Below are positions 1-64,000 of a DNA stretch of 64,000 nucleotides, piece by piece. Source of the DNA: Lysobacter capsici (GTDB taxonomy: Bacteria; Pseudomonadota; Gammaproteobacteria; Xanthomonadales; Xanthomonadaceae); the NCBI RefSeq assembly GCF_014779555.2, contig NZ_CP094357.1:372001-436000 (forward strand), given 5' to 3'. The notes under the pieces were generated by a model that worked only from the letters and a program-made list of their open reading frames with translations, was not told the DNA's origin and did no database searches. How positions within the stretch are numbered: the first letter of the stretch is position 1; each line of letters starts with the position of its first letter. The translations under genes and the position numbers were made by a program.

Positions 1-336
1 GACCAGTCGCGCGCGCATGAAGAGTTCCGCATGCAGCTGGAGAAGAACTTCGAGCAGGCCATCGCCGGCATCGACGCCAACAAGGAAGTGGCGAAGGAAC
101 AGGCCGACGTGCTGGCCGCCGCGCTCAGCAAGGCCAACATCGACATCGTCGGCGGCGAAGGCGCGTTCTTCGATTCCTTCGCCAAGGCGCTGTCGGTCGG
201 CAAGGCGATCGAAGGCGTGGCCGGCAAGAGCCCGATCGTGCAGGACGTGCTGCAGCGTCTGCTCAGCAAGTCCGACGACAAGAGCGCGAGCAAGGGCGAC
301 GGCAAGCCCGCCGGCGAGACCGCGCTGGATTCCTGA
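1..336 (+). CDS. SPFH/flotillin-family protein, C-terminal fragment
   Basis: The reading frame is open from base 1 to the stop at 334-336, so only the last 111 residues are present. The fragment is rich in Ala, Glu, Lys and Asp and reads as the helical tail of a flotillin-like membrane scaffold (EEFRMQLEKNFEQ, then a Gly-rich turn IVGGEGAFFDSFAKAL, then a charged Lys/Asp/Ser tail). The family usually has an N-terminal membrane anchor and an SPFH domain, which would lie before the window. It is followed at 109 bases by the large ATPase on the same strand and probably shares its transcript. The family call leans on context (flotillin-like genes next to DUF3686 ATPases) as well as the tail; the SPFH domain itself cannot be seen. 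Confidence 0.6.
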   Translation, partial: DQSRAHEEFRMQLEKNFEQAIAGIDANKEVAKEQADVLAAALSKANIDIVGGEGAFFDSFAKALSVGKAIEGVAGKSPIVQDVLQRLLSKSDDKSASKGDGKPAGETALDS

Positions 337-357
337 GCGCGCGCCTGACCCAGGGAA

Positions 358-381
358 TGCGCCGCCGCTCGCGGCGGCGCA
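358..381 (+). other. Perfect 10-bp GC hairpin between the flotillin-like gene and the ATPase gene
   Basis: TGCGCCGCCG and CGGCGGCGCA face each other over a four-base loop (CTCG). No U-tract follows, so it is more likely a transcript-processing or attenuating hairpin than a full intrinsic terminator. Confidence 0.4.
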
Positions 382-445
382 TCGGATTGACGTCCGCGGC
401 GCAAGCGTTTCGCGCCGCGGGCAGGACCGGTAGGACGAACCACTG

Positions 446-3400
446 ATGGCCGACACCAAGCCGACCGCTTCCACGCCGAACACCGGCGCGGGCGACATTT
501 CCAACGACAGCGCGAAGGCGGCCGCTCACGCGGCGGTCGATCAGGCCGTCGCCCAGGGCGGCGCGTACGAGGTGCTGAGCAAGCGGCTGAGCGAACAGGG
601 CCTGCGCTTGCGCGGCATCGCGCAGGGGCTGAACCAGCAGCGCCTGAGCGAGTTCGGCAGCAGCCAGATGGAGGTGATCGGGCGGTTCCGCATCCGCACC
701 GAGAACAACTGCGTCGCCCGCGACATCGTGCAGGTCGGCGATCTGTTGCTGTTCGGCTACAACGTGTTCATGGGGTTGAAGAAAGAGACCGTCGTCGCCG
801 ACGTGTTCTCGCTGTACAAGCTGGTGCAGGGGCCGGAAGGCTACGACGTCACCCCGGTCGAGCTGAAGGGCAGTTTCCTGGGCATCGACAGCTTCGCTCA
901 GGACTTCCGCGAGCTGTACGCGTACTACAAGCACACCCGCCTGATCCAGCTGATCGTGCGCGACGGCAAGCTGCTGGCCGCGTTCCAGATCGGCGAGCGC
1001 ATCACCGACCTGCGCGTGTTCCGCTGGTCGGTCTCGCCCAGCGGCGAAGTGCGCTACATCGACAACCGCGGCGAGCGCGACATCGCGCTGCCTGCGCCGT
1101 TCGATTTCGAATGGACCCGCGCGACCCGCGAGATGGTGGTCAACGGCCGCCATCCGCATTTGAACATTCTCGACAGCGTGTTCGTCGAGACCGTCAACGG
1201 CGATCTCACCATCAAGGTCGAGAACAACACCGAGGACGGCAAGGGCATTTACCGCGAACCGGTCGAGGACAAGACCCAGTCGCTGGACGATGCGCAGGTC
1301 GATTTCGCCAAGGTCGGCAGCCTGATCCTGCTCAAGATCCTGCCGTATCGCGAGGAGCAGTGGCGCTACCTCGTGTTCAACACGCTGACCCGTAAGGTGC
1401 TGCGCCAGGATGCGATCGGCCTGGCTTGCATCCAGTTGCCCGAGGACCACGGCATCATCTTCCCGGGCGGGTACTACCTGCAAAACGGCGAGCACAAGAG
1501 CTTCGACCAGTCGATGGACGGCATGCGCTACAAGCGCAGCATCCGTTCGCCCAACGGCGAGGACGTGCTGTACCTGTTCTACGAGCCCGAACAGGGCCGC
1601 ACCGCGATGTTCACCTACAACATGATCGAGCGGCGCCTGCAGACGCCGATCTTCGGTCACGGCTATGCGCGCCTGGACGACGGGCGCATGGTGATCTTCG
1701 CCACCGAAAGCGACGAGCCGACCCGCGTGCATCCCATGCAGGTCTGGCAGACGCCGTACTACAGCGACGAATACGCGGCCAAGCAGCCGGCCGGCAACAG
1801 CTTCATGGGCAAGATCGGCAACGCCGAGCTGGTCCGCGGCGTGTCCGAGCTGATGAGCCTGTCGCGCGAGATCGAGGCCACCGAGGTCTCGGCCAAGCGT
1901 TACGGCCTGCTCGCGCAGAACACCCGGCGCCTGTTCGACGCGCATCACTGGCTGTCGGATCCGAACTGCGGCGAGACCGCGCCGCTGTTGCGCGAGATCG
2001 CCGCGACCGCCGAGTCGGTGCTGGACGAATACGAGAAAGTCGAAGGCATCCGCAATCAGTCCGACCGGGCGATGCGCGAGGCGCAGAGCAAACAGAAAGG
2101 CTTGCTCGACAGCCTGCAGCCGGAGAACTGGGAGAAGGTACAGGAGTTCGTCGACGCGCTCAACGGCCTGACCGCGCAGCGCGGGCATCTGCTGACGATC
2201 CGCGAATACCGCTATATCGATGTGGCCGCGATCGATGCGATGGAGCAGACGCTGGTCGCCGAGCATGAGCGCATCGGTACCGCGACCGGCGAGTTCCTGG
2301 CCGGCGACAAGGCGCTGGCGCCGCTGGCCGACCGCCTGGCCGCGCTCGACGCGCAGGCGCAGCAGGCAACCACGGTCGCGCAACTGGTCGAGCCCCTGGA
2401 GCAGATGCGCGCGATGTCCGGCGACCTGGACATGCTGTCGGCGCTGATGGCCACGCTCAAGGTCGACGACGCGACCCAGCGCACCCGCATCGTCGAAGCG
2501 ATCTCGGAAATCTATTCCAGGCTCAACCAGGCCAAGGCGCGCGCCGATCAGCGCCGCAAGGGGCTGGGTTCGGCCGAATCGGTGGCGCAGTTCGGCGCCC
2601 AGTTCAGCCTGTTCGGCCAGAGCATCGCCAGCGCGCTGTCGCTGGCGCAGGACCCGGAAAAAGCCGACGAACAGCTGTCGCGGCTGATGGTGCAGCTGGA
2701 GGAACTGGAAAGCCAGTTCGGCGAACACGAGGCCTTTCTCGGCGACATCCTGAGCAAGCGCGAGGAGTTGCTGGAAACCTTCGAGGCGCACAAGCAGACC
2801 TTGATGGACGACCGCCAGCGCAAGGCGCAAGCGGTGATGGACGCGGCCACGCGCATCCTCGACGGCCTGGGCCGGCGCACCGCGCGTTTCGCCAGTGCCG
2901 ACGAGCTCAATGCCTTCTTTGCCGGCGATGCGCTGATCCTCAAGCTGCGCGAGCTGGCCGAGCGCCTGCGCGCGCTCAAGGACAGCGTCAAGGCCGACGA
3001 CGTCGAGGCGCGCATGAAGGGCGCGCGCGATCAGGCGGTGCGCGCGCTGCGCGATCGCAGCGAACTGTTCGAGGAAGGCGGCAACGTCATCAAGCTCGGC
3101 CCGCGTCACCGTTTCAGCGTCAACACTCAGGAACTCGACCTGACCCTGCTGCCGCGCGGCGACGTGTTGAACCTGCATCTGACCGGCACCGATTTCTTCG
3201 AGCCCTTGAACAACCCCGATCTGGATGCGGCGCGCGCCTACTGGGGCGTGTCGATGGATTCCGAATCGCCGCAGTTGTACCGCGGCGAGTACCTGGCCGG
3301 ATTGGTGATCGAAGCCGCGGCCGGCAATCGCGAAGGCTTGAGCCTGGACCTGCTGCATCAGCAGCTCGCCCAACCCGAGGTGCTGGGCCGCACGGTCCGC

Positions 3401-5821
3401 GACTTCGCCGCGCCGCGTTATCGCGAGGGCTACGAGAAGGGCATCCACGACCACGACGCGACCTTGATCCTGCAGGCGCTGCTGCCGCTGCGCGCGAGCG
3501 CGGGCCGGCTGGCGTTCGAACCGGCGGCGCGCGCCTGGGCCGCGCTGTACTGGTCGCAGGTCGCCCAGCACGAGCCGCAGAAGCAGTGGCCCGAACGCGC
3601 GCGCACGTCCGCCGATATCCAGCGTCTGTTCGGCAGCGCCTCGGGCCTGGATGCGCTGCGCGGCGAGATCGCCGAGGCGATGAGCGCCTACGCGCAGCAG
3701 CACACGCTGGCGATCGATCCGGCCCTGACCCCGCGCGCCGCCGAGTATCTGGTGCAGGAGCTGTCCGACGAGCGCCCGCAATTCGTGTTCAGCAAGTACG
3801 CGCAGCAACTGCTGCAGGCGCTGCGCGAGAAATTGACGGCGGCGCGGATGTGGGACGGTTTCGCCGCGGCGCTGGACGGGCTCGGCGATCGCGTCGCCGC
3901 GCGCTGGGCGCTGGCGATGAACTGGATCGAAGCGCTGGCGCGCGCGCCGGAACTGGCGCCGCTGGCCGGTTACGCCGCCGAGGCGGCGACCCTGCTGCTG
4001 CTCGATCAGCGTTTCCCGAAGAAGATCACCGAGACCGACCTGAGCGCCTCGGTGCAAGGCTTGCTCGGCGAGCATCCGCGGGTGAAGGACGGCCGCATGA
4101 CCCTGGCGATCGACGACTGGTCGGCGCGCCTGCGCCATCATCGCGAGAGTTTCGTGCCGGGCTTTCAGCGTTATCAGGCGCTGCGTCAGGAGATCGTCGG
4201 GCGCGAACGCCATGCGCTGCGGCTGGACGAATTCAAACCGCGCCCGCTGAGTTCGTTCGTGCGCAACAAGCTCATCAACGACGTGTACCTGTCAGTGATC
4301 GGCGACAATCTGGCCAAGCAGATGGGCACGGTCGGCGAGAGCAAGCGCAGCGACCTGATGGGCCTGCTGATGATGATCTCGCCACCGGGTTACGGCAAAA
4401 CCACGTTGATGGAATACGTGGCGCACCGGCTGGGCCTGATCTTCATGAAGATCAACGGCCCCGCGCTGGGGCACGAAGTGCGTTCGCTCGATCCGGCGCA
4501 GGCGCCCGACGCGACCTCGCGCCAGGAGCTGGAAAAACTCAATCTCGCGTTGGAGATGGGCAACAACGTCATGCTGTACGTCGACGACATCCAGCACACC
4601 CATCCCGAGTTTTTGCAGAAATTCATCTCGCTGTGCGACGGCACCCGCCGCATCGAAGGCGTATGGAAGGGCCGCACCCGCACCTACGACATGCGCGGCA
4701 AGAAGTTCTGCGTGGTGATGGCCGGCAACCCGTACACCGAGTCCGGCGAGGTGTTCAAGATTCCGGACATGCTCGCCAACCGCGCCGACATCTACAACCT
4801 CGGCGACGTGCTCGGCGGCATGGAGGCCTCGTTCGTGCTGAGCTACATCGAAAACAGCCTGACCTCGAACCCGGTGCTGGCGCCGCTGGCCACGCGCGAG
4901 ATGGCCGACCTGTACCGCTTCGTCGCCAAGGCCGAGGGCAAGCCGTTCTCGGCCAACGAACTCAGTCACGCTTACAGCGGCGCGGAGATCAACGAGATCG
5001 TCGCTACCCTGGAGCGCCTGATCCAGGTGCGCGAGGTGGTCTACAAGGTCAACCAGCAGTACATCGCCAGCGCCGCGCAGGCCGAGACCTATCGCACCGA
5101 GCCGCCGTTCAAGCTGCAAGGCAGCTATCGCAACATGAACAAGCTGGCCGAGAAGATTTCGCCGGTGATGAACCAGGCCGAGCTGCAGCAGTTGATCGGC
5201 GATCACTACCAGGGCGAGGCGCAGCTGTTGACGTCGGGGGCCGAGGAGAATCTGCTCAAGCTCGCCGAGCTGCGCGGTGTGCTGACCCCGGAGCAAGCCG
5301 CGCGCTGGACTCAGATCAAGCGCGATTTCCAGCGCAACAAGGCCATGGGTGCGGGCGAAGCCGATGTCGGCGGCCGGGTGGTGGCGCAGCTCAACGATCT
5401 GGTCGAAAGCGTGCGCTCACTGGATTCGTCGGCGAGCAAGGCGGCCGCGGCACCGGTGCCAGTGGCGCCGGAAAATCCCGCGCCATGGGTCGAAATTCTC
5501 GATCTGCTCGAACGCGTCGCCGCCGCGCAGTCCGCGCCGCCGCCGCTCGCGCCGACCGCGCCGGCGCCCGATTACGACGCGTTGCTCGGGCAATTGGGCC
5601 CGTCCTTGCAGCACGCACTCGACCCGCTGGTCGGTCGTCTGCACGACAGCGCCGAGCGTCAGACCCGGATCAACGAGGCGCTGGTGGAGATCTTCAAGCA
5701 CCTGGGCGAACGCGAATTGCAGGACGCGCCGACCCGGGCGGCGATGACCGAGCAACAGCGCGAACTGCAGCGCGCGCTCAACGATTTCGCCGACCGGCTC
5801 AACGGTCGCGTGCAACGCTAA
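446..5821 (+). CDS. DUF3686-type 'DNA repair' AAA ATPase, 1791 residues
   Basis: A very large cytoplasmic protein. The N-terminal third (about residues 60-480) is a beta-rich region typical of the family annotated as DNA repair ATPase (DUF3686). The middle (about 480-850) is highly charged and helical, probably coiled coil. An AAA ATPase module follows, with Walker A PPGYGKTT near residue 1313 and Walker B VMLYVDDIQ near 1375. The C-terminus has a Pro/Ala-rich linker and a helical tail. Start: ATG 13 bases after GGTAGGACG. The long antisense reading frame beneath it is a high-GC shadow. It sits between the flotillin-like gene and a phospholipase D-like gene 13 bases downstream, a trio that suggests a membrane-linked nucleic-acid or stress machine. 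The repair role is a family label and has not, to my knowledge, been shown for this protein. Confidence 0.85.
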   Translation: MADTKPTASTPNTGAGDISNDSAKAAAHAAVDQAVAQGGAYEVLSKRLSEQGLRLRGIAQGLNQQRLSEFGSSQMEVIGRFRIRTENNCVARDIVQVGDLLLFGYNVFMGLKKETVVADVFSLYKLVQGPEGYDVTPVELKGSFLGIDSFAQDFRELYAYYKHTRLIQLIVRDGKLLAAFQIGERITDLRVFRWSVSPSGEVRYIDNRGERDIALPAPFDFEWTRATREMVVNGRHPHLNILDSVFVETVNGDLTIKVENNTEDGKGIYREPVEDKTQSLDDAQVDFAKVGSLILLKILPYREEQWRYLVFNTLTRKVLRQDAIGLACIQLPEDHGIIFPGGYYLQNGEHKSFDQSMDGMRYKRSIRSPNGEDVLYLFYEPEQGRTAMFTYNMIERRLQTPIFGHGYARLDDGRMVIFATESDEPTRVHPMQVWQTPYYSDEYAAKQPAGNSFMGKIGNAELVRGVSELMSLSREIEATEVSAKRYGLLAQNTRRLFDAHHWLSDPNCGETAPLLREIAATAESVLDEYEKVEGIRNQSDRAMREAQSKQKGLLDSLQPENWEKVQEFVDALNGLTAQRGHLLTIREYRYIDVAAIDAMEQTLVAEHERIGTATGEFLAGDKALAPLADRLAALDAQAQQATTVAQLVEPLEQMRAMSGDLDMLSALMATLKVDDATQRTRIVEAISEIYSRLNQAKARADQRRKGLGSAESVAQFGAQFSLFGQSIASALSLAQDPEKADEQLSRLMVQLEELESQFGEHEAFLGDILSKREELLETFEAHKQTLMDDRQRKAQAVMDAATRILDGLGRRTARFASADELNAFFAGDALILKLRELAERLRALKDSVKADDVEARMKGARDQAVRALRDRSELFEEGGNVIKLGPRHRFSVNTQELDLTLLPRGDVLNLHLTGTDFFEPLNNPDLDAARAYWGVSMDSESPQLYRGEYLAGLVIEAAAGNREGLSLDLLHQQLAQPEVLGRTVRDFAAPRYREGYEKGIHDHDATLILQALLPLRASAGRLAFEPAARAWAALYWSQVAQHEPQKQWPERARTSADIQRLFGSASGLDALRGEIAEAMSAYAQQHTLAIDPALTPRAAEYLVQELSDERPQFVFSKYAQQLLQALREKLTAARMWDGFAAALDGLGDRVAARWALAMNWIEALARAPELAPLAGYAAEAATLLLLDQRFPKKITETDLSASVQGLLGEHPRVKDGRMTLAIDDWSARLRHHRESFVPGFQRYQALRQEIVGRERHALRLDEFKPRPLSSFVRNKLINDVYLSVIGDNLAKQMGTVGESKRSDLMGLLMMISPPGYGKTTLMEYVAHRLGLIFMKINGPALGHEVRSLDPAQAPDATSRQELEKLNLALEMGNNVMLYVDDIQHTHPEFLQKFISLCDGTRRIEGVWKGRTRTYDMRGKKFCVVMAGNPYTESGEVFKIPDMLANRADIYNLGDVLGGMEASFVLSYIENSLTSNPVLAPLATREMADLYRFVAKAEGKPFSANELSHAYSGAEINEIVATLERLIQVREVVYKVNQQYIASAAQAETYRTEPPFKLQGSYRNMNKLAEKISPVMNQAELQQLIGDHYQGEAQLLTSGAEENLLKLAELRGVLTPEQAARWTQIKRDFQRNKAMGAGEADVGGRVVAQLNDLVESVRSLDSSASKAAAAPVPVAPENPAPWVEILDLLERVAAAQSAPPPLAPTAPAPDYDALLGQLGPSLQHALDPLVGRLHDSAERQTRINEALVEIFKHLGERELQDAPTRAAMTEQQRELQRALNDFADRLNGRVQR

Positions 5822-5834
5822 GGAAGGCAAGACC

Positions 5835-6542
5835 ATGGATTTCGCACGACTCGACCAGACCCTGCGCGAGAGCATCGCCGACTACACCCTCGACAACGAG
5901 GAGAAGTTCGAACTGCGCGAGCTCGGCGGCAGCGTCGGCGCCGACCGCGTGCGCTACCTGCGCAACCGCGCCTTCGACATGACCCGCGAGTTGATGCTCG
6001 CCGAGCCGCCGCGCACGCTCGATGCCTTGCGTTGGCTGGAGCAGGTGGTCAAGACCCTGGACGTCGTCGCCGCCGCGCCGGCGGTGGTGTCGAGCGCTTA
6101 TTTCGCTCCCGGCGATGCGTGTCTGCGCAAATTGCGCGAGCTGTGCCGCGGCGCCAAGCGCAGCGTCGATATCTGCGTGTACACGATTTCCGACGATCGC
6201 CTGACCGAGGAGATCCTGGCCTGCCACAAGCGCGGCATCGCGGTGCGGCTGATCAGCGACAACGACAAGAAATTCGACGAAGGCAGCGACGTGCTGCGGA
6301 TGCGCGAACTCGGCGTGCCGGTGCGGATCGACGACAGTCCATTCCACATGCACCACAAGTTCTCGTTGTTCGACGGCCGGGTGCTGGCCAACGGCAGCTT
6401 CAACTGGACCCGCAGCGCGACCACCAGCAACGAAGAGAACCTGGTGGTGACCGACGATGCGAATCTGGTGCGGTGCTTCGCGGGGCAGTTCGAGGAGTTG
6501 TGGGAGAAGTTTTTGCCTGGGGCGGATGCGGCGCGCTACTGA
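5835..6542 (+). CDS. Phospholipase D-like (HKD) domain protein
   Basis: 235 residues with one HKD motif: H173, K175 and D180 in HHKFSLFD, followed by the usual small/Asn stretch NGSFNW. An N-terminal helical segment of about 90 residues precedes the PLD core (SAYFAPGD, VDICVYTISDDRLTEEI). Single-HKD proteins of this size normally dimerise to make one active site and include nucleases such as Nuc/BfiI types as well as lipid-acting enzymes. No signal peptide is visible, so it should act in the cytoplasm. It starts 13 bases after the ATPase stop behind GGAAGG, so the two are almost certainly co-transcribed and may act together; a nuclease working with the ATPase is the simplest reading. Confidence 0.85.
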   Translation: MDFARLDQTLRESIADYTLDNEEKFELRELGGSVGADRVRYLRNRAFDMTRELMLAEPPRTLDALRWLEQVVKTLDVVAAAPAVVSSAYFAPGDACLRKLRELCRGAKRSVDICVYTISDDRLTEEILACHKRGIAVRLISDNDKKFDEGSDVLRMRELGVPVRIDDSPFHMHHKFSLFDGRVLANGSFNWTRSATTSNEENLVVTDDANLVRCFAGQFEELWEKFLPGADAARY

Positions 6543-6624
6543 GGTTGCGCCGCGATCGGATCGGATTGCGTCAGGGTTGAACGCACATCGACGCTCCAAC
6601 GGATTCCTTGCCACTCTCATCGCC

Positions 6625-6706
6625 GTCATTTCCGCGAACGCGGGAATCCAGTGTCTTTGGCGAGTTCGTACGAAAGTCGCTGGATTCCCGCGTTCGCGGG
6701 AATGAC
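6625..6706. repeat. Inverted repeat of the ATTCCC-N8-GGGAAT type
   Basis: Two copies of an imperfect 20-bp palindrome (ATTCCCGCGTTCGCGGGAAT and a one-base variant) stand in opposite orientation about 30 bases apart, flanked by GTCAT and ATGAC. The core has the same form as the dRS3 element of Neisseria. The same element occurs at 13571-13652 inside a gene. The rest of 6543-6784 shows no gene. Confidence 0.8.
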
Positions 6707-6784
6707 GTTCTTGAGAGGGCGCCGAGATCCTCGGCGAAGTGAGCCAAACGTATCCAAAGTCAGTGCGAGCAAGCACCGAAACCC

Positions 6785-7984
6785 TCACCCCCGCCGCTTG
6801 CGCCCCACCGCCCCCGTCTCCCCCAACTCCGCCTTCACCGCCTGCGTATCCTGACCCAGCATCGGCGCGGCGAATGCGGCCGGACCGGGGGTGCGGCCGA
6901 ACTTGATCGACTGGGCGACGCCGCGGTAGCGGCCGACCTGCGGGTGGTCGATCGCATCGACGATGCCTTCGGCCAGCACCTGCGGATGATCGAACATGTC
7001 CTCGATCCGGCGCGCGGCCGCGCACGGCACCTCGTCGCCGAAGATCGCTTCCCACTCCATCGCGCTGCGCGCGGCGAGCGCCTGCTGCAGGCGCGGCACG
7101 ATCTCGGCCACCGCCTGCGCGCGCTTGCGCACGCTGTCGTAGCGCGGGTCGTCGGCCAGTTCCTGCAGATCGGTCTTCTCGCACAGCGCTTTCCAGAAAC
7201 GCGCGGTATTCGCCGAGATATAGATATGCCCATCGCGGGTCGGATGGATGCCGGTGACGCCGCCCGAGCGCATGTCGCGGCCGATGTCCAGGCCTTCGCC
7301 GTCGGCCCAGATCATCCGAGCCGACTGCATGGTCAGCGCGCTGCGCAGCAGCGACACGCCGACGAACTGGCCCAGGCCGCTGCGTTCGCGTTCGAACAAC
7401 GCCGAGGACACGCCGGCCGCGAGCAAGGCGGCGGCGTAGTAATCGACCACCGAGCCGTAGATGATTTCCGGCGGTCCGCCGCGGCGGCCCTGCAGGTTGC
7501 ACATGCCGGTCATGGTCTGCAGCACCTGGTCGTAACCGGCCTTGTCCTTCATCGGCCCGGTCTCGCCGTAACCGGTGACCGCGCAATAGATCAGCCGCGG
7601 GTTGATCAGCTGCAATTGTTCGAAATCGATGCCCAGGCGCTTGGGCACGCTGGGACGGAAGTTGTGTACCAGCACATCGGCCTCGCGCACCAGACGCAGC
7701 AGCACCGCGTGGTCGTCGGCGCGCTTGAGGTCGAGCACGATGCCGCGCTTGCTGCGATTGACACCGAGAAAGGCGCGGCTTTCGCTGGCGAGGGTCGAGG
7801 GATATTGACGCAGATTGTCGCCGTCGGGCGGCTCGATCTTGATCACGTCCGCGCCCTGATCGGCGAGCAGGCTGCAACCGTAAGGCCCGGCGATGTAAGC
7901 GCTCAGATCGAGGACCCGCACGCCGGCCAGAGGGCCGGACGCCGCGACGGGTTCCGCGAACGGATCGGAGGAAGTGGGGGTCAT
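6785..7984 (-). CDS. CaiB/BaiF (family III) CoA-transferase
   Basis: 399 residues from ATG at 7984; the frame stays open further upstream, but the family core (GPLAGVRVLDLSAYIAGPYG) begins near residue 17 of this start. Family III enzymes move CoA between acyl-CoA and a free acid through an aspartyl-CoA intermediate; the likely catalytic Asp is D152 in KAGYDQ. The N-terminal glycine-rich core, the KIEPPDGDNLR loop and the C-terminal HPQVGRY region are all present. It is 133 bases downstream of the GH127 gene on the same strand, so it may be the last gene of that operon or have its own promoter. The substrate cannot be told; carnitine, formate/oxalate and dicarboxylate members look alike. A CitE-like lyase at the other end of this minus-strand run would fit a dicarboxyl-CoA pathway, but that is a guess. 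Confidence 0.85.
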   Translation of the reverse strand: MTPTSSDPFAEPVAASGPLAGVRVLDLSAYIAGPYGCSLLADQGADVIKIEPPDGDNLRQYPSTLASESRAFLGVNRSKRGIVLDLKRADDHAVLLRLVREADVLVHNFRPSVPKRLGIDFEQLQLINPRLIYCAVTGYGETGPMKDKAGYDQVLQTMTGMCNLQGRRGGPPEIIYGSVVDYYAAALLAAGVSSALFERERSGLGQFVGVSLLRSALTMQSARMIWADGEGLDIGRDMRSGGVTGIHPTRDGHIYISANTARFWKALCEKTDLQELADDPRYDSVRKRAQAVAEIVPRLQQALAARSAMEWEAIFGDEVPCAAARRIEDMFDHPQVLAEGIVDAIDHPQVGRYRGVAQSIKFGRTPGPAAFAAPMLGQDTQAVKAELGETGAVGRKRRG

Positions 7985-8117
7985 GCCGTGCTGTCCGGAC
8001 GATGCGTGAGGCTCGACCCACTCTGCGCCGGGGGCGGGCCGATAAAAAGGCGAGTTAGGTATGTTCTGCGAGCACAAATTATTACTTGGGCGTTCCCGCA
8101 CGCCGTGCACGCATCGT

Positions 8118-10019
8118 TCACCGCGGCGATACCGGCGGCAACGACAGCCAGGTCAGCCGCCATGCGCCGTCGACGCGGCCGCCGGCGCAGTAATAGGGCT
8201 CAAATACCAGCGGCGCGCGATAGCCCGGGTCCAGTTCGATCCGCGGCGTCGGGTGCCGCGCATCGGCCGCATGCCAGTGCAGCCAGTCCGACGCGGGCGC
8301 GGCCGGCGGCTTGAGCGTTTCCTCGGTCTTGAAGCCGTCGATCAGGCCGGTCGCATACACCAGCGGGCCGCAGGTCACCGCCAGATACTCGTTGTGCAGC
8401 ACTTCCTGCGCGACCGGACTGCCGTCGGGCGCGCGCGATTCCTGCACGTTGCGATTGACCGTGGTGTGGAGGTGCGGGGCCATCGGAAAGTCGATGGCGA
8501 TGCGGTCGCTGTCGTTCCACTCGCGATCGAGCACGAGGTAGTCGCCAAGTGCGATCGCGGTCGACACGGATTCGCCATTGATCGACACCGATGCGTCGTT
8601 CGCCCACGAAGGAATTCGCAACTTCAGCGCGAATCGCGCCGAGCGTTCCGGATTCACGCGCAGACCGATGCGGCCATCGAACGGATACGCCGTGTCCTGC
8701 TCGATCCGCACCGTGCCCGCCCGCGCCAGTTCGACCCGCGCCGCGCCCGGTCCGTACAGATTGACCGCCAACGCATCGTCGCCGCCGCGCGTGTAGGCGA
8801 TGGCCGGCAATTCCTCGATCGCCATCGCGCCGCTGGATTTGCAGCAGCGCCAGTACGTCGTATGCACGCGCCGCCCGTTGGGAAACACGTAGTAGCACCA
8901 GTCCTCGCCGTTGGGCGCCTGCGCGCCGAGCAGATCGTTGTAGGCCGAGCGTTCGATCTCCTCGGCGTAACACGCCTGGCCGGTGATGCGCAGCAGTTCG
9001 CGATTGAGCTGGATCCAGGCCAGGGTCGAACAGGTTTCGACATAGCCCTGCGGACTGAACACGCCGGCCGGATTAAACACTTCGCGCGAACGATGAGCGA
9101 CGCCGCCCCAGGGGCCGCCGCCGAGGCTGAGGTGATGATCGCGGATGCTGCGCCACAGCGATTCGACCGCGCTCAGATACTCGGCGCGGCCGGTGGCGCG
9201 ATGCAGCTTGGCCAGGCCGACCAGATTCCACGCGAGTTGATAGGCCTTGCCGGTGGCGATCTGCGCCGCATCCACGCCGGCCAGCGCGCGGGTGAGCAGG
9301 GCGAGATCGGGATGGGCGTCGGCCTGGCTGATCACGGTCAGGGCCAGATCGAGAAACCCGCGCTCGCCGGTGGCGAAATACAACTCGACCGCCGGGTCCA
9401 GCAACACCGTGGCCGACATGCCGTGGTGATTGCCCAGTTCGGTGATGTCGATACCGCCGCGGGTCAGCGTGTCGAGGCACAGCGCGCCGATCCTGCGCGC
9501 CGCGTCGAGATAGCGCGGTTCGGGAAAGTGCTTGTGGATTTCCAGCAGGCCCAGGATCAGATAGGCGTGGGTCCAGATGTCCCAGGTGCGCACGCTCGGC
9601 GCGCCGTCCCAGGTACCGGGCTTGGGCGCCTGTTTGCGCATGAAGCGATGCTCGGGCGCATAGGTGCCCATGTAGCCGTCGGCCTCCTGATGCGCGACCA
9701 GAAAATCGGCGACCCGCCGCACCCGCGCCAGCAGGTCCTCATCGCCGCTGCGCGCGGCCGCCTTGGCCGCGGCGACCAGCCACTTGCCGGCATGTTCGCC
9801 GTACCAGTCGCCCTCGATGTTCTGCTGGCGATGGGCCGGGGTGAAGATCGCGATCGCCGGGCTGGTTTCGTCGACGATGAAATGCGCCAGACGGCCGCGG
9901 CGATTGGCCTCGAGCGCGTCGCCGAGCAGGCCGTCGAGACGGACCTCGACGCGCGCGGTCTTGGCGGTGTAGTCGCTGTGAGTCATGGCGTCGGATGAAG
10001 GCTCAGGGTCGCTGCTCAT
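8118..10019 (-). CDS. GH127-type beta-L-arabinofuranosidase (DUF1680)
   Basis: 633 residues. GH127 enzymes release beta-L-arabinofuranose with a zinc-bound cysteine nucleophile. The metal and nucleophile signature is visible: E328 and C330 in YVETCS, and the Cys pair C392-C393 in YWRCCKSSG, matching Glu338/Cys340/Cys417/Cys418 of the Bifidobacterium HypBA1 enzyme. The all-helical barrel (WTHAYLILGLLEIHK, AYQLAWNL) is followed by a beta domain. No signal peptide is seen, so it may act in the cytoplasm on imported oligosaccharides. Start chosen at 10019 because it forms an ATGA overlap with the upstream gene's stop, implying translational coupling; an alternative ATG lies at 9986. Related families (GH142, GH146) share the fold. 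Confidence 0.88.
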   Translation of the reverse strand: MSSDPEPSSDAMTHSDYTAKTARVEVRLDGLLGDALEANRRGRLAHFIVDETSPAIAIFTPAHRQQNIEGDWYGEHAGKWLVAAAKAAARSGDEDLLARVRRVADFLVAHQEADGYMGTYAPEHRFMRKQAPKPGTWDGAPSVRTWDIWTHAYLILGLLEIHKHFPEPRYLDAARRIGALCLDTLTRGGIDITELGNHHGMSATVLLDPAVELYFATGERGFLDLALTVISQADAHPDLALLTRALAGVDAAQIATGKAYQLAWNLVGLAKLHRATGRAEYLSAVESLWRSIRDHHLSLGGGPWGGVAHRSREVFNPAGVFSPQGYVETCSTLAWIQLNRELLRITGQACYAEEIERSAYNDLLGAQAPNGEDWCYYVFPNGRRVHTTYWRCCKSSGAMAIEELPAIAYTRGGDDALAVNLYGPGAARVELARAGTVRIEQDTAYPFDGRIGLRVNPERSARFALKLRIPSWANDASVSINGESVSTAIALGDYLVLDREWNDSDRIAIDFPMAPHLHTTVNRNVQESRAPDGSPVAQEVLHNEYLAVTCGPLVYATGLIDGFKTEETLKPPAAPASDWLHWHAADARHPTPRIELDPGYRAPLVFEPYYCAGGRVDGAWRLTWLSLPPVSPR

Positions 10020-12208
10020 GCGCTCGCATCGACCACGCAGCGGAAACCGATGCAGCCCGAGCGGTCCTTGCTCGGCGCCATCAACAGATACTTGCCGTGC
10101 TGATCGAGCCGGTAGGCCTGCGGAAAATACCAGTGCGAAGTCTGCGGCTGGTACGAACTGCCGCCGCGCAGCACCGCGCCGCGGGTGTGTTCGTCGTGGT
10201 ATTCGTCGGTCCATTGCCAGACGTTGCCGACCAGATCGAGCACGCCAAACACGCTGGCCCCGGCCGGATGCGCGTCGACCTCGTCGGGTGCGCGCAGGCG
10301 CCGGCCGCGATAGGGCGCGGGCACCGCGTCCTCGCGCCAGTCGTTGCCCCACGGATAGCGGCGGCCGTCGCCGCCTTGCGCGGCGTACTGCCACTCCCAT
10401 TCGCGCGGCAGGCGCTTGCCGGCCCAGTGCGCGTAGGCGCGCGCGTCCTCGATCGCAATCCAGGTCACCGGGCGATTCTCCCAGCCCGCGCGCGGCGCGC
10501 CGTCGACCCAGTCGCGCAGGTAGTTATGCGCATCGCGCGGCGCATAGCCGCTGGCCTGGACGAAGCGGTGGTACTGCGCGTTGGTGACCGGCGTGCGGTC
10601 GATGAAGAAACGTTGCATCGACATGCGCTTGCGGTGATTGCGCCGCGCGCTGTCTTCCCACGGGTATTGCACGTCGACGCCTTCCCAGGTCTGGCCTTCG
10701 ATCTCGATCCCGCCGACGACGAAGTCGAACTCGCCGGCCGGAATCTCGACCATGCCCTCGGGCGCGGTCGCGACCGCGCTCACCGGCGCGATCGGCACCA
10801 GCCGCTGCTGCAGGGAATGCCATTGCTTGGAATAGCGATGCAGCGGGATGTCCGACAACTGGCGCATGCCGTCGAGGAAAGTGTCCAGGCCGGCGTGTTC
10901 GACGCCCGGCGCCAATGCCAGCAGCGCGCCGAAGCCGCGGCCTTCGAGAACGAATTCGAACACCGCCTGCCCGCCGTCGATGCGCGGTTCCAGCGCGACT
11001 CCGTTCCAGGCATCGAAATAGCGTGTGCCCGGCTCGTGCGCGACCGCGATCTGTTCGCCGTCGATCTCGTATTCGTTGCGATTGACCAGATGCCACACCG
11101 TGGTGCCCGCGTGCGGGAAACGGCTGGCGAACACGCCGGCCTGGCGGGTGTGCACGTACGGACGCCAGTCGGCGCTGGTCATGCACGGCGCGAACTCGCG
11201 TTCGATCGTGGCGATGCGGCGCAGGGTTTCGGCGTCGCGGTCGGTGAGCTGGTTCCACAGGCCCCAGATGTTTTCCCAGGCGTTGTAGCCCACGCCGTTG
11301 AAGAAGATGTATTGCAGGTCGTGGTTGCGATCGCGGCCCCAGCGGTTCTCGTAGTTGATCATGTGGCGCGGTTCGAGCCACTTGAACTTGGCCACCGGCG
11401 GGATCAACTCGTTCGGTGCTTTCTTGCCCCAGCTCTGCACGTTCCAGATCAGCGCCTCCTCGGCGCTGATGGTGGATTCGGGTTGCAGCACGACCGGATG
11501 GCCGAGCGCGTCGCAGGCATCGAAGAACGCGCGCGGCACGCCGTTGTAGGTGTCGCCGTTGACGCCGTCGGCGCCGACCGCCTTGACCAGCGCGGCCACC
11601 GCGTCCCAGTCCTTGACCCCGCTGTCGCGGGTGCCGTGGTCCCAGGGCATGGTCGGCAGAAACACGCGCACGCCGCGGCGATGGAAATCCTCGATCGCGC
11701 CGCGCAGGCCGTCGAGTCCGCCGGGCAGGTCGCCGGCCAGATCGAACTGGTTGCGATCGTCGACGCCGATGTTCGGATACACATGCCAGATCAGCACGCT
11801 GTCGATGCCGCCGTAGCGGCGTTCGAGATCGTCGAGATAACGGTCGACGGTGTAACGCCCGGCGACCGGATCGTAGAAGTAGCGGTCCTCGGCCATCATC
11901 TGCGCGTGGACGAAATTGCGCTGCGCCCATTGCAGTTCGGGTCGGCGGTAATGCGCGTCGTCGTAGCCGATGCGGATCAGGTGCTCGCGGCGCCAGTCGA
12001 TCAGCTCGGCGATCCAGTCGTCCAGGGTCGCATCGACATCGACCTTCCAGTGACCGATCTCGGCGAACGGCCAGCCCGGCGCCTTGCCCGGCAGCGGCAG
12101 ATAGCGTTGGGTGGTGACGTGCGAGAACTTGTATTCGGTGCGCACGGCGCGACGTTCGTCTTCGTGGGAAGCGTGATCGTCGGCGGCGGTTCGGTAAGGG
12201 CTGGTCAT
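10016..12208 (-). CDS. Barrel-like glycosidase domain fused to a SUMF1-type domain
   Basis: 730 residues from ATG 12208. Residues 1 to about 470 look like a TIM-barrel glycosidase-type domain (DSVLIWHVYPNIGVDD, GVRVFLPTMPWDHG, GADGVNGDTYNGVP, VVLQPESTIS) with a beta domain after it. The C-terminal 240 residues are a SUMF1/formylglycine-generating-enzyme-type domain: MVEIPAGEFDF, FFIDRTPVTNAQYHRFV, GKRLPREWEWQYAA, DLVGNVWQWTDEY, LRGGSSY, GFRCV. The pair of catalytic cysteines of a true FGE is missing before GFRC, so this half is probably a binding or structural module. Its stop overlaps the GH127 start. No signal peptide is evident. I do not recognise the N-terminal family; a role in trimming the same glycan as GH127 is inferred from the operon. 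Confidence 0.7.
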   Translation of the reverse strand: MTSPYRTAADDHASHEDERRAVRTEYKFSHVTTQRYLPLPGKAPGWPFAEIGHWKVDVDATLDDWIAELIDWRREHLIRIGYDDAHYRRPELQWAQRNFVHAQMMAEDRYFYDPVAGRYTVDRYLDDLERRYGGIDSVLIWHVYPNIGVDDRNQFDLAGDLPGGLDGLRGAIEDFHRRGVRVFLPTMPWDHGTRDSGVKDWDAVAALVKAVGADGVNGDTYNGVPRAFFDACDALGHPVVLQPESTISAEEALIWNVQSWGKKAPNELIPPVAKFKWLEPRHMINYENRWGRDRNHDLQYIFFNGVGYNAWENIWGLWNQLTDRDAETLRRIATIEREFAPCMTSADWRPYVHTRQAGVFASRFPHAGTTVWHLVNRNEYEIDGEQIAVAHEPGTRYFDAWNGVALEPRIDGGQAVFEFVLEGRGFGALLALAPGVEHAGLDTFLDGMRQLSDIPLHRYSKQWHSLQQRLVPIAPVSAVATAPEGMVEIPAGEFDFVVGGIEIEGQTWEGVDVQYPWEDSARRNHRKRMSMQRFFIDRTPVTNAQYHRFVQASGYAPRDAHNYLRDWVDGAPRAGWENRPVTWIAIEDARAYAHWAGKRLPREWEWQYAAQGGDGRRYPWGNDWREDAVPAPYRGRRLRAPDEVDAHPAGASVFGVLDLVGNVWQWTDEYHDEHTRGAVLRGGSSYQPQTSHWYFPQAYRLDQHGKYLLMAPSKDRSGCIGFRCVVDASA

Positions 12209-12251
12209 GGGGGCGTCGGTGGGGAGCGAGGCGGGAATGGAGGGCCGGCGA

Positions 12252-13154
12252 TCAGAGCGTTGCGGCGAGCAGCCGTTCGACTTCATCGCGCGTCGGCACG
12301 CTGGTCTGCGCGCCGGCTCGCGTGCAGGCCAGGGCCGAGGCGGCGCTGGCGCGGCGCAGGGCCACGGCGAAGTCCTCGCCCTGGGCGAGCGCCGCGACCA
12401 GTGTGCCGCAGAACGTGTCGCCGGCGGCGGTGGTGTCGAGCGCTTGAATCGGGAACGCGGCCTGGGTCAGAAAACGGCCGTCGACGCGCGCGCGGCAGCC
12501 GCGCGCGCCGAGCGTGACCACGACCCGGGCGGTGGGGATTCGCGCCAGCGCGGCATCGATGTCGTCGGCGATGCCGCTGAGCGCGGCGAGTTCGCCTTCG
12601 TTGACGATCAGCAGGTCGACGCAGTCGAGCAGCGAGGCCGGCAACGCGCGCGCGGGCGCGGCGTTGAGCACGACCACGACGCCGGCCGCGCGCGCGCGTC
12701 GCGCCCAGGCTTCGATCGCGGGCAGCGGGGTTTCGAGTTGCAGCAACAGATGGCCGACGCCGTCGAGCGCGGGCAGATCGTCGGCGCGCAAGGCGGCGTT
12801 GGCGCCGGGCGCGACGGTGATCGCGTTCTCGCCGTCGTCGGACACGCAGATGAAGGCGGTGCCGGTGGCGTGATCGGGACAGCGGATCAATTGCAGTTCG
12901 ACCCCGGCGTCGCGCAGCGAGGCTTCGATCGGCGCGGCATAGGCATCGTCGCCGAGCGCGAGCAGCATGCGCGTGGCCGCGCCGCCGGCGCGCGCGCAGG
13001 CGATCGCCTGGTTGGCGCCCTTGCCGCCGGGAAACGTGGCCAGCTCGCGGCCGAGCACGGTTTCGCCGGGCGCGGGCACGTGGCTGGCGCGGACGACGAA
13101 GTCGAGGTTGGCGGAACCGGCGATCAAGACGGAAAGATTATTCGATCCGCTCAT
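12252..13154 (-). CDS. rbsK: Ribokinase-like PfkB sugar kinase
   Basis: 300 residues. Ribokinase phosphorylates D-ribose to ribose 5-phosphate in the cytoplasm with ATP. PfkB signatures are clear: FPGGKGANQA (residues 41-50) for sugar binding, and DTTAAGDTFCG with the catalytic base D246 for ATP/anion-hole. Length is usual for RbsK. The ATG at 13154 overlaps the serine hydrolase stop as ATGA, so it is translationally coupled to that gene, and the SUMF1-fusion gene begins 43 bases downstream. Between a TonB receptor and a pentose-specific glycosidase, a pentose kinase makes sense; fructose- or adenosine-type PfkB specificity cannot be excluded by eye. Confidence 0.85.
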   Translation of the reverse strand: MSGSNNLSVLIAGSANLDFVVRASHVPAPGETVLGRELATFPGGKGANQAIACARAGGAATRMLLALGDDAYAAPIEASLRDAGVELQLIRCPDHATGTAFICVSDDGENAITVAPGANAALRADDLPALDGVGHLLLQLETPLPAIEAWARRARAAGVVVVLNAAPARALPASLLDCVDLLIVNEGELAALSGIADDIDAALARIPTARVVVTLGARGCRARVDGRFLTQAAFPIQALDTTAAGDTFCGTLVAALAQGEDFAVALRRASAASALACTRAGAQTSVPTRDEVERLLAATL

Positions 13155-14746
13155 TTCGTCGTATCCGGGGTCGTGGTGTCGTGAGTGTCGCCTTTGCTTG
13201 TATCCGCCATCGCTTCGTCGACCAAGCGATAGAAGTCCTTGCTGATCCTCGGCAGATCGCGCGGTACATCGCCGCGCGGCAGATGCTGCAACAACGCGAT
13301 CGCGACCCATCGACGCGCCGGATCGATCGCATAGGTGGTCGACGCCGCGCCGGGCCAGCCGAAGCGGCCGACCGATCCGGGCTGGCCGCGCTTGACCGGA
13401 TCGATGACGACCGAGCCGCCGAAGCCGAAGCCTTCGCCCGGGTTGAATTGATGCACGGGCGGATCGAGCATGCTGAGTTGGTTGCGCAGCATCAGGGCGA
13501 CGGTTTCGGCTCGGAGGAGGCGTCGAGTGGGTTCGACGGTCGTCTCGGGTTCGCCGCGCTCTTTCCTACCGTCATTCCCGCGAAGGCGGGAATCCAGAGA
13601 CTTTCGTGCAGCCACGTTAAAGTCTCTGGATTCCCGCCTTCGCGGGAATGACGAATTGAAAGGATGTCGGTCCGAAAGGTTCGTTGCTTCATGCGGACAA
13701 TTCGAAGCCGTACCCGTACCCGTACCCGTGCTCGAAGCCAAAGCAAAACCCGAATCCTTTGCCGCAATCGCCCCGCCATCCAACAACACCTGCGCAAACC
13801 GCGCATAGTCGCAAGCCGTCGAATACAACCCGCCCGCGCCGCTGGCATACGCATTCAACGCCGCGCCCGGTTCGCGCGCGCTCGGCCCGTCGGCGATCCG
13901 CAGCCGCCCGTCGTCGCCCATCGTGGTGATGTCGACCACGCGTCCGCGCTGCGACGCCGGCACGCTGAAGCCCGTGTCGCGCATGCCCAGCGGAACGAAG
14001 ATGCGCTCGCGCAGGAAGGCATCGAACGGTTGCCGCGCGACCACTTCGACCACCCGGCCGAGCACTTCGATCGCGGCGCCGTCGTAGCCGAAACGGGTGC
14101 CGGGATCGGCCGCGAGCGGCGCGTGGCTCAATCGCTCGACGAAGCCGCGCAGATCGCTCGCCGCGTGCGGGTCGTTGCGTTCCATCAGCTCGGTCGCGGC
14201 TTCATCGCCTTTCAAGCCCGCGGCGAACCCGGCGGTGTGGGTCAGCAGTTGGCGAATGGTGATCTCGCTGTTGGCCGGGCGCAGTCGCGGTGCGTCGGCG
14301 CTGCCGCCGATCAGCACCTGGCGATGGCCGAGTTCGGGCAGATAGCGCGAGACCGGATCGTCCAGGCCGATGCGGCCTTGTTCGACCAGCAGCATCACCG
14401 CGGCCGAGGCGATGGTCTTGCTCATCGAGTAGATGCGGAAGATCGCGTCCTTGCGCATCGGTTCCCGACGGGCCAGGTCGCGGTGGCCGTAGGCGTGGAA
14501 GTCGACGATGCGGCCTTCGTGCGCGATCAGTACCACGGCGCCGAGGTAGCCGTCGGCACCGGTCGTGTCGCGCATGAAGCGGTGCAGCGCGCTGAAGTCG
14601 GGCTGGACCGTGGGCTGGACGCTGGCCTGGACCGCATGGGCTTGGACCGCATGGGCTTCGTTCGCAAGGCTTTGAGCACACGCCAACCCCGCGCAGCCCG
14701 CACCCAGGATCAGCAGGCAACAGCGAAGGGCGGCGGAAACGGGCAA
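13151..14746 (-). CDS. Exported serine hydrolase, class C beta-lactamase fold, with a repeat-derived insertion
   Basis: 531 residues. A TTG start at 14746 gives a good signal peptide (hydrophobic LLILGAGCAGLACA, cut near A24-Q25), so the enzyme should be periplasmic. The SxxK nucleophile motif is S107-M-S-K110, followed by a family-typical FGYDGAAIEVLG (Tyr motif) and GFGFGGSV near the end. Members include esterases, D-aminopeptidases and PBP-like proteins, so the substrate is open. About 70-80 residues between VLLDGGAIAA and LLRAETVALM are not family-like: they include a (GT)n stretch and SFPRRRESR/LDSRLRGNDG, the translation of the repeat at 13571-13652. The frame stays open, so the product may still be made. 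It lies between the TonB receptor and ribokinase, overlapping the latter by four bases. Confidence 0.8.
   Translation of the reverse strand: MPVSAALRCCLLILGAGCAGLACAQSLANEAHAVQAHAVQASVQPTVQPDFSALHRFMRDTTGADGYLGAVVLIAHEGRIVDFHAYGHRDLARREPMRKDAIFRIYSMSKTIASAAVMLLVEQGRIGLDDPVSRYLPELGHRQVLIGGSADAPRLRPANSEITIRQLLTHTAGFAAGLKGDEAATELMERNDPHAASDLRGFVERLSHAPLAADPGTRFGYDGAAIEVLGRVVEVVARQPFDAFLRERIFVPLGMRDTGFSVPASQRGRVVDITTMGDDGRLRIADGPSAREPGAALNAYASGAGGLYSTACDYARFAQVLLDGGAIAAKDSGFALASSTGTGTGTASNCPHEATNLSDRHPFNSSFPRRRESRDFNVAARKSLDSRLRGNDGRKERGEPETTVEPTRRLLRAETVALMLRNQLSMLDPPVHQFNPGEGFGFGGSVVIDPVKRGQPGSVGRFGWPGAASTTYAIDPARRWVAIALLQHLPRGDVPRDLPRISKDFYRLVDEAMADTSKGDTHDTTTPDTTK
13571..13652. repeat. ATTCCC-N8-GGGAAT inverted repeat inside the serine hydrolase gene
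   Basis: Two near-identical 20-bp palindromes (ATTCCCGCGAAGGCGGGAAT and its inverse) bracket a short spacer, with GTC/GAC ends and CCAGAGACTTT/AAAGTCTCTGG inner arms, giving a long stem. Same family as 6625-6706. It lies within coding sequence and adds a translatable segment in frame. Confidence 0.85.
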
Positions 14747-14828
14747 GGCATGCGGTCCTGCGTGGCGAAAGCGACCGCCGCGAGCGATCGGGCTCGGCGG
14801 CGGTGTCGGGTACGGCCTGGGCGGGCGA

Positions 14829-17099
14829 TCAGAACTTGAAGGTATGGGTGAGCGACACGGTGCGGCCGCGTCCGGCCCAGTAGTTCTGGAAGCCGCCCGG
14901 CGGCTGCGACCAGCTCAGGATGTACTGCTTGTCGAACAGGTTCTCGATGCCGAGCGAGAACTTGCCATAGCGCTCGGTCTCGAAGTTCATGCCCAGGTCG
15001 AACAAGGTGTAACCATGGGTGCTTTCCTTGAAGCTGAAGCGCTGGCCGTCGAACGCGCGCACGTCGCTGCCCGACAGGTTGCGCGAGAACAGCGTGGTCG
15101 CGCCCAGGCTCATATCGGCGTGCGGCAGGAAGTTCCAGGTCAGGGTCCAGGCGAACTTGTCGGGGTTGATGTCGAGCACGCCCATCGGCTTGTTGGTGCC
15201 GCCGGCGGGGTAGCGTCCGGCCGCGTCGGCGGCCCAGAACGAGGTCTTGCCGGCGGTGTGCGAGTACACCGCGCTGAACCGCCAGTCCTCGTTGAAGCGC
15301 CAGTCGCCCGACAATTCGTAGCCCTTGATCCGCACCGGCGCGCGCAGCAGGACGAAGTCGTTGGTGGCCGGGTCGATCGCCAGCGATTGGCCGTAGTCGG
15401 ACTTGGAGTCGTAATGCGAAGCGCTCAGCGCGCCGCGCTCGCCGCGCCAGTTGAAGCCGAACTCGGTGTTCTTGACCACGATCGCGTTGAGGTCGAGCAG
15501 ATCGCCCACGCCGATGCGCGGATCGTTCGGGCAGCCGTCGGGCTGGGTGTCGCCCGGATCGTTGGAGCACTGGATGTTGCGCAGCGGGATGCCGACGTTG
15601 GCCAGGGTGAAGCCTTCGCCGTAGGAACCGAACACCGACCAGGCGTCGTTGATGCGCCAGACCGCGCCGAGGTTCTTCAAGGTTTCCTGGTATTCGAGCG
15701 TGCCGCCGTCGACATGGCGGCGATCGCGATACCAGGTGGTGGTGTAGCTGTCGACGTGCAGTTCGCCGTCTTCGCGGCGCAGGCCGCCCGACAGGGTGAC
15801 CGGGCCGATGTCCCACGACAGCTGCGCCCACGGCGCCTTGCTGCTGTATTCCATCGGCGGCACCCACAGCCGGTTGGTCAGCGCCAGGCGCTGCTGCGCG
15901 GTGTCCTTGACCAAATCCAGGCCGACCCGCAGTTCCAGCCCGCTGACCGAGAACAGCGACGGCCGCGCCCACGAGGTGCGCAGGCCTTTCTTGTTGGTGA
16001 CGATTTCCGATTGGTCGTAGATGGTGTCCATCGGCGCGATCAACGGGTCCTGCTTGTCGATCGTGTTTTCCGGCAGATAGCGCATTTCCTGATCGGCCTT
16101 GTAGCCGTTGATGGTCAGGGTGCCGCCGAAGAAATCCGAATGGATGTAGCTGAGCTGGTATTGCTTGAAGTCGTTGATCGCGGCCTTCGAGCCGAAGATC
16201 GAACCGCGCTCGGAGGTGTTGGTGCGGGTCGCGCCGCACAGCGCGGCTTCGTCGGGACGGCAGCCCAGCACCTGCACGTAGTTGGCCTTGCCTTCGATGT
16301 TGAAGTGGCTGATCGAGCCTTCGATGCGCTGCACGCCGTCTTCGCCGAAGTTGTAGCCGGCCTTGATGAACACGTTGCTCGCTTCGGTGTCGGCCAGCGA
16401 ACCGCTGGTGTTCATGCCGATGCGGCGGCCGTTGCCGTCGTAGGTGATGCCGCGGTCGAGAAACGAGGCCGCGGCGATCATGTCGAAGTTGCCGGCCTTG
16501 CGGGCGAAGGTCGCGCCGAGTTTCCAGCCGGCGCTGTCGTCCTTGAACTGGGTGGTGTAGCGCGAGGTGATGGTGAACTCGTTGCCTTCCTTGGTCGGCG
16601 CCGCGGACAGGTAGTTGATGATGCCGCCGGCCGCGCCGATGCCCTCCGACGCCGACGGGCCGTTGATGACCTCGATCCGGCCGACGATGCCCATGTCGGT
16701 GAAGGTGCCGTTGCGAGTGCCTTCGCGCAGCGGCGAACCCTGCGGCACGCCGTCGAACAGGCGCAGGGCGACGCGGCCGCGCAGGTTCTCGCCGGTGTTG
16801 CTCATCGCCTGCGAGGATTCGGCGTAGCCGGGCACGGTGCGCGCGAGCACCGCGGTGGCGTCCTCGGTCAGCACCAGGCTGCGTGCGAGTTCGGCCTTGG
16901 ACACCAGGGTGATCGCGCCGGGAATCTTGTCGACCGCCTTGGGGCTGCGGGTGCCGGTGACGACGACGTTGTCGAGGTCGACAGCGGCTTTGTCGCTGCT
17001 GGGCGTGGCGGCGGGGTCGGCGTCTTGCGCGTAGCTGGTGCCCGCGAAGGTGGAGAGCAGCAGCACGCTGCTGATCGCGGCGGTAAGTGGCTTGAGCAT
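14829..17099 (-). CDS. TonB-dependent outer-membrane receptor
   Basis: 756 residues from ATG 17099, with signal peptide MLKPLTAAISSVLLLSTFAG ending in SYAQ. After a short linker comes the plug domain (VVVTGTRSPKAVDKIPGAITLVSKAEL, GRIEVINGPSASEGIGAAGGIINYL) and a 22-strand-type barrel with typical turns (FGSYGEGFTLANVGIPL, KNTEFGFNWRGERGALSASHYDSK) ending in aromatic residue F as needed for BAM (SLTHTFKF). It imports a ligand using TonB energy. Siderophore receptors and glycan receptors both have this layout; the GH127, ribokinase and SUMF1-fusion genes downstream on the same strand favour an oligosaccharide. It is the first gene of that operon, with a terminator and 578 bases of non-coding DNA in front. 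Confidence 0.9.
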   Translation of the reverse strand: MLKPLTAAISSVLLLSTFAGTSYAQDADPAATPSSDKAAVDLDNVVVTGTRSPKAVDKIPGAITLVSKAELARSLVLTEDATAVLARTVPGYAESSQAMSNTGENLRGRVALRLFDGVPQGSPLREGTRNGTFTDMGIVGRIEVINGPSASEGIGAAGGIINYLSAAPTKEGNEFTITSRYTTQFKDDSAGWKLGATFARKAGNFDMIAAASFLDRGITYDGNGRRIGMNTSGSLADTEASNVFIKAGYNFGEDGVQRIEGSISHFNIEGKANYVQVLGCRPDEAALCGATRTNTSERGSIFGSKAAINDFKQYQLSYIHSDFFGGTLTINGYKADQEMRYLPENTIDKQDPLIAPMDTIYDQSEIVTNKKGLRTSWARPSLFSVSGLELRVGLDLVKDTAQQRLALTNRLWVPPMEYSSKAPWAQLSWDIGPVTLSGGLRREDGELHVDSYTTTWYRDRRHVDGGTLEYQETLKNLGAVWRINDAWSVFGSYGEGFTLANVGIPLRNIQCSNDPGDTQPDGCPNDPRIGVGDLLDLNAIVVKNTEFGFNWRGERGALSASHYDSKSDYGQSLAIDPATNDFVLLRAPVRIKGYELSGDWRFNEDWRFSAVYSHTAGKTSFWAADAAGRYPAGGTNKPMGVLDINPDKFAWTLTWNFLPHADMSLGATTLFSRNLSGSDVRAFDGQRFSFKESTHGYTLFDLGMNFETERYGKFSLGIENLFDKQYILSWSQPPGGFQNYWAGRGRTVSLTHTFKF

Positions 17100-17677
17100 G
17101 TCGGTCTCGTTGAGTGCCGGTGATCGAGCCTGCGCGTGAGGGGGACGCGTGCCCGTGGTGGCGTGCACAAGGCGGCGGCGCTGTCGCTGTCGCGACCTCT
17201 CCGTGTCGCGCCGACGTCCGTGCAGGTTCGAGGCGAGCCTATGCGCTCGCCGTCACGGTTGGAACCGACGCGGAGTATGTTCACAGACTAGGTTTTGTTG
17301 TCTTAAGCGCCGCGGGTCGATAGCAAAAGTTTTGTCGCATTGCAGCATCGATGCGCGCGATGCATGACGTCGCGGTAAAAACCGCAAGACCGCCGCGGGC
17401 GTCCTGCCGGCGGCGGTCTTTGGGGAGGTCCGAGGATTGAGCGATGGCGGACGAAACAAGGCGATGCGAGTGCGCCATCCGCTGCGTTCGCGAGCAGCCT
17501 AACCGCCGCATCGCCGCGTTGGAACCCGAAACTGCGCGAATAAGACCAAGGTTTTAGTTGCATGTGCGCAACGTCGTGTGTCGATGTGGCCGCGCTGCAC
17601 CAGCGCTTGTGCCTGGGTCAATCGGCGAGGTGGCGATGCGTCACCTGCGATGCTCAACGCGGCGCTCGACGCGGCGG
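17100..17677 (-). promoter_or_regulatory. Leader/promoter region of the TonB receptor operon
   Basis: 578 bases with no credible gene. It contains the terminator at 17386-17420 and, at 17557-17572, a small inverted repeat (GTTGC-N6-GCAAC) that could be an operator. The stretch 17270-17345 is less GC-rich than its surroundings and is the best place for a promoter reading leftwards, but I cannot fix -35 and -10 boxes with confidence. Confidence 0.4.
17386..17420 (-). terminator. Intrinsic terminator downstream of the LysR gene
   Basis: A 15-bp stem with one mismatch (AAGACCGCCGC...; loop GTCCT) followed on the minus strand by GCGG and TTTTT. It should end transcription coming from the LysR/SSS side and separate it from the TonB receptor operon. 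Confidence 0.7.
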
Positions 17678-18559
17678 TCAACGTGCTTGCGAGGTCATCG
17701 CTTTGCGGCTCTCGCGCAGGAACGCGGTGACCAGGCGCACGCGCACGCTGGACCGCGACCAGACGATGCCGATGCAGCGTTTGGCGGTCGAATCAGTCAG
17801 CGGGATGCGCGCCAGTTGCAGGCCTTCGGGCCACGGCGGCGCCCAGTCGGGCACCAGCGACACGCCCAGGCCGCGGTCGACCATCACCGCGATCGCGTTG
17901 AGCGCGTTCAGTTCGAAACGCTCGCGCGGCACGATGTTGGCCGCGCGCAGGTATTCGTCGGCCTGGCGGCCGCCCCAATGGTGGCGGTCGTAGCGGATCA
18001 GCGGCTGGGTCGACAGCAGTTCGCGCGGATCGCGCCCGGCCATGCTGCGCGGCGCGAGCACGATCAGCGGCTCTTCGCGCAGCAGCTGCCACTCGCAGGT
18101 CTTCGGCAGCGGGAACGGCGCCTGCAGCACCACCGCGGCATCGATGTCGCCCTTTTCGACGGAATGGTACAGATCGGCCGAATAGCCCGGCTGGATGAAC
18201 ACGTTGATGCCCGGAAACGATTCGACCATGCGCGCGAGCACGTCCGGCAGCATGCCGGCCAGCGCGGTCGGGCAGGCGCCCAGGCGCAACTCGCCGGAGA
18301 TTTCGCTGTCGTTGGCGACGCTGCGCAGGTCGGCGACGTTGCGCAGCAGCTCGCGCGTGCGCGGCAGGATCCGCGCGCCTTCCTCGGTGACGCTGACGGT
18401 GCGGCCGACGCGCGCGATCAGCGGCGCGCCGATCTCGCGTTCGAGCGTGCGGATCTGCTGCGCGACCGCGGCCGGGGTGATGTTGAGCACGCGCGCGGCG
18501 GCGGCCATCGAGCCCTGATCGACCACGGTCACGAAGGTATTGAGGAACTGGGTTTCCAC
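17678..18559 (-). CDS. LysR-family transcriptional regulator
   Basis: 293 residues from GTG 18559 (VETQFLNTFVTVVDQGS). The winged helix-turn-helix is clear: MAAAARVLNITPAAVAQQIRTLEREIGAPLIAR at residues 17-49, followed by the effector-binding domain (GELRLGACPTALAGMLPDVLARM, GLGVSLVPDW). The longer open frame upstream of the GTG is made of GGGAATCG repeats (translated IPDSRFPIFDSR), which is why I place the start here. It follows the SSS symporter gene on the same strand and is a likely regulator of the symporter/lyase genes or of the glycan operon beyond the terminator; the effector is unknown. Confidence 0.88.
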   Translation of the reverse strand: METQFLNTFVTVVDQGSMAAAARVLNITPAAVAQQIRTLEREIGAPLIARVGRTVSVTEEGARILPRTRELLRNVADLRSVANDSEISGELRLGACPTALAGMLPDVLARMVESFPGINVFIQPGYSADLYHSVEKGDIDAAVVLQAPFPLPKTCEWQLLREEPLIVLAPRSMAGRDPRELLSTQPLIRYDRHHWGGRQADEYLRAANIVPRERFELNALNAIAVMVDRGLGVSLVPDWAPPWPEGLQLARIPLTDSTAKRCIGIVWSRSSVRVRLVTAFLRESRKAMTSQAR

Positions 18560-18860
18560 AAGGCACCGGTTGGGGCGGGAATCGAAAATCGGGAATCGGG
18601 AATCGGGAATCGGGAATCGGTAGAGCACTTGCGCCGGCGATTGAAGACTCGCCGGCTACCTGGTTCAACTCAATACATCAACCTTGGCCGCAGTGCCAGC
18701 CGCGCCGGCTTTTGATCTTCGGATTCCCCATTCCCGGCTTTACCGCAACCTTGCGCGCAGTGCCAGCCGCGCCGGCTTTTGATCTTCCGATTCCCTACTC
18801 CCGATTCCCGATTCCCGGCTCCACAGCATTCCCCATTCCCGGCTCCACAGCCCGATCGCG
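18560..18860. repeat. GGGAATCG arrays and a 66-bp direct repeat
   Basis: Short head-to-tail units (GGGAATCG / GATTCCC and variants) occupy 18584-18622 and about 18720-18850. Between them a segment with GCAGTGCCAGCCGCGCCGGC followed by TTTTGATCTTC occurs twice, 66 bases apart (about 18690 and 18756). The array overlaps the 3' end of the SSS symporter gene. The same arrays recur at 22440-22475, 22600-22640 and 37600-37615. Confidence 0.8.
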
Positions 18861-21407
18861 AAAGATCGTCAACCCATTCAACGACTGCCGCGGCGCCGGG
18901 AAGAACAGGCTGGCGAGATAGCCGATCACGATGCACAGCAGGATCGAGATCGCCAGGTAGTAGTACGGATGGACCATCTGCAAGGTCCAGATGGCCAGGG
19001 TCAGGGCGATGCTCGCGGCGATGCCGATCGCCACGCCCTGCCAGTTGGCGCGGCGGGTGAACATGCCCAGCGTGTAGGCGCCGGCGAAACCGCCGCCGAG
19101 CAGGCCGGCCAGTTCGATCGACAGATCGAACAGGGAATGGATGTCGAACTTCGACAGCAGCAGCGCGGTGCCAATGCCGATCAGGCCGACCACCACGGTC
19201 ATGATCTCGGCGAAGAACACGCTCTGCTTCGGCGTGCGGTTCTTCGCCAGCTTGTCGTAGAAGTCCACCGAGATCAGCGTCGCCACCGAATTCATGATCC
19301 CCGACAGCGTGGCCATCGCCGCGGCGAAGATGCCGGCGATGATCAACCCGGTCACGCCGACCGGCAATTCGGCGGCGATGAACATCGGGAAGGTCGCATC
19401 GATCGGCAGCAGCGGGTTCATCCGCTCCGGGTTGTTCTTGTAGTAGACGAACAGCGAGGTGCCGATGGTGTAGAAGATGATGCCGCCGGGGATGGTGATC
19501 GCGGCGAAGGCCCAGATCGAACGCCCGGCCTCCTTGTCGGACTTGGTCGACAAGGTGCGCTGCATCAGCACCTGGTCCTTGGGGAAGGTCAGCACCACTT
19601 CGAACACCACCAGGAACAAAAAGCCCCAGACCGTGGCCTTGGTGATGTCGAAGCTGAAGTCGAAGGTGTGCATCTTGTCCAGCGACATCGCGGTGGACCA
19701 GTACTGGTCGAAGCCGCCGGGCAGGTGCCAGATCATGAAGCCGATCGCGAACAGCGCGCCGCCCATCTTGACGATGACCTGGACGAAGTCGGTCCAGATC
19801 ACCGCCTTCATTCCGCCCATCGCGGTGTAGACGATGGTGAAGCCGCCCATCAGGATCACGCTCCAGAACACGCTGATGCCGGTGATGGTGGCGATGCCGA
19901 GCGCGGGCAGGAACAAGATCACGCTCATGCGGCTGCCGATCTGGACCAGGATGCACAAGGCGCTGGCGAGCATGCGGATCGCCGGATGGAAGCGCGTCTC
20001 CAGATACGAGAACACCGACATCAGGTCGAGCCGGCGCAGCAGCGGCACGATCCACACCGCCACGAACATCAGCCCGAACACCGCGACGACGTTGTTGGCC
20101 AGGTATTGCCAGTTGGTTTCGAAGGCCTTGGCCGGAATCGCGATGAAGCTGATCGAGCTGGTGTTGGCCGCGTACAGGCTCACGCCCGCGGCCCAGAACG
20201 GGATGCTGCGGCCGCCGACGAAGAAGCTGCTGGTCGAGCCGCGCTTTTCGCGCATGTAGAAGAACAGACCGATGCCGATCATGCCGCCCAGGTAGACCAC
20301 GATCACCACCCAGTCCAGCCAGTGCAGGCCGAGCTTGCGCGCCTGCACCTGGGCGGTGGCGAATTCCACCTGCCGGCCGTCGGCGGACGCGCGCGCCCAC
20401 ATCAGGCCGTCGGGCCAGCTCGCGGTGGCGGTTGCGCCGGCGGCGACCTGCGCGCCGGGCAAGGTCGCCCAGGAACCGGTGATGGTCTGGTAGATCATCA
20501 GTTTCGCCGCGGCCTGGGCGTTGGCGGGGTCGATGATCGGATACAGCACATGCGCCTGACCGGTCGCGCGGCCGGCGCCGGGCAGGACCTGGCCGGGGAT
20601 GCGGCTGACTTCGCTCCACTGGTTTTCCGGCGAGCGGCGCAGCATGCGGTCGGCGCCGCCGCGCGGATCGGCGACGATCACGAACAGCGCGCGGGTCTGC
20701 GCGACCAGCGAACGCGGCGCGGCGGCGCCGGGCCAGCCCGGCAGCGAGGTCCAGGCCGCGGCTTCGTCGGCGAGCGGCCGTTGCAACAGCTGCGCGCTGC
20801 CGTCGGCGGCGAGGCCGGCGACAAACAGGCTGTCGCCCGACAGGGTCGCGCGCAGCGACGACAGCGCGATCGGCAGCGGCGGCAATGGTTTCAGGTCGAG
20901 GCGGGTGTCGTTGCTCGTCACACGCGCGATGACCGGCGCGGTTGCGACCGCGCTGACGGGTTCGGTTTTGAGCGCGGAGGTTTCAGCAGGCTTGGCTTGT
21001 GAACGCGCGGCTTGAGAAGCAGCGACCGCGGAAGGAGCAGCAGCGCTCGCCGACGCATCGGCGGGCAACAGATAGGCGCGGGTTCCGTCGCCGATCACCG
21101 CGCCGGCCTGCGCCGCGCCGCTCCATTGCAACGGCAGCCAGCGTTTGCCTTCGGCATCCAGGCGCCAGGCCTGATCGCGGGTCAACGCAACGGTGCGGCC
21201 GTCGAGGTTCGCCATGCCGACCAGCGGCGCGGCGGTGTCCAGCGCCGGCAAGGTGCCGGCGAGCAGCGGCGTCAGCGGTTCGGCCTGCAGCGGCGCGGCC
21301 AGGGCCAGACCGGCGAACAAGCCCAGCGCCACCGCCTTGGCGCGCACGCCGCGGCAGGCACGCGCGAACGCGTAGGAACATTGCGACATCGAATTACGCC
21401 CCATCAT
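18795..21407 (-). CDS. Sodium:solute symporter with periplasmic beta-propeller-like N-terminus
   Basis: 870 residues. A signal sequence (VRAKAVALGLFAGLALAAPLQA) is followed by about 310 residues of repeating short beta-type units rich in Gly/Trp (kelch/NanM-like propeller by eye), with an Ala/Lys-rich insert near 115-150. From about residue 355 (LDWVVIVVYLGGMIGIGLFFYMREKRGSTSSFFVGGRSIPFWAAGVS) there is a full SSS/SLC5-type transporter with some 13-14 membrane segments. Such fusions occur with sialic-acid and sugar-acid uptake genes. The last 18 residues (AVEPGMGNAVEPGIGNRE) are encoded by the GGGAATCG array, so the natural C-terminus has been lost or extended. It is downstream of the CitE-like lyase on the same strand. 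Substrate unknown; the lyase suggests an organic or sugar acid. Alternative starts at 21404 and 21389. Confidence 0.85.
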   Translation of the reverse strand: MMGRNSMSQCSYAFARACRGVRAKAVALGLFAGLALAAPLQAEPLTPLLAGTLPALDTAAPLVGMANLDGRTVALTRDQAWRLDAEGKRWLPLQWSGAAQAGAVIGDGTRAYLLPADASASAAAPSAVAASQAARSQAKPAETSALKTEPVSAVATAPVIARVTSNDTRLDLKPLPPLPIALSSLRATLSGDSLFVAGLAADGSAQLLQRPLADEAAAWTSLPGWPGAAAPRSLVAQTRALFVIVADPRGGADRMLRRSPENQWSEVSRIPGQVLPGAGRATGQAHVLYPIIDPANAQAAAKLMIYQTITGSWATLPGAQVAAGATATASWPDGLMWARASADGRQVEFATAQVQARKLGLHWLDWVVIVVYLGGMIGIGLFFYMREKRGSTSSFFVGGRSIPFWAAGVSLYAANTSSISFIAIPAKAFETNWQYLANNVVAVFGLMFVAVWIVPLLRRLDLMSVFSYLETRFHPAIRMLASALCILVQIGSRMSVILFLPALGIATITGISVFWSVILMGGFTIVYTAMGGMKAVIWTDFVQVIVKMGGALFAIGFMIWHLPGGFDQYWSTAMSLDKMHTFDFSFDITKATVWGFLFLVVFEVVLTFPKDQVLMQRTLSTKSDKEAGRSIWAFAAITIPGGIIFYTIGTSLFVYYKNNPERMNPLLPIDATFPMFIAAELPVGVTGLIIAGIFAAAMATLSGIMNSVATLISVDFYDKLAKNRTPKQSVFFAEIMTVVVGLIGIGTALLLSKFDIHSLFDLSIELAGLLGGGFAGAYTLGMFTRRANWQGVAIGIAASIALTLAIWTLQMVHPYYYLAISILLCIVIGYLASLFFPAPRQSLNGLTIFRDRAVEPGMGNAVEPGIGNRE

Positions 21408-21477
21408 CGACGCGCACCGGAACGTCCGGCCCGCGGTAGTGCCATGTCTGTCCGCGGGCCGCGCGCGCGGGCGCGAC

Positions 21478-22332
21478 TCACGTCCGCCGCGCCGAGGCCA
21501 GCAGCGCCTGCGCCCGCTTGAGGAACGGCAGGTCGATCATGCGCCCGTCGACCACGAACACGCCGCGGCCGCCGTCGGGCGCGGCCCGCGCGGCGTCGAC
21601 GATGCGCCGCGCCGCCTCCAGTTCGGCCGGGGTCGCGGCGAACGCGCTGTTGGCCAGCGCGACCTGACGCGGATGCAGGCAGGTCTTGCCGAGAAAACCG
21701 AGCCGGCGCGCCGCCCGCGCCTCGGCCACGTAACCGGCTTCGTCGTGCAGGTCGGCGTAGGCGCTGTCGAGCGCGAACACGTCGGCCGCGGCCGCGGCCA
21801 TGCGCACGGCGAACATCGCCGAGTGGACATTGGCCAGATCGTAGCGCTCGATGCCGGCGTCTTCGAACAGATCGGCCAGGCCGAGTTGCAAACCGGCCAC
21901 GCGCGGATGCGCGGCGGCGATGTCGGCCGCGTGCAGCAGCGCGCGCGGGGTTTCGATATTGACCAGCAGCCGGATCGGCTGGCTCACGCCGTTGAGCGCT
22001 TCGGCGCGCTCGATCGCGGCGATCGCCTCGTGCAGCGCGGCGGCCGATTCGATCTTGGGCAGATTGATCAGGGCCACGCCGTCGCGCGCGACCGCGGCGA
22101 GGTCGGCGGCGAAATGCGGCGAGGTCGGATCGTTGACCCGCACGATGATGGCTTTGCGCGATGCGGCGACCGCCTCGGAGCCGACGAAGGCGGCGACCGC
22201 GATGCGCGCGGCGGCCTTGCGCTCTTCGGCCACGGCGTCTTCCAGGTCCAGCGACAGCGCATCGGCGTCGCCGGCCAGGGCCTTGTCGAACAGTTCCGGC
22301 CGTACCCCGGGCACGAACAGCTTGCTACGCAT
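21478..22332 (-). CDS. HpcH/HpaI-family (CitE-like) CoA lyase
   Basis: 284 residues from ATG 22332 (MRSKLFVPGVRPELFDKAL). Family features: SLDLEDAVAEERKAAAR with the Mg-binding acid residues, VRVNDPTSP, LINLPKIESAAAL (Glu ligand), LVNIETPRALL, and GKTCLHPRQVALAN. CitE-like enzymes cleave or make C-C bonds of citryl-, malyl- or methylmalyl-type thioesters in the cytoplasm. No citrate lyase alpha/gamma subunits are nearby, so a stand-alone malyl-CoA-type lyase is more likely than citrate lyase. It heads a minus-strand group with the SSS symporter 70 bases downstream. Confidence 0.85.
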   Translation of the reverse strand: MRSKLFVPGVRPELFDKALAGDADALSLDLEDAVAEERKAAARIAVAAFVGSEAVAASRKAIIVRVNDPTSPHFAADLAAVARDGVALINLPKIESAAALHEAIAAIERAEALNGVSQPIRLLVNIETPRALLHAADIAAAHPRVAGLQLGLADLFEDAGIERYDLANVHSAMFAVRMAAAAADVFALDSAYADLHDEAGYVAEARAARRLGFLGKTCLHPRQVALANSAFAATPAELEAARRIVDAARAAPDGGRGVFVVDGRMIDLPFLKRAQALLASARRT

Positions 22333-22702
22333 ACGGCCACCGCGGCGGATCGAGATCACTCATGGCCCCGGAGTGTGCGTCAAGCAAACAGTGGCAATCG
22401 CACAGGGGTCGCATGTTCAAACGATAGGTTTTGTATTGAGTGGAGCCGGGAATGGGGAATTGGGAATGGGGAATCGGAAGGGCGGGGCGCGGCGATCGGG
22501 TGGGCACGAGGTCTGAGTGAGAGGACGTTTCAGCGCCGATACCCGAAGCCGCGTGGCCTCATCCGACGGCGGCAGCGTTCGAATCCCGGGTTGCCCCTCC
22601 CGATTCTCGATTCCCAATTCCCGATTCCCGGCCCCAAACAGCCGATAATGCCGCCCTGTCCGCCAGGCCCGCCCCCCGCGCGCGCCGCTTACCGAGTCGC
22701 CG
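22333..22702. promoter_or_regulatory. Divergent intergenic region, CitE-like lyase / oleB
   Basis: 370 bases with no gene. It carries two GGGAATCG arrays (22440-22475 and 22600-22640) and must hold the promoters for both flanking genes. The stretch 22385-22440 is relatively AT-rich. No oleA or part of it is present. Confidence 0.5.
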
Positions 22703-23605
22703 ATGACGTCCAGCTCCCGCTTCCCCGACTACCCCTTCCAGCCGCAGCGTTTCGAGGTCCGCCCGGGCATCGGCATGAGCTATCTCGACGAGGGCCCGCG
22801 CGACGGCGAAGTCGTGGTGATGCTGCACGGCAACCCGTCGTGGAGCTTTTACTGGCGCAAGCTGGTCAGCGGGCTGAGCGATCGCTACCGCTGCATCGTC
22901 CCCGACCACGTCGGCATGGGCCTGTCCGACAAGCCCGACGACGCCGGTTACGAGTACACCCTGCAATCGCGCGTCGACGACGTGGAAACCTTGCTGCGCC
23001 ACCTGGGCATCACCGGCCCGATGACCCTGGCCGTGCACGACTGGGGCGGCGGCATCGGCTTCGGCTGGGGGCTCACGCATTCCGATCAGATCAAGCGGCT
23101 GGTGATCACCAACACCGGCGCGTTCCCGCTGCCGGCGGCCAAGCCGTTGCCCAAGCGCCTGCGCCTGGGCCGCGATTCGTCGATCGGCACCGGCCTGATC
23201 CGCGGCTTCAACGCCTTCGCCGGCGGCGCCTCGCGCCTGGGTGTGGTCAAGGCGATGCCGGCCGACGTGCGCCGCGCCTATGTCGCGCCGTACGACAGCT
23301 GGGCCAACCGCATCGCCACCTCGCGTTTCGTCCAGGACATCCCGCTGGGCGAGGGCGACAAGGCCTGGTCGCTGGTGCAGGCGATGGGCCGCAAGCTGCC
23401 CGAATATGCCGACCGCCCGGCCTTCATCGGCTGGGGCCTGGCCGATTTCGTGTTCGATCATCATTTCCTCAAAGGCTTCACCGACGCGCTGCCGCGGGCG
23501 CAGGTGCATGCGTTCAAGGACGCCGGGCATTACGTGCTGGAAGACAAGGCCGAGCCGCTGGTGCCGCAGATCCGCGCCTTCCTCGACCGCCATCCGCTGA
23601 GCTGA
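22703..23605 (+). CDS. oleB: OleB-like beta-lactone decarboxylase (alpha/beta hydrolase)
   Basis: 300 residues in the haloalkane dehalogenase subfamily. OleB removes CO2 from the beta-lactone made by OleC to give a long-chain olefin. The nucleophile is D113 in AVHDWGGGIG and the catalytic His is H276 in DAGHYVLED; MLHGNPSWSFYW carries the oxyanion and halide-type Trp. The protein alone could be a dehalogenase, but oleC follows after seven bases and oleD lies further on, so the pathway assignment is firm. Start ATG at 22703 fits the family N-terminus (YPFQPQRFEV). Confidence 0.9.
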   Translation: MTSSSRFPDYPFQPQRFEVRPGIGMSYLDEGPRDGEVVVMLHGNPSWSFYWRKLVSGLSDRYRCIVPDHVGMGLSDKPDDAGYEYTLQSRVDDVETLLRHLGITGPMTLAVHDWGGGIGFGWGLTHSDQIKRLVITNTGAFPLPAAKPLPKRLRLGRDSSIGTGLIRGFNAFAGGASRLGVVKAMPADVRRAYVAPYDSWANRIATSRFVQDIPLGEGDKAWSLVQAMGRKLPEYADRPAFIGWGLADFVFDHHFLKGFTDALPRAQVHAFKDAGHYVLEDKAEPLVPQIRAFLDRHPLS

Positions 23606-23612
23606 GGTCCGC

Positions 23613-25283
23613 ATGGACGCCGCACCCGACCGCGCCACCTGCAACATCGCCGCCGCCTTGCCGCGCTTGGCCGCGCAATCGCCGCAGCGCGTGGCGATGC
23701 GCTGCCCCGGCACGCGCCGCGCCGATGGCCTGGCCAGCTACGACGTCGAGCTGACCTACGGCGAGCTCGACCGCCGTAGCGACGCGATCGCCGCCGGCCT
23801 GGCGAAGCGCGGAATCGTGCGCGGCACCCGCGCGGCAATCATGGTGCGGCCGTCGCCGGAGTTCTTCCTGCTGATGTTCGCCCTGTTCAAAGCCGGCGCG
23901 GTACCGGTGCTGATCGATCCGGGCATCGACAAGCGCGCGCTGCGCCAATGCCTGGACGAGGCCGCGCCGGAGGCCTTCATCGGCATTCCGCTGGCGCATG
24001 CCGCGCGGGTGGTGCTGGGCTGGGCGAAGTCGGCGCGCATCCGCATCACCACCGGCCAGCGCGCGTTCCTGGCCGACGACACGCTTGAGCGGGTCGAACG
24101 CGCCGGCGCCGGCGTGGGTTCACAGCTGGCCGACACCCGGCCCGACGAAGTCGCCGCGATCGTGTTCACCAGCGGCTCGACCGGCGTGCCCAAGGGCGTG
24201 GTGTTCCGCCATCGCCATTTCGTCGCCCAGATCGAAATGATGGGCGAGGCCTTCGGCATCGTGCCCGGCGGCGTCGATCTGCCGACGTTCCCGCCGTTCG
24301 CCCTGTTCGATCCGGCGCTGGGCCTGACCTCGGTCATCCCCGACATGGACCCGACCCGGCCGGCGCAGGCCGATCCGGTCAAGCTGCTCGATTCGATCAA
24401 CCGCTTCGGTTGCGATCAGCTGTTCGGTTCGCCGGCGCTGATGGCGGTGCTGGCGCGGCACGGCCAGCCGATGCCGACGATCAAGCGGGTCACTTCGGCC
24501 GGCGCGCCGGTGCCGCCGGACACGGTCGCGCGCCTGCGCGAACTGCTGCCCGACGACGCCCAGTTCTGGACCCCGTACGGCGCCACCGAATGCCTGCCGG
24601 TCGCGGTGATCGAAGGCCGCGAACTGCAATCCACCCGCGCCGCCACCGAGGCCGGCGCCGGCACCTGCGTCGGCCGCGCGGTGGCGCGCAACGACGTGCG
24701 CATCATCCGCATCGACGATGCACCGATCGAGCAATGGTCCGACGATCTGATCGTCGAGGCCGGCGTGGTCGGCGAAATCACCGTCGCCGGGCCGACCGCC
24801 ACCGACAGTTATTTCAATCGCGACGCGATGACCCGCCTGGCGAAGATCCGCGAAATCGTCGACGGCGCCGAGCGCATCGTTCACCGCATGGGCGATGTGG
24901 GCTATCTCGACGAACAGGGCCGGCTGTGGTTCTGCGGGCGCAAGACCCACCGGGTCGAGACCGCGAACGGTCCGCTGTACACCGAGCAGGTCGAGCCGGT
25001 GTTCAACACCCATCCCAAGGTGCGCCGCACCGCGCTGGTCGGCACCGGTACCAAAGGCGCGCAGCTGCCGCTGCTGTGGGTGGAACTGCACAAGCCGCGT
25101 ATCGGCAACAGCGAGCGCGAGCAGATCGTCGAAGAACTGCGCGCGATCGGCGCGGCGCATGCGCATACCGCCGGCATCGAGCGCTTCCGTTTCCACCCGG
25201 GGTTTCCGGTCGATATCCGCCATAACGCCAAGATCGGCCGCGAAAAGCTCACGCTGCAAGCCCAGGCCACCGAAAGCCGGTAA
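23613..25283 (+). CDS. oleC: OleC-like beta-lactone synthetase (AMP-dependent)
   Basis: 556 residues of the acyl-CoA synthetase/adenylate-forming superfamily. OleC uses ATP to turn beta-hydroxy acids from OleA/OleD into cis-beta-lactones. P-loop FTSGSTGVPKG at 185-195, the A5-type motif FWTPYGATECLP, and GDVGYLDEQGRLWFCGRKTHRV for the hinge are all visible, with the C-terminal lysine motif in VDIRHNAKIGREKL. ATG lies seven bases after the oleB stop behind GAGGT, so the two are coupled. Confidence 0.92.
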   Translation: MDAAPDRATCNIAAALPRLAAQSPQRVAMRCPGTRRADGLASYDVELTYGELDRRSDAIAAGLAKRGIVRGTRAAIMVRPSPEFFLLMFALFKAGAVPVLIDPGIDKRALRQCLDEAAPEAFIGIPLAHAARVVLGWAKSARIRITTGQRAFLADDTLERVERAGAGVGSQLADTRPDEVAAIVFTSGSTGVPKGVVFRHRHFVAQIEMMGEAFGIVPGGVDLPTFPPFALFDPALGLTSVIPDMDPTRPAQADPVKLLDSINRFGCDQLFGSPALMAVLARHGQPMPTIKRVTSAGAPVPPDTVARLRELLPDDAQFWTPYGATECLPVAVIEGRELQSTRAATEAGAGTCVGRAVARNDVRIIRIDDAPIEQWSDDLIVEAGVVGEITVAGPTATDSYFNRDAMTRLAKIREIVDGAERIVHRMGDVGYLDEQGRLWFCGRKTHRVETANGPLYTEQVEPVFNTHPKVRRTALVGTGTKGAQLPLLWVELHKPRIGNSEREQIVEELRAIGAAHAHTAGIERFRFHPGFPVDIRHNAKIGREKLTLQAQATESR

Positions 25284-25290
25284 GCCCCCT

Positions 25291-25373
25291 GTAGGAGCGG
25301 CGCGAGCCGCGACCGCGACACCACGGTTACGACGTATGCGCGATGTCGCGGTCGCGGCTCGCGCCGCTCCTAC
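25291..25373. repeat. GTAG-type palindromic repeat pair (REP/BIME-like), copy 1
   Basis: Opens with GTAGGAGCGGCGCGAGCCGC and closes with its inverted match ending CTAC, with an inner arm of CGACCGCGACA. The GTAG start and hairpin arms are the hallmarks of RAYT-associated REPs such as SMAG elements in Stenotrophomonas. Lies between oleC and oleD and could act on transcript stability. Confidence 0.85.
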
Positions 25374-25466
25374 AGTCGGGCCTCGCGTCGATGCGGCGAT
25401 CTGGTTTTTTTGCGGCTTGGCATGACCTTCCATACCCAGTTCACCGAAAGCCGTTGATGCTACCTG

Positions 25467-25548
25467 TAGGAGCGGCGCAAGCCGCGACCGCGACACCACA
25501 GTAACGAGGTAGGCGCGGTGTCGCGGTCGCGGCTTGCGCCGCTCCTAC
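25467..25548. repeat. GTAG-type palindromic repeat pair, copy 2
   Basis: Same architecture as the element at 25291, differing by GCGCAAGC for GCGCGAGC in the arms. The two copies are 94 bases apart, with related spacer sequence (CACCGAAAGCCG precedes both), so the unit including flank seems to have been duplicated. Confidence 0.85.
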
Positions 25549-25634
25549 AATGGGAGCCTGGTGGTTTTGCATCGATCTGGTTTTGGGCCACTTGGCATGA
25601 TCACTTTTATCTCTATGACTTCGGGGCTGATGCT

Positions 25635-26645
25635 ATGAAGATTTTGGTCACCGGCGGCGGCGGATTCCTCGGCCAGGCCCTGTGCCGCGGCCTGGTCGCG
25701 CGCGGCCATGACGTCGTCAGCTTCAACCGAGGCCATTACCCCGCGCTCGATGCGCTCGGCGTGACCCAGGTGCAAGGCGACCTCGCCGATCGCGCCGCGG
25801 TGATCGCCGCCGCGCAAGGCTGCGAGGCGATCTTCCACAACGCCGCCAAGGCCGGCGCCTGGGGCAGCTACGACAGCTACCACCAGGCCAACGTGGTCGG
25901 CACCGACAACGTCCTCGCGGCCTGCCGCGAGCACCGGATCGGCAAACTCGTCTACACCTCCACGCCCAGCGTGACCCACCGCGCGACCCATCCGGTCGAA
26001 GGCGGCACCGCCGACACCGTGCCCTACGGCGAAGGCTTCAAGGCCGCGTACGCGACCACCAAGACCATCGCCGAAAAAGCCGTGCTCGCCGCCAACGACG
26101 CGCGGCTCGCCACCGTCGCGCTGCGTCCGCGTTTGATCTGGGGCGTGGGCGACAATCAACTGCTGCCGCGTCTGGTCCAGCGCGCCAACGCCGGCCGCCT
26201 GCGCTTCGTCGGCGACGGCAACAACCGCATCGACACGACCTACATCGACAACGCCGCGCAGGCGCATTTCGATGCCTTCGATCATCTCGCCCCGGGCGCC
26301 GCGTGCGCCGGCCGCGCCTACTTCATCAGCAACGGCGAGCCCAAGACCTTGCGCGAAACCCTCAACGGCCTGCTCGGCGCGGTCGGCGCGCCGCAGGTCG
26401 ACAAGACCTTGCCGTTCGGCGCCGCCTACGCCGTCGGCGCGGTCTGCGAGGCGTTGTGGCATGTGTTGCCGCTCAAGGGCGAGCCGCCGATGACGCGGTT
26501 TCTGGCCGAGCAATTGTCGACCACGCACTGGTACGACATGGCGCCGGCGACGCGCGACTTCGGTTACGTACCGAAGGTCAGTTTTCACGAAGGACTCACC
26601 CGGCTGAAGGCCGCCTGCACGCAAGCGCCCATCATCACCAAGTGA
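25635..26645 (+). CDS. oleD: OleD-like NADPH-dependent 2-alkyl-3-ketoacid reductase
   Basis: 336 residues, extended SDR/3-beta-HSD-type fold. OleD reduces the beta-keto acid made by OleA to the beta-hydroxy acid used by OleC. The nucleotide motif GGGGFLGQ lies at residues 7-14, the catalytic Ser/Thr region YTSTPSVTH and the active YxxxK (YATTK) follow, and [10 protein letters not shown] is the family's C-terminal signature. ATG 25635 places the Rossmann motif where expected; the frame is open upstream through the GTAG repeats but that part is not protein-like. It is separated from oleC by 351 bases of repeats and may have its own promoter. Confidence 0.9.
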
Positions 26646-26726
26646 CAACCTTCGCTGGCACAGGATCGAACCGTGCCATCGGACAACCCTCCGGTGGTGG
26701 CTTTCTCTCATGCCAGGAGGTTCCCC

Positions 26727-26888
26727 ATGCTTCACTACGCCGCCGTCTTCTTCGTCATCGCGATCATCGCCGCGGTCCTGGGCTTCACCGGCATCGCCGG
26801 CGCCGCCAGCAACATCGCCTGGATCTTGTTCGTCGTGTTCGTGATCCTGGCGATCATCTCGCTGTTCCGCGGCCGCAAGGTCGCCTGA
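26727..26888 (+). CDS. DUF1328 (YtjA-type) small membrane protein
   Basis: 53 residues: [19 protein letters not shown], a Gly-Ala-rich turn, then [18 protein letters not shown] and a basic tail GRKVA. Two membrane segments joined by a short loop, as in the DUF1328 family, which is often stress-induced. A strong Shine-Dalgarno AGGAGG lies seven bases before the ATG and decides this start over the upstream one. Confidence 0.9.
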
Positions 26889-27037
26889 CGCCGGTCCGAC
26901 GCTCGATAACGCTCGACCGTTCCGCCGCCGGCCCGCGCATCGCGCGGGCCGGCGTGTTTCGGGCGCCGACGCGGCCGCCCGAATCGCCGCCCGAATCGAT
27001 GCATGGATGCAGCGGAGCACAGGGCTACAATGGCCGC

Positions 27038-27700
27038 ATGACCGACTCAGATCCCTCGTTCCTGTCCTCGCTCAAGCCACTAGCCGGACGCGCGTTGGAA
27101 GCCGCGCTCAACCGCGCGCTGGCGCTCGACCCCGACACGCGCGACAGCCTGCGCGCGCTCGACGGCCGCAGCGTCGCCCTGCATCTGGCCTCGCCGCCGA
27201 TGGCGCTGCGCATCCTGGTCGCCGGCGAGCGGCTCGAAGTCGGGCCGGTGCGCGACAGCGACGAACCCGATCTGTCGGTGCGCAGCACCCTCGGCGCGAT
27301 CTTCTCGCAACTGCCCAACCTGCTCGGCGCCGCGCGCAACGAGCAGGCCGCGCCGGTCGGCAAGATGCGGATCGAAGGCGACGCCGATCTGGCCCGCCGC
27401 CTGCAGCGTCTGGCCGAACGCTTCGATCCGGATTGGCAGCAGCCTTTCACCACCGTGTTCGGCGAGGTGGCCGGCGTGCAGATCGCGCACGCGGTGGCCG
27501 GCGCCTTGCGCCATGCCCGCGACGCCGCCGGCGCGCTGGCCAGCAATGTCGCCGAATACGTCACCGAGGAATCGCGCGACGTGGTCCCGCGCGACGAACT
27601 CAATGCCTTCCACGACGATGTCGATGTGCTGCGCGACGATGTCGAGCGCGCGGCCGCGCGCGTGGCGCGTGTGCGCGATCGCGCGAGGCGCGGCGCATGA
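27038..27700 (+). CDS. ubiJ: UbiJ-like ubiquinone biosynthesis accessory protein (SCP2 domain)
   Basis: 220 residues. UbiJ binds lipid intermediates through an SCP2-like domain and helps assemble the Ubi complex. The N-terminal [28 protein letters not shown] and the C-terminal coiled helix ([29 protein letters not shown]) match the family. The stop overlaps the ubiB start as ATGA. In enterobacteria ubiE precedes ubiJ; here a DUF1328 gene does. Confidence 0.88.
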
Positions 27701-29385
27701 GGTCCGCCATCCGCGCCTGGCGCATCGGCCGCGTGTTGCTGCGCTATCGCCTCGACGATCTGCTCGACGGCACGCCGGTCGAGCGCTGGCTCAAGCTCGC
27801 GCGTCCGTTCGTGCCGCGCGCCCCGGCCGAAATCGCGGCGATGTCGCGCGGCGCGCGGCTGCGCCTGGTGCTGCAGGAACTCGGGCCGATCTTCGTCAAG
27901 TTCGGGCAGATCCTGTCGACCCGCCGCGACCTGGTGCCGCCCGACATCGCGATCGAACTTGCCCTGCTGCAGGATCGGGTCGCGCCGTTCGACGGCGAGA
28001 CCGCGCGCCGCATCGTCGAGGGCACGCTCGAGCGCAGCATCGAGGACGCGTTCGAATCGTTCGATATCGAGCCGCTGGCCTCGGCCTCGATCGCGCAGGT
28101 GCATGCCGCGCGGCTGGCGCCGGAAAACGGCAATCCGGCGCGCGAGGTGGTGGTCAAGGTGCTGCGTCCGGATATCGAGGGCAAGATCGCCGGCGATATC
28201 GCGCTGTTGAACGCGCTGGCCGCGCTGGTCGATCGCGCCCATCCCAGCGCCGACAAGATCCGCCCGCGCGCGATCGTCGCCGAAATCGAAAGCACGCTGG
28301 CCGCCGAACTCGACCTGCAGCGCGAAGGCGCCAACGCCAGCGTGCTGCGCCGGTTCTGGGCCGACAGCGACGACATGTACGTGCCCGAGGTGATCTGGTC
28401 GCATACCAGCGAACGCGCGCTGACCCTGGAGCGCGTCTACGGCATTCCCTCCGACGACATCGCCGCATTGGACGCCGCCGGCATCGACCGCAGCGCGCTC
28501 GCGGCCAAGGGCGTGCGGGTGTTCTACACCCAGGTGTTCCGCGACAACTTCTTCCACGCCGATGCGCACGCCGGCAACATCTGGGTCGACAGCGACCCGT
28601 CGCGTCGGCGCAATCCGCGTTTCATCGCGCTCGACTTCGGCATCATGGGCCAGTTGTCGGACGAGGATCAGTACTACCTCGCCGAAAACTTCATGGCGAT
28701 CTTCAACCGCGACTACCGCCGCATCGCCGAGCTGCACGTGCAGGCCGGCTGGATTCCCGCGCACATCCGCATCGACGAACTCGAAGCGGCCACGCGCGCG
28801 GTGTGCGAGCCGTACTTCACCCGGCCGCTGAGCGAAATCTCGCTGGCCGAGGTGCTGGTCAAGCTGTTCCGCACCGCGCAGCGCTACGAACTGACCTTGC
28901 AGCCGCAGCTGATCCTGCTGCAGAAGACCTTGCTCAATATCGAAGGCGTGGGCCGCCTGCTCGATCCCAAGCTCGACATCTGGGCGGTGGCGCGGCCGGT
29001 GCTGCAACGCATTTTGCTGGAGCGCTACAGCCCGCAGCGGCTGGCGACCGAGTTCCGCAAGCGCCTGCCCGAATTCGTGACCCGCGCGCCGGAAATGCCG
29101 CGTTTGCTGCATGCATGGCTGAGCCAGCAAGTCTCGGGCCAGCACGAACTGAAGATGCGCTCGGCCGACATCACCGACCTCAACCGCAGCATCCGCGAGG
29201 CGGTGCGCCGCACCGTCGCGGCGATTCTCGGTACTGGCCTTTTGATCGTGGCGGCGGTGCTGTTCGGACTGGAAGCCGGCGGGCCGCGATTGTGGTCGAT
29301 CCCGGCGTCGTCGTGGATCGCCGGGCTGGGCGGCTTGTGGGCATTGCTTGCGGCGTGGCCGCGGGGCAAGCGCGAATCGCGTTAG
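27697..29385 (+). CDS. ubiB: UbiB-like atypical kinase/ATPase for ubiquinone biosynthesis
   Basis: 562 residues. UbiB supports ubiquinone synthesis, probably by ATP-driven handling of lipid precursors at the inner membrane. The diagnostic KxGQ motif is K68-F-G-Q71; ALASIAQ-type A-rich loop ([12 protein letters not shown]), VVKVLRP, the catalytic [12 protein letters not shown] and the metal-binding [10 protein letters not shown] follow. Two C-terminal membrane segments ([20 protein letters not shown] and [15 protein letters not shown]) match the family. Translationally coupled to ubiJ. Confidence 0.93.
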
Positions 29386-30150
29386 GTCGATCTGGTTTGA
29401 TCTGATTTTGTTCGATTCGATTCGATTCGATTCGATTCGATTCGATTCGGATTGGTGCGATTCGATCCCGCCTAGCGCGATAGACCCTCGATCTTGCGCA
29501 TGCGCTTTTGCTGTTGCCCCCTTTGACAAAGGGGGCGAACGGCCGCGAAGCGGATGTGGGGGATTTGCTGTTGCTGTTGCTTGCTTTGAAGAGCAAAGGC
29601 AAATCCCCCCTGGCCCCCCTTTTGTAAAGGGGGGAAAAGCAACAGCAACAGCAACAGCAACAGCAAAAGCAACGACAACGGCAGACTCGGGAGCGGACAC
29701 GTGCGCCAATCATGCCCACTTTGAAAAAGGGGGCGAGCGCCCGTCGCGAGTTCGAAGCCGGATCGAAACGGTCGCGCGGGGGATTCGCTTTTGATGGGCG
29801 CGGAGCAAAAGCGAATCCCGCTTGGCCCTCCTTTTGCAAAGGGGGGAGAACCCGTCAGGTGGGATGGGTGAGGTCGGGCGATTGCACGGCTTCGGCAGGT
29901 GGACGTCGAGTAAGCGCGAGTCGTGGCGCAAGCGTCCGCGCATCTGCAGCCGCGCCGTCAAGCCTCTGCTGTTGCCCCCTTTGACAAAGGGGGCGAACGG
30001 CCGCGTAGCGGACGTGGGGGATTTGCTTTTGCTCCTGCTTGCGGTGAAGGGCAAAGGCAAAAGCGAATCCCCCCTGGCCCCCCTTTTACAAAAGGGGGGA
30101 ATCCGTCAGGTGGGATTAGTGACGGTGGGGGGTTGCGCGACTGCGGCGAG
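29386..30150. repeat. Repeat-only region downstream of ubiB
   Basis: No gene is credible in these 765 bases. 29411-29450 is a pentamer microsatellite (seven TTCGA plus TTCGG). About 29512-29640 and 29980-30105 are two copies of an element with hairpins CCCCCTTTGACAAAGGGGG and AAATCCCCCCTGGCCCCCC joined by GGCGAACGGCCGCG; a weaker copy spans 29720-29850. Between them 29638-29675 is a run of CAGCAA units. A fragment of the same element recurs at 47240-47275. Confidence 0.8.
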
Positions 30151-32937
<2,787 letters not shown>

Positions 32938-33072
32938 GAAGGGTCCTGAGTTGCGGGCGGCGGTGAACGATGAAACGCGAAGCGACCAAGGTAGCAGCGC
33001 GGCGAGTGTGGGTGCGGATGCGGCAAATAGACGAAAATGACCGTCGATCCTTCGTTTCGGACCCACGGCCGC

Positions 33073-33837
33073 ATGAACCACGAACTGACTCCGGCCGACG
33101 GCGCCTTCGACAGCGGCGACGAATCCGTCGCCGTCCCGGCCGAACTGCCGGTGCTGTACATCGACGAGGTTCTGGCGGTTATCGACAAGCCGGCGGGGCT
33201 GATGGTTCACGACAGCGCGCTGGCGCGTGGCGAAACCGACTTCGCCGCCGACCGCCTGCGCGCCCAGTTCGGCCGGCCGATCTTCCTGGTCCACCGGCTC
33301 GACCGCGCCACCAGCGGTTGCCTGCTGCTGGCGTTCGATCGGCAGACCGCCTCGGACCTGGGCAAGGTGCTGATGTCGCGCGAGGTCGAGAAGGATTACC
33401 TCGCGGTGTGCCGCGGCTGGCCGGCGCAGGACGTGTTCGAGGTCGATCACGATCTCGACGGCGGCCCGGGCAAGCCGCTGAAGAAGCCGGCGCAGACCCG
33501 GTTCGCGGTGCTCGGCCGGACCGAGCTGGCGCTGCCGTCGTCGGGGTTCGAGACCTCGCGTTACGCCTTGCTGCGCGCGCAGCCGCTGACCGGGCGGTTC
33601 CGCCAGATCCGTCGCCATCTCAAGCATCTGTCGCATCACCTGATCGGCGACACCAGCCACGGCGACGGTCGCCACAACCGCAGTTTTCGCATGATGGGCA
33701 TCCACCGCATGCTGCTGCACGCGCAGCGGCTGGCGTTCCTGCATCCGCGCAGCGGCGAGCGGATGCAGGTGGTCGCGCCGGTGGATGCGCAGTTCGCCAA
33801 GGCGCTGGCCTTGTTCGAACCGCCTGCGGCGGCGTGA
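33073..33837 (+). CDS. truC: RluA-family pseudouridine synthase, TruC-like
   Basis: 254 residues from the ATG at 33073; an ATG at 33037 would add 12 residues and cannot be excluded. TruC makes pseudouridine 65 in tRNA. The catalytic Asp is D77 in VHRLDRATSGCLL. The C-terminal block PLTGRFRQIRRHLKHLSHH and GDTSHGDGRHNR closely follows E. coli TruC (HLIGD/HGD/RQNR), more than RluA or RluD. Confidence 0.87.
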   Translation: MNHELTPADGAFDSGDESVAVPAELPVLYIDEVLAVIDKPAGLMVHDSALARGETDFAADRLRAQFGRPIFLVHRLDRATSGCLLLAFDRQTASDLGKVLMSREVEKDYLAVCRGWPAQDVFEVDHDLDGGPGKPLKKPAQTRFAVLGRTELALPSSGFETSRYALLRAQPLTGRFRQIRRHLKHLSHHLIGDTSHGDGRHNRSFRMMGIHRMLLHAQRLAFLHPRSGERMQVVAPVDAQFAKALALFEPPAAA

Positions 33838-33840
33838 GCC

Positions 33841-34437
33841 TTACTGGCCCTGGTTGACGATCACCGGCGGCGGTTCCGGAACCGAGACCGGGACCGGCGG
33901 TGCCGGCGGCGCGGGCGGGGCTTCGTCGGTGATCTGGCGGATGTCCTTCTGCAGGTCCTGCTGGATCTGTTCGAACATCTTCTTCATCAACGGCTGCATT
34001 TCCTGCATGGTCTGGCCCATCGCCTTGGGCATCTTCTCCAGGATGCTGCGGCCTTCGGGCGTGCCGTAGAAATCGATCATGGCCTGCACTTCGTTGGCCT
34101 GGAAGGTGTCGCGGTAGACCTTGCGGTAGATCGGCGCGACGTTCTCCCAGGCCAGCAGCTGGTCGGCGCGGGCCATCATCTTGTCCATCGAGCGCTGCAG
34201 CGACTGGCGCTGGGCCGGGCTGAGCTTGGTGCCGGCCATCGCCTCGGCCATGCCCTGGGTGGACGCGTTCATCTGCTGGACGATCTCGCGCTTCATGCGC
34301 TCGTAATTCATCGTCTGCATGAGCTGGTCGACCTGGGCGTCGCTCGGCGGCGCGGCATGGGCCGGCGCGGCGAGCAGGGCGAGCGACAGGGCGCTGATCG
34401 ACAGCGCGATGGCGGGCAGACGGTAGAGGGATTTCAT
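33841..34437 (-). CDS. Secreted DUF2059-like protein
   Basis: 198 residues with signal peptide MKSLYRLPAIALSISALSLA ending in AHA. Then an all-helical body (LMQTMNYERMKREIVQQM, PIYRKVYRDTF, MIDFYGTPEGRSILEKMP) typical of DUF2059, and a Pro-rich tail (PPAPPAPPVPVSVPEPPP). Function unknown. Convergent with truC, three bases between stops. The 3'-half phrase TPEGR is shared with the secreted protein at 35207-35818. Confidence 0.82.
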   Translation of the reverse strand: MKSLYRLPAIALSISALSLALLAAPAHAAPPSDAQVDQLMQTMNYERMKREIVQQMNASTQGMAEAMAGTKLSPAQRQSLQRSMDKMMARADQLLAWENVAPIYRKVYRDTFQANEVQAMIDFYGTPEGRSILEKMPKAMGQTMQEMQPLMKKMFEQIQQDLQKDIRQITDEAPPAPPAPPVPVSVPEPPPVIVNQGQ

Positions 34438-34495
34438 GCGGGGTGCTCCTTGCGTGGAGCCGCATGGTCGGGCGCGCGGGCGCATGTCGTCAATT

Positions 34496-35223
34496 CGCTG
34501 TGGATGGCGCGGGAGGTACGTAGCGCCGATCTGCTCCCTCTCCCGTCTACGGGAGAGGGCCGGGGTGAGGGCAAGCGGGCTGACATCTGCCGTCGAAACT
34601 CAGATCGCGAGCGCCCTCATCCGCCCTGCGGGCACCTTCTCCCGCAGGCGGGAGAAGGACTCGGCGTGGTGGCCTTTTGGCATGAGTGGAGCTAGCCGTG
34701 CGCTCCGATGCGACGGCTCGGCTCAGAGTTGCACGCCGTTGCGGACGGCGCGGGCGGTACACCGCGCCGATCTGCTCCCTCTCCCGTGTACGGGAGAGGG
34801 CCGGGGTGAGGGCACGCGGGCTGACATCCGCCGTCGAAACTCAGATCGCGAGCGCCCTCATCCGCCCTTCGGGCACCTTCTCCCGCTGCGCGGGAGAAGG
34901 ACTCGGCCTGGTGGCCTTATGGCATGAGTGGAGCTAGCCGTGCGCTCCGATACGACGGCTCGACTCAGGGATGCACGCCGTTGCGGACGGCGCGGGCGGT
35001 GCACCGCGCCGATCCGCTCCCTCTCCCGTTTACGGGAGAGGGCCGGGGTGAGGGCACGCGGGCCGACATCTGCCGTCGTCACTTAGATTGCGAGCGCCCT
35101 CATCCGCCCTTCGGGCACCTTCTCCCGCAGGCGGGAGAAGGAATCAGCTTCGGGGCGTTATGGCCCGTGTGGAGCGGGCCATCCGCTTCGCTGCAACCCG
35201 CTCAGCTCAGGGATGCACGCCGT
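34496..35223. repeat. Three-copy 241-bp tandem repeat with hairpins
   Basis: Units start at about 34496, 34737 and 34979 (241 and 242 bases apart), and a fourth start coincides with the end of the neighbouring gene at 35220. Each unit holds CTCTCCCGTNTACGGGAGAG and CACCTTCTCCCGC-GCGGGAGAAGG hairpins, a GAGCGCCCTCATCCGCCC block and, at its end, GCACGCCGTT. The last unit runs exactly into the stop codon region of the gene at 35207. No gene lies between 34438 and 35206. Confidence 0.88.
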
Positions 35224-35818
35224 TACCGCGATACACCGGCTGGCCATACGCCGCATTGGTCGCGGCGTTGGTCAGATCCTGCAGCAGCGCATCGCGCAGC
35301 ACCTGCGCGGGCTTTTGCTGGTTGTTCTGCGGATACCCGCCCTGCTGGTAACCGTTGTAGCCCGAGTCGTAACCCGAGTTGGCGTTGTTGTAGCGCTGAT
35401 TGGTCAGCTGCTCGAGCACGCGCCGGCCTTCGGGCGTGCGCGACAGCTCGGCGATCGCCTGCAGGTCGGCCGAGCTCATGCCGCGGCCGTCGTAGCCGTT
35501 GCCGCTGTCGTAGCGGTTGTCGTAGCCGTTGCCGTTCTGCGGCATCGCCCGCGCGGCGTTCTCCAAGGTCCGCAGGAAGCTGCTCTGCTGGCCGGCGAAC
35601 TTGCGCAGGATTTCCTGATCGGTCGAATTCGCGCGCCGGCCGACCAGCGCCTCGGCGACGGCCTGGCTGGACTGCATGATCTGGTTCTGGAAGCGCGGGT
35701 CGCTGATCGACTGCACGCGCGCGGGGTCGTAGCCGTTCTGCGCGCAGGCCAGCGCCGGCACGGCCAGCAGGCAAGCGGCGAACAGGGACGCGAGAAGCGG
35801 GCGGGATGGACGCAGCAT
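35207..35818 (-). CDS. Secreted hypothetical protein, Asn/Gly/Tyr-rich
   Basis: 203 residues; ATG at 35818 is chosen because GGAGGAA lies at the right distance. Signal peptide MLRPSRPLLASLFAACLLAV ending in ALACA. The mature protein has a helical N-terminal part (FQNQIMQSSQAVAEALVG, GQQSSFLRTLENAARAM), low-complexity NGNGYDNRYDSGNGYDG, then ELSRTPEGRRVLEQL and a Gln/Tyr/Gly-rich stretch. I do not recognise the family. Its last codons and stop (GVHP, TGA) fall in the first bases of the 241-bp tandem repeat. Confidence 0.7.
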   Translation of the reverse strand: MLRPSRPLLASLFAACLLAVPALACAQNGYDPARVQSISDPRFQNQIMQSSQAVAEALVGRRANSTDQEILRKFAGQQSSFLRTLENAARAMPQNGNGYDNRYDSGNGYDGRGMSSADLQAIAELSRTPEGRRVLEQLTNQRYNNANSGYDSGYNGYQQGGYPQNNQQKPAQVLRDALLQDLTNAATNAAYGQPVYRGNGVHP

Positions 35819-35963
35819 GCGGGGTTCCTCCATGGACCGGTCCAGGCATGGTCGCCCCCGGGGCCGGTCGCGTCAACGACGCGGGTCGCAAACGCCGGGC
35901 CCGGTCAAGGCCGCGTCATGGACGTGAACGCGCGCCGGTCTACAATCGGTCTCGGAGGAGAGC

Positions 35964-36377
35964 ATGGCGGAACCGGAAATCACCATTCCCGAGCAGGAGT
36001 TGGTAGAGCGCTTCGTGCGTTCGACCGGCCCGGGCGGGCAGAACGTCAACAAGGTTGCCACGGCGGTGGAACTGCGCTTCGATATCGCGCAGTCGCCCTC
36101 GCTGCCCGAGGCCGTGCGCGAACGTCTGCTGACCAAGCGCGACCGGCGGGTGACCCTGGAGGGCGTGCTGGTGATCAGCGCGCAGCGCTTTCGCACCCAG
36201 GAGCGCAACCGCGAGGACGCGCGCGTGCGCCTGGCCGCGTTCGTCGAAAGCGGGCTGCACGTGCCCAAGCCGCGCATCGCCACCAAACCCAGCCGCGCCG
36301 CCAAGGAGCGCCGGATCGGGGCCAAGAAAGAGCGCGGCGCGACCAAGCGCAACCGCGCGCAACGCGATTGGGACTGA
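35964..36377 (+). CDS. arfB: Alternative ribosome-rescue factor ArfB (peptidyl-tRNA hydrolase)
   Basis: 137 residues. ArfB enters the A site of stalled ribosomes with its basic tail and hydrolyses peptidyl-tRNA. The GGQ motif is G24-G25-Q26 in STGPGGQNVNKV, and the C-terminal tail is strongly basic (RAAKERRIGAKKERGATKRNRAQR). ATG follows GGAGGAG. The next gene starts 13 bases downstream. Confidence 0.95.
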   Translation: MAEPEITIPEQELVERFVRSTGPGGQNVNKVATAVELRFDIAQSPSLPEAVRERLLTKRDRRVTLEGVLVISAQRFRTQERNREDARVRLAAFVESGLHVPKPRIATKPSRAAKERRIGAKKERGATKRNRAQRDWD

Positions 36378-36390
36378 CGACGGAGCGTGC

Positions 36391-37023
36391 ATGTCTAGCG
36401 ATCGAAACACCGATTCGAACGACGACCAGCTGTCCGTCGTGCTGCCGTTGCCGCCGAAGGTGCCGCAGGTGCGGCGCAACCGCCTGACCCGCTGGATCGG
36501 CCGCAGCATCCTGCGCCTGGGCGGCTGGCGCATGGTCGGCGCGTTTCCCGACATCCCGCGCGCGGTGCTGATCGGCGCGCCGCATTCGTCCAACTGGGAC
36601 GGCGTGTGGGGCTTCGCGGCCAAGGCCGCGATGGGCCTGGACGTGAAGATCATCGCCAAGGAATCGCTGTTCCGGGTGCCGCTGCTGGGCCTGCTGCTGC
36701 GCCGGCTCGGGGTGATCCCGATCAACCGCAACGCCGCGCACGGGGTGATCGAGCAGGCCGTGGCGATGATCCGCGGCGCCGAGCGTTTCTGGCTGGGGAT
36801 TGCGCCGGAGGGCACGCGCAAGGCGGTGGAACGCTGGAAGGCCGGGTTCTGGAAGATCGCCAAGGCCGCCGACGTGCCGGTGGTGCCGGCGTATTTCCAC
36901 TACCCCGACAAGATCATCGGCATCGGCGAGATGTTCCACCTCGGCGAGGACATGGACGCCGACATGCGCCGCATCCGCGATTGGTACAAGCCCTGGCAGG
37001 GCAAGCATCACGGGACGGCTTGA
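36391..37023 (+). CDS. PlsC-type 1-acyl-glycerol-3-phosphate acyltransferase family protein
   Basis: 210 residues. The acyltransferase motif HX4D is H65-S-S-N-W-D70, followed by AKESLFRVPLLGLLLRRLGVIPINR and the substrate motif GIAPEGTRK. The short length and HSSNWDG variant point to the lysophospholipid-acyltransferase-like subgroup rather than PlsC itself. Probably peripheral at the inner membrane. Likely co-transcribed with arfB. Confidence 0.87.
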   Translation: MSSDRNTDSNDDQLSVVLPLPPKVPQVRRNRLTRWIGRSILRLGGWRMVGAFPDIPRAVLIGAPHSSNWDGVWGFAAKAAMGLDVKIIAKESLFRVPLLGLLLRRLGVIPINRNAAHGVIEQAVAMIRGAERFWLGIAPEGTRKAVERWKAGFWKIAKAADVPVVPAYFHYPDKIIGIGEMFHLGEDMDADMRRIRDWYKPWQGKHHGTA

Positions 37024-37058
37024 GCGGCCGGCCGCTCAGGCCGCCACTGGACGCAGCC

Positions 37059-37505
37059 ATGAAATCACTTGCGATAAGCGTGGATGGCGACATCCGGGCG
37101 GCCGGTTTTTCAATCGGCGGTGAAACAAGCCTGGCGCAGTTGCCCGATTGCTTCGTGATCGGCGAACAAACCCCATGCTCGATTCTGGGCGAGCGCGCGC
37201 CCACCCAGTTTGCCGTGGCCCGAGTGGCGTCGGCGGAGGGCACGGTTAATTTGCAGTTGCGGTTCGAGCACGGTGTGCTGGTTTCGAGTTTCATAACCGT
37301 GGACGACATAGACGGCCGGCATGAAACGGCCGACGAGTTCTATCGCAGCGTCGGCAAGCGGGAAGATCGCTACCGCCAGTGGCTCAAGCGCCATATCGAG
37401 TTCGAACTCGATCAGTTCAAAGGCGGACGCCTGGGGGTGGCGAGAGACAAAAGCGAGAATGTTTTCGTCTACCTGCATACCAGGAACAACCGCTGGGCGA
37501 ACTGA
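37059..37505 (+). CDS. Hypothetical protein
   Basis: 148 residues, no signal peptide or membrane segment. Mixed alpha/beta look: MKSLAISVDGDIRAAGFSIGG, FAVARVASAEGTVNLQLRFEHG, then a long charged helix (DEFYRSVGKREDRYRQWLKRHIEFELDQFKGG). GC content is lower than in neighbouring genes, which may mean recent arrival. Family not recognised. Confidence 0.55.
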   Translation: MKSLAISVDGDIRAAGFSIGGETSLAQLPDCFVIGEQTPCSILGERAPTQFAVARVASAEGTVNLQLRFEHGVLVSSFITVDDIDGRHETADEFYRSVGKREDRYRQWLKRHIEFELDQFKGGRLGVARDKSENVFVYLHTRNNRWAN

Positions 37506-37743
37506 TCTCCGACAGGGCCGGCTCGGCGTAGTCGTTCCGCTGTTGCGTGCCTTGCGTTGACCCGTGCGAGGGTCTGGCGCGGCAGGCGTGAGAATGTCTG
37601 GGAATCGGGAATCGGAAGAGCCTGGCCGCGGATCTGTCTGCAATAACAGCGGCCGCAATGGTCTGGCGATCGGGCGCCGACGCCGCGCGCCGATCTTGTT
37701 CGCGCGCCTGCTGGAAGCCGACTTTTTGCGATCGTTCGGCGAC

Positions 37744-38448
37744 TTACTCGGCAACCCGCCGCCGCGATCGACGTCGCGTGAGCGCTGGCGGGTCGTCCGG
37801 CTCGCTGTTTTCCAGTTGCTCGCGCAGGTCGTGCAGGGTGGTGAGGATGTGTTCGGACAACAGCCGGCTCACCAGCGCCGCGTCGCGCGCGAGCCAGGCC
37901 TCGAGGATCACGTGGTGTTCGCTGGCCGCGCGCGCTTCGCGCCCGGCCGGCTCCAGATGCTTGCGCACGTAGCGTTCGGCCAGCACCTGAAGGCGTTCGA
38001 CCAGTTGCGCGGTGATGTGCTTGCCGCCCGGCCGCACCAGCGCGAGGTGGAAACTGCGGTTGAAACGGACCGTGGCGTGGGCGTCGGCGGTGCCGGCGTT
38101 TTCCAGCGCGGTCAGCGCCGCGCGCGCGGCCGCGCGTTCGCCTTCGTCGGCGCACAGGCTGGCGTCGGCGGCGGCCTCGGGTTCGATCTTCAGCCGCAGC
38201 GCGAACACTTCCTCGGCCTCGGTCGAGGTCAGCGCCGGCACGAAAAAGCCGCGATTGGGGTGCGAGGACAGCAGGCCCTGCTGTTCGAGCCGGCCCAGCG
38301 CCTCGCGCAGCGGGATCTTGCTGATGCCCAGTTCCTCGGCCAGCAGCTCCTGGCGGATCGGCGCCAGCGGCGGAATCTGGGTCGACAGAATCCGTTCGCG
38401 GACCACTTCGAAGGCTTGGTCGGACAACGAACGGGGGACGATGCTCAT
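37744..38448 (-). CDS. GntR-family regulator with FCD domain
   Basis: 234 residues. N-terminal winged helix: RSLSDQAFEVVRERILSTQIPPLAPIRQELLAEELGISKIPLREALGRLEQQGLL. The C-terminal helical FCD domain has the metal/effector residues in FNRSFHLAL and the SEHHVILEAW block. FCD regulators usually sense small organic acids and bind GT-N2-AC type palindromes. A perfect palindrome containing GTATAC lies 310 bases upstream at 38758-38775. Its own target operon is not obvious; the collagenase gene is divergent from it. Confidence 0.9.
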   Translation of the reverse strand: MSIVPRSLSDQAFEVVRERILSTQIPPLAPIRQELLAEELGISKIPLREALGRLEQQGLLSSHPNRGFFVPALTSTEAEEVFALRLKIEPEAAADASLCADEGERAAARAALTALENAGTADAHATVRFNRSFHLALVRPGGKHITAQLVERLQVLAERYVRKHLEPAGREARAASEHHVILEAWLARDAALVSRLLSEHILTTLHDLREQLENSEPDDPPALTRRRSRRRVAE

Positions 38449-39191
38449 ACGTTCAGTCTAACCAACCCTCGCGCGCTCGCGAATGCGGTTGCAGGGCACG
38501 CAGGCAGGTAATTCCGGACACGGCGCACATGCCTTGATCGGGCTGCCGCGGCGTCCGGCTTGTGCCTTGGGCAAGCGGGCTCGAATCGGGTTGCAGCGGG
38601 CGGCGGCCGATCGAGCCCAGCCCCATCGTCACGAACGGCCACGGCGCCCGGCGCTTGCCGCCGGCCGGTGTGCCGACCGTTCGTCGGCATGCCGCCGCGG
38701 TTCCGTACTGGCACATCAAGCCACGACACGGGTCACGGAAGCGGCGCGAATAAGGCATATAACGTATACGTTATACCGATATGCAGCTTTCCGTGTCCGC
38801 CGTATGACACGCAGGGGGAAGGCCGCGGCAGTCGGGCGACCCATGCCTGAGGGGGCAGTCGCCGTTACCGGGATACGCACGCGCGGCCGCTGGACGGCCG
38901 GGCCGGCGCCTGCCCGGGACCGACGCAATGGGTCGTGTGCCACCGATCGCGGAACCGGACCCCGATGCCCTGCATCGCCATGCCGGCTGCGCGTTCCCGC
39001 GCCGCACGCCGCACGCGCCCGTTCCGACGCCGGAGAGCCGCTCGCCATCCAACCGTCCGACCGCACTGCGCAGCATCCGCACCACCTGCCGTCGCACCAC
39101 CCGTCATCCGTCACCGCGACCCCGGGCCGCCACGCCGCGCATCCGCGCGGGCGCCGCCTGCGCGTCGTCTTTTTCTTCAAGGAGATCGTCG
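38449..39191. promoter_or_regulatory. Divergent region, GntR regulator / collagenase
   Basis: 743 bases without a credible gene. Long open frames through it are high-GC artefacts. The AT-rich stretch 38745-38805 with the palindrome is the only clear control region; the collagenase is 417 bases beyond it, so a long 5' leader is possible. Confidence 0.5.
38758..38775. promoter_or_regulatory. Perfect 18-bp palindrome, candidate GntR/FCD operator
   Basis: TATAACGTATACGTTATA reads the same on both strands. Its core GTATAC fits the FadR/FCD operator form (GT-N2-AC within a palindrome). It is the most AT-rich spot in a GC-rich stretch and lies between the GntR gene and the collagenase gene. Confidence 0.65.
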
Positions 39192-41849
39192 ATGTCCTTC
39201 GCACCCAAACCGCGGACGCGCCAAGCCCTCATGCTTGGCCTGGCCGTCAGCGTCGTGAGCTGTTTCAGTTATGCCTTGCCGTGGGCGTCCATGCTCGAAT
39301 CGGTGCAGGCGCGTGTCGCCGCGCCGACGGCGCAAGCGCCGTCGAGCGCGGATTCGCGCAGCCTGGTCGCTGCCGTGAACTCGCAAGCACCGATGGCGCA
39401 ATCGCGCGCCACCGCCATCACCGGCCTGCCGCGACAACCGGCCACCGAACGCCAATTGTTCGGCGAACATCGGCAGGATCGCGCGCGCGCACCGTCGCGT
39501 CGAGCGCCGCAGCAACCGTCCCTGGTCGATCGCGACGACAGCGCCTACGACGGCGCGCAATCGCGCCGCGATCTGCTGCGCCGACCGTCGTTCGCGCACA
39601 CCTCGGCGCGCGCGAAAGCAGCGGCGTGCGACCCCAACGCCTTCGGCGCGCTCAGCGGCACCGCGCTGGTCGGCGCGGTCAAGGCCGCCAGCGCCGATTG
39701 CGTCAACCAGCTGTTCAACGTCAGCGGGCCTAATGCTTACGCCACGTTCCGCGAAGCGCAGATGGTCAGCATCGCCGATGCTTTCGCCACCTCCGCGCGC
39801 GGCTACGACGGCACCAATGCCGACAGCACCCTGCAACTGGTGCTGTTCCTGCGCGCCGGTTACTACGTGCAGTACTACGACAGCAGCGTCGGCGCCTATG
39901 GCACCCCGCTGCGCAACGCGATCCGTCCGGCGCTCGATGCATTCGCCGGCAACGCCCGCTTCGGCCTGGTCAACGACGTGCATGGCGAAGTGCTGGCCGA
40001 GTTCGTCACCTTGATCGACAGCTCGGGCGAGAACGCGCGTTATCTGTCCGTGGTCAAGCGTCTGCTCGACGGCTACAACGCCAGCTACAACGCGTTCTAC
40101 TGGATGAAGGTGGCGGTCAACAACGCCTACACGATCACCTTCCGCGGCCACCAGGACGCGGCATTCCGCGCGCTGGTGCAGACCGACAGTTCCATCGTCG
40201 AGACCTTGTACGGGTTCGCCGATCGCAACTTCGGCCTGCTCGGCGGCGACAACGCCTACCTGGTCGCCAACGCCGGTCGCGAGCTCGGCCGTTTCCTGCA
40301 ATACGACGGCGCCTTGAAGACGCTGACGCGAGCGCGGGTGAAAGCGCTGATCGATCGCTCGGCGGTGACCGGCCCGACCGCGCGGCTGTGGGTCGGCGTC
40401 GGCGAAATGGTCGATTACTACGATCAAGCCAATTGCGCCTACTACGGCCTGTGCGGTTTCGTCGCCCGGGTCGAGGCGGCGGCCTTGCCGATCCGCCACA
40501 CCTGCAGTCCGACCCTGCGGCTGCGCGCGCAATCGATGAGCGTGGCGGAACTGGCCTCGACCTGCGCCACCGTGGCCGGGCAGGAAACCTATTTCCACAA
40601 TGCGCTCGCCACCGGCGGCGCGCCGGTCAATGGCGACGGCAACGCCAGCCTGGAAATGACCGTGTTCGACAGCAGCGACGACTACGGCATCTACGCCGGC
40701 GCGATCTACGGCATCGACACCAACAACGGCGGCATGTACCTGGAAGGCGATCCGTCGTTGCCCGGCAACCAGGCGCGTTTCATCGCCTATGAAGCCGAGT
40801 GGCTGCGTCCGCAGACCTTCGAGATCTGGAACCTCACCCACGAGTACGTCCACTACCTCGACGGCCGCTTCAACATGTGGGGCGATTTCGAGGACGCGAT
40901 CGCGCAGAAGACGGTGTGGTGGATCGAAGGTTTCGCCGAGTATCTGTCCTACAGCTACCGCGGCGTGGTCAACGAAGGCGCGCGCGACGAAGCCGCGCGC
41001 GCGACTTATGCGCTCAGCAAGGTCTACCAGAACGATTACAACAGCGGCCAGACCCTGGTGTATCGCTGGGGCTATCTGGCGGTGCGCTTCATGTTCGAGC
41101 AGCGCCACGATCAGGTGAGCGCAATCCTGGCTTACTTCCGTCCCGGCAACTACGCCGGCTATGCCACTTACATGGGCAGCCTGGGCAGCAGCAACGACGC
41201 GGCGTTCCGCGCTTGGTTGCCTTGCGTGGCGCAGCCCGATTCGCCGAATTGCGGTACCACGCCGAATCAACCGCCGGTCGCGGGCTTCGGTTTCGCGACC
41301 AGCGGCCTGACGGTGAACTTCAGCGACAGCTCCAGCGACGCCGACGGCCACATCGTTTCGCGCAACTGGACCTTCGGCGATGGCAGCACGTCCACCGCCA
41401 CCAACCCGAGCAAGACCTACGCCAACGCCGGCAGCTACACCGTGCAGTTGACCGTCACCGACGATCGCGGCGCCAGCCACAGCCTCAGCAAGACCGTCGC
41501 GGTCAGCGCGCCGGGCCTGCCCGAATGCGTGGGCAACGATGTGCGGGTGCTCGGCAAGAACTGCGCGCGCAGCAATGTCGCGGCGAGCGCGGGCAACTAC
41601 GCTTACTTCTATCTGTACCTGCCGGCCGGCACCAGCCAGCTGAGTTTCGCCAGCAGCGGCGGCAGCGGCAATGCCGACATGTACGCGAGCACGCGCAACT
41701 GGGCGACGCGTGAGTCGTACCAGTACCGTTCGACCAATGCCGGCAACGGCGAGTCGGTGACGATCTCGCAGCCGCAGGCCGGGTATGTGTACGTGAGCTT
41801 GTATGGCGCGAGTGCGTTCAGCGGCGTGCGGGTGACGGCGCGGTACTGA
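39192..41849 (+). CDS. Secreted M9-type collagenase with PKD and PPC domains
   Basis: 885 residues; ATG 39192 follows GGAG at nine bases. Signal sequence (ALMLGLAVSVVSCFSYALPWAS), a propeptide-like Ser/Arg/Gln-rich region to about 140, a helical activator-type domain (140-430), then the peptidase with HEXXH at H550-E551-Y-V-H554 and the third ligand E579 in WWIEGFAEYLSY. A PKD domain follows (about 695-780: PPVAGFGF, TFGDGSTS, KTYANAGSYTVQLTVTDDRG), then a bacterial pre-peptidase C-terminal domain (ECVGNDVRVLGKNC to VRVTARY). This is the Vibrio-type collagenase layout; both tail domains should bind or swell collagen. Confidence 0.93.
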   Translation: MSFAPKPRTRQALMLGLAVSVVSCFSYALPWASMLESVQARVAAPTAQAPSSADSRSLVAAVNSQAPMAQSRATAITGLPRQPATERQLFGEHRQDRARAPSRRAPQQPSLVDRDDSAYDGAQSRRDLLRRPSFAHTSARAKAAACDPNAFGALSGTALVGAVKAASADCVNQLFNVSGPNAYATFREAQMVSIADAFATSARGYDGTNADSTLQLVLFLRAGYYVQYYDSSVGAYGTPLRNAIRPALDAFAGNARFGLVNDVHGEVLAEFVTLIDSSGENARYLSVVKRLLDGYNASYNAFYWMKVAVNNAYTITFRGHQDAAFRALVQTDSSIVETLYGFADRNFGLLGGDNAYLVANAGRELGRFLQYDGALKTLTRARVKALIDRSAVTGPTARLWVGVGEMVDYYDQANCAYYGLCGFVARVEAAALPIRHTCSPTLRLRAQSMSVAELASTCATVAGQETYFHNALATGGAPVNGDGNASLEMTVFDSSDDYGIYAGAIYGIDTNNGGMYLEGDPSLPGNQARFIAYEAEWLRPQTFEIWNLTHEYVHYLDGRFNMWGDFEDAIAQKTVWWIEGFAEYLSYSYRGVVNEGARDEAARATYALSKVYQNDYNSGQTLVYRWGYLAVRFMFEQRHDQVSAILAYFRPGNYAGYATYMGSLGSSNDAAFRAWLPCVAQPDSPNCGTTPNQPPVAGFGFATSGLTVNFSDSSSDADGHIVSRNWTFGDGSTSTATNPSKTYANAGSYTVQLTVTDDRGASHSLSKTVAVSAPGLPECVGNDVRVLGKNCARSNVAASAGNYAYFYLYLPAGTSQLSFASSGGSGNADMYASTRNWATRESYQYRSTNAGNGESVTISQPQAGYVYVSLYGASAFSGVRVTARY

Positions 41850-41875
41850 TCGGCCCTCACCCCAACCCCGCCCCA

Positions 41876-41898
41876 GCCCGAACGCATGGCGTTCGGGC
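41876..41898 (+). terminator. Hairpin after the collagenase gene
   Basis: GCCCGAACGC and GCGTTCGGGC form a perfect 10-bp stem with loop ATG, 27 bases after the stop codon. No T-run follows, so termination may be weak or Rho-assisted. Confidence 0.45.
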
Positions 41899-41990
41899 GT
41901 TCGGTGCCGCGCGAGCCGGTGGCTCGCAAGCACGGCCCCTCACCCCACAAGCGGGAGAGGGGCTTTCGCACCGCACCGAAGATTCGTTAT

Positions 41991-42143
41991 CTACCTGTAG
42001 GAGCGGCGCGAGCCGCGACCGCGAAATCGCAGATACGACGTCACTTCAGTAAAACCGACACCACGGATGAAAACGACGCCACTGCGATACAGGCGCCGTA
42101 GCCGTGGTGTCGTGGTCGCGGCTCGCGCCGCTCCTACAGGTAG
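41991..42143. repeat. GTAG-type palindromic repeat pair with long spacer
   Basis: Outer arms CTACCTGTAGGAGCGG and its exact inverse, with the same GCGCGAGCCGCGACC arms as at 25291, but the spacer is about 60 bases longer than in other copies. Between the collagenase and the LysR gene (tail to tail), so it may also act as a bidirectional terminator. Confidence 0.85.
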
Positions 42144-42158
42144 CTACGGAAGGAACGA

Positions 42159-43112
42159 TCAACGATCGGATTGCCCGGTCGCGTAATAATCCCCACGCAC
42201 GAACAGATCCGGCTGGATCAATTCGGTGAACGCGCGCGCCTGCGGCGACAGGTACTTGCCCTTGCGCACCACCACGCCGTAACTGCGCGAGGGGAAGTAG
42301 TCGGCCAGCGAACGCGCCGACAGCCGCGCGTGGTCGGCGTCGGTCAGGCAGATCGCGGTGACGATGCTGATCCCCAGCCCCATCGCCACGTACTGCTTGA
42401 TCACCTCCCAACCGCCGACTTCCAGCGCGACCGTGTACGGCACCCGGTTCTGCTGGAACACCAGGTCGACCATGCGATACGTGGTAAGCCGCTGCGGCGG
42501 CAGGATCAGGCCGAACGGACTGAGATCCTGCAGGCTCAGCTTCTCGAGCTTCGCCAGCGGGTGATCCTTCGGCGTGATCAGCATCGGCTCGAACCGATAC
42601 ACCGGCGCGTAGCTCAGGTCGCCGGGCACATCCAGCATCGACCCGACCGCCAGGTCCACCCCGTCCGAGCGCAGCAGGTCCAGGCCGCTGGCGCCGGTGA
42701 CGTTGTGCAGGGTCAGCCGGACCTCGGGATGGGCCGCGCGGAAGGCTTCGACGATCTTGGGAAGCAGGTACAGGATGGTCGAGCTGCCGGCGGCGACGTT
42801 GAGGTCGCCCGCGTCCAGGCCGCGGATGCGTTCGCGGAAGGCCCCGTCCAGCCCGTCCAGGCCCTCAACCAGCGGCCGGGCCAGTTCGTACAGCTCCTGG
42901 CCCTCGCGGGTGAGGCTCAGACGGCGGCCACTGCGCTCGAGCAGACGCACCCCCATTTCGCGCTCCAGGGCCTGAAGCTGAAGGGTTACCGCCGGCTGGC
43001 TCAGGTATAGCGCCTCAGCCGCACGTGAGACAGAGCCTAATCGGGCGGTCTGGCAGAACGCCCGCAGTGGCTTCAGGCGGTCGCCTTTGTAGGCAAATCG
43101 GGGACTTAGCAC
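42159..43112 (-). CDS. LysR-family regulator divergent from aceB
   Basis: 317 residues from a GTG at 43112 (VLSPRFAYKGDRLKPLRAF). The frame is open 26 codons further up, but that part falls in the AT-rich divergent promoter, so I prefer the GTG. HTH: RLGSVSRAAEALYLSQPAVTLQLQALEREMGVRLLER. The effector domain (GDLNVAAGSSTILYLLPKIVEAFRAAHPEVRLTL, VAMGLGISIVTAICL) resembles the CysB/Cbl-type subgroup. Its position opposite aceB makes it the probable regulator of the glyoxylate shunt. Confidence 0.87.
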   Translation of the reverse strand: MLSPRFAYKGDRLKPLRAFCQTARLGSVSRAAEALYLSQPAVTLQLQALEREMGVRLLERSGRRLSLTREGQELYELARPLVEGLDGLDGAFRERIRGLDAGDLNVAAGSSTILYLLPKIVEAFRAAHPEVRLTLHNVTGASGLDLLRSDGVDLAVGSMLDVPGDLSYAPVYRFEPMLITPKDHPLAKLEKLSLQDLSPFGLILPPQRLTTYRMVDLVFQQNRVPYTVALEVGGWEVIKQYVAMGLGISIVTAICLTDADHARLSARSLADYFPSRSYGVVVRKGKYLSPQARAFTELIQPDLFVRGDYYATGQSDR

Positions 43113-43261
43113 ACGCGTGGATGTCACGTGAAAGCCATATATAAGTTTTACAAATGATATGCATTGAAAAAACTTGATTGTCAAATACAAGACGGCGCCG
43201 CATGGTCTGGGGCAAGGGACGCGCTCGTAGCGAGCCGCCCCATCCCCACAGGAGTCGCCCC
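43113..43261. promoter_or_regulatory. AT-rich divergent promoter, LysR / aceB
   Basis: 43132-43192 is markedly AT-rich (CATATATAAGTTTTAC, then GCATTGAAAAAACTTG) in a GC-rich genome. It must hold the promoters of both genes and LysR binding sites; several T-N11-A candidates exist but none stands out. AGGAG precedes the aceB ATG. Confidence 0.55.
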
Positions 43262-44899
43262 ATGTCGGCAGTGATCAAGCAATGGCAGGACCCGCAACCC
43301 GAGCCGCAACGTCCGCCGGGTGACGGCATCGAGCTCACGGCCACCCTGGCCGGACAGGAGCCGTTGCTGACCCCGGCCGCCCTGAGCTTCCTCGCTGGCC
43401 TGCATCGCCGTTTCGAACCCGTCCGCCAGGCCCGGCTGGCCGCGCGCCGCGAGCGTCAGGCGTTCTTCGACGCCGGCGGCCTGCCCGATTTCCGCGACGA
43501 CACCGCCGCGATCCGCAATTCCGCCTGGCGCGTCGCGCCGCTGCCGGCCGCGCTGCTCGACCGCCGGGTCGAGATCACCGGCCCGACCGACCCGAAGATG
43601 GTCATCAACGCGCTGAACTCCGGCGCGAAGGTGTACATGGCCGACTTCGAGGACAGCACCGCGCCGACCTGGGCCAACCTGATCGCCGGCCAGCGCGCGC
43701 TGCGCGACGCCGTCGCCGGCCGCCTGGACTGGACCGCGCCCGACACCGGCAAGCATTACGCGCTCAAGCCATTCGAGCAGCAGGCGGTGCTGATGGTGCG
43801 CCCGCGGGGCTGGCACCTGGACGAGAAGCACCTGCGCGTCGACGGCGCGGCGATCTCCGCCAGCCTGTTCGACCTGGGCCTGTTCGCCTTCCACAACGCC
43901 AAGGCGCTCGCCGCGCTGGACCGCGGCCCGTACTTCTACCTGCCCAAGCTGCAGTCGATGGAAGAGGCGGCGCTGTGGAACGAGGTGCTCGAGCACGTCG
44001 AGACCGAACTGGGCCTGGAGCCCGGGCAGATGAAGGTCACCGTGCTGATCGAGACCCTGCCGGCCGTGTTCGAGATGGACGAAATCCTGCACGCGCTGCG
44101 CAGCCGCATCGCCGGGCTCAACTGCGGCCGCTGGGACTACGTGTTCTCGTACATCAAGACCTTCCGCGCGCATCGCGACAAGGTGCTGCCCGAACGCGGT
44201 CAGGTCACGATGACCCAGCCGTTCCTGCGCGCCTATTCGGAACTGTTGATCCAGACCTGCCACAAGCGCGGCGCGCACGCGATGGGCGGCATGGCCGCGC
44301 AGATCCCGATCAGCGGCGACGAAGCCGCCAACGAGGCCGCATTGGCCAAGGTTCGCGCCGACAAGCTGCGCGAAGTCACCGCCGGCCACGACGGCACCTG
44401 GGTCGCGCATCCGGCGCTGATCCCGCTGGCGATGCGCATCTTCGACGAGCGCATGCCGACCCCGCACCAGCAGCACGTGCTGCGCGAGGACGTGCTGATC
44501 ATCCGCGACGATCTGATCAAGCCTTCGTTCGGCACCATCACCCGCGCCGGTTTCGAGGGCAATGTCGAAGTCTGCGTGCGTTACCTCGCCGCGTGGCTGG
44601 AAGGCAACGGCTGCGTGCCGATCCACTGGCTGATGGAAGACGCCGCCACCGCCGAGATCGCGCGCACCCAGCTGTGGCAGTGGCTGCACGCGCCGTCGCT
44701 GTTCCTCGACGACGGCACGCCGGTCGATTTCGCCCTGCTCGAGCGCGCGCTGATCGGCCTGCCGAGCAAGCTCGCCGGCGATGCGAAGTTGCCGGGCAGC
44801 GGAAAGCTCGATGAAGCCATCGCGATGCTCGACGAGCTGACCCATTCCCCGACGCTGGCCGAGTTCCTAACCACTCCCGCTTACGAACGCATCGACTGA
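43262..44899 (+). CDS. aceB: Malate synthase A
   Basis: 545 residues, the usual length of the A isoform. It condenses glyoxylate with acetyl-CoA to malate in the glyoxylate shunt. Signatures: VYMADFEDSTAPTW, the catalytic Arg in MVRPRGWHLDEKH, VLIETLPAVFEMDEILHALR (Mg-binding Glu), GLNCGRWDYVFSYIKTF and AHAMGGMAAQIPI. ATG at 43262 follows AGGAG. Followed by aceA after 160 bases that contain a GTAG repeat. Confidence 0.97.
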   Translation: MSAVIKQWQDPQPEPQRPPGDGIELTATLAGQEPLLTPAALSFLAGLHRRFEPVRQARLAARRERQAFFDAGGLPDFRDDTAAIRNSAWRVAPLPAALLDRRVEITGPTDPKMVINALNSGAKVYMADFEDSTAPTWANLIAGQRALRDAVAGRLDWTAPDTGKHYALKPFEQQAVLMVRPRGWHLDEKHLRVDGAAISASLFDLGLFAFHNAKALAALDRGPYFYLPKLQSMEEAALWNEVLEHVETELGLEPGQMKVTVLIETLPAVFEMDEILHALRSRIAGLNCGRWDYVFSYIKTFRAHRDKVLPERGQVTMTQPFLRAYSELLIQTCHKRGAHAMGGMAAQIPISGDEAANEAALAKVRADKLREVTAGHDGTWVAHPALIPLAMRIFDERMPTPHQQHVLREDVLIIRDDLIKPSFGTITRAGFEGNVEVCVRYLAAWLEGNGCVPIHWLMEDAATAEIARTQLWQWLHAPSLFLDDGTPVDFALLERALIGLPSKLAGDAKLPGSGKLDEAIAMLDELTHSPTLAEFLTTPAYERID

Positions 44900-44905
44900 C
44901 CCCCT

Positions 44906-44988
44906 GTAGGAGCGGCGCAAGCCGCGACCGCGACATCGCACATGCGCTGCAAGCGTGGTTTCGCAGTCGCGGCTCGCGCCGCTCCTAC
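44906..44988. repeat. GTAG-type palindromic repeat pair between aceB and aceA
   Basis: GTAGGAGCGGCGCAAGCCGC at the left, the inverse ending CTAC at the right (with GCGCGAGC there, so the arms are not identical). Placed inside an operon, where such elements commonly protect or process mRNA and change the ratio of the two products. Confidence 0.85.
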
Positions 44989-45059
44989 AGTCGCAAACGA
45001 TCCATCTCAGCTACCCGACATCCCACGTCACAACGACCCAAACGCAAGGAATCGAAGTC

Positions 45060-46361
45060 ATGAGCCACACGCTGCCGACCGCCGATCAACTCCGCCAGGA
45101 TTGGGCCAGCAACCCGCGCTGGGACGGCATCACCCGCCCGTATTCGGCCGAAGACGTGGTGCGCCTGCGCGGCACGGTGCCGGTCGAACACACCATCGCC
45201 AAGCTCGGCGCCAACAAGCTGTGGGCCTCGCTGCACCGCGAAGACTTCGTCAACGCGCTCGGCGCGCTGACCGGCAACCAGGCCATGCAGCAGGTCAAGG
45301 CCGGCCTCAAGGCGATCTATCTGTCGGGCTGGCAGGTCGCCGCCGACGCCAACATCGCCGGCGAGATGTACCCCGACCAGTCGCTGTATCCGGCCAACTC
45401 GGTGCCGCAGGTCGTGCGCCGCATCAACAACACCCTGCTGCGCGCCGATCAGATCCAGTGCGCCGAGGGCACCGGCGACATCGACTTCCTGCAGCCGATC
45501 GTGGCCGACGCCGAAGCCGGTTTCGGCGGCGTGCTCAACGCCTTCGAACTGATGAAGGGCATGATCGAAGCCGGCGCCTCGGGCGTGCATTTCGAAGACC
45601 AGCTCGCCTCGGTCAAGAAGTGCGGCCACATGGGCGGCAAGGTGCTGGTGCCGACCCGCGAAGCGGTCGAGAAGCTGGTCGCCGCGCGTCTGGCCGCCGA
45701 CGTCATGGGCGTGCCGACCCTGATCGTCGCGCGCACCGACGCCGAAGCCGCCGACCTGCTGACCGCCGACATCGACCCGAACGATCAGCCCTTCACCACC
45801 GGCGAGCGTACCAACGAAGGCTTCTACAAGACCCGCAACGGCCTGGACCAAGCGATCAGCCGCGGCCTGGCCTACGCGCCGTACGCCGATCTGGTGTGGT
45901 GCGAAACCGGCAAGCCGGACCTGGAATTCGCGCGCAAGTTCGCCGAGGCGATCCACGCCAAGTTCCCGGGCAAGCTGCTGGCCTACAACTGTTCGCCGAG
46001 CTTCAACTGGAAGAAGAACCTGGACGACGCGACCATCGCCAAGTTCCAGAAGGAAATCGCGACCTACGGTTACAAGTTCCAGTTCATCACCCTGGCCGGT
46101 TTCCACAGCCTCAACTACGGCATGTTCAATCTGGCCCACGGTTACGCGCGCCGTCAGATGAGCGCGTTCGTGGAGTTGCAGGAGGCCGAGTTCGCGGCGG
46201 CGGAGAAGGGCTTCACCGCGGTCAAGCATCAGCGCGAGGTCGGCACCGGGTATTTCGATGCGGTGACGCAGACGATCCAGGGCGGGCAGTCGTCCACGGT
46301 CGCGCTGAAGGGTTCGACGGAGGAGGAGCAGTTCCACGATTCGAAGAAGGCCGCGGCGTGA
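45060..46361 (+). CDS. aceA: Isocitrate lyase
   Basis: 433 residues, as in E. coli. Splits isocitrate into succinate and glyoxylate. Catalytic C188 in the loop motif [23 protein letters not shown] for Mg binding, [12 protein letters not shown], and [14 protein letters not shown] are also conserved. Forms the glyoxylate shunt with aceB upstream and ends at a strong terminator. Confidence 0.97.
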
Positions 46362-46392
46362 TCTGAGATCGCGGTTTTCGGGTTGGGTAAGA

Positions 46393-46424
46393 CGAAGGGC
46401 TCCGGGAGGAGCCCTTCGTTGTTT
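46393..46424 (+). terminator. Intrinsic terminator of the aceBA operon
   Basis: CGAAGGGCTCC and GGAGCCCTTCG form a perfect 11-bp stem with loop GGGA, followed by TTGTTTG. It is 31 bases after the aceA stop codon. Confidence 0.85.
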
Positions 46425-46504
46425 GTGTGGTTTGCGGTTGTCTGGTCTGTGATTTTCGATCGATACCTTGAGTCATGAGTTACGACGTGGCGACACCGCC
46501 CCCT

Positions 46505-46599
46505 GTAGGAGCGGCGCAAGCCGCGACCGCGCCATTTCGACAGCGTCGAGGCTTACGTCGTAGTTGTATTTTCGCGGTCGCGGCTTGCGCCGCTCCTAC
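46505..46599. repeat. GTAG-type palindromic repeat pair after aceA
   Basis: GTAGGAGCGGCGCAAGCCGC at the left and its perfect inverse ending CTAC at the right, with a spacer of about 40 bases. Confidence 0.85.
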
Positions 46600-46606
46600 A
46601 GGTAGG

Positions 46607-47477
46607 CCATGCAGGTTCGGCTTGGGTCTGAAGCCGCGCAGTTCATCCAGCGCTGCGAAGCTCGGAACTCGCGAGAACAACAGGACGCCCGAAGGGCGGC
46701 GCACATGGATGTGCGCCGTGCGCCACCGGGACAGGATGTCCCGTGTGGCGCATGCCTGCGTCTGCTCCGCACTTGCGGGCACTTGACTCAAAGAAAAGCG
46801 TTTTTCTTTGGTTACCTTTCTTTTGTCGCTTTTGACAAAAGAAAGTAACTCGGCCGCTTGCGGACGAAAGCTGTTGATCTTGCCTTTGGCTTCAAAGGCT
46901 CTAGAGCTTCAGAGCTTGAAGCAACATCAAAAGCTTCCGCCGCTAAAGCGGCGGGTAACTTTCTTTTGTCCAAAGCCACAAAAGAAAGTAACCAAAGAAA
47001 AAGGCGTTCCTGTTTCGAATCAAGAGCCCGCAAGTGCGGTGCCTACGCAGGGGTAGGCCACACAGGACATCCATGTCCTGGGTGGCCTACGGCACGCATC
47101 CATGCGTGCCGCCCTTCGGGCCTGCTATTGCATCGTGAGTTACAAGCCGCGCCGGGCCAAGGCAATGCAAAAGCTAAGCGGCAACAGCAACAGCAAATCC
47201 CCCGCGCTGGAGCGCAGGAACGACTTCGGAGTTTCGCGGGGCGCGTGCCCCCTTTGTCAAAGGGGGCAATGAGGGGCGCGACAGGAGCTAGGCTTCATGC
47301 GAAGACGCGAAGACGCGAAGACGCGGAGACGCGGAGATGCGGAGACGCGGAGATGCCGAGACGCGAGAGCGTGAAGGTGCGAAAGCACGGAAGTACCCAC
47401 GCGCCTACGCGGATCTGAGCATGCCCGCATGCATGCTCATCCACGCACGCACGCACGCACGCGCCGCACCCCCAGCC
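46607..47477. repeat. Repeat-rich region without genes
   Basis: No gene is credible here. 46790-46850 and 46950-47010 are hairpin blocks (CTTTCTTTTGT...ACAAAAGAAAG with GGTTACC/GTAACC edges) that are themselves inverted relative to each other across a 100-base centre. 47240-47275 is a CCCCCTTTGTCAAAGGGGG fragment as in 29386-30150. 47301-47364 is eight head-to-tail octamers (GAAGACGC, GGAGACGC, GGAGATGC types). 47442-47461 is (CACG)5. Confidence 0.8.
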
Positions 47478-49526
47478 CTACTTCTTCACTTCCTGCGTAT
47501 GCGCCTTCAACGCATCTGCCAACCCCTTCACGCCATCCGCCCCCGCCGGCACCGTGATGCTGGACCCCTTGAGATCCTCGCCGATCGCCTGCGCCCGCCC
47601 GCCCAGGCACTGCGACAAAAACCCCTCGGCCACCGCGTTGAACGCCATCGAGTTCTCCGGCCGGGCGAAGCCATGGCCCTCGTCGGGGAACAACACGTAC
47701 GTCACCGGGATCTTCTTGGCCCGCATCGCCTCGACGATCTGATCGCTCTCGGCCTGGTTCACCCGCGGGTCGTTCGCGCCCTGGCCGATCAACAACGGCT
47801 TGCTGATCTTGTCGACCCGGGTGATCGGCGAACGCTCGGCCAGCAGTTTGCGGCCGGCCGGCGTGCGCGGGTCGCCCATGCGGCGGGCGAACTGTTCGAA
47901 GATGCTGGCCCAGTACGGCGGGATCGTCTTGAGCAGGGTTTCCAGATTGGACGGGCCGACGATGTCGACGCCGCACTTGAAGGTGTCCGGGGTGAAGGTC
48001 ATGCCGACCAGGGTCGCGTAACCGCCGTAGCTGCCGCCCATGATCGCGACCTGGTCGGGCGTGGTGATGCCTTGCTTGACCGCCCAGTCGACCGCGTCGA
48101 TCAGGTCGTCGTGCATCTTGCCGGCCCACTCGCCGTCGGCGGCGTTGATGAAGTTCTTGCCGAAGCCGGTCGAGCCGCGGTAGTTGACCTTGAGCGAGGC
48201 GTAGCCGCGGTTGGCCAGCCATTGCGCGGTGGCGTTGTAGCCGTACACGTCGCGCGACCACGGCCCGCCGTGCACGGTCAGGATCAGCGGCACAGGTCGC
48301 TGAACCTTGCCGTCGCGTTCGGCGCCGGCCGGCAGGGTCAGGTAGCTGACCAGGGTCTTGCCGTCGCGCGCGGGAATTTCCCGCGGCCACATCGGCACCA
48401 GCGCGGCGCCGTCCAGGGCCGGGCGCGAGGCGAACAGCTTGGTCAGCGCGCCGCTGCCGCCGCTGTCGTAGCGGTAGATGGTCGAGGGTTGTTCGGCCGA
48501 GCTGTAGTCGACGATCCAGGTCTTGTCGTCGAGGCTGCGCGAGGTGATGGTGTATTCGCCCTTGCCCAGTTTCGATTCCAGCCGCGCGAGCTCGGCCGCG
48601 ACCGCCGGGTCCAGCGGCCGCCACTGCCGGCGCAGGTAGTTCACCGAGACCGCCTGCGGTTCGTCGCTGACCGGGTCGCTCAACAGCTCGCCGACATCGG
48701 CGCGCGGGTCGTCCGACAACAGGGTCTTGTGGCCGTCGCGGTCGATCGCGTACAGCGCCGAGGTGTCGCGGCCGCGCGAGTCGGTCGCGTACAGGGTCTT
48801 GCCGTCGTCGCTGTAGCCTTCGATCGCGCTGGTCTGGGTGTCTTCGAACGGGATCGTGTCGACCACCTTCCAGCCCTTGTCGCCGTCGGGCGCGAGCAGT
48901 TCGATGCCGCCATCGTCGCGCGCGCGGCTGACCCGGCCGACCCGCAGATCGCCGTCGGCGTAGTACGAGGCGATGCGTTCCTCGTTGCGATGCACCAGGG
49001 TGCGTTCGCCGCTGCCCAGGTCGACCCGGTACAGGTCGTGCCACTTGCCGTCGCGATCGTTCATCGCGACCAGCACGCTGTCGCGATGGCGATGGGCCAG
49101 CCGCACCAGGCCGGCGCGGGTCTTGGGGTAGGGGGTCAGGTCGCGCGCCGGGCCGGGCTTGGACAGGTCGACCGCGTACAGATGGAAGTTCTCGTCGCCG
49201 CCGCTGTCGCGCAGGTACAGCAGGGTGCTGTCGCGGTAACTCCAGACGAACTGGCGGATGCCACGCGCCTTGTCGTCAGTGACCGCGCGCGCCTGGGCCG
49301 GCTGGTCGATCGGCGCGACCCACACGTTCATCACCCCGTCGAGCGGCGCGAGCCAGCCCAGGTAGCGGCCGTCCGGGCTGATCTGCGCGCCGGTCCGGTC
49401 CGGGTTGCCGAACAGCGCCGAGCGTGGGATCAGTTCGCCTTCGACCGACGGACGCACGGCGAAGGCGGGGCTGCACAGGCCGGCGAGCACGGCGGCGGCG
49501 AGGGGCGCGAGGGATCGTGGCGACAT
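47478..49526 (-). CDS. Secreted S9 prolyl oligopeptidase-family peptidase
   Basis: 682 residues from ATG 49526, with signal peptide MSPRSLAPLAAAVLAGLCSPAFA. An N-terminal propeller (to about 410: FGNPDRTGAQISPDGRYLGWLAPLDG, SDDGKTLYATDSRGRDTSAL) covers an alpha/beta hydrolase with nucleophile S499 in MGGSYGGYATL, the acid in GANDPRV and the His in PDEGHGFARPEN. Periplasmic dipeptidyl or acylaminoacyl peptidases have this form. Divergent from the RiPP-type locus; a role in removing the leader of the precursor peptide is possible but there is no direct sign. Confidence 0.9.
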   Translation of the reverse strand: MSPRSLAPLAAAVLAGLCSPAFAVRPSVEGELIPRSALFGNPDRTGAQISPDGRYLGWLAPLDGVMNVWVAPIDQPAQARAVTDDKARGIRQFVWSYRDSTLLYLRDSGGDENFHLYAVDLSKPGPARDLTPYPKTRAGLVRLAHRHRDSVLVAMNDRDGKWHDLYRVDLGSGERTLVHRNEERIASYYADGDLRVGRVSRARDDGGIELLAPDGDKGWKVVDTIPFEDTQTSAIEGYSDDGKTLYATDSRGRDTSALYAIDRDGHKTLLSDDPRADVGELLSDPVSDEPQAVSVNYLRRQWRPLDPAVAAELARLESKLGKGEYTITSRSLDDKTWIVDYSSAEQPSTIYRYDSGGSGALTKLFASRPALDGAALVPMWPREIPARDGKTLVSYLTLPAGAERDGKVQRPVPLILTVHGGPWSRDVYGYNATAQWLANRGYASLKVNYRGSTGFGKNFINAADGEWAGKMHDDLIDAVDWAVKQGITTPDQVAIMGGSYGGYATLVGMTFTPDTFKCGVDIVGPSNLETLLKTIPPYWASIFEQFARRMGDPRTPAGRKLLAERSPITRVDKISKPLLIGQGANDPRVNQAESDQIVEAMRAKKIPVTYVLFPDEGHGFARPENSMAFNAVAEGFLSQCLGGRAQAIGEDLKGSSITVPAGADGVKGLADALKAHTQEVKK

Positions 49527-49840
49527 GACGGACTCCGGTGAAAGACGGGACGACGTGGCGGTACGGGACGATCGGATGACGGAAGCCGAGTATGAACAGC
49601 GCGGGGGCGGAGGCGGTAGACGCCGCCGGCCGGGGGCGATGCCGCCATCGTATTCAGCGTGGCGCGATGCGGTCCGGCGGTCCTGTTGCAGTGGCGAAAC
49701 GCGCATCGTCATCGCGCGCCGTGGCATGTAGCATCGCCCCCAGGACTGGCCGTTTCGGCCTTCTTGCGGCGTTAGCAGTTCAGACCAGGTGCTATCCTGC
49801 CGGTAAGGCTCCACAGGACGTGGGGCGCGGGGAGATCGGG
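49527..49840. promoter_or_regulatory. Divergent region, S9 peptidase / GGDEF gene
   Basis: 314 bases, no gene. A small hairpin lies at about 49750-49766 (GGCCGTTTCGGCC). GGAG at 49831-49834 is the ribosome-binding site of the GGDEF gene. No convincing promoter boxes or c-di-GMP riboswitch core were found. Confidence 0.4.
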
Positions 49841-50890
49841 ATGAATCGCGACACGGCGGCGCCCTCGTTGGGCCGCGAGACCGACAATTCGACTGTGACC
49901 GCGGCGCCGACGGATGTGGCGATGGCGGTGCTTACCCCGGGCGAATTCGAACTGTTCGCCGAGATCGGTCGGCCGCGTCGGATCGAAGCCGGCCAGGTGC
50001 TGTTCCGCCGCGGCGAACTGGGCACCACCATGTTCGTGATCGCGCGCGGCGCGATCACCCTGGACTTCGGCGACGACCTGGTCACCAAGCGCCTGGGCGT
50101 GCGCGAATTCTTCGGCGAACTCGGCCTGCTGATCGGCGATCACGCGCGCAGCGCGGATGCGATCGCGGCCACCGACGGCCTGCTGGTCGAGCTGCGCCAC
50201 GAAGAGTTTCAGCGGTTGGTCGATCGCGACCCTTCGCTCGTTTCGTATTTCCTGCGCCGCGCGATCATGCGCGTGGTGCTCAACGAACAAAGCCTGATCC
50301 GGCGCCTGCGCCGGCGCAACCAGGATCTGGAAGCCGCGCTCGACAGCCTGTACGCGACCACCCATCAGCTCAACCAGACCGAAGAGCTCATCCGCACCGA
50401 CGACCTCACCGGCCTGTACAACCGCCGCGGCCTGACCTTGCACCTGCAGGACGCGCGCGCGGCCGGCATGGCCGAGACCATGGGCCTGGTGCTGATCGAT
50501 TGCGACCGCTTCAAACAGGTCAACGACGATCACGGCCATCTGGCCGGCGACCGCGTGCTGCAGAGCGTGGCCAACATCCTGCGTTCGGTGGCCGGGCCCG
50601 AGGACATCGCCTGCCGTCTGGGCGGCGACGAATTCTGTCTGTTGGTCGCCGCGCGCACCCGCCAGGACGTGATGCGCTTCGCCGACTTCATCGTTCACAC
50701 CGTGCATGGCCTGCTGCTGATCCCGCAGTCTCCGCCGACCATCTGTCCGGTCAGCGTCGGCGCCTGCCTGGTCAGCGCCAAGCACGAGTGGAACGACTGG
50801 TACGCACACGCCGATACCGCGCTTTACCAGGCCAAGCGCCTGGGCGGCAATCGCGTGCATTGGCAGGACGCCGAACTGACGCCGGCGTGA
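49841..50890 (+). CDS. Cyclic-nucleotide-binding domain plus GGDEF diguanylate cyclase
   Basis: 349 residues. Residues about 28-140 form a CNB (Crp/PKA-type) domain: LTPGEFELFAEIGRPRRIEAGQVLFRRGELGTTMFVIARG, FFGELGLLIG, phosphate-loop ARSADAIAATDGLLVELR. A helical linker (150-185) leads to a GGDEF domain with signature GGDEF at 261-265 and the metal residues in LVLIDCDRFKQVNDDHGHLAGDRVL intact, so it should make c-di-GMP. Cytoplasmic. It precedes the cyclase/TPR gene by 23 bases (or overlaps it if that gene uses the upstream GTG), so the CNB domain could sense a nucleotide tied to that partner. Confidence 0.9.
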   Translation: MNRDTAAPSLGRETDNSTVTAAPTDVAMAVLTPGEFELFAEIGRPRRIEAGQVLFRRGELGTTMFVIARGAITLDFGDDLVTKRLGVREFFGELGLLIGDHARSADAIAATDGLLVELRHEEFQRLVDRDPSLVSYFLRRAIMRVVLNEQSLIRRLRRRNQDLEAALDSLYATTHQLNQTEELIRTDDLTGLYNRRGLTLHLQDARAAGMAETMGLVLIDCDRFKQVNDDHGHLAGDRVLQSVANILRSVAGPEDIACRLGGDEFCLLVAARTRQDVMRFADFIVHTVHGLLLIPQSPPTICPVSVGACLVSAKHEWNDWYAHADTALYQAKRLGGNRVHWQDAELTPA

Positions 50891-50913
50891 GTTCCGCCGA
50901 CAAGGATGCCGCG

Positions 50914-53541
50914 ATGAACGATGCCCACCGCCCTCTGGCCGAAGGTCCGCAACTGCGTACCTTGCTGCTGACCGACCTGTGCGATTCGACCACCCTGGTC
51001 GAACGCCTGGGCGACGGTCCGGCGGCGGAGTTGTTTCGCGCTCACGACCGTCTGGTGCTGGCCTTGCAGCAACGCTGGCGCGGCCGCCTGATCGACCGCT
51101 CCGACGGCTTGCTGCTGTTGTTCGAGCGGCCGATCGATGGCCTGGGCTTCGCCCTGGATTACGCGCGCGGCCTGCGCGAGCTCGGCGCGGCGCGCAAGCT
51201 GGAGCTGAAGGCGCGCGCCGGCCTGCATGTCGGCGAAGTGCTGACCTGGCGCAACAGCGACGAGGCGGTGCAGGTCGGGGCCAAGCCGGTCGAAGTCGAG
51301 GGCCTGGCCAAGCCGATGGCCGGCCGGCTGATGGCGACCGCGCGTCCGGGCCAGATCCTGTTGTCGGCGGTGGCCGAACCGCTGGCCCATCGCGCCGCGC
51401 GCGAACTGGGCGAACGCGGCCAGCAACTGCTATGGAAATCGCACGGGCGCTGGCGCTTCAAGGGCGTGCCCGAGCCGCAGGAAATCTACGAGGTCGGCGA
51501 ACCCGGCATCGCCCCGCTGCGCGCGCCGCCGAACGGCCCCAAGGCCTGGCGCGATATTCCGCTGTGGCGGCGTCCGGCCGCGCTTGCCGCCGAGATCGCG
51601 GTGCTGGCGGTGATCGGCACCGGCGTGTGGTTCGCGACCCGGCCGCAGCCGGCGATCGCGTTCAACCAGCGCGACTGGGTGGTGGTCGGCGACCTGCGCA
51701 ACCTCACCGGCCAGAGCGTGCTCGACGATTCGCTCGAACAGGCCTTCCGCATCAGCCTGGAGCAGTCGCGCTACGTCAACGTGCTGTCCGACCTGAAGGC
51801 GCGCGACACCCTCGAACGCATGCAGCGCAAGCCCGACACCACGCTCGACCGCGCGGTCGCGTCCGAGATCGCGCTGCGCGACGGCGCGCGCGCGGTGATC
51901 CTGCCGACCGTGGCCGAAGTCGGCGGGCGGGTGCGGATCAGCGCCGAAGTCATCGACCCGCATACCCAGACCACGGTCTATGCGCAATCGGCCGACGGCG
52001 CCGGCGCCGACTCGGCGCTGGGTTCGATCGACACGGTCACCGCCGGCTTGCGCGAAAAGCTCGGCGAGGCGATGAAGTCGATCGAACGCGATTCCGAGCC
52101 GCTGCCGAAAGTCGCGACCAAGAACCTCGACGCGCTGCGTTCCTACGCGCTGGGCCAGAAGGCCTTCGGCGCCGGCCGCTACGACGACGCGGCCAACTTC
52201 TACCAGCGCGCGACCGCGCTGGATCCGAACTTCGCCCTGGCCTACCTGGGCAGCGTGCGCACCGGCGTGGCCTCGGTCAACGCGACCCACGCCAAGCCGT
52301 TCCTGGCCCGCGCGATCGAGCACCGCGACCGCCTGCCGCCGCGCGACGCGCTGTACCTCGACGCGTGGTCGGCCGAATTCGTCACCGGCCATCAGGCCGC
52401 GAGCAAGTGGAAGCTGCTGGCCGACCTTTACCCGGATTACTTCGCCGGCGCGGCCAACTACGCCTTCAACCTGATGCAGGAAAACCGCTACAAGGAAGCG
52501 CAGGCCTACGCCGAGCGCACGACCTTGCCGCAGAACCCGCTGCGCGGCCACGGCTACGACCAGCTCGGCCGCAGCGAACTGGGCCAGGAGGATTTCGCCG
52601 CCGCGCGCAATGCCTTCGATCAGGCGCTCAAGCTCAATATTTCCGACGCCGCGCGCCGCCGCGCCAACGTTTCGGCGGCGCAGGGCGGCTACGCCGACGC
52701 GATGCGCCGGTTGGAGAGCAAGTCCGACGGCGGCAAGCAGGGCTATGCGCGGGTGCAGGATCTGGACAAGACCTCGGTGCTGCTCGATCAGGGCCGCTGG
52801 GCCGAGGCCGAACGCTACATCGACGCGGCCGCGCGCCTGCCGGTGGAAGGCAACGAATTGCTGCAGCACGTGCTCGGCGTCGCCGCCGGCAGCGTGACCT
52901 CGCTCAACGGCGACCGCGCGCGCGCGCGCGCGCGCCTGGGCGCGTCGGCCAAGCGCGCGCTCGACGCGGCCGCGGCCGATGCCGCCTACGACGAAGTCGA
53001 TTACGTGTACTTCGCCCTGGCCTCGGCCTATCTGGTCCAGCGTCAGGGCGATTCGAGCCTGGCCCAGTCGGTGCTCGACGCGCTCAAGGACCGCCCGCAG
53101 CTGTGGGCGACGCCGAAACTGTCGGAATTGCGCGAAATCGTATTGGCCGGCCAGGAGCGTTTGTCCGGCAAGCCCGAAGCGGCGATCCGCCGCCTGCGCA
53201 CCCTGTTGACCGGGCACGAGCTGTATCAAAGCCGCGCCGCGCTGATGGAGGCCTATGCCGCCGCCGACCAGCCCGAGCAGGCGCTGATCCAGGCGCGCTG
53301 GTTGGCCAGCCATCGCGGCCTGGCCTATATCGAACCGGTCGGCGCGCAGTCGTTGCAGCCGTTGAACGTCGCCGATTCGCGCCTGGCGCAACTGCGCGCG
53401 GCCGAATTCCTGAACCAGCTCGGCCGCACCGAGGAAGCACGCAAGGAGGCGCAGGCGTTCTTGGCCGCCTGCCCTCCCAAGTTGTTGCCGGCTTACTTCT
53501 TCTCGAGGGTCGAGAGGATCCTGCCCGCTTCGAAGCAGTGA
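50914..53541 (+). CDS. Class III cyclase-like domain, membrane segment and TPR protein of a peptide-modification locus
   Basis: 875 residues from ATG 50914 (AAGGA seven bases upstream; a GTG at 50887 overlapping the GGDEF stop is the alternative). Residues 10-185 resemble a class III nucleotide cyclase: metal Asp in LLLTDLCDST and RSDGLLLLFE, and ARAGLHVGEV. The Asn and Arg normally found in the VN-x-AAR motif seem replaced (VEVEGLAK), so activity is doubtful. One membrane segment at about 220-240 puts the rest in the periplasm: a TolB/FlgO-like domain (DWVVVGDLRNLTGQSVLDDSLEQAF) and TPR-like repeats from about 410. The arrangement and neighbours match what is annotated as 'putative peptide modification system cyclase' in Xanthomonas/Lysobacter. 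A (CG)10 run at 52915-52935 lies in the coding sequence. Confidence 0.85.
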   Translation: MNDAHRPLAEGPQLRTLLLTDLCDSTTLVERLGDGPAAELFRAHDRLVLALQQRWRGRLIDRSDGLLLLFERPIDGLGFALDYARGLRELGAARKLELKARAGLHVGEVLTWRNSDEAVQVGAKPVEVEGLAKPMAGRLMATARPGQILLSAVAEPLAHRAARELGERGQQLLWKSHGRWRFKGVPEPQEIYEVGEPGIAPLRAPPNGPKAWRDIPLWRRPAALAAEIAVLAVIGTGVWFATRPQPAIAFNQRDWVVVGDLRNLTGQSVLDDSLEQAFRISLEQSRYVNVLSDLKARDTLERMQRKPDTTLDRAVASEIALRDGARAVILPTVAEVGGRVRISAEVIDPHTQTTVYAQSADGAGADSALGSIDTVTAGLREKLGEAMKSIERDSEPLPKVATKNLDALRSYALGQKAFGAGRYDDAANFYQRATALDPNFALAYLGSVRTGVASVNATHAKPFLARAIEHRDRLPPRDALYLDAWSAEFVTGHQAASKWKLLADLYPDYFAGAANYAFNLMQENRYKEAQAYAERTTLPQNPLRGHGYDQLGRSELGQEDFAAARNAFDQALKLNISDAARRRANVSAAQGGYADAMRRLESKSDGGKQGYARVQDLDKTSVLLDQGRWAEAERYIDAAARLPVEGNELLQHVLGVAAGSVTSLNGDRARARARLGASAKRALDAAAADAAYDEVDYVYFALASAYLVQRQGDSSLAQSVLDALKDRPQLWATPKLSELREIVLAGQERLSGKPEAAIRRLRTLLTGHELYQSRAALMEAYAAADQPEQALIQARWLASHRGLAYIEPVGAQSLQPLNVADSRLAQLRAAEFLNQLGRTEEARKEAQAFLAACPPKLLPAYFFSRVERILPASKQ

Positions 53542-53813
53542 GGGTTGTTGTAGGCCGCGGCCGAGGTCAGGAAGTCCTTGATCAAGGCGCGGGCCTGGGC
53601 GATCTCTTCCTTGGGCGCGATCTGGACCGTGGTCATGCACGCCATCAAGGCGTCCTCGGGAATGTCGTGACCGGCCTTGCGCACTGCCGCGACCGGGTCT
53701 TTCGCGAACAGATCGCGGAAGTCGTTATCGGTGCTGAGCAGTTCCAGCAGCTTGTCGGCGACGGCCGGATCGAACGGCGTGTGCTCGCCGCCGGGTGGTT
53801 TTCTGGTAGCCAT
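53493..53813 (-). CDS. NHLP-like RiPP precursor peptide
   Basis: 106 residues. The leader-like body (PAVADKLLELLSTDNDFRDLFAKDPVAAVRKAGHDIPEDALMACM) resembles nitrile-hydratase-derived NHLP leaders (D-x-FR-x-L-x-x-DP-x-x-A-x-R-x-AG). The end is small and unlike the leader: SAAAYNNPHCFEAGRILSTLEKK. Cysteines are C59 and C93 only; there is no GG cleavage site. It fits the family annotated as putative modified peptide next to SagB-type dehydrogenases in Xanthomonadaceae. Start ATG 53813 after GGGGAAA. Residues 92-106 and the stop lie antisense to the last codons of the cyclase gene. The product is unknown; likely core is the last 20-25 residues. Confidence 0.85.
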   Translation of the reverse strand: MATRKPPGGEHTPFDPAVADKLLELLSTDNDFRDLFAKDPVAAVRKAGHDIPEDALMACMTTVQIAPKEEIAQARALIKDFLTSAAAYNNPHCFEAGRILSTLEKK

Positions 53814-54173
53814 AGTTTCCCCATTTCCCCCACTAATGATGCCCGTTAAGGGCGTACTGAGCGCCGAATCTAACCCCGTAGGGACAACGCGACAACCTGC
53901 GCGAACAGGTCAACCATGCCTGCGCGCACGCGTTGCATGCGCCCGATGACGGCGATTTCTAACGCGCGGGTGTGACCGCAGCGTGGCGTGAGCCGTTTCG
54001 TTATGCCAATTCAGCTTGCGCCGCAGGCACCGCTGGCGATGGAGTGGCCGGCGTCGCGCGAACCTGCGGCGTCGGCGCCGACGGTCCGGAGCGCGTGATA
54101 ACGTCCTGTCCCGGCCGGCAACGGGCGGGTCCGACTCGCGCCTCCGGCTTCGCCTACGACACAGGACCGCTTC
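53814..54173. promoter_or_regulatory. Divergent region, precursor peptide / dehydrogenase
   Basis: 360 bases, no gene. On the minus strand a possible sigma-70 pair TTGTCG (53890-53895) and TTAGAT (53868-53873) with a 16-base spacer stands 54 bases before the precursor ATG. Nothing clear reads towards the dehydrogenase. Confidence 0.4.
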
Positions 54174-55355
54174 ATGCGCATACGCCGCTGCGCCGTGCTC
54201 TTCTTCGAGCCGCGCGAACAGATCGGCTTCGATCTCAATTCGCTGCTCAGCGGCGGCGCCGGCCTGCACCGCGAGCTGCGCTGGCTGGCCCTGGCCGCGC
54301 ATCTGGAGGCGGAGGTCGAGGTCGACGGCGATGAGCGCGAACTGCTCGGCGCGCTCAGCCCCGGTTTCTGGATCGACAGCGCGACGCTCGAGCCGCGCTT
54401 CGCGGCTTCGTTACAACGCCTGCTCGAACAAGGCCTGATCGTGGCCGAGGACGCGCGCCACGCCGGCCATCGCGAACGCGACGAGACCCTGCGCGCCGGC
54501 CACTGGTGGCCGGCGGCGGCGATGGCGCACCGGCTCGCGCGCTGGCAGGGGCTCGACAGCGTCAGCGTCATGGAAGCCAACGAAATGACCACCGCCGCCG
54601 AACTGCGGCGCAAGCTCGGCCCGCCGCCGGTGCATGCGCCGCAACGCGGCGACGCGCGGGCCCGAGTGACGCTGCCGCGCGTCGACGGCAACGACTTCGA
54701 CGCGCTGCTGGCGCGACGCGCGACCTGCCGCAATTTCGACGGCGAGCGCTCGCTGCCGCTCGAATTGTTCGCGCACATGCTGCAACGCGTGTTCGCCGCG
54801 CAGGCGCAGGTGCGGATCGACGACGACACCGTGTTCCTGAAGAAACACACGCCGTCCGGCGGCGGCCTGCATCCGACCGAGGCTTATCTGATCGTGCAGC
54901 GCGTCGACGGCATCGCGCCGGGGTTGTACCACTACCACGCCGCCGATCACGCGCTGCAGCCCTTGCCCGCGCCCGACGAACCGCTGGAGACCTTCGCCCG
55001 CCGCGCGCTCGCCGGCCAGCACTGGTTCTCCAACGCGCCGGTGCTGGCGGTGCTGGCGCCGCGCTATGCGCGCAGCTTCTGGAAGTACCGCAATCATCCG
55101 AAGGCGTATCGCGCGCTGGTGCTCGACAGCGGCCATCTGTCGCAGACGCTGTATCTGAGCGCGACCGAACTCGGCCTGGCCGCGTTCGTGACCTCGGCGA
55201 TCAACGAGATCGATATCGAACGCGGCTTCGGCCTGGACCCGCTGGTCGAAGGCCCGCTCGCGGTGTGCGGCTTCGGTTGGCGCGCGCAGCGGATGGAAAC
55301 GACGGAGTTCGATCCAAACGAAGAAGTCTGGACGCCAACGCCCGAAAAACAGTGA
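54174..55355 (+). CDS. SagB-like flavin-dependent peptide maturation dehydrogenase
   Basis: 393 residues. Residues 1 to about 165 form a helical domain resembling the N-terminal half of SagB relatives, followed by the nitroreductase-type FMN domain: DALLARRATCRNFDGERSLPLELF, PSGGGLHP (227-234), GLYHYHAADHALQPL, FWKYRNHPKAYRALVLDSGHLSQTLYLSATELGLAAF and the C-terminal GFGWR. SagB enzymes oxidise azolines to azoles in RiPPs. No cyclodehydratase (YcaO) is in the window, so the substrate bond is open. The gene diverges from the precursor peptide gene. Its last nine codons begin a 94-bp tandem repeat. Confidence 0.87.
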   Translation: MRIRRCAVLFFEPREQIGFDLNSLLSGGAGLHRELRWLALAAHLEAEVEVDGDERELLGALSPGFWIDSATLEPRFAASLQRLLEQGLIVAEDARHAGHRERDETLRAGHWWPAAAMAHRLARWQGLDSVSVMEANEMTTAAELRRKLGPPPVHAPQRGDARARVTLPRVDGNDFDALLARRATCRNFDGERSLPLELFAHMLQRVFAAQAQVRIDDDTVFLKKHTPSGGGLHPTEAYLIVQRVDGIAPGLYHYHAADHALQPLPAPDEPLETFARRALAGQHWFSNAPVLAVLAPRYARSFWKYRNHPKAYRALVLDSGHLSQTLYLSATELGLAAFVTSAINEIDIERGFGLDPLVEGPLAVCGFGWRAQRMETTEFDPNEEVWTPTPEKQ

Positions 55356-55507
55356 GACAAGGCCGATCCCACCGCGCGCGGTTGCTCTCCATTGCAACAA
55401 CACTCCAGGTCATAGAAAAAATCCGGACACCAGCGCCCGAACAACAGTGAGACAAGGCAGGCCCCACCGCGCTCTGTTCCCCACTGCTGCAACAACACTC
55501 CAGGCCT
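55328..55507. repeat. Two-copy 94-bp tandem repeat including the end of the dehydrogenase gene
   Basis: Unit 1 runs from 55328 through the stop codon to about 55421, unit 2 from 55422 to about 55507. Both contain GCCCGAAAAACAGTGAGACA or a close variant, CCCACCGCGC, and CAACAACACTCCAGG. Unit 2 therefore repeats the coding end (RTPAPEQQ stop) out of any gene. Confidence 0.85.
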
Positions 55508-55618
55508 TCGCGAAATTCAGCCAACCCGCATCCGCAACGCAGCATGCCAACCCCGAGCAAGACACCGCCGCCACGGTAATGCCATCCTCACCGCATCCAC
55601 CGAGAGAGGTCGACCCGT

Positions 55619-56692
55619 ATGTGGCCCGATCGTCGTATCCAGGAATTGTTCGGCATCGAACTGCCGATCGTGCAGGCGCCGATGGCGGGGCCGACCTTGG
55701 CCGAGATGGTGATCGGCGCGGCCCGCGCCGGCGCGTTGGGATCGCTGCCGTGCGCGCTGCTGAGCCTGGAGCAGGCGCATGAGCAATGCCGTCTGATCCG
55801 AGAGGCCACCGATCGGCCGCTCAATCTGAATTTCTTCTGCCACCGCCCGCCCGCGCCCGATCCGGCGCGCGACGCCGCCTGGCGCGAACGGCTCGCGCCG
55901 TATTACCGCGAGTTCGGTCTCGACCCGGCGATGCCGGTGTCGCCGTCGAACCGCGCGCCGTTCGATGCGCAGTGGTGCGAGCTGGTCGAACAGCAGCGCC
56001 CGCGGGTGGTGAGTTTCCATTTCGGCCTGCCCGACGCCGACCTGCTGCAGCGGGTGCGCGCCACCGGCGCGCGGGTGATTTCGTCGGCGACCACGGTGGC
56101 CGAGGCGCGCTGGCTCGAACAGCACGGTTGCGACGCGATCATCGCCCAGGGCGCCGAAGCCGGCGGCCACCGCGGCGTGTTCCTGAGCGATGACGTATCC
56201 ACCCAGGTCGGCCTGTTCGCCTTGCTGCCGCAGATCGTCGACGCGGTCGACGTGCCGGTGATCGCCGCCGGCGCGATCGGCGACGCGCGCGGCATCGCCG
56301 CGGCGTTCGCGCTCGGCGCGGCGGCGGTGCAGATCGGCACCGCGTATCTGTTTTGCCCGGAAGCGAAGATCTCGCCGCTGCATCGCCGCGCCTTGTTCGA
56401 TGCGCGCGAGGACGAGACCGCGTTGACCAACGTCTTCACCGGCCGACCCGCGCGCGGCATCGTCAACCGCCTGATGCGCGAAGCCGGACCGCTGTCGCCG
56501 CTCGCGCCCGCGTTCCCGCTCGCCGGCGGCGCGCTCGCGCCGCTGCGCGCGAAAGCAGAAGCCGCGGGCGCGGCGGATTTCATGCCGCTGTGGTCGGGGC
56601 AGGCGCGCTATCGGCGCGAGCTGTCGACTTATGAGTTGACGCGTGCATTGGCGCGCGAGGCGTTGGCCTTGATCGGTACTCGCGCCAGTTGA
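55619..56692 (+). CDS. Nitronate monooxygenase family protein (NPD-like)
   Basis: 357 residues, FMN-binding TIM barrel. QAPMAGPTLAEMV at the N-terminus, the catalytic/phosphate GAEAGGHRG loop, VIAAGAIGDARGIAAAFALGAAAVQIGTAYLF, and EDETALTNVFTGRPARGI are family features. Oxidises alkyl nitronates such as propionate-3-nitronate; relatives include enoyl reductase FabK-like proteins. 263 bases downstream of the dehydrogenase gene on the same strand; membership of the RiPP locus is unclear. Confidence 0.87.
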   Translation: MWPDRRIQELFGIELPIVQAPMAGPTLAEMVIGAARAGALGSLPCALLSLEQAHEQCRLIREATDRPLNLNFFCHRPPAPDPARDAAWRERLAPYYREFGLDPAMPVSPSNRAPFDAQWCELVEQQRPRVVSFHFGLPDADLLQRVRATGARVISSATTVAEARWLEQHGCDAIIAQGAEAGGHRGVFLSDDVSTQVGLFALLPQIVDAVDVPVIAAGAIGDARGIAAAFALGAAAVQIGTAYLFCPEAKISPLHRRALFDAREDETALTNVFTGRPARGIVNRLMREAGPLSPLAPAFPLAGGALAPLRAKAEAAGAADFMPLWSGQARYRRELSTYELTRALAREALALIGTRAS

Positions 56693-56779
56693 TCGATTGC
56701 GTCGGTTCGCCGCGATGCATTGGCATCGCGGCGTCGATCTGCGTTGAGCGAACGCGGTTCAGCGCGCTCGCGTCGAATC

Positions 56780-57787
56780 TCAGCGCCAATCGGCCGCCTG
56801 CGCCGCCCACGCATTCCAAAGACGCCGCGCTTCCTCGGCGATCACGTCCGGCCGTTCTTCCGGCCAGAACAGCTTGCTGCTTTCGAGTTTGCGCACGCCA
56901 CGCGAGCCGCCGAAGGTGCTGGCCCAGTAGTCGGGGCTTTGCTTGGAAAAGATCGTATCGGCCATGCCCCACACGATCCGGGTCGGGGTCTTGCTGCGCT
57001 TGAGTTCGGCTTCGATGCCGAGCAGCACGTTCGGTTCCAGTCCGACCGCATAGGCGTGCGCCATCGCCTTGCGGTGCGCGCTCGACAGCAGCGGCCCGAA
57101 ATAGGTGTCGATGGCCTCGTCGGTGGGCTGGGTGGGGTCGGCGAAGCACATGCCGCCGATGCCCGCGGCCGAACGCGCGAGTTGCGGGTCCTGCCACCAC
57201 GGCGCCAGCCATTCGTCGACGAAACGGCCTTGCCGCGCCAGGTCGATCACCGGTTGCAACGCGGGCGGCGGGCTGTCGTGTTCGGTGTCGCCGTTGGTCA
57301 GCAACAAGGTGCGCACGCGCTGCGGGTGATTGACCAGCAACAGTTGCGCGACGGTGCAGCCGCTGTCGTTGGCGACCACGTCGACGTCGTGGACGCCCAG
57401 GTGATCGAGCAATTCGATCAGCATCGCGACCTGCGCCTTCGGTCCGACGTCCTGATTGGCGGCGACGCGGGTGTAACCCATGCCCATGAAATCCGCGGCG
57501 ATGCAGCGGCGGTACGGCGACAACCGGGTCAGCGCGCCGCGCCACTGGAAACTGTTGAGCGGGAAGCCGTGCAGGAACAACGCGGCCGGGCCGCTGCCGC
57601 GTTCGACATAGGCGATCTCGCCCGAACGCAGATTGGCGTAGCGGCGACTGGCGTGGAAACTCGATGCGTCCAGCTCGCCGCTGACGACCGGCGCGGCAGC
57701 GTGGTCGGGACGCCGCGCCAGACAGGCGGCGAGGGTGCCGGTCGCCAGGCTGCCGCCGGCGAATTGCAGGAAACGTCTGCGGTTCAT
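56780..57787 (-). CDS. Tat-exported alpha/beta hydrolase, haloalkane-dehalogenase-like
   Basis: 335 residues from ATG 57787. The start MNRRRFLQFAGGS is a Tat signal and TLAAC (C22) a lipobox, so it may be a Tat lipoprotein at the periplasmic side. Core: LFLHGFPLNSFQWRG, nucleophile Asp in VVANDSGCT, acid region IVWGMADTIF. Asp nucleophile points to the dehalogenase/epoxide hydrolase side of the fold. No histidine motif of the usual DAGH form is clear near the C-terminus, so activity needs care. Shares a sequence pattern (GVHDVDVVANDSG / GIDQVDLVGNDSG) with the next hydrolase, so the two are likely paralogues. Confidence 0.83.
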   Translation of the reverse strand: MNRRRFLQFAGGSLATGTLAACLARRPDHAAAPVVSGELDASSFHASRRYANLRSGEIAYVERGSGPAALFLHGFPLNSFQWRGALTRLSPYRRCIAADFMGMGYTRVAANQDVGPKAQVAMLIELLDHLGVHDVDVVANDSGCTVAQLLLVNHPQRVRTLLLTNGDTEHDSPPPALQPVIDLARQGRFVDEWLAPWWQDPQLARSAAGIGGMCFADPTQPTDEAIDTYFGPLLSSAHRKAMAHAYAVGLEPNVLLGIEAELKRSKTPTRIVWGMADTIFSKQSPDYWASTFGGSRGVRKLESSKLFWPEERPDVIAEEARRLWNAWAAQAADWR

Positions 57788-57990
57788 GAGCGAATTCTCC
57801 AAAGAACGGCGGTTGCGCCGGCGTGGAATCGGGTCGGTCGGGATCGATCGGCTCGACGCGACGGCAATACGCCGCCATCGCCGCGCGTTGCCGCCGCGTC
57901 GAGGATCGATGGGTTGTGGTGTTGCGCCGCCGCTATGCGGTCAGGCGTGAATCGTCGCGACGCAGGTTCGCCGCGCGCGGCGCGCGAGGC

Positions 57991-58857
57991 TCAGACGCTC
58001 GCCAGCCAGTGCGCGCGCAGCAGGTCGTTGAACTGCGCCCAGCGTTCTTCCGGGAAGAAGATCCGCGCGCCTTCCAGTTCCACCCGTTGCCGGGTGCCCG
58101 GAATCGTTTCGGCCAACCAGTGCGACCAGCGCGTGTCGAAAAAGACATCGTCGGTGCCCCAGGCGATCAGGGTCGGCGCCTGCAGGGTTTTGAGCTGCGG
58201 TTCGATCGCGAGGGTGTGGCGCGGATCGAACTCGCCGAGAAACCGCTGCAGATCGCGCGTGCGTTGCGGGTTGCGCAGGAACGGCCGCAGGTAGATCTCG
58301 ATGCTCGCATCGGACAAGCGCTCGGGATGTTCGTAGGCCGGGCCCAGCGCCTGCGGCGAGCGGTATACGGCCTTGTCGGCCAACATGCCGCTCAGCGCAT
58401 CGGCCAGGCCACCGGCCGCGGCCATCGCCAGGAACGGTTTGAACGCTTCCGGCGGCCAGTTGTCGTGAGTGTCGCAGTTGGTCAGGGTCAAGCTGCGCAC
58501 GCGCTGCGGGTGCAGCGCGGCGAAGATCTGGGCGATACCGCCGCCGCTGTCGTTGCCGACCAGATCGACCTGATCGATGCCCAGCGCATCCAAAAACTGC
58601 GCGAGCATCGCCGCGTTGGCGGTGACCGAGACATCCTGGTCCGGCGCGATCGCGGTATCGCCGTGGGCCAGCAGGTCGACGGCGATGCAGCGGCGCAGAA
58701 CGGACAACTTGGCCAGCTGATGCCGCCACAGATGCCCGTTCAACAGCACGCCGTGGACGAACAGCGCGACCGGGCCGCGGCCTTGTTCGCGATACGCGAT
58801 CGAGCCCGACGGCGTGTCGACATGCTGCAGGGTGAGGGTGGGCGCGTTGCCGTCCAT
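57991..58857 (-). CDS. Cytoplasmic alpha/beta hydrolase, paralogue of the Tat-exported one
   Basis: 288 residues, no signal peptide. LFVHGVLLNGHLWRHQ, Asp nucleophile in LVGNDSGGGIAQ, and TLIAWGTDDVFF as the acid region. Haloalkane dehalogenase/epoxide hydrolase-like; substrate unknown. Starts one base after the stop of the small Cys-rich gene and is followed by the Tat-exported hydrolase after 203 bases. Confidence 0.85.
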   Translation of the reverse strand: MDGNAPTLTLQHVDTPSGSIAYREQGRGPVALFVHGVLLNGHLWRHQLAKLSVLRRCIAVDLLAHGDTAIAPDQDVSVTANAAMLAQFLDALGIDQVDLVGNDSGGGIAQIFAALHPQRVRSLTLTNCDTHDNWPPEAFKPFLAMAAAGGLADALSGMLADKAVYRSPQALGPAYEHPERLSDASIEIYLRPFLRNPQRTRDLQRFLGEFDPRHTLAIEPQLKTLQAPTLIAWGTDDVFFDTRWSHWLAETIPGTRQRVELEGARIFFPEERWAQFNDLLRAHWLASV

Positions 58858-58858
58858 G

Positions 58859-59014
58859 TCAGTCGTTTCCGGGCGTGATCGCCGAGTCGTAGGCTTCCTT
58901 CAATTTGCGCGCGCAGTCGTCGCAGCACACTTCGACGGCCTTGCCGCCGATGCGGACCTGGAACGCGCTGTCGTCCAGCGGGCAATCGCAGGCGGCGCAG
59001 GTTTTGTTCGTCAT
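58859..59014 (-). CDS. Small Cys-rich metal-binding protein
   Basis: 51 residues: MTNKTCAACDCPLDDSAFQV, then VRIGGKAVEVCCDDCARKLKEAYD. Cysteines at CxxC and CCxxC form a probable treble-clef/zinc-ribbon site, like the YHS/TRASH type. ATG 59014. Coupled to the following hydrolase (one-base gap). Function unknown; perhaps a metal sensor or chaperone for the operon. Confidence 0.75.
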   Translation of the reverse strand: MTNKTCAACDCPLDDSAFQVRIGGKAVEVCCDDCARKLKEAYDSAITPGND

Positions 59015-59144
59015 GACGGCTTCTCTGGGTACGCCCGACGTCCGGGCAGGCACAGTAGGCCACCGCGGCGCTGGCGGCGCTGTCAGAATCTTTAGCGATC
59101 GGTTCCGGTGGTTCCGGAACACACCGTCCCGGGACGGCGCCGTC

Positions 59145-59975
59145 TCAGCGCTGCAGCGCGGACTGGCGGAATTCCGACGGCGAGCGGCCGTAGGTCTGCT
59201 GGAACGCGGCGCTGAAGTGGCTGTGGCTGGAGAAGCCCAGGTCTTGGCTCAGCGCGCTGAGGTCCTCGTACTGGCCCAGCAGGTCGAGCGCGCGCGCCAG
59301 CCGCAGGCGCAGTTGATAGCGATACAGCGGCAGGCCTTCGACCTGCTGGAACACCTGGGTCAGGTACACCGCCGACACCCCGACTTCGGCGGCGATCTCG
59401 GCCAGCTTCCAGCGCCGCGACAGGTCGCTGGTGAGCACCAGCTTGGTCCGTTCAACCAGACGTTGCCGGCCGAGGCTGGCGCCGGCCGCATGCGCGGTGC
59501 GCGGGCCGAGCGCGCGCTGGACCAGGGTCAGGGTCAGGCTTTCGGCTTCCAGCGCTTCGGCGATACCTTCGCGCAGGCTGTGGCGGACCATCGCGACCAG
59601 CGCCTGCGCGCGCGCGTCGATGCGCAGGCGCGGCAGTCGGAACGCGAGCGCATCGCCGTCGCGCAGCAAGGCCTTGGGCGCCAGTTCGCGCAGCATCGCT
59701 TCCTCGACCCAGACCGCGAGGCTGGCGTCGCCGCCCTCGATCGGATGGCTGATCCGGTAGCGTTCGCCGGCATTGAAGAACAGGACCTGGCTGGATTCGG
59801 CCACGGTCAGGTCCTCGCCGACATGGCGCACGTACACCCCGCGATACGGAAACACCAGGTGGGTGGCGTCGGCGCATTCCTCCTGGGTCGGCGCGCGGCA
59901 GGTGCCGGTGCAATACACGTCGCGGACGGTGACGGTCAGCGTCTGCAGCAGAGCGTGGACGGTGAGTTCGGACAT
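59145..59975 (-). CDS. AraC-family regulator
   Basis: 276 residues from ATG 59975. N-terminal cupin-type sensing part (TVRDVYCTGTCRAPTQEECADATHLVFPYRGVYVRH) with several Cys residues; C-terminal double HTH: RRWKLAEIAAEVGVSAVYLTQVFQQVEGLPLYRYQLRLRLARALDLL and LSALSQDLGFSSHSHFSAAFQQTYGRSPSEFRQ. Likely controls the small Cys-rich protein and hydrolases immediately downstream. Confidence 0.9.
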   Translation of the reverse strand: MSELTVHALLQTLTVTVRDVYCTGTCRAPTQEECADATHLVFPYRGVYVRHVGEDLTVAESSQVLFFNAGERYRISHPIEGGDASLAVWVEEAMLRELAPKALLRDGDALAFRLPRLRIDARAQALVAMVRHSLREGIAEALEAESLTLTLVQRALGPRTAHAAGASLGRQRLVERTKLVLTSDLSRRWKLAEIAAEVGVSAVYLTQVFQQVEGLPLYRYQLRLRLARALDLLGQYEDLSALSQDLGFSSHSHFSAAFQQTYGRSPSEFRQSALQR

Positions 59976-60680
59976 GCCCTTGCGATGGCTGGGTGCGGTG
60001 GGCGGCGACGGCCGGGCCGAGCGCCGATGTCGCGGCAATGGATGCGACGGGCTAGCTTAGCGCTTCGGTTCGCGCGGCGCTGGTTTTCCACCGACGAAAT
60101 CGTCGTCGCGTCGGCAAACGCTTTGGTACGGCGATGAATGCGGCGGCGAACGGCCGGCGATGAACGCGGTCGCGCATGAATCCATGACGCGCGGCATCAA
60201 GCGCCTGTGCCCGGGTGAACCGTTGGCGAATCCGCGGAATAACCCTCGCTCACCCGTCAATGCCGATCACGTTTTTCGAACCGGCGCGGACCAACTATTT
60301 CCCGGGCCGCGGCTTGAGCAGGCGGCGATTACCTGGCGGGTTGTTCGTTATTCGGATCGCGCCGGAGCGCGTCGGGCAATGCATGTCCCGGTGTTGAATC
60401 GCGATGTCGCGTTGCCGCGGGTCCGCACGCGCCTGCACCGGACACGGCGCGCGAACCGGTTCGCATCATGGCGCGCGGGGCGGCGACCGCCGTCGATGCT
60501 GTCGGGTCGCCAAGGCATCGACACGCGCGGCCATGGCCGCCGCCGCGAAGTCGCGATGTGGATGAACCCGTAGCGCCGCGAACCTCGGCATACGCCGCCG
60601 AGGCGTCCGGCGTTGTTCCAACCCTCGGCGGATCGGTCGCGTAGTCGCGCGGCCGCTGCGCGAAGTTCAGCGGAGCCGAA
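59976..60680. other. Intergenic region without a recognisable gene
   Basis: 705 bases. An open frame of 137 codons at 60160-60573 has the Arg-rich, low-hydrophobic look of an artefact. The stretch 60160-60350 is less GC-rich and may hold promoters for both flanks. No repeats of the families above. Confidence 0.5.
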
Positions 60681-61778
60681 ATGGCACTGACCATCGATGT
60701 GCATCGTTCCTTGCAATCCATCGACGATGATGCGTACCGCGCCCTGTATGCCGCGAGCGCGGCGCCGCTGTTCTACGACCGGCGTTTTCTCGACGCCGCC
60801 GAGCATTCGCCGTTGCTGCCGGTGGAGAAGGTCTTTTACCTGTGCGCACGCGACGGCGATGAGCTGGTCGGCGTCCTGCCGGCGTACCTGCAGCGCGTCG
60901 CCGCCATCGATCCGCTGGGCCTGTTGCAACGAACCGCCGGCGTGCGCGACGACGGCGGCGACCTGGGCTTGTTCAGCCACATCATGCATTGCTGGGACAG
61001 CACGGTGCCCGTGCGTCCCGATCGCAGCGACGCGTTCGCCGCGCTGCTGCGCGAGTACGAGCGCCTGGCCCGTGGCGAAGGCGCCCGCCATGCCGGTCTG
61101 TTGAACGTTCGCGACGCTGGCGTGCTCGGGCAGGCGCGTGGGCAGGGCTATCGCGCCTGTCACCTGGTCGATCGCTACGACGTCGATCTGCGCCGGTTCG
61201 ATCATTTCGAGCAGTTCGTGCAGCGGCTGCCCAACGATGGCCGCTGCGAAATGAATCGCCAGCTGCGCAAATTCGAGGCGAGCGGCGCGACGGCGCGAGT
61301 GATCGCGCCGCCGTTCGACGGTGTGCTCGAGCGACTGACCGAACTGTGCTTCCGCACCACCGCCAGGAACGGCACCCCGCAGTATTTTCCGTCGGCGCCG
61401 TTGGCGCGGTTCGTAAGACGCTGCGGGGGCCTGGTTCGGCTGGTGGTGGTGGAATGCGAGGACGAACTGGTCGGCGGCATCATCTGCTTCGAGCAGGGCG
61501 ACCACATCCTTCTGTGGTCGGCCGGCGTCGTTTACGACCGCTCCAGTTTCAGTCCCTACACCCTGTGCTTCGCCAGCGCTTACCGCTACGCCTTCGCGCG
61601 CGGCCTTAAGCGGCTGGAGGGCGGGCGCCTCAACGAGCGGATCAAGCGCCGGCTCGGCCTGACGCCGGTGCCGCTGTATTCGCTGATCGCCCGCGACCTG
61701 CCGCTCGCCGCGCTCGAGTCGCGCGCGGGCCTGGGCGCTACGCCGGCCGCCGATCCGGCCCGGCGCGCGTTGCACTGA
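60681..61778 (+). CDS. FemAB-like / GNAT-fold acyltransferase (peptidogalycan-type)
   Basis: 365 residues. FYDRRFLDAAEHS at the N-terminus, LVGVLPAYLQR, GLFSHIMHCW, then the second GNAT half VRLVVVECEDELVGGIICFEQGDHILLWSAGV and the closing GLKRLEGGRLNERIKRRLGLTPVPLYS are characteristic of the FemAB-like (DUF482) family. Probably transfers an acyl or aminoacyl group; substrate unknown. Starts behind GGAG. The FAD oxidoreductase follows after 58 bases. Confidence 0.8.
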   Translation: MALTIDVHRSLQSIDDDAYRALYAASAAPLFYDRRFLDAAEHSPLLPVEKVFYLCARDGDELVGVLPAYLQRVAAIDPLGLLQRTAGVRDDGGDLGLFSHIMHCWDSTVPVRPDRSDAFAALLREYERLARGEGARHAGLLNVRDAGVLGQARGQGYRACHLVDRYDVDLRRFDHFEQFVQRLPNDGRCEMNRQLRKFEASGATARVIAPPFDGVLERLTELCFRTTARNGTPQYFPSAPLARFVRRCGGLVRLVVVECEDELVGGIICFEQGDHILLWSAGVVYDRSSFSPYTLCFASAYRYAFARGLKRLEGGRLNERIKRRLGLTPVPLYSLIARDLPLAALESRAGLGATPAADPARRALH

Positions 61779-61836
61779 TTCTTTTCGCCGACCCACCGAC
61801 CCACCGATTCATCGCCTGTGCCACCGGAGCCAGCCC

Positions 61837-63240
61837 GTGCAATCGCATTACCAAACCCTCAGCGCCGACGACTTCCGCATTTTTCCGCGCAGCCTCGATG
61901 GCAAGGCGCGCTCGCGCCATCACCCCGAGTACGCCGGCTGGCATCGCGACCTGAGCTGGAACGGGCGTGGTTTCGACCGCTACCCGGAATACATCGTGCG
62001 CGCCGAATCGATCGCCGACGTGGTGCACAGCATCGACTTCGCGCGTCGCCACGGTTTGCCGGTCAGCGTGCGCGGCAGCGGCCACAGCTACGCCGGCTGT
62101 TTCCTGCGCAACACCGGCATCCTGCTGGACTTGTCGGCCTTGTGCGATATCCAGATCGATCCCGACCGACGATCGGCGCAGGTCCAGCCGGGCGTGAGCA
62201 GCCGGCAGCTGAGCGCCGCGCTCGCCCGTCACGGCCTGGCCTTTCCGACCGGACACGGCGGCGAGGTCGGCCTGAGCGGGTTCTTGCTCGGCGGCGGGCT
62301 CGGCATCAATTTCCGCGCCTGGGGCGGCATGAGCACGTTCAATGTTCGCGCGATCGATCTGGTGACCGCGGACGGCGAGGTGCTGCATGCCGATGCGCAC
62401 GAAAACCCCGAACTGCTGTGGGCCGCGCGCGGCGGCGGACCCGGTTTGTTCTTCGTGGTGACCCGCTTCCATCTGGATTGCTGGCCGCTGCCGGGCTGCA
62501 TCACCAGCAACACCTATTTGGCGAAGTTCAGCGACCTGCCGCGGTTGCTGGCGCGGATCGAACAGGCGCAGCCCGATCCTTCGTTGCAGGTGATGCTCGC
62601 GATCGTGCCGAAGAGCGACGATCGCGCGGCCGAAGAATGCGGCCGGCAGGTGATGTTGAACACGATCGCGTTCGCCGACAGCCCGGCGCATGCGCGGGCG
62701 CTGCAGGCCTCGCTGTCGGGGCAGGTGTCCGCCGGATTGATCCGCGCGGTCGAGGTCGACCAGCCGAGTGATTTCGAATCCATCTACCGCCAGGGCGACG
62801 CGATGCTGGTGTCCAGGCGCTACCGCACCGACAACATCCTGACCGATCGAGGTGAGGACGCGGTCGCGATACTCGCTGCGCATCTGCCCTCGCAGCCTTC
62901 GCCGGCCACATTGCCGCTGTTGATCTGGCGCGGCGCTTCGTCCTGGTCCGATGCGGCCTGGTCGGCATCGGGACGCTGGTTCTTTTCGACTTATGCGCAA
63001 TGGAATGAAGTCGCCGACGACGAGGTCAACCGCGGTTGGCTTAAATCCTTGTACGACGAGCTGGCGACGGTGGCGTCGGGCAGCTACATCAACGAGTTCG
63101 ATCTGGAGGAACGATCAGGCAGCGCACACCGGTGTTACTCCGCCGAGAGCTGGTCGCGCTTGCGCCGGCTGCGCAGGCAGTACGACCCTCACGGCGTGTT
63201 CCATGATGTGTCGATGGACATGTCGGCGGGCGATCGTTAG
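61837..63240 (+). CDS. BBE-type FAD-linked oxidoreductase
   Basis: 467 residues from a GTG at 61837 with GGAG eight bases before it. FAD-binding PCMH domain with the covalent-flavin His in VRGSGHSYAG; the second site usually a Cys is GHGGEVGLSGFLLGGGLG, so likely monocovalent. C-terminal berberine-bridge signature is YINEFDLEER...RLRRLRRQYDPHGVFHD. Oxidises sugars or secondary metabolites in characterised members. Downstream of the FemAB-like gene and probably co-transcribed. Confidence 0.88.
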   Translation: MQSHYQTLSADDFRIFPRSLDGKARSRHHPEYAGWHRDLSWNGRGFDRYPEYIVRAESIADVVHSIDFARRHGLPVSVRGSGHSYAGCFLRNTGILLDLSALCDIQIDPDRRSAQVQPGVSSRQLSAALARHGLAFPTGHGGEVGLSGFLLGGGLGINFRAWGGMSTFNVRAIDLVTADGEVLHADAHENPELLWAARGGGPGLFFVVTRFHLDCWPLPGCITSNTYLAKFSDLPRLLARIEQAQPDPSLQVMLAIVPKSDDRAAEECGRQVMLNTIAFADSPAHARALQASLSGQVSAGLIRAVEVDQPSDFESIYRQGDAMLVSRRYRTDNILTDRGEDAVAILAAHLPSQPSPATLPLLIWRGASSWSDAAWSASGRWFFSTYAQWNEVADDEVNRGWLKSLYDELATVASGSYINEFDLEERSGSAHRCYSAESWSRLRRLRRQYDPHGVFHDVSMDMSAGDR

Positions 63241-63394
63241 CCGCGAAGCGGCCCGGCGCAGGCCCGTCGGGTCGATGCCGATGAAGGCGCGGCCACGCAG
63301 CCGCGGCGGGCGAAGGATCGCTGCGATCTCGCCGGCGGGATCGTCATCGCGGCTCGGCCGTCGGCTGAGCCGCGGATCGCCGTCGACGGGAGCC

Positions 63395-64000
63395 TCACGC
63401 GGCCGATTGAAGCCCGCGATCGGCGCGCCGATAGCCGATCGCCTCGGTCAGATGCGCGGTGGCGATCGCCTCGCTGCCGGCCAGATCGGCGATGGTGCGG
63501 GCCACGCGCAGGATCCGGTGCATCGAGCGCGCAGACAGTTGCAGGCTTTCGACCGCGCGTTCGAGCAGTTCGTGATCGCGTTCGTGCAGGCGGCAGGTCG
63601 CGCTGGTCTCGGCCTGACTGAGCTGGGCGTTGATGCGGCCGCTGCGCGCTTGCTGCCGTTGCCGCGCCAGCACGACGCGGGCGCGGATGGCCTCGGAGCA
63701 TTCGCCGCCGGGCTGGTCCGGTCGCAGGTGCGAGGGCGGCAGGCGCGGCACCTCGATGTGCAGGTCGATGCGATCGAGCAAGGGACCGGAAATGCGCGCG
63801 CGGTAACGGCGGATGGCATCCCCGGCGCAACGGCAGCGGCCGCTGCTGTCGCCGGCCCAGCCGCAGGGGCAGGGGTTCATCGCCGCGACCAGCTGGAACC
63901 GCGCCGGGAACTCGGCGCTGCGCGCCGCGCGCGACACCGTCACCACGCCCGACTCCAGTGGTTCGCGCAGGACTTCCAATGCGCGCCGTTCCCACTCGGG
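63395..64000 (-). CDS. comM: ComM/YifB Mg-chelatase-like AAA ATPase, C-terminal part
   Basis: The frame is open to the right edge (PEWERRALEVLREPLESG), so the N-terminal two-thirds lie outside. Present are the sensor-1 and zinc-finger-like region FQLVAAMNPCPCGWAGDSSGRCRCAG, LLDRIDLHIEVPRL with the arginine-finger region, and the C-terminal helical domain SARSMHRILRVARTIADLAGSE. ComM is a helicase that helps integrate transformed DNA. Confidence 0.93.
   Translation of the reverse strand, partial: PEWERRALEVLREPLESGVVTVSRAARSAEFPARFQLVAAMNPCPCGWAGDSSGRCRCAGDAIRRYRARISGPLLDRIDLHIEVPRLPPSHLRPDQPGGECSEAIRARVVLARQRQQARSGRINAQLSQAETSATCRLHERDHELLERAVESLQLSARSMHRILRVARTIADLAGSEAIATAHLTEAIGYRRADRGLQSAA

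What the first reader, a model, noticed from the sequence alone, without database searches (positions are those of the whole stretch)
49841..55355. Minimal RiPP-type locus: GGDEF sensor, cyclase/TPR protein, NHLP-like precursor and SagB-like dehydrogenase
Seen: four genes in one block, a 106-residue peptide with an NHLP-like leader and a short variable-looking tail, and a SagB-like FMN enzyme divergent from it. Known: families annotated as putative modified peptide, peptide-modification-system cyclase and peptide maturation dehydrogenase travel together in Xanthomonadaceae, and SagB enzymes oxidise azolines. Inferred: the peptide is a modified secreted or signalling product whose making is tied to nucleotide second messengers. 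No YcaO, radical-SAM, LanM, protease or exporter sits here, so the chemistry is probably not standard thiazole/oxazole formation.
Basis: partly seen in the sequence, partly recalled or inferred. Interest (0 to 1): 0.9.

Follow-up and report, generated by a model that had tools for sequence, protein, structure and literature searches.

The report
Swappable peptide-and-sensor cassette on cGMP circuit
Four neighbouring bacterial genes encode a small peptide, an enzyme that probably modifies it, a membrane protein that makes the messenger cGMP and a protein that responds to cGMP; related bacteria carry different matched versions of the peptide, the enzyme and the outer half of the membrane protein while the inner signalling half stays much the same, as in known peptide-pheromone systems.

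Summary
The four genes are real. Three match the NCBIfam trio TIGR04509 (NHLP-type peptide), TIGR04510 ("cyclase") and TIGR04511 (SagB-like). The first two genes are counterparts of Xanthomonas XC_0249/XC_0250, an experimentally shown cGMP-to-c-di-GMP pathway, so the "cyclase" is a transmembrane guanylate cyclase, not a peptide cyclase. The paper on that pathway does not mention the two other genes. New here: in Xanthomonas and a second genus, the GGDEF protein and the catalytic half of the cyclase stay over 90% identical, while the sensor half, the peptide and SagB switch together between alleles 34-53% identical. In three Xanthomonas arboricola strains, shared DNA (92-94.5%) stops at cyclase codon 230, the transmembrane helix, and resumes 102-152 bp past SagB. 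Trees reject a single Xanthomonas clade for sensor half and SagB, but not for the output half. The window's own genus shows the pattern more weakly. This resembles agr/comQXPA pherotype loci. Best reading: a SagB-oxidised peptide is the cognate ligand of the guanylate cyclase. Azole chemistry is unlikely: 167 of 185 peptide-bearing genomes show no YcaO. Not shown: modification, export, binding.

The parts
49841..50890 (+). cNMP-binding + GGDEF protein (XC_0249 counterpart): cGMP-responsive diguanylate cyclase
   Evidence: PF00027 and PF00990; nearest PDB chain 5h5o covers residues 29-154; E90, H98, E146 equivalents and the GGDEF motif in 76 of 76, N145 in 70 of 76 relatives, all present in the window protein
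50914..53541 (+). Transmembrane guanylate cyclase with FlgO-like/TPR sensor region (XC_0250 counterpart, TIGR04510)
   Evidence: 1150.9 bits; TPR, and FlgO below its cut-off; the window has the same letters at the six XC_0250 positions tested by mutation in the paper
50914..51558 (+). Conserved output half: guanylate cyclase domain (codons 1-215), predicted cytoplasmic
   Evidence: mean 92.0, 93.3 and 93.5% identity within genera g17, g7 and g1 even when peptides differ; 67.4 and 76.3% in the more diverse g29 and g11
51580..51636 (+). Main transmembrane helix (codons 223-241); in Xanthomonas the exchanged cassette begins here
   Evidence: hydropathy 1.94; strongest segment at residues 200-280 in 79 of 79 relatives, with a second one above 1.6 in 4 of 79; shared DNA ends at codon 230 of the X. 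arboricola genes
51637..53538 (+). Sensor half, predicted extracytoplasmic; allele-specific part. In the window's own genus identity falls only after about codon 360 (51994)
53493..53813 (-). 106-aa NHLP-type precursor peptide (TIGR04509), convergent with the cyclase gene, 49 bp overlap
   Evidence: 95.2 bits; alignment of 109 relatives; model pLDDT 75
53496..53570 (-). Proposed core, last 25 residues (ends NNPHCFEAGRILSTLEKK); its boundary is inferred
   Evidence: in Xanthomonas the last 22 columns are 84-96% identical within a type and 20% between types
53814..54173 (.). Intergenic region between the divergent peptide and SagB genes
   Evidence: no sigma-70-like site found
54174..55355 (+). 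SagB-like FMN oxidase (TIGR04511)
54174..54473 (+). N-terminal winged-helix-like domain, probable RiPP recognition element
   Evidence: model order E-E-H-E-E-H-H-E; alignment with BmdC starts at residue 1, and BmdC's N-terminal 96-residue domain is described as RRE-like

Best explanation
A polymorphic peptide-signalling locus that works like agr or comQXPA but uses a transmembrane guanylate cyclase as receptor. The NHLP-type peptide is bound through its leader by the RRE-like domain of the SagB enzyme, which oxidises the C-terminal core (the most specific guess is alpha,beta-desaturation near the Phe/Leu of the tail, since in most carriers no YcaO is present to make azolines). The mature core reaches the periplasm by an unknown route and binds the cognate TPR sensor half of the cyclase; this sets cGMP synthesis inside, and cGMP switches on the neighbouring cNMP-GGDEF protein, raising c-di-GMP. 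Shown by others in Xanthomonas: cGMP synthesis and the cGMP to c-di-GMP step. Shown here: gene set, conserved catalytic residues, and co-inheritance of sensor half, peptide and SagB as exchangeable alleles beside a conserved output half. Inferred: modification, export, ligand binding, and its sign.
For: (1) Known output: XC_0250 makes cGMP and cGMP activates XC_0249 (PMC3770947); the residues named there are kept in the window. (2) Allelic cassette: for within-genus pairs with peptide identity <65%, g17 (Xanthomonas), 37 pairs: GGDEF 90.9, cyclase 1-215 92.0, cyclase 256-end 36.5, peptide 34.2, SagB N 39.3, SagB oxidase 51.9; with identity >=65%, 18 pairs: 91.4, 94.5, 81.9, 79.3, 79.8, 83.9; g7 alike. 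(3) Sensor identity is bimodal in 150 g17+g7 pairs: 112 at 50% or less, 0 at 50-60, 38 above 60. (4) DNA edges: 177 different-type Xanthomonas pairs, left block ends at median codon 227 (found in 173), right block restarts a median 179 bp after the SagB stop (found in 151); the three X. arboricola pairs end at codon 230. (5) Xanthomonas is one clade for GGDEF (support 100) and cyclase N half (97), rejected for cyclase C half (p-AU 1e-56) and SagB (5e-5). (6) Within-genus rank correlation (516 pairs): peptide-sensor 0.87, peptide-GGDEF 0.21. (7) Core similarity follows the TPR parts (0.49, 0.43) and oxidase (0.45), not the FlgO-like part (0.08) or cyclase N (0.17); the leader follows the SagB RRE region best (0.55; FlgO-like 0.51 is close). 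(8) SagB carries an RRE-like N-domain.
Against: No exporter is conserved in the block, and the C39-peptidase transporter is not universal: 12 of the 20 genomes printed without a C39 match carry the peptide. Block exchange makes linked genes co-vary even without binding. In the window's own genus the change is milder: SagB oxidase stays about 77% identical and the sensor diverges only after about codon 360; over all 300 within-genus pairs with cyclase domain >=90%, sensor identity is not bimodal (85 pairs at 50-60%). In g29 and g11 different-peptide pairs also differ in the output half (67-76%). Of 516 within-genus pairs 50 are discordant between sensor (>=60%) and peptide (>=60%), and 106 keep SagB oxidase >=70% while both others differ. 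Between genera the peptide-sensor correlation is 0.50. Codons 600-760, lowest in different-type pairs, are also among the least conserved in same-type pairs. Four loci keep peptide and SagB without an adjacent GGDEF gene; in one (L123) four of six mutated XC_0250 positions are changed. The leader-FlgO partial correlation (0.24) is not predicted. The mid-peptide Cys is in 85 of 109 peptides only.
Confidence: 0.55

Rival explanations
1. The sensor half diversifies because it meets something outside (a phage, a competitor, a plant or cell-wall ligand); peptide and SagB are merely linked on the same exchanged block and do another job.
For: All three lie side by side, so one recombination event moves them together. 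The sensor half is large and TPR-rich.
Against: Peptide core similarity follows the TPR parts but not the nearer-membrane FlgO-like part, and within each of three types the last 22 columns of the peptide are at least as conserved as the rest, as expected of a constrained ligand.
Confidence: 0.17
2. The product is a secreted antimicrobial or kin-discrimination peptide, and the matched cyclase is its self-sensor or protection factor.
For: Many alleles inside one genus and one named species; multi-peptide arrays in some loci.
Against: The commonest gene order has nothing but the peptide gene between cyclase and SagB; malate synthase and isocitrate lyase genes lie upstream in 60 and 63 of 81 loci, which suggests a fixed site; the known output regulates biofilm and virulence.
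Confidence: 0.13
3. The reading implied by the NCBIfam names: a peptide-modification system in which the cyclase and GGDEF proteins only regulate how much peptide is made.
For: Family names and co-occurrence.
Against: Regulation of synthesis gives no reason for the sensor half to switch alleles with the peptide while the catalytic half does not.
Confidence: 0.1
4. Thiazole/oxazole RiPP (TOMM): SagB oxidises azolines made by a YcaO acting from elsewhere in the genome.
For: Nearest solved folds include the azoline oxidases McbC, BmdC, ThcOx; the window's genome has three YcaO genes.
Against: YcaO is over cut-off in 19 of 297 genomes, 18 of them peptide-bearing, so 167 of 185 peptide-bearing genomes show none (some genomes are incomplete).
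Confidence: 0.03

Closest known systems
XC_0249/XC_0250 cGMP to c-di-GMP pathway of Xanthomonas campestris (PMC3770947)
   Same: Same two protein types in adjacent genes, same residues at the positions named in the paper
   Different: The paper (parts 1-3 of 4 read, and a word search of its main text) mentions neither the peptide nor SagB; the parts read describe no allelic variation of the sensor half and no signal sensed by it
NCBIfam trio TIGR04509/TIGR04510/TIGR04511
   Same: All three models are exceeded well over cut-off
   Different: The name says peptide-modification-system cyclase; the counterpart is a guanylate cyclase. The set also includes the cNMP-GGDEF gene and forms an allelic cassette
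Staphylococcus agr (PMC10482373, passages) and Bacillus comQXPA (PMC4008528, passages)
   Same: agr: hypervariable region in agrB, agrD and agrC, four allelic variants. comQXPA: polymorphic, four pherotype groups, ComA least diverse; that the sensor part of ComP varies is recalled
   Different: There the receptor is a histidine kinase with a response regulator in Gram-positive bacteria; here a transmembrane guanylate cyclase plus a cGMP-activated diguanylate cyclase in Gram-negative bacteria. The enzyme is an FMN oxidase, not a membrane peptidase (AgrB, recalled) or isoprenyl transferase (ComQ)
BmdC and ThcOx oxidases (PMC8795117, PMC5108345, passages)
   Same: RRE-like or peptide-clamp N-terminal domain fused to an FMN oxidase domain; W303-K304-Y305 invariant in 57 SagB relatives, the KY aligned with a KY of BmdC and ThcOx
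   Different: No heterocyclase partner in the locus and usually none in the genome
NHLP/proteusin-type RiPP precursors (PMC2887384, passages)
   Same: NHLP-clan leader; weak structural likeness to nitrile hydratase alpha, Os1348 and proteusin precursors
   Different: No exporter gene in the commonest gene order; C39 transporter absent from some carriers

Membership tests
XC_0249/XC_0250 cGMP module | Adjacent cNMP-GGDEF and class III cyclase-TPR genes with the residues needed for cGMP synthesis and binding | tested here: met
   the six mutated XC_0250 positions have the same letters in the window; of them D34, D64, A143, A154 (window numbering) are in 78, 79, 79, 76 of 79 relatives, L66 and L150 in under 85%
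XC_0249/XC_0250 cGMP module | Guanylate cyclase activity and cGMP-activated diguanylate cyclase activity of these very proteins | not testable with these tools
   Needs purified proteins
NCBIfam TIGR04509/10/11 system | Each protein over its curated cut-off | tested here: met
agr/comQXPA-type pherotype locus | Enzyme, peptide and sensor half vary together, output half conserved | tested here: met
   Clear in Xanthomonas and g7, weaker in the window's own genus
agr/comQXPA-type pherotype locus | Receptor is a histidine kinase with a response regulator | tested here: not met
   Class III cyclase counterpart and GGDEF protein instead; so it may work like these systems but is not a member
agr/comQXPA-type pherotype locus | Peptide is exported and activates only its own receptor type | not testable with these tools
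   Needs peptide and reporter assays
RiPP with RRE-bearing enzyme | RRE-like winged-helix domain in the modifying enzyme | tested here: inconclusive
RiPP with RRE-bearing enzyme | Peptide is chemically modified | not testable with these tools
   Needs mass spectrometry
TOMM (azole RiPP) | YcaO cyclodehydratase present | tested here: not met
   Not among the four genes; over cut-off in 19 of 297 genomes against SagB in 182; three elsewhere in the window's own genome
NHLP/proteusin export route | C39-peptidase ABC exporter in all carriers | tested here: not met
   PF03412 over cut-off in 206 of 297; 12 of the 20 genomes printed without a match carry the peptide

The most novel reading that the evidence does not exclude
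The first bacterial peptide-pheromone system whose receptor is a transmembrane guanylate cyclase: Gram-negative pherotypes made by a YcaO-free SagB oxidase, relayed through cGMP to c-di-GMP, with matched peptide, enzyme and receptor-sensor alleles exchanged between species as a cassette whose edge, in Xanthomonas, lies in the receptor's membrane helix.
Probability: 0.45. Interest if true: 0.95.

Novelty: new variant of a known kind. Interest (0 to 1): 0.87.

Why it matters
It offers a concrete candidate for the missing input of the bacterial cGMP pathway (no signal sensed by XC_0250 is named in the parts of the paper read), gives a RiPP family without a known function that I could find (TIGR04509) a testable role as a signal, and shows in Gram-negative bacteria the allelic architecture that marks peptide pherotypes in Gram-positives. 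If right, strains of one species would be split into groups that do or do not hear each other through cGMP and c-di-GMP, a pathway shown to affect biofilm in Xanthomonas.

Tried and rejected
Azole (TOMM) chemistry as the general role: rejected on YcaO distribution. Cyclase as a peptide cyclase: rejected, class III guanylate cyclase counterpart. C39 transporter as the dedicated exporter: rejected as obligate. Mobile antibiotic cluster: unlikely, malate synthase and isocitrate lyase genes lie upstream in 60 and 63 of 81 loci.

Peptide structure search: no match at E<=0.001; the list is headed by Os1348, nitrile hydratase alpha and, lower, proteusin precursors at E 0.68 or worse, so only weak support for the NHLP fold. 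The promoter scan gave nothing. Class-wide search: TIGR04511 over cut-off in 4 of 321 genomes, all four of the window's family; a phylum-wide search was not run. Papers: searches listed all their hits; some searches listed 20 of 78, 20 of 269 and 8 of 129, 3 of 3. In these listings and in the passages opened I saw nothing that links TIGR04509/10/11 to the cGMP pathway or describes its alleles; the library is open-licence PubMed Central only, and two reviews that name XC_0249 or XC_0250 (PMC8042644, PMC3749722) were not opened. Label-change counts have no shuffle control; pair-based correlations use non-independent pairs and no significance test.

Rows left out: one search returned 79 loci; I used the 25 Xanthomonas loci at 81-100% identity and dropped 54 others (42% or less, general GGDEF proteins, including one Xanthomonas sp. 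AmX2 at 35%). Trees use 13 of these 25 and 24 other loci, picked by me to span cassette types. One search left out L213 (short SagB) and L214 (broken locus) from the pair counts. One search uses 113 of 121 loci, another the 104 with a single peptide.
Full report
What is there. The window lies in a 6.24 Mb single-contig genome. The block holds a cNMP-binding GGDEF protein (349 aa), a cyclase/TPR protein (875 aa), a 106-aa peptide on the other strand whose 3' end overlaps the cyclase gene by 49 bp, and a divergent 393-aa SagB-like enzyme. Family models are exceeded by wide margins: TIGR04509 95.2 bits (cut-off 34), TIGR04510 1150.9 (400), TIGR04511 589 (240). The genome has one match each for peptide and SagB.

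Distribution. In 297 genomes of the same family the SagB, peptide and cyclase models are over cut-off in 182, 185 and 184. A recount of handles copied from the printed rows: every one of the 185 peptide genomes has a SagB match and 184 of 185 a cyclase match at E<1e-50 (G175 lacks it); G054, G126, G167 and G290 have such a cyclase match without a peptide match. In a class-wide sample SagB passes its cut-off in 4 of 321 genomes, all of this family. I fetched 80 loci and then 40 more from five genera. In the first 81 (with the window) the order GGDEF, cyclase, SagB on one strand holds in 73; in all 121, 113 have all four genes. Exceptions: L091 is cut by its contig; L114, L123, L145, L146 have no adjacent GGDEF gene; L113, L131, L163 fail a length filter for one gene. 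Malate synthase and isocitrate lyase genes lie upstream in 60 and 63 of 81 loci, which suggests a fixed, not a mobile, site.

Identity of the first two genes. The nearest solved chain to the GGDEF protein is 5h5o, 96% identical to the locus L077 protein; L077 matches, at 100% and in contig length, Xanthomonas sp. Leaf131. An et al. 2013 (PMC3770947; I read parts 1-3 of 4) showed that XC_0250 of X. campestris makes cGMP and that cGMP binds XC_0249 and raises its c-di-GMP synthesis, with effects on biofilm and virulence; they note adjacent homologues in other xanthomonads. In L077 numbering, positions 90, 98, 145, 146 (GGDEF protein) and 41, 71, 73, 150, 157, 161 (cyclase, counted on the sequences) carry the letters that the paper gives; the window protein has the same letters. 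E90, H98, E146 and the GGDEF motif are in 76 of 76 relatives, N145 in 70 of 76. That 5h5o is XC_0249 is inferred from this; the paper names entry 4KG1. A word search of the paper's main text for neighbouring gene numbers, 'peptide', 'operon' and 'nitroreductase' found nothing.

Topology. The strongest hydrophobic segment of the cyclase is at residues 223-241 in the window and between 200 and 280 in 79 of 79 relatives; 4 of 79 have a second one above the same threshold. As the GTP-using domain must be inside, the FlgO-like/TPR half is predicted outside the inner membrane (inference).

The peptide. 109 relatives share an NHLP-like helical leader, a variable linker, a Cys in 85 of 109, a second helix, and a tail of two main types, CFEAG-like and LDAG-like. 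The structure model is moderate (pLDDT 75). Some loci carry several peptides (e.g. L096, L105, L111, L123, L145, L146).

The central result. Tail type needs 3 changes on a tree of the cyclase C-terminal half and 5 on each SagB tree, but 15 on the cyclase N-terminal tree and 16 on the GGDEF tree (73 loci). Pairs within a genus then showed why. Order of values: GGDEF, cyclase 1-215, cyclase 256-end, peptide, SagB N part, SagB oxidase. Xanthomonas (g17), peptide identity under 65%, 37 pairs: 90.9, 92.0, 36.5, 34.2, 39.3, 51.9; 65% or more, 18 pairs: 91.4, 94.5, 81.9, 79.3, 79.8, 83.9. Genus g7: 92.6, 93.3, 37.9, 37.7, 40.5, 53.3 (87 pairs) against 93.8, 94.5, 85.4, 91.5, 81.9, 89.6 (18). The window's genus g1: 86.1, 93.5, 57.3, 47.2, 60.2, 77.3 (127) against 95.4, 98.1, 88.7, 85.0, 78.5, 86.8 (26). 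The more diverse g29: 70.5, 67.4, 33.9, 33.9, 38.5, 54.8 (110) against 92.9, 91.5, 83.0, 77.1, 81.7, 87.1 (10); g11: 71.4, 76.3, 42.7, 44.2, 47.9, 65.7 (39) against 82.2, 86.3, 65.1, 73.0, 69.8, 77.6 (6). So the contrast is clean in g17 and g7, milder in g1, and mixed with general divergence in g29 and g11. Sensor identity is bimodal in g17+g7 (150 pairs: 112 at 50% or less, 0 at 50-60, 38 above), but not over all 300 within-genus pairs with cyclase domain at 90% or more, where 85 lie at 50-60. L110 and L140 are identical over the cyclase domain and 35% identical in the sensor half.

Edges. X. euroxanthea and X. arboricola NL_P126 share 95.4% identical DNA up to cyclase codon 230 and 94.6% from 68 bp after the SagB stop. 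Three strains named X. arboricola (juglandis CFBP 2528, populi CFBP 3123, NL_P126) carry three different peptides; the blocks on either side (92.0-94.5%) stop at codon 230 and restart 102-152 bp past SagB. Over 177 different-type pairs of 23 named Xanthomonas loci, the left block ends at median codon 227 (interquartile 202-230, found in 173 pairs) and the right block restarts at median 179 bp (found in 151). With 13 Xanthomonas and 24 other loci, Xanthomonas is one clade for GGDEF (support 100) and cyclase N half (97) but not for the sensor half (log-likelihood difference 452, p-AU 1e-56) or SagB (203, p-AU 5e-5). The nearest relative lies outside the own genus for 27 of 105 loci by sensor half, 5 by cyclase domain, 3 by GGDEF; 58 of 105 have a sensor half closer to another genus than to their least similar congener while the output half is closer to that congener.

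The window's own genus. 14 of 17 congeners have a peptide under 60% identical to the window's. Identity along the cyclase stays at 86% or more up to residue 360 and falls to 22% at residues 641-680 (124 pairs); SagB oxidase stays about 77% in most comparisons with the window. In all five genera the lowest block in different-type pairs is 641-680, but this stretch is among the least conserved in same-type pairs too, so it is only a candidate for the ligand site.

Which parts match which. Within genera (516 pairs) the peptide correlates with the sensor half at 0.87 and with GGDEF at 0.21; between genera (5812 pairs) 0.50 and 0.26. Over 104 single-peptide loci (5356 pairs) core similarity correlates with the two TPR parts (0.49, 0.43) and the SagB oxidase domain (0.45), hardly with the FlgO-like part (0.08) or cyclase domain (0.17); the leader correlates best with the SagB N-domain (0.55), closely followed by the FlgO-like part (0.51). 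Partial values keep the picture for the core (oxidase 0.27, TPR 0.17 and 0.13, FlgO-like -0.28); the leader's partial correlation with the FlgO-like part (0.24) exceeds that with the SagB N-domain (0.15), which I cannot explain. Pairs are not independent. Of 516 within-genus pairs 50 are discordant between sensor and peptide at a 60% threshold, and 106 keep SagB at 70% or more although sensor and peptide differ.

A natural test case. Locus L123 has no adjacent GGDEF gene and five near-identical peptides. Its cyclase keeps the aspartates at 21 and 64 but has other letters at four of the six positions mutated in XC_0250 (34, 66, 150, 154) and a gap in a conserved loop: sensor half and peptides kept, cGMP output probably lost. 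In L114, L145 and L146, also without an adjacent GGDEF gene, five of the six positions are unchanged.

Comparison. The arrangement matches what the passages read say of agr (hypervariable region in agrB, agrD and agrC) and comQXPA (polymorphic, with pherotype groups). It is not a member of either: receptor and relay differ. Hence 'new variant of a known kind'.

What is missing. No modification, export, binding or response has been shown, and the export route is open. Linked exchange alone could produce co-variation; the edge at the membrane helix and the core-TPR match argue for function, but do not prove it.

Noticed in passing
L123 (5 peptide ORFs at 4612-6683, cyclase 8312-11023): No adjacent GGDEF gene, five near-identical peptide copies, and a cyclase domain changed at four of the six positions that matter in XC_0250, with a loop missing, while the sensor half remains.
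   Followed up: partly
L145, L146: Several SagB-like genes and many peptides on both strands in one block, again without an adjacent GGDEF gene.
   Followed up: no
L214 (X. phaseoli) 13941-15442; L213 (X. vasicola): The peptide gene of L214 lies in two pieces about 1.1 kb apart and no cyclase or SagB of full length was found; L213 has a SagB ORF of only 216 aa. The locus seems to be decaying in some species.
   Followed up: no
L120, L121 about 8077-10002 (oriented): A second, shorter cyclase-like ORF (641 aa) follows SagB in these two loci.
   Followed up: no
G000:C1 5021933, 5087823, 6116503 (L155-L157): Three YcaO genes elsewhere in the window's genome, outside the window.
   Followed up: no
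window 55619-56692: Nitronate monooxygenase-like gene downstream of SagB (PF03060).
   Followed up: no
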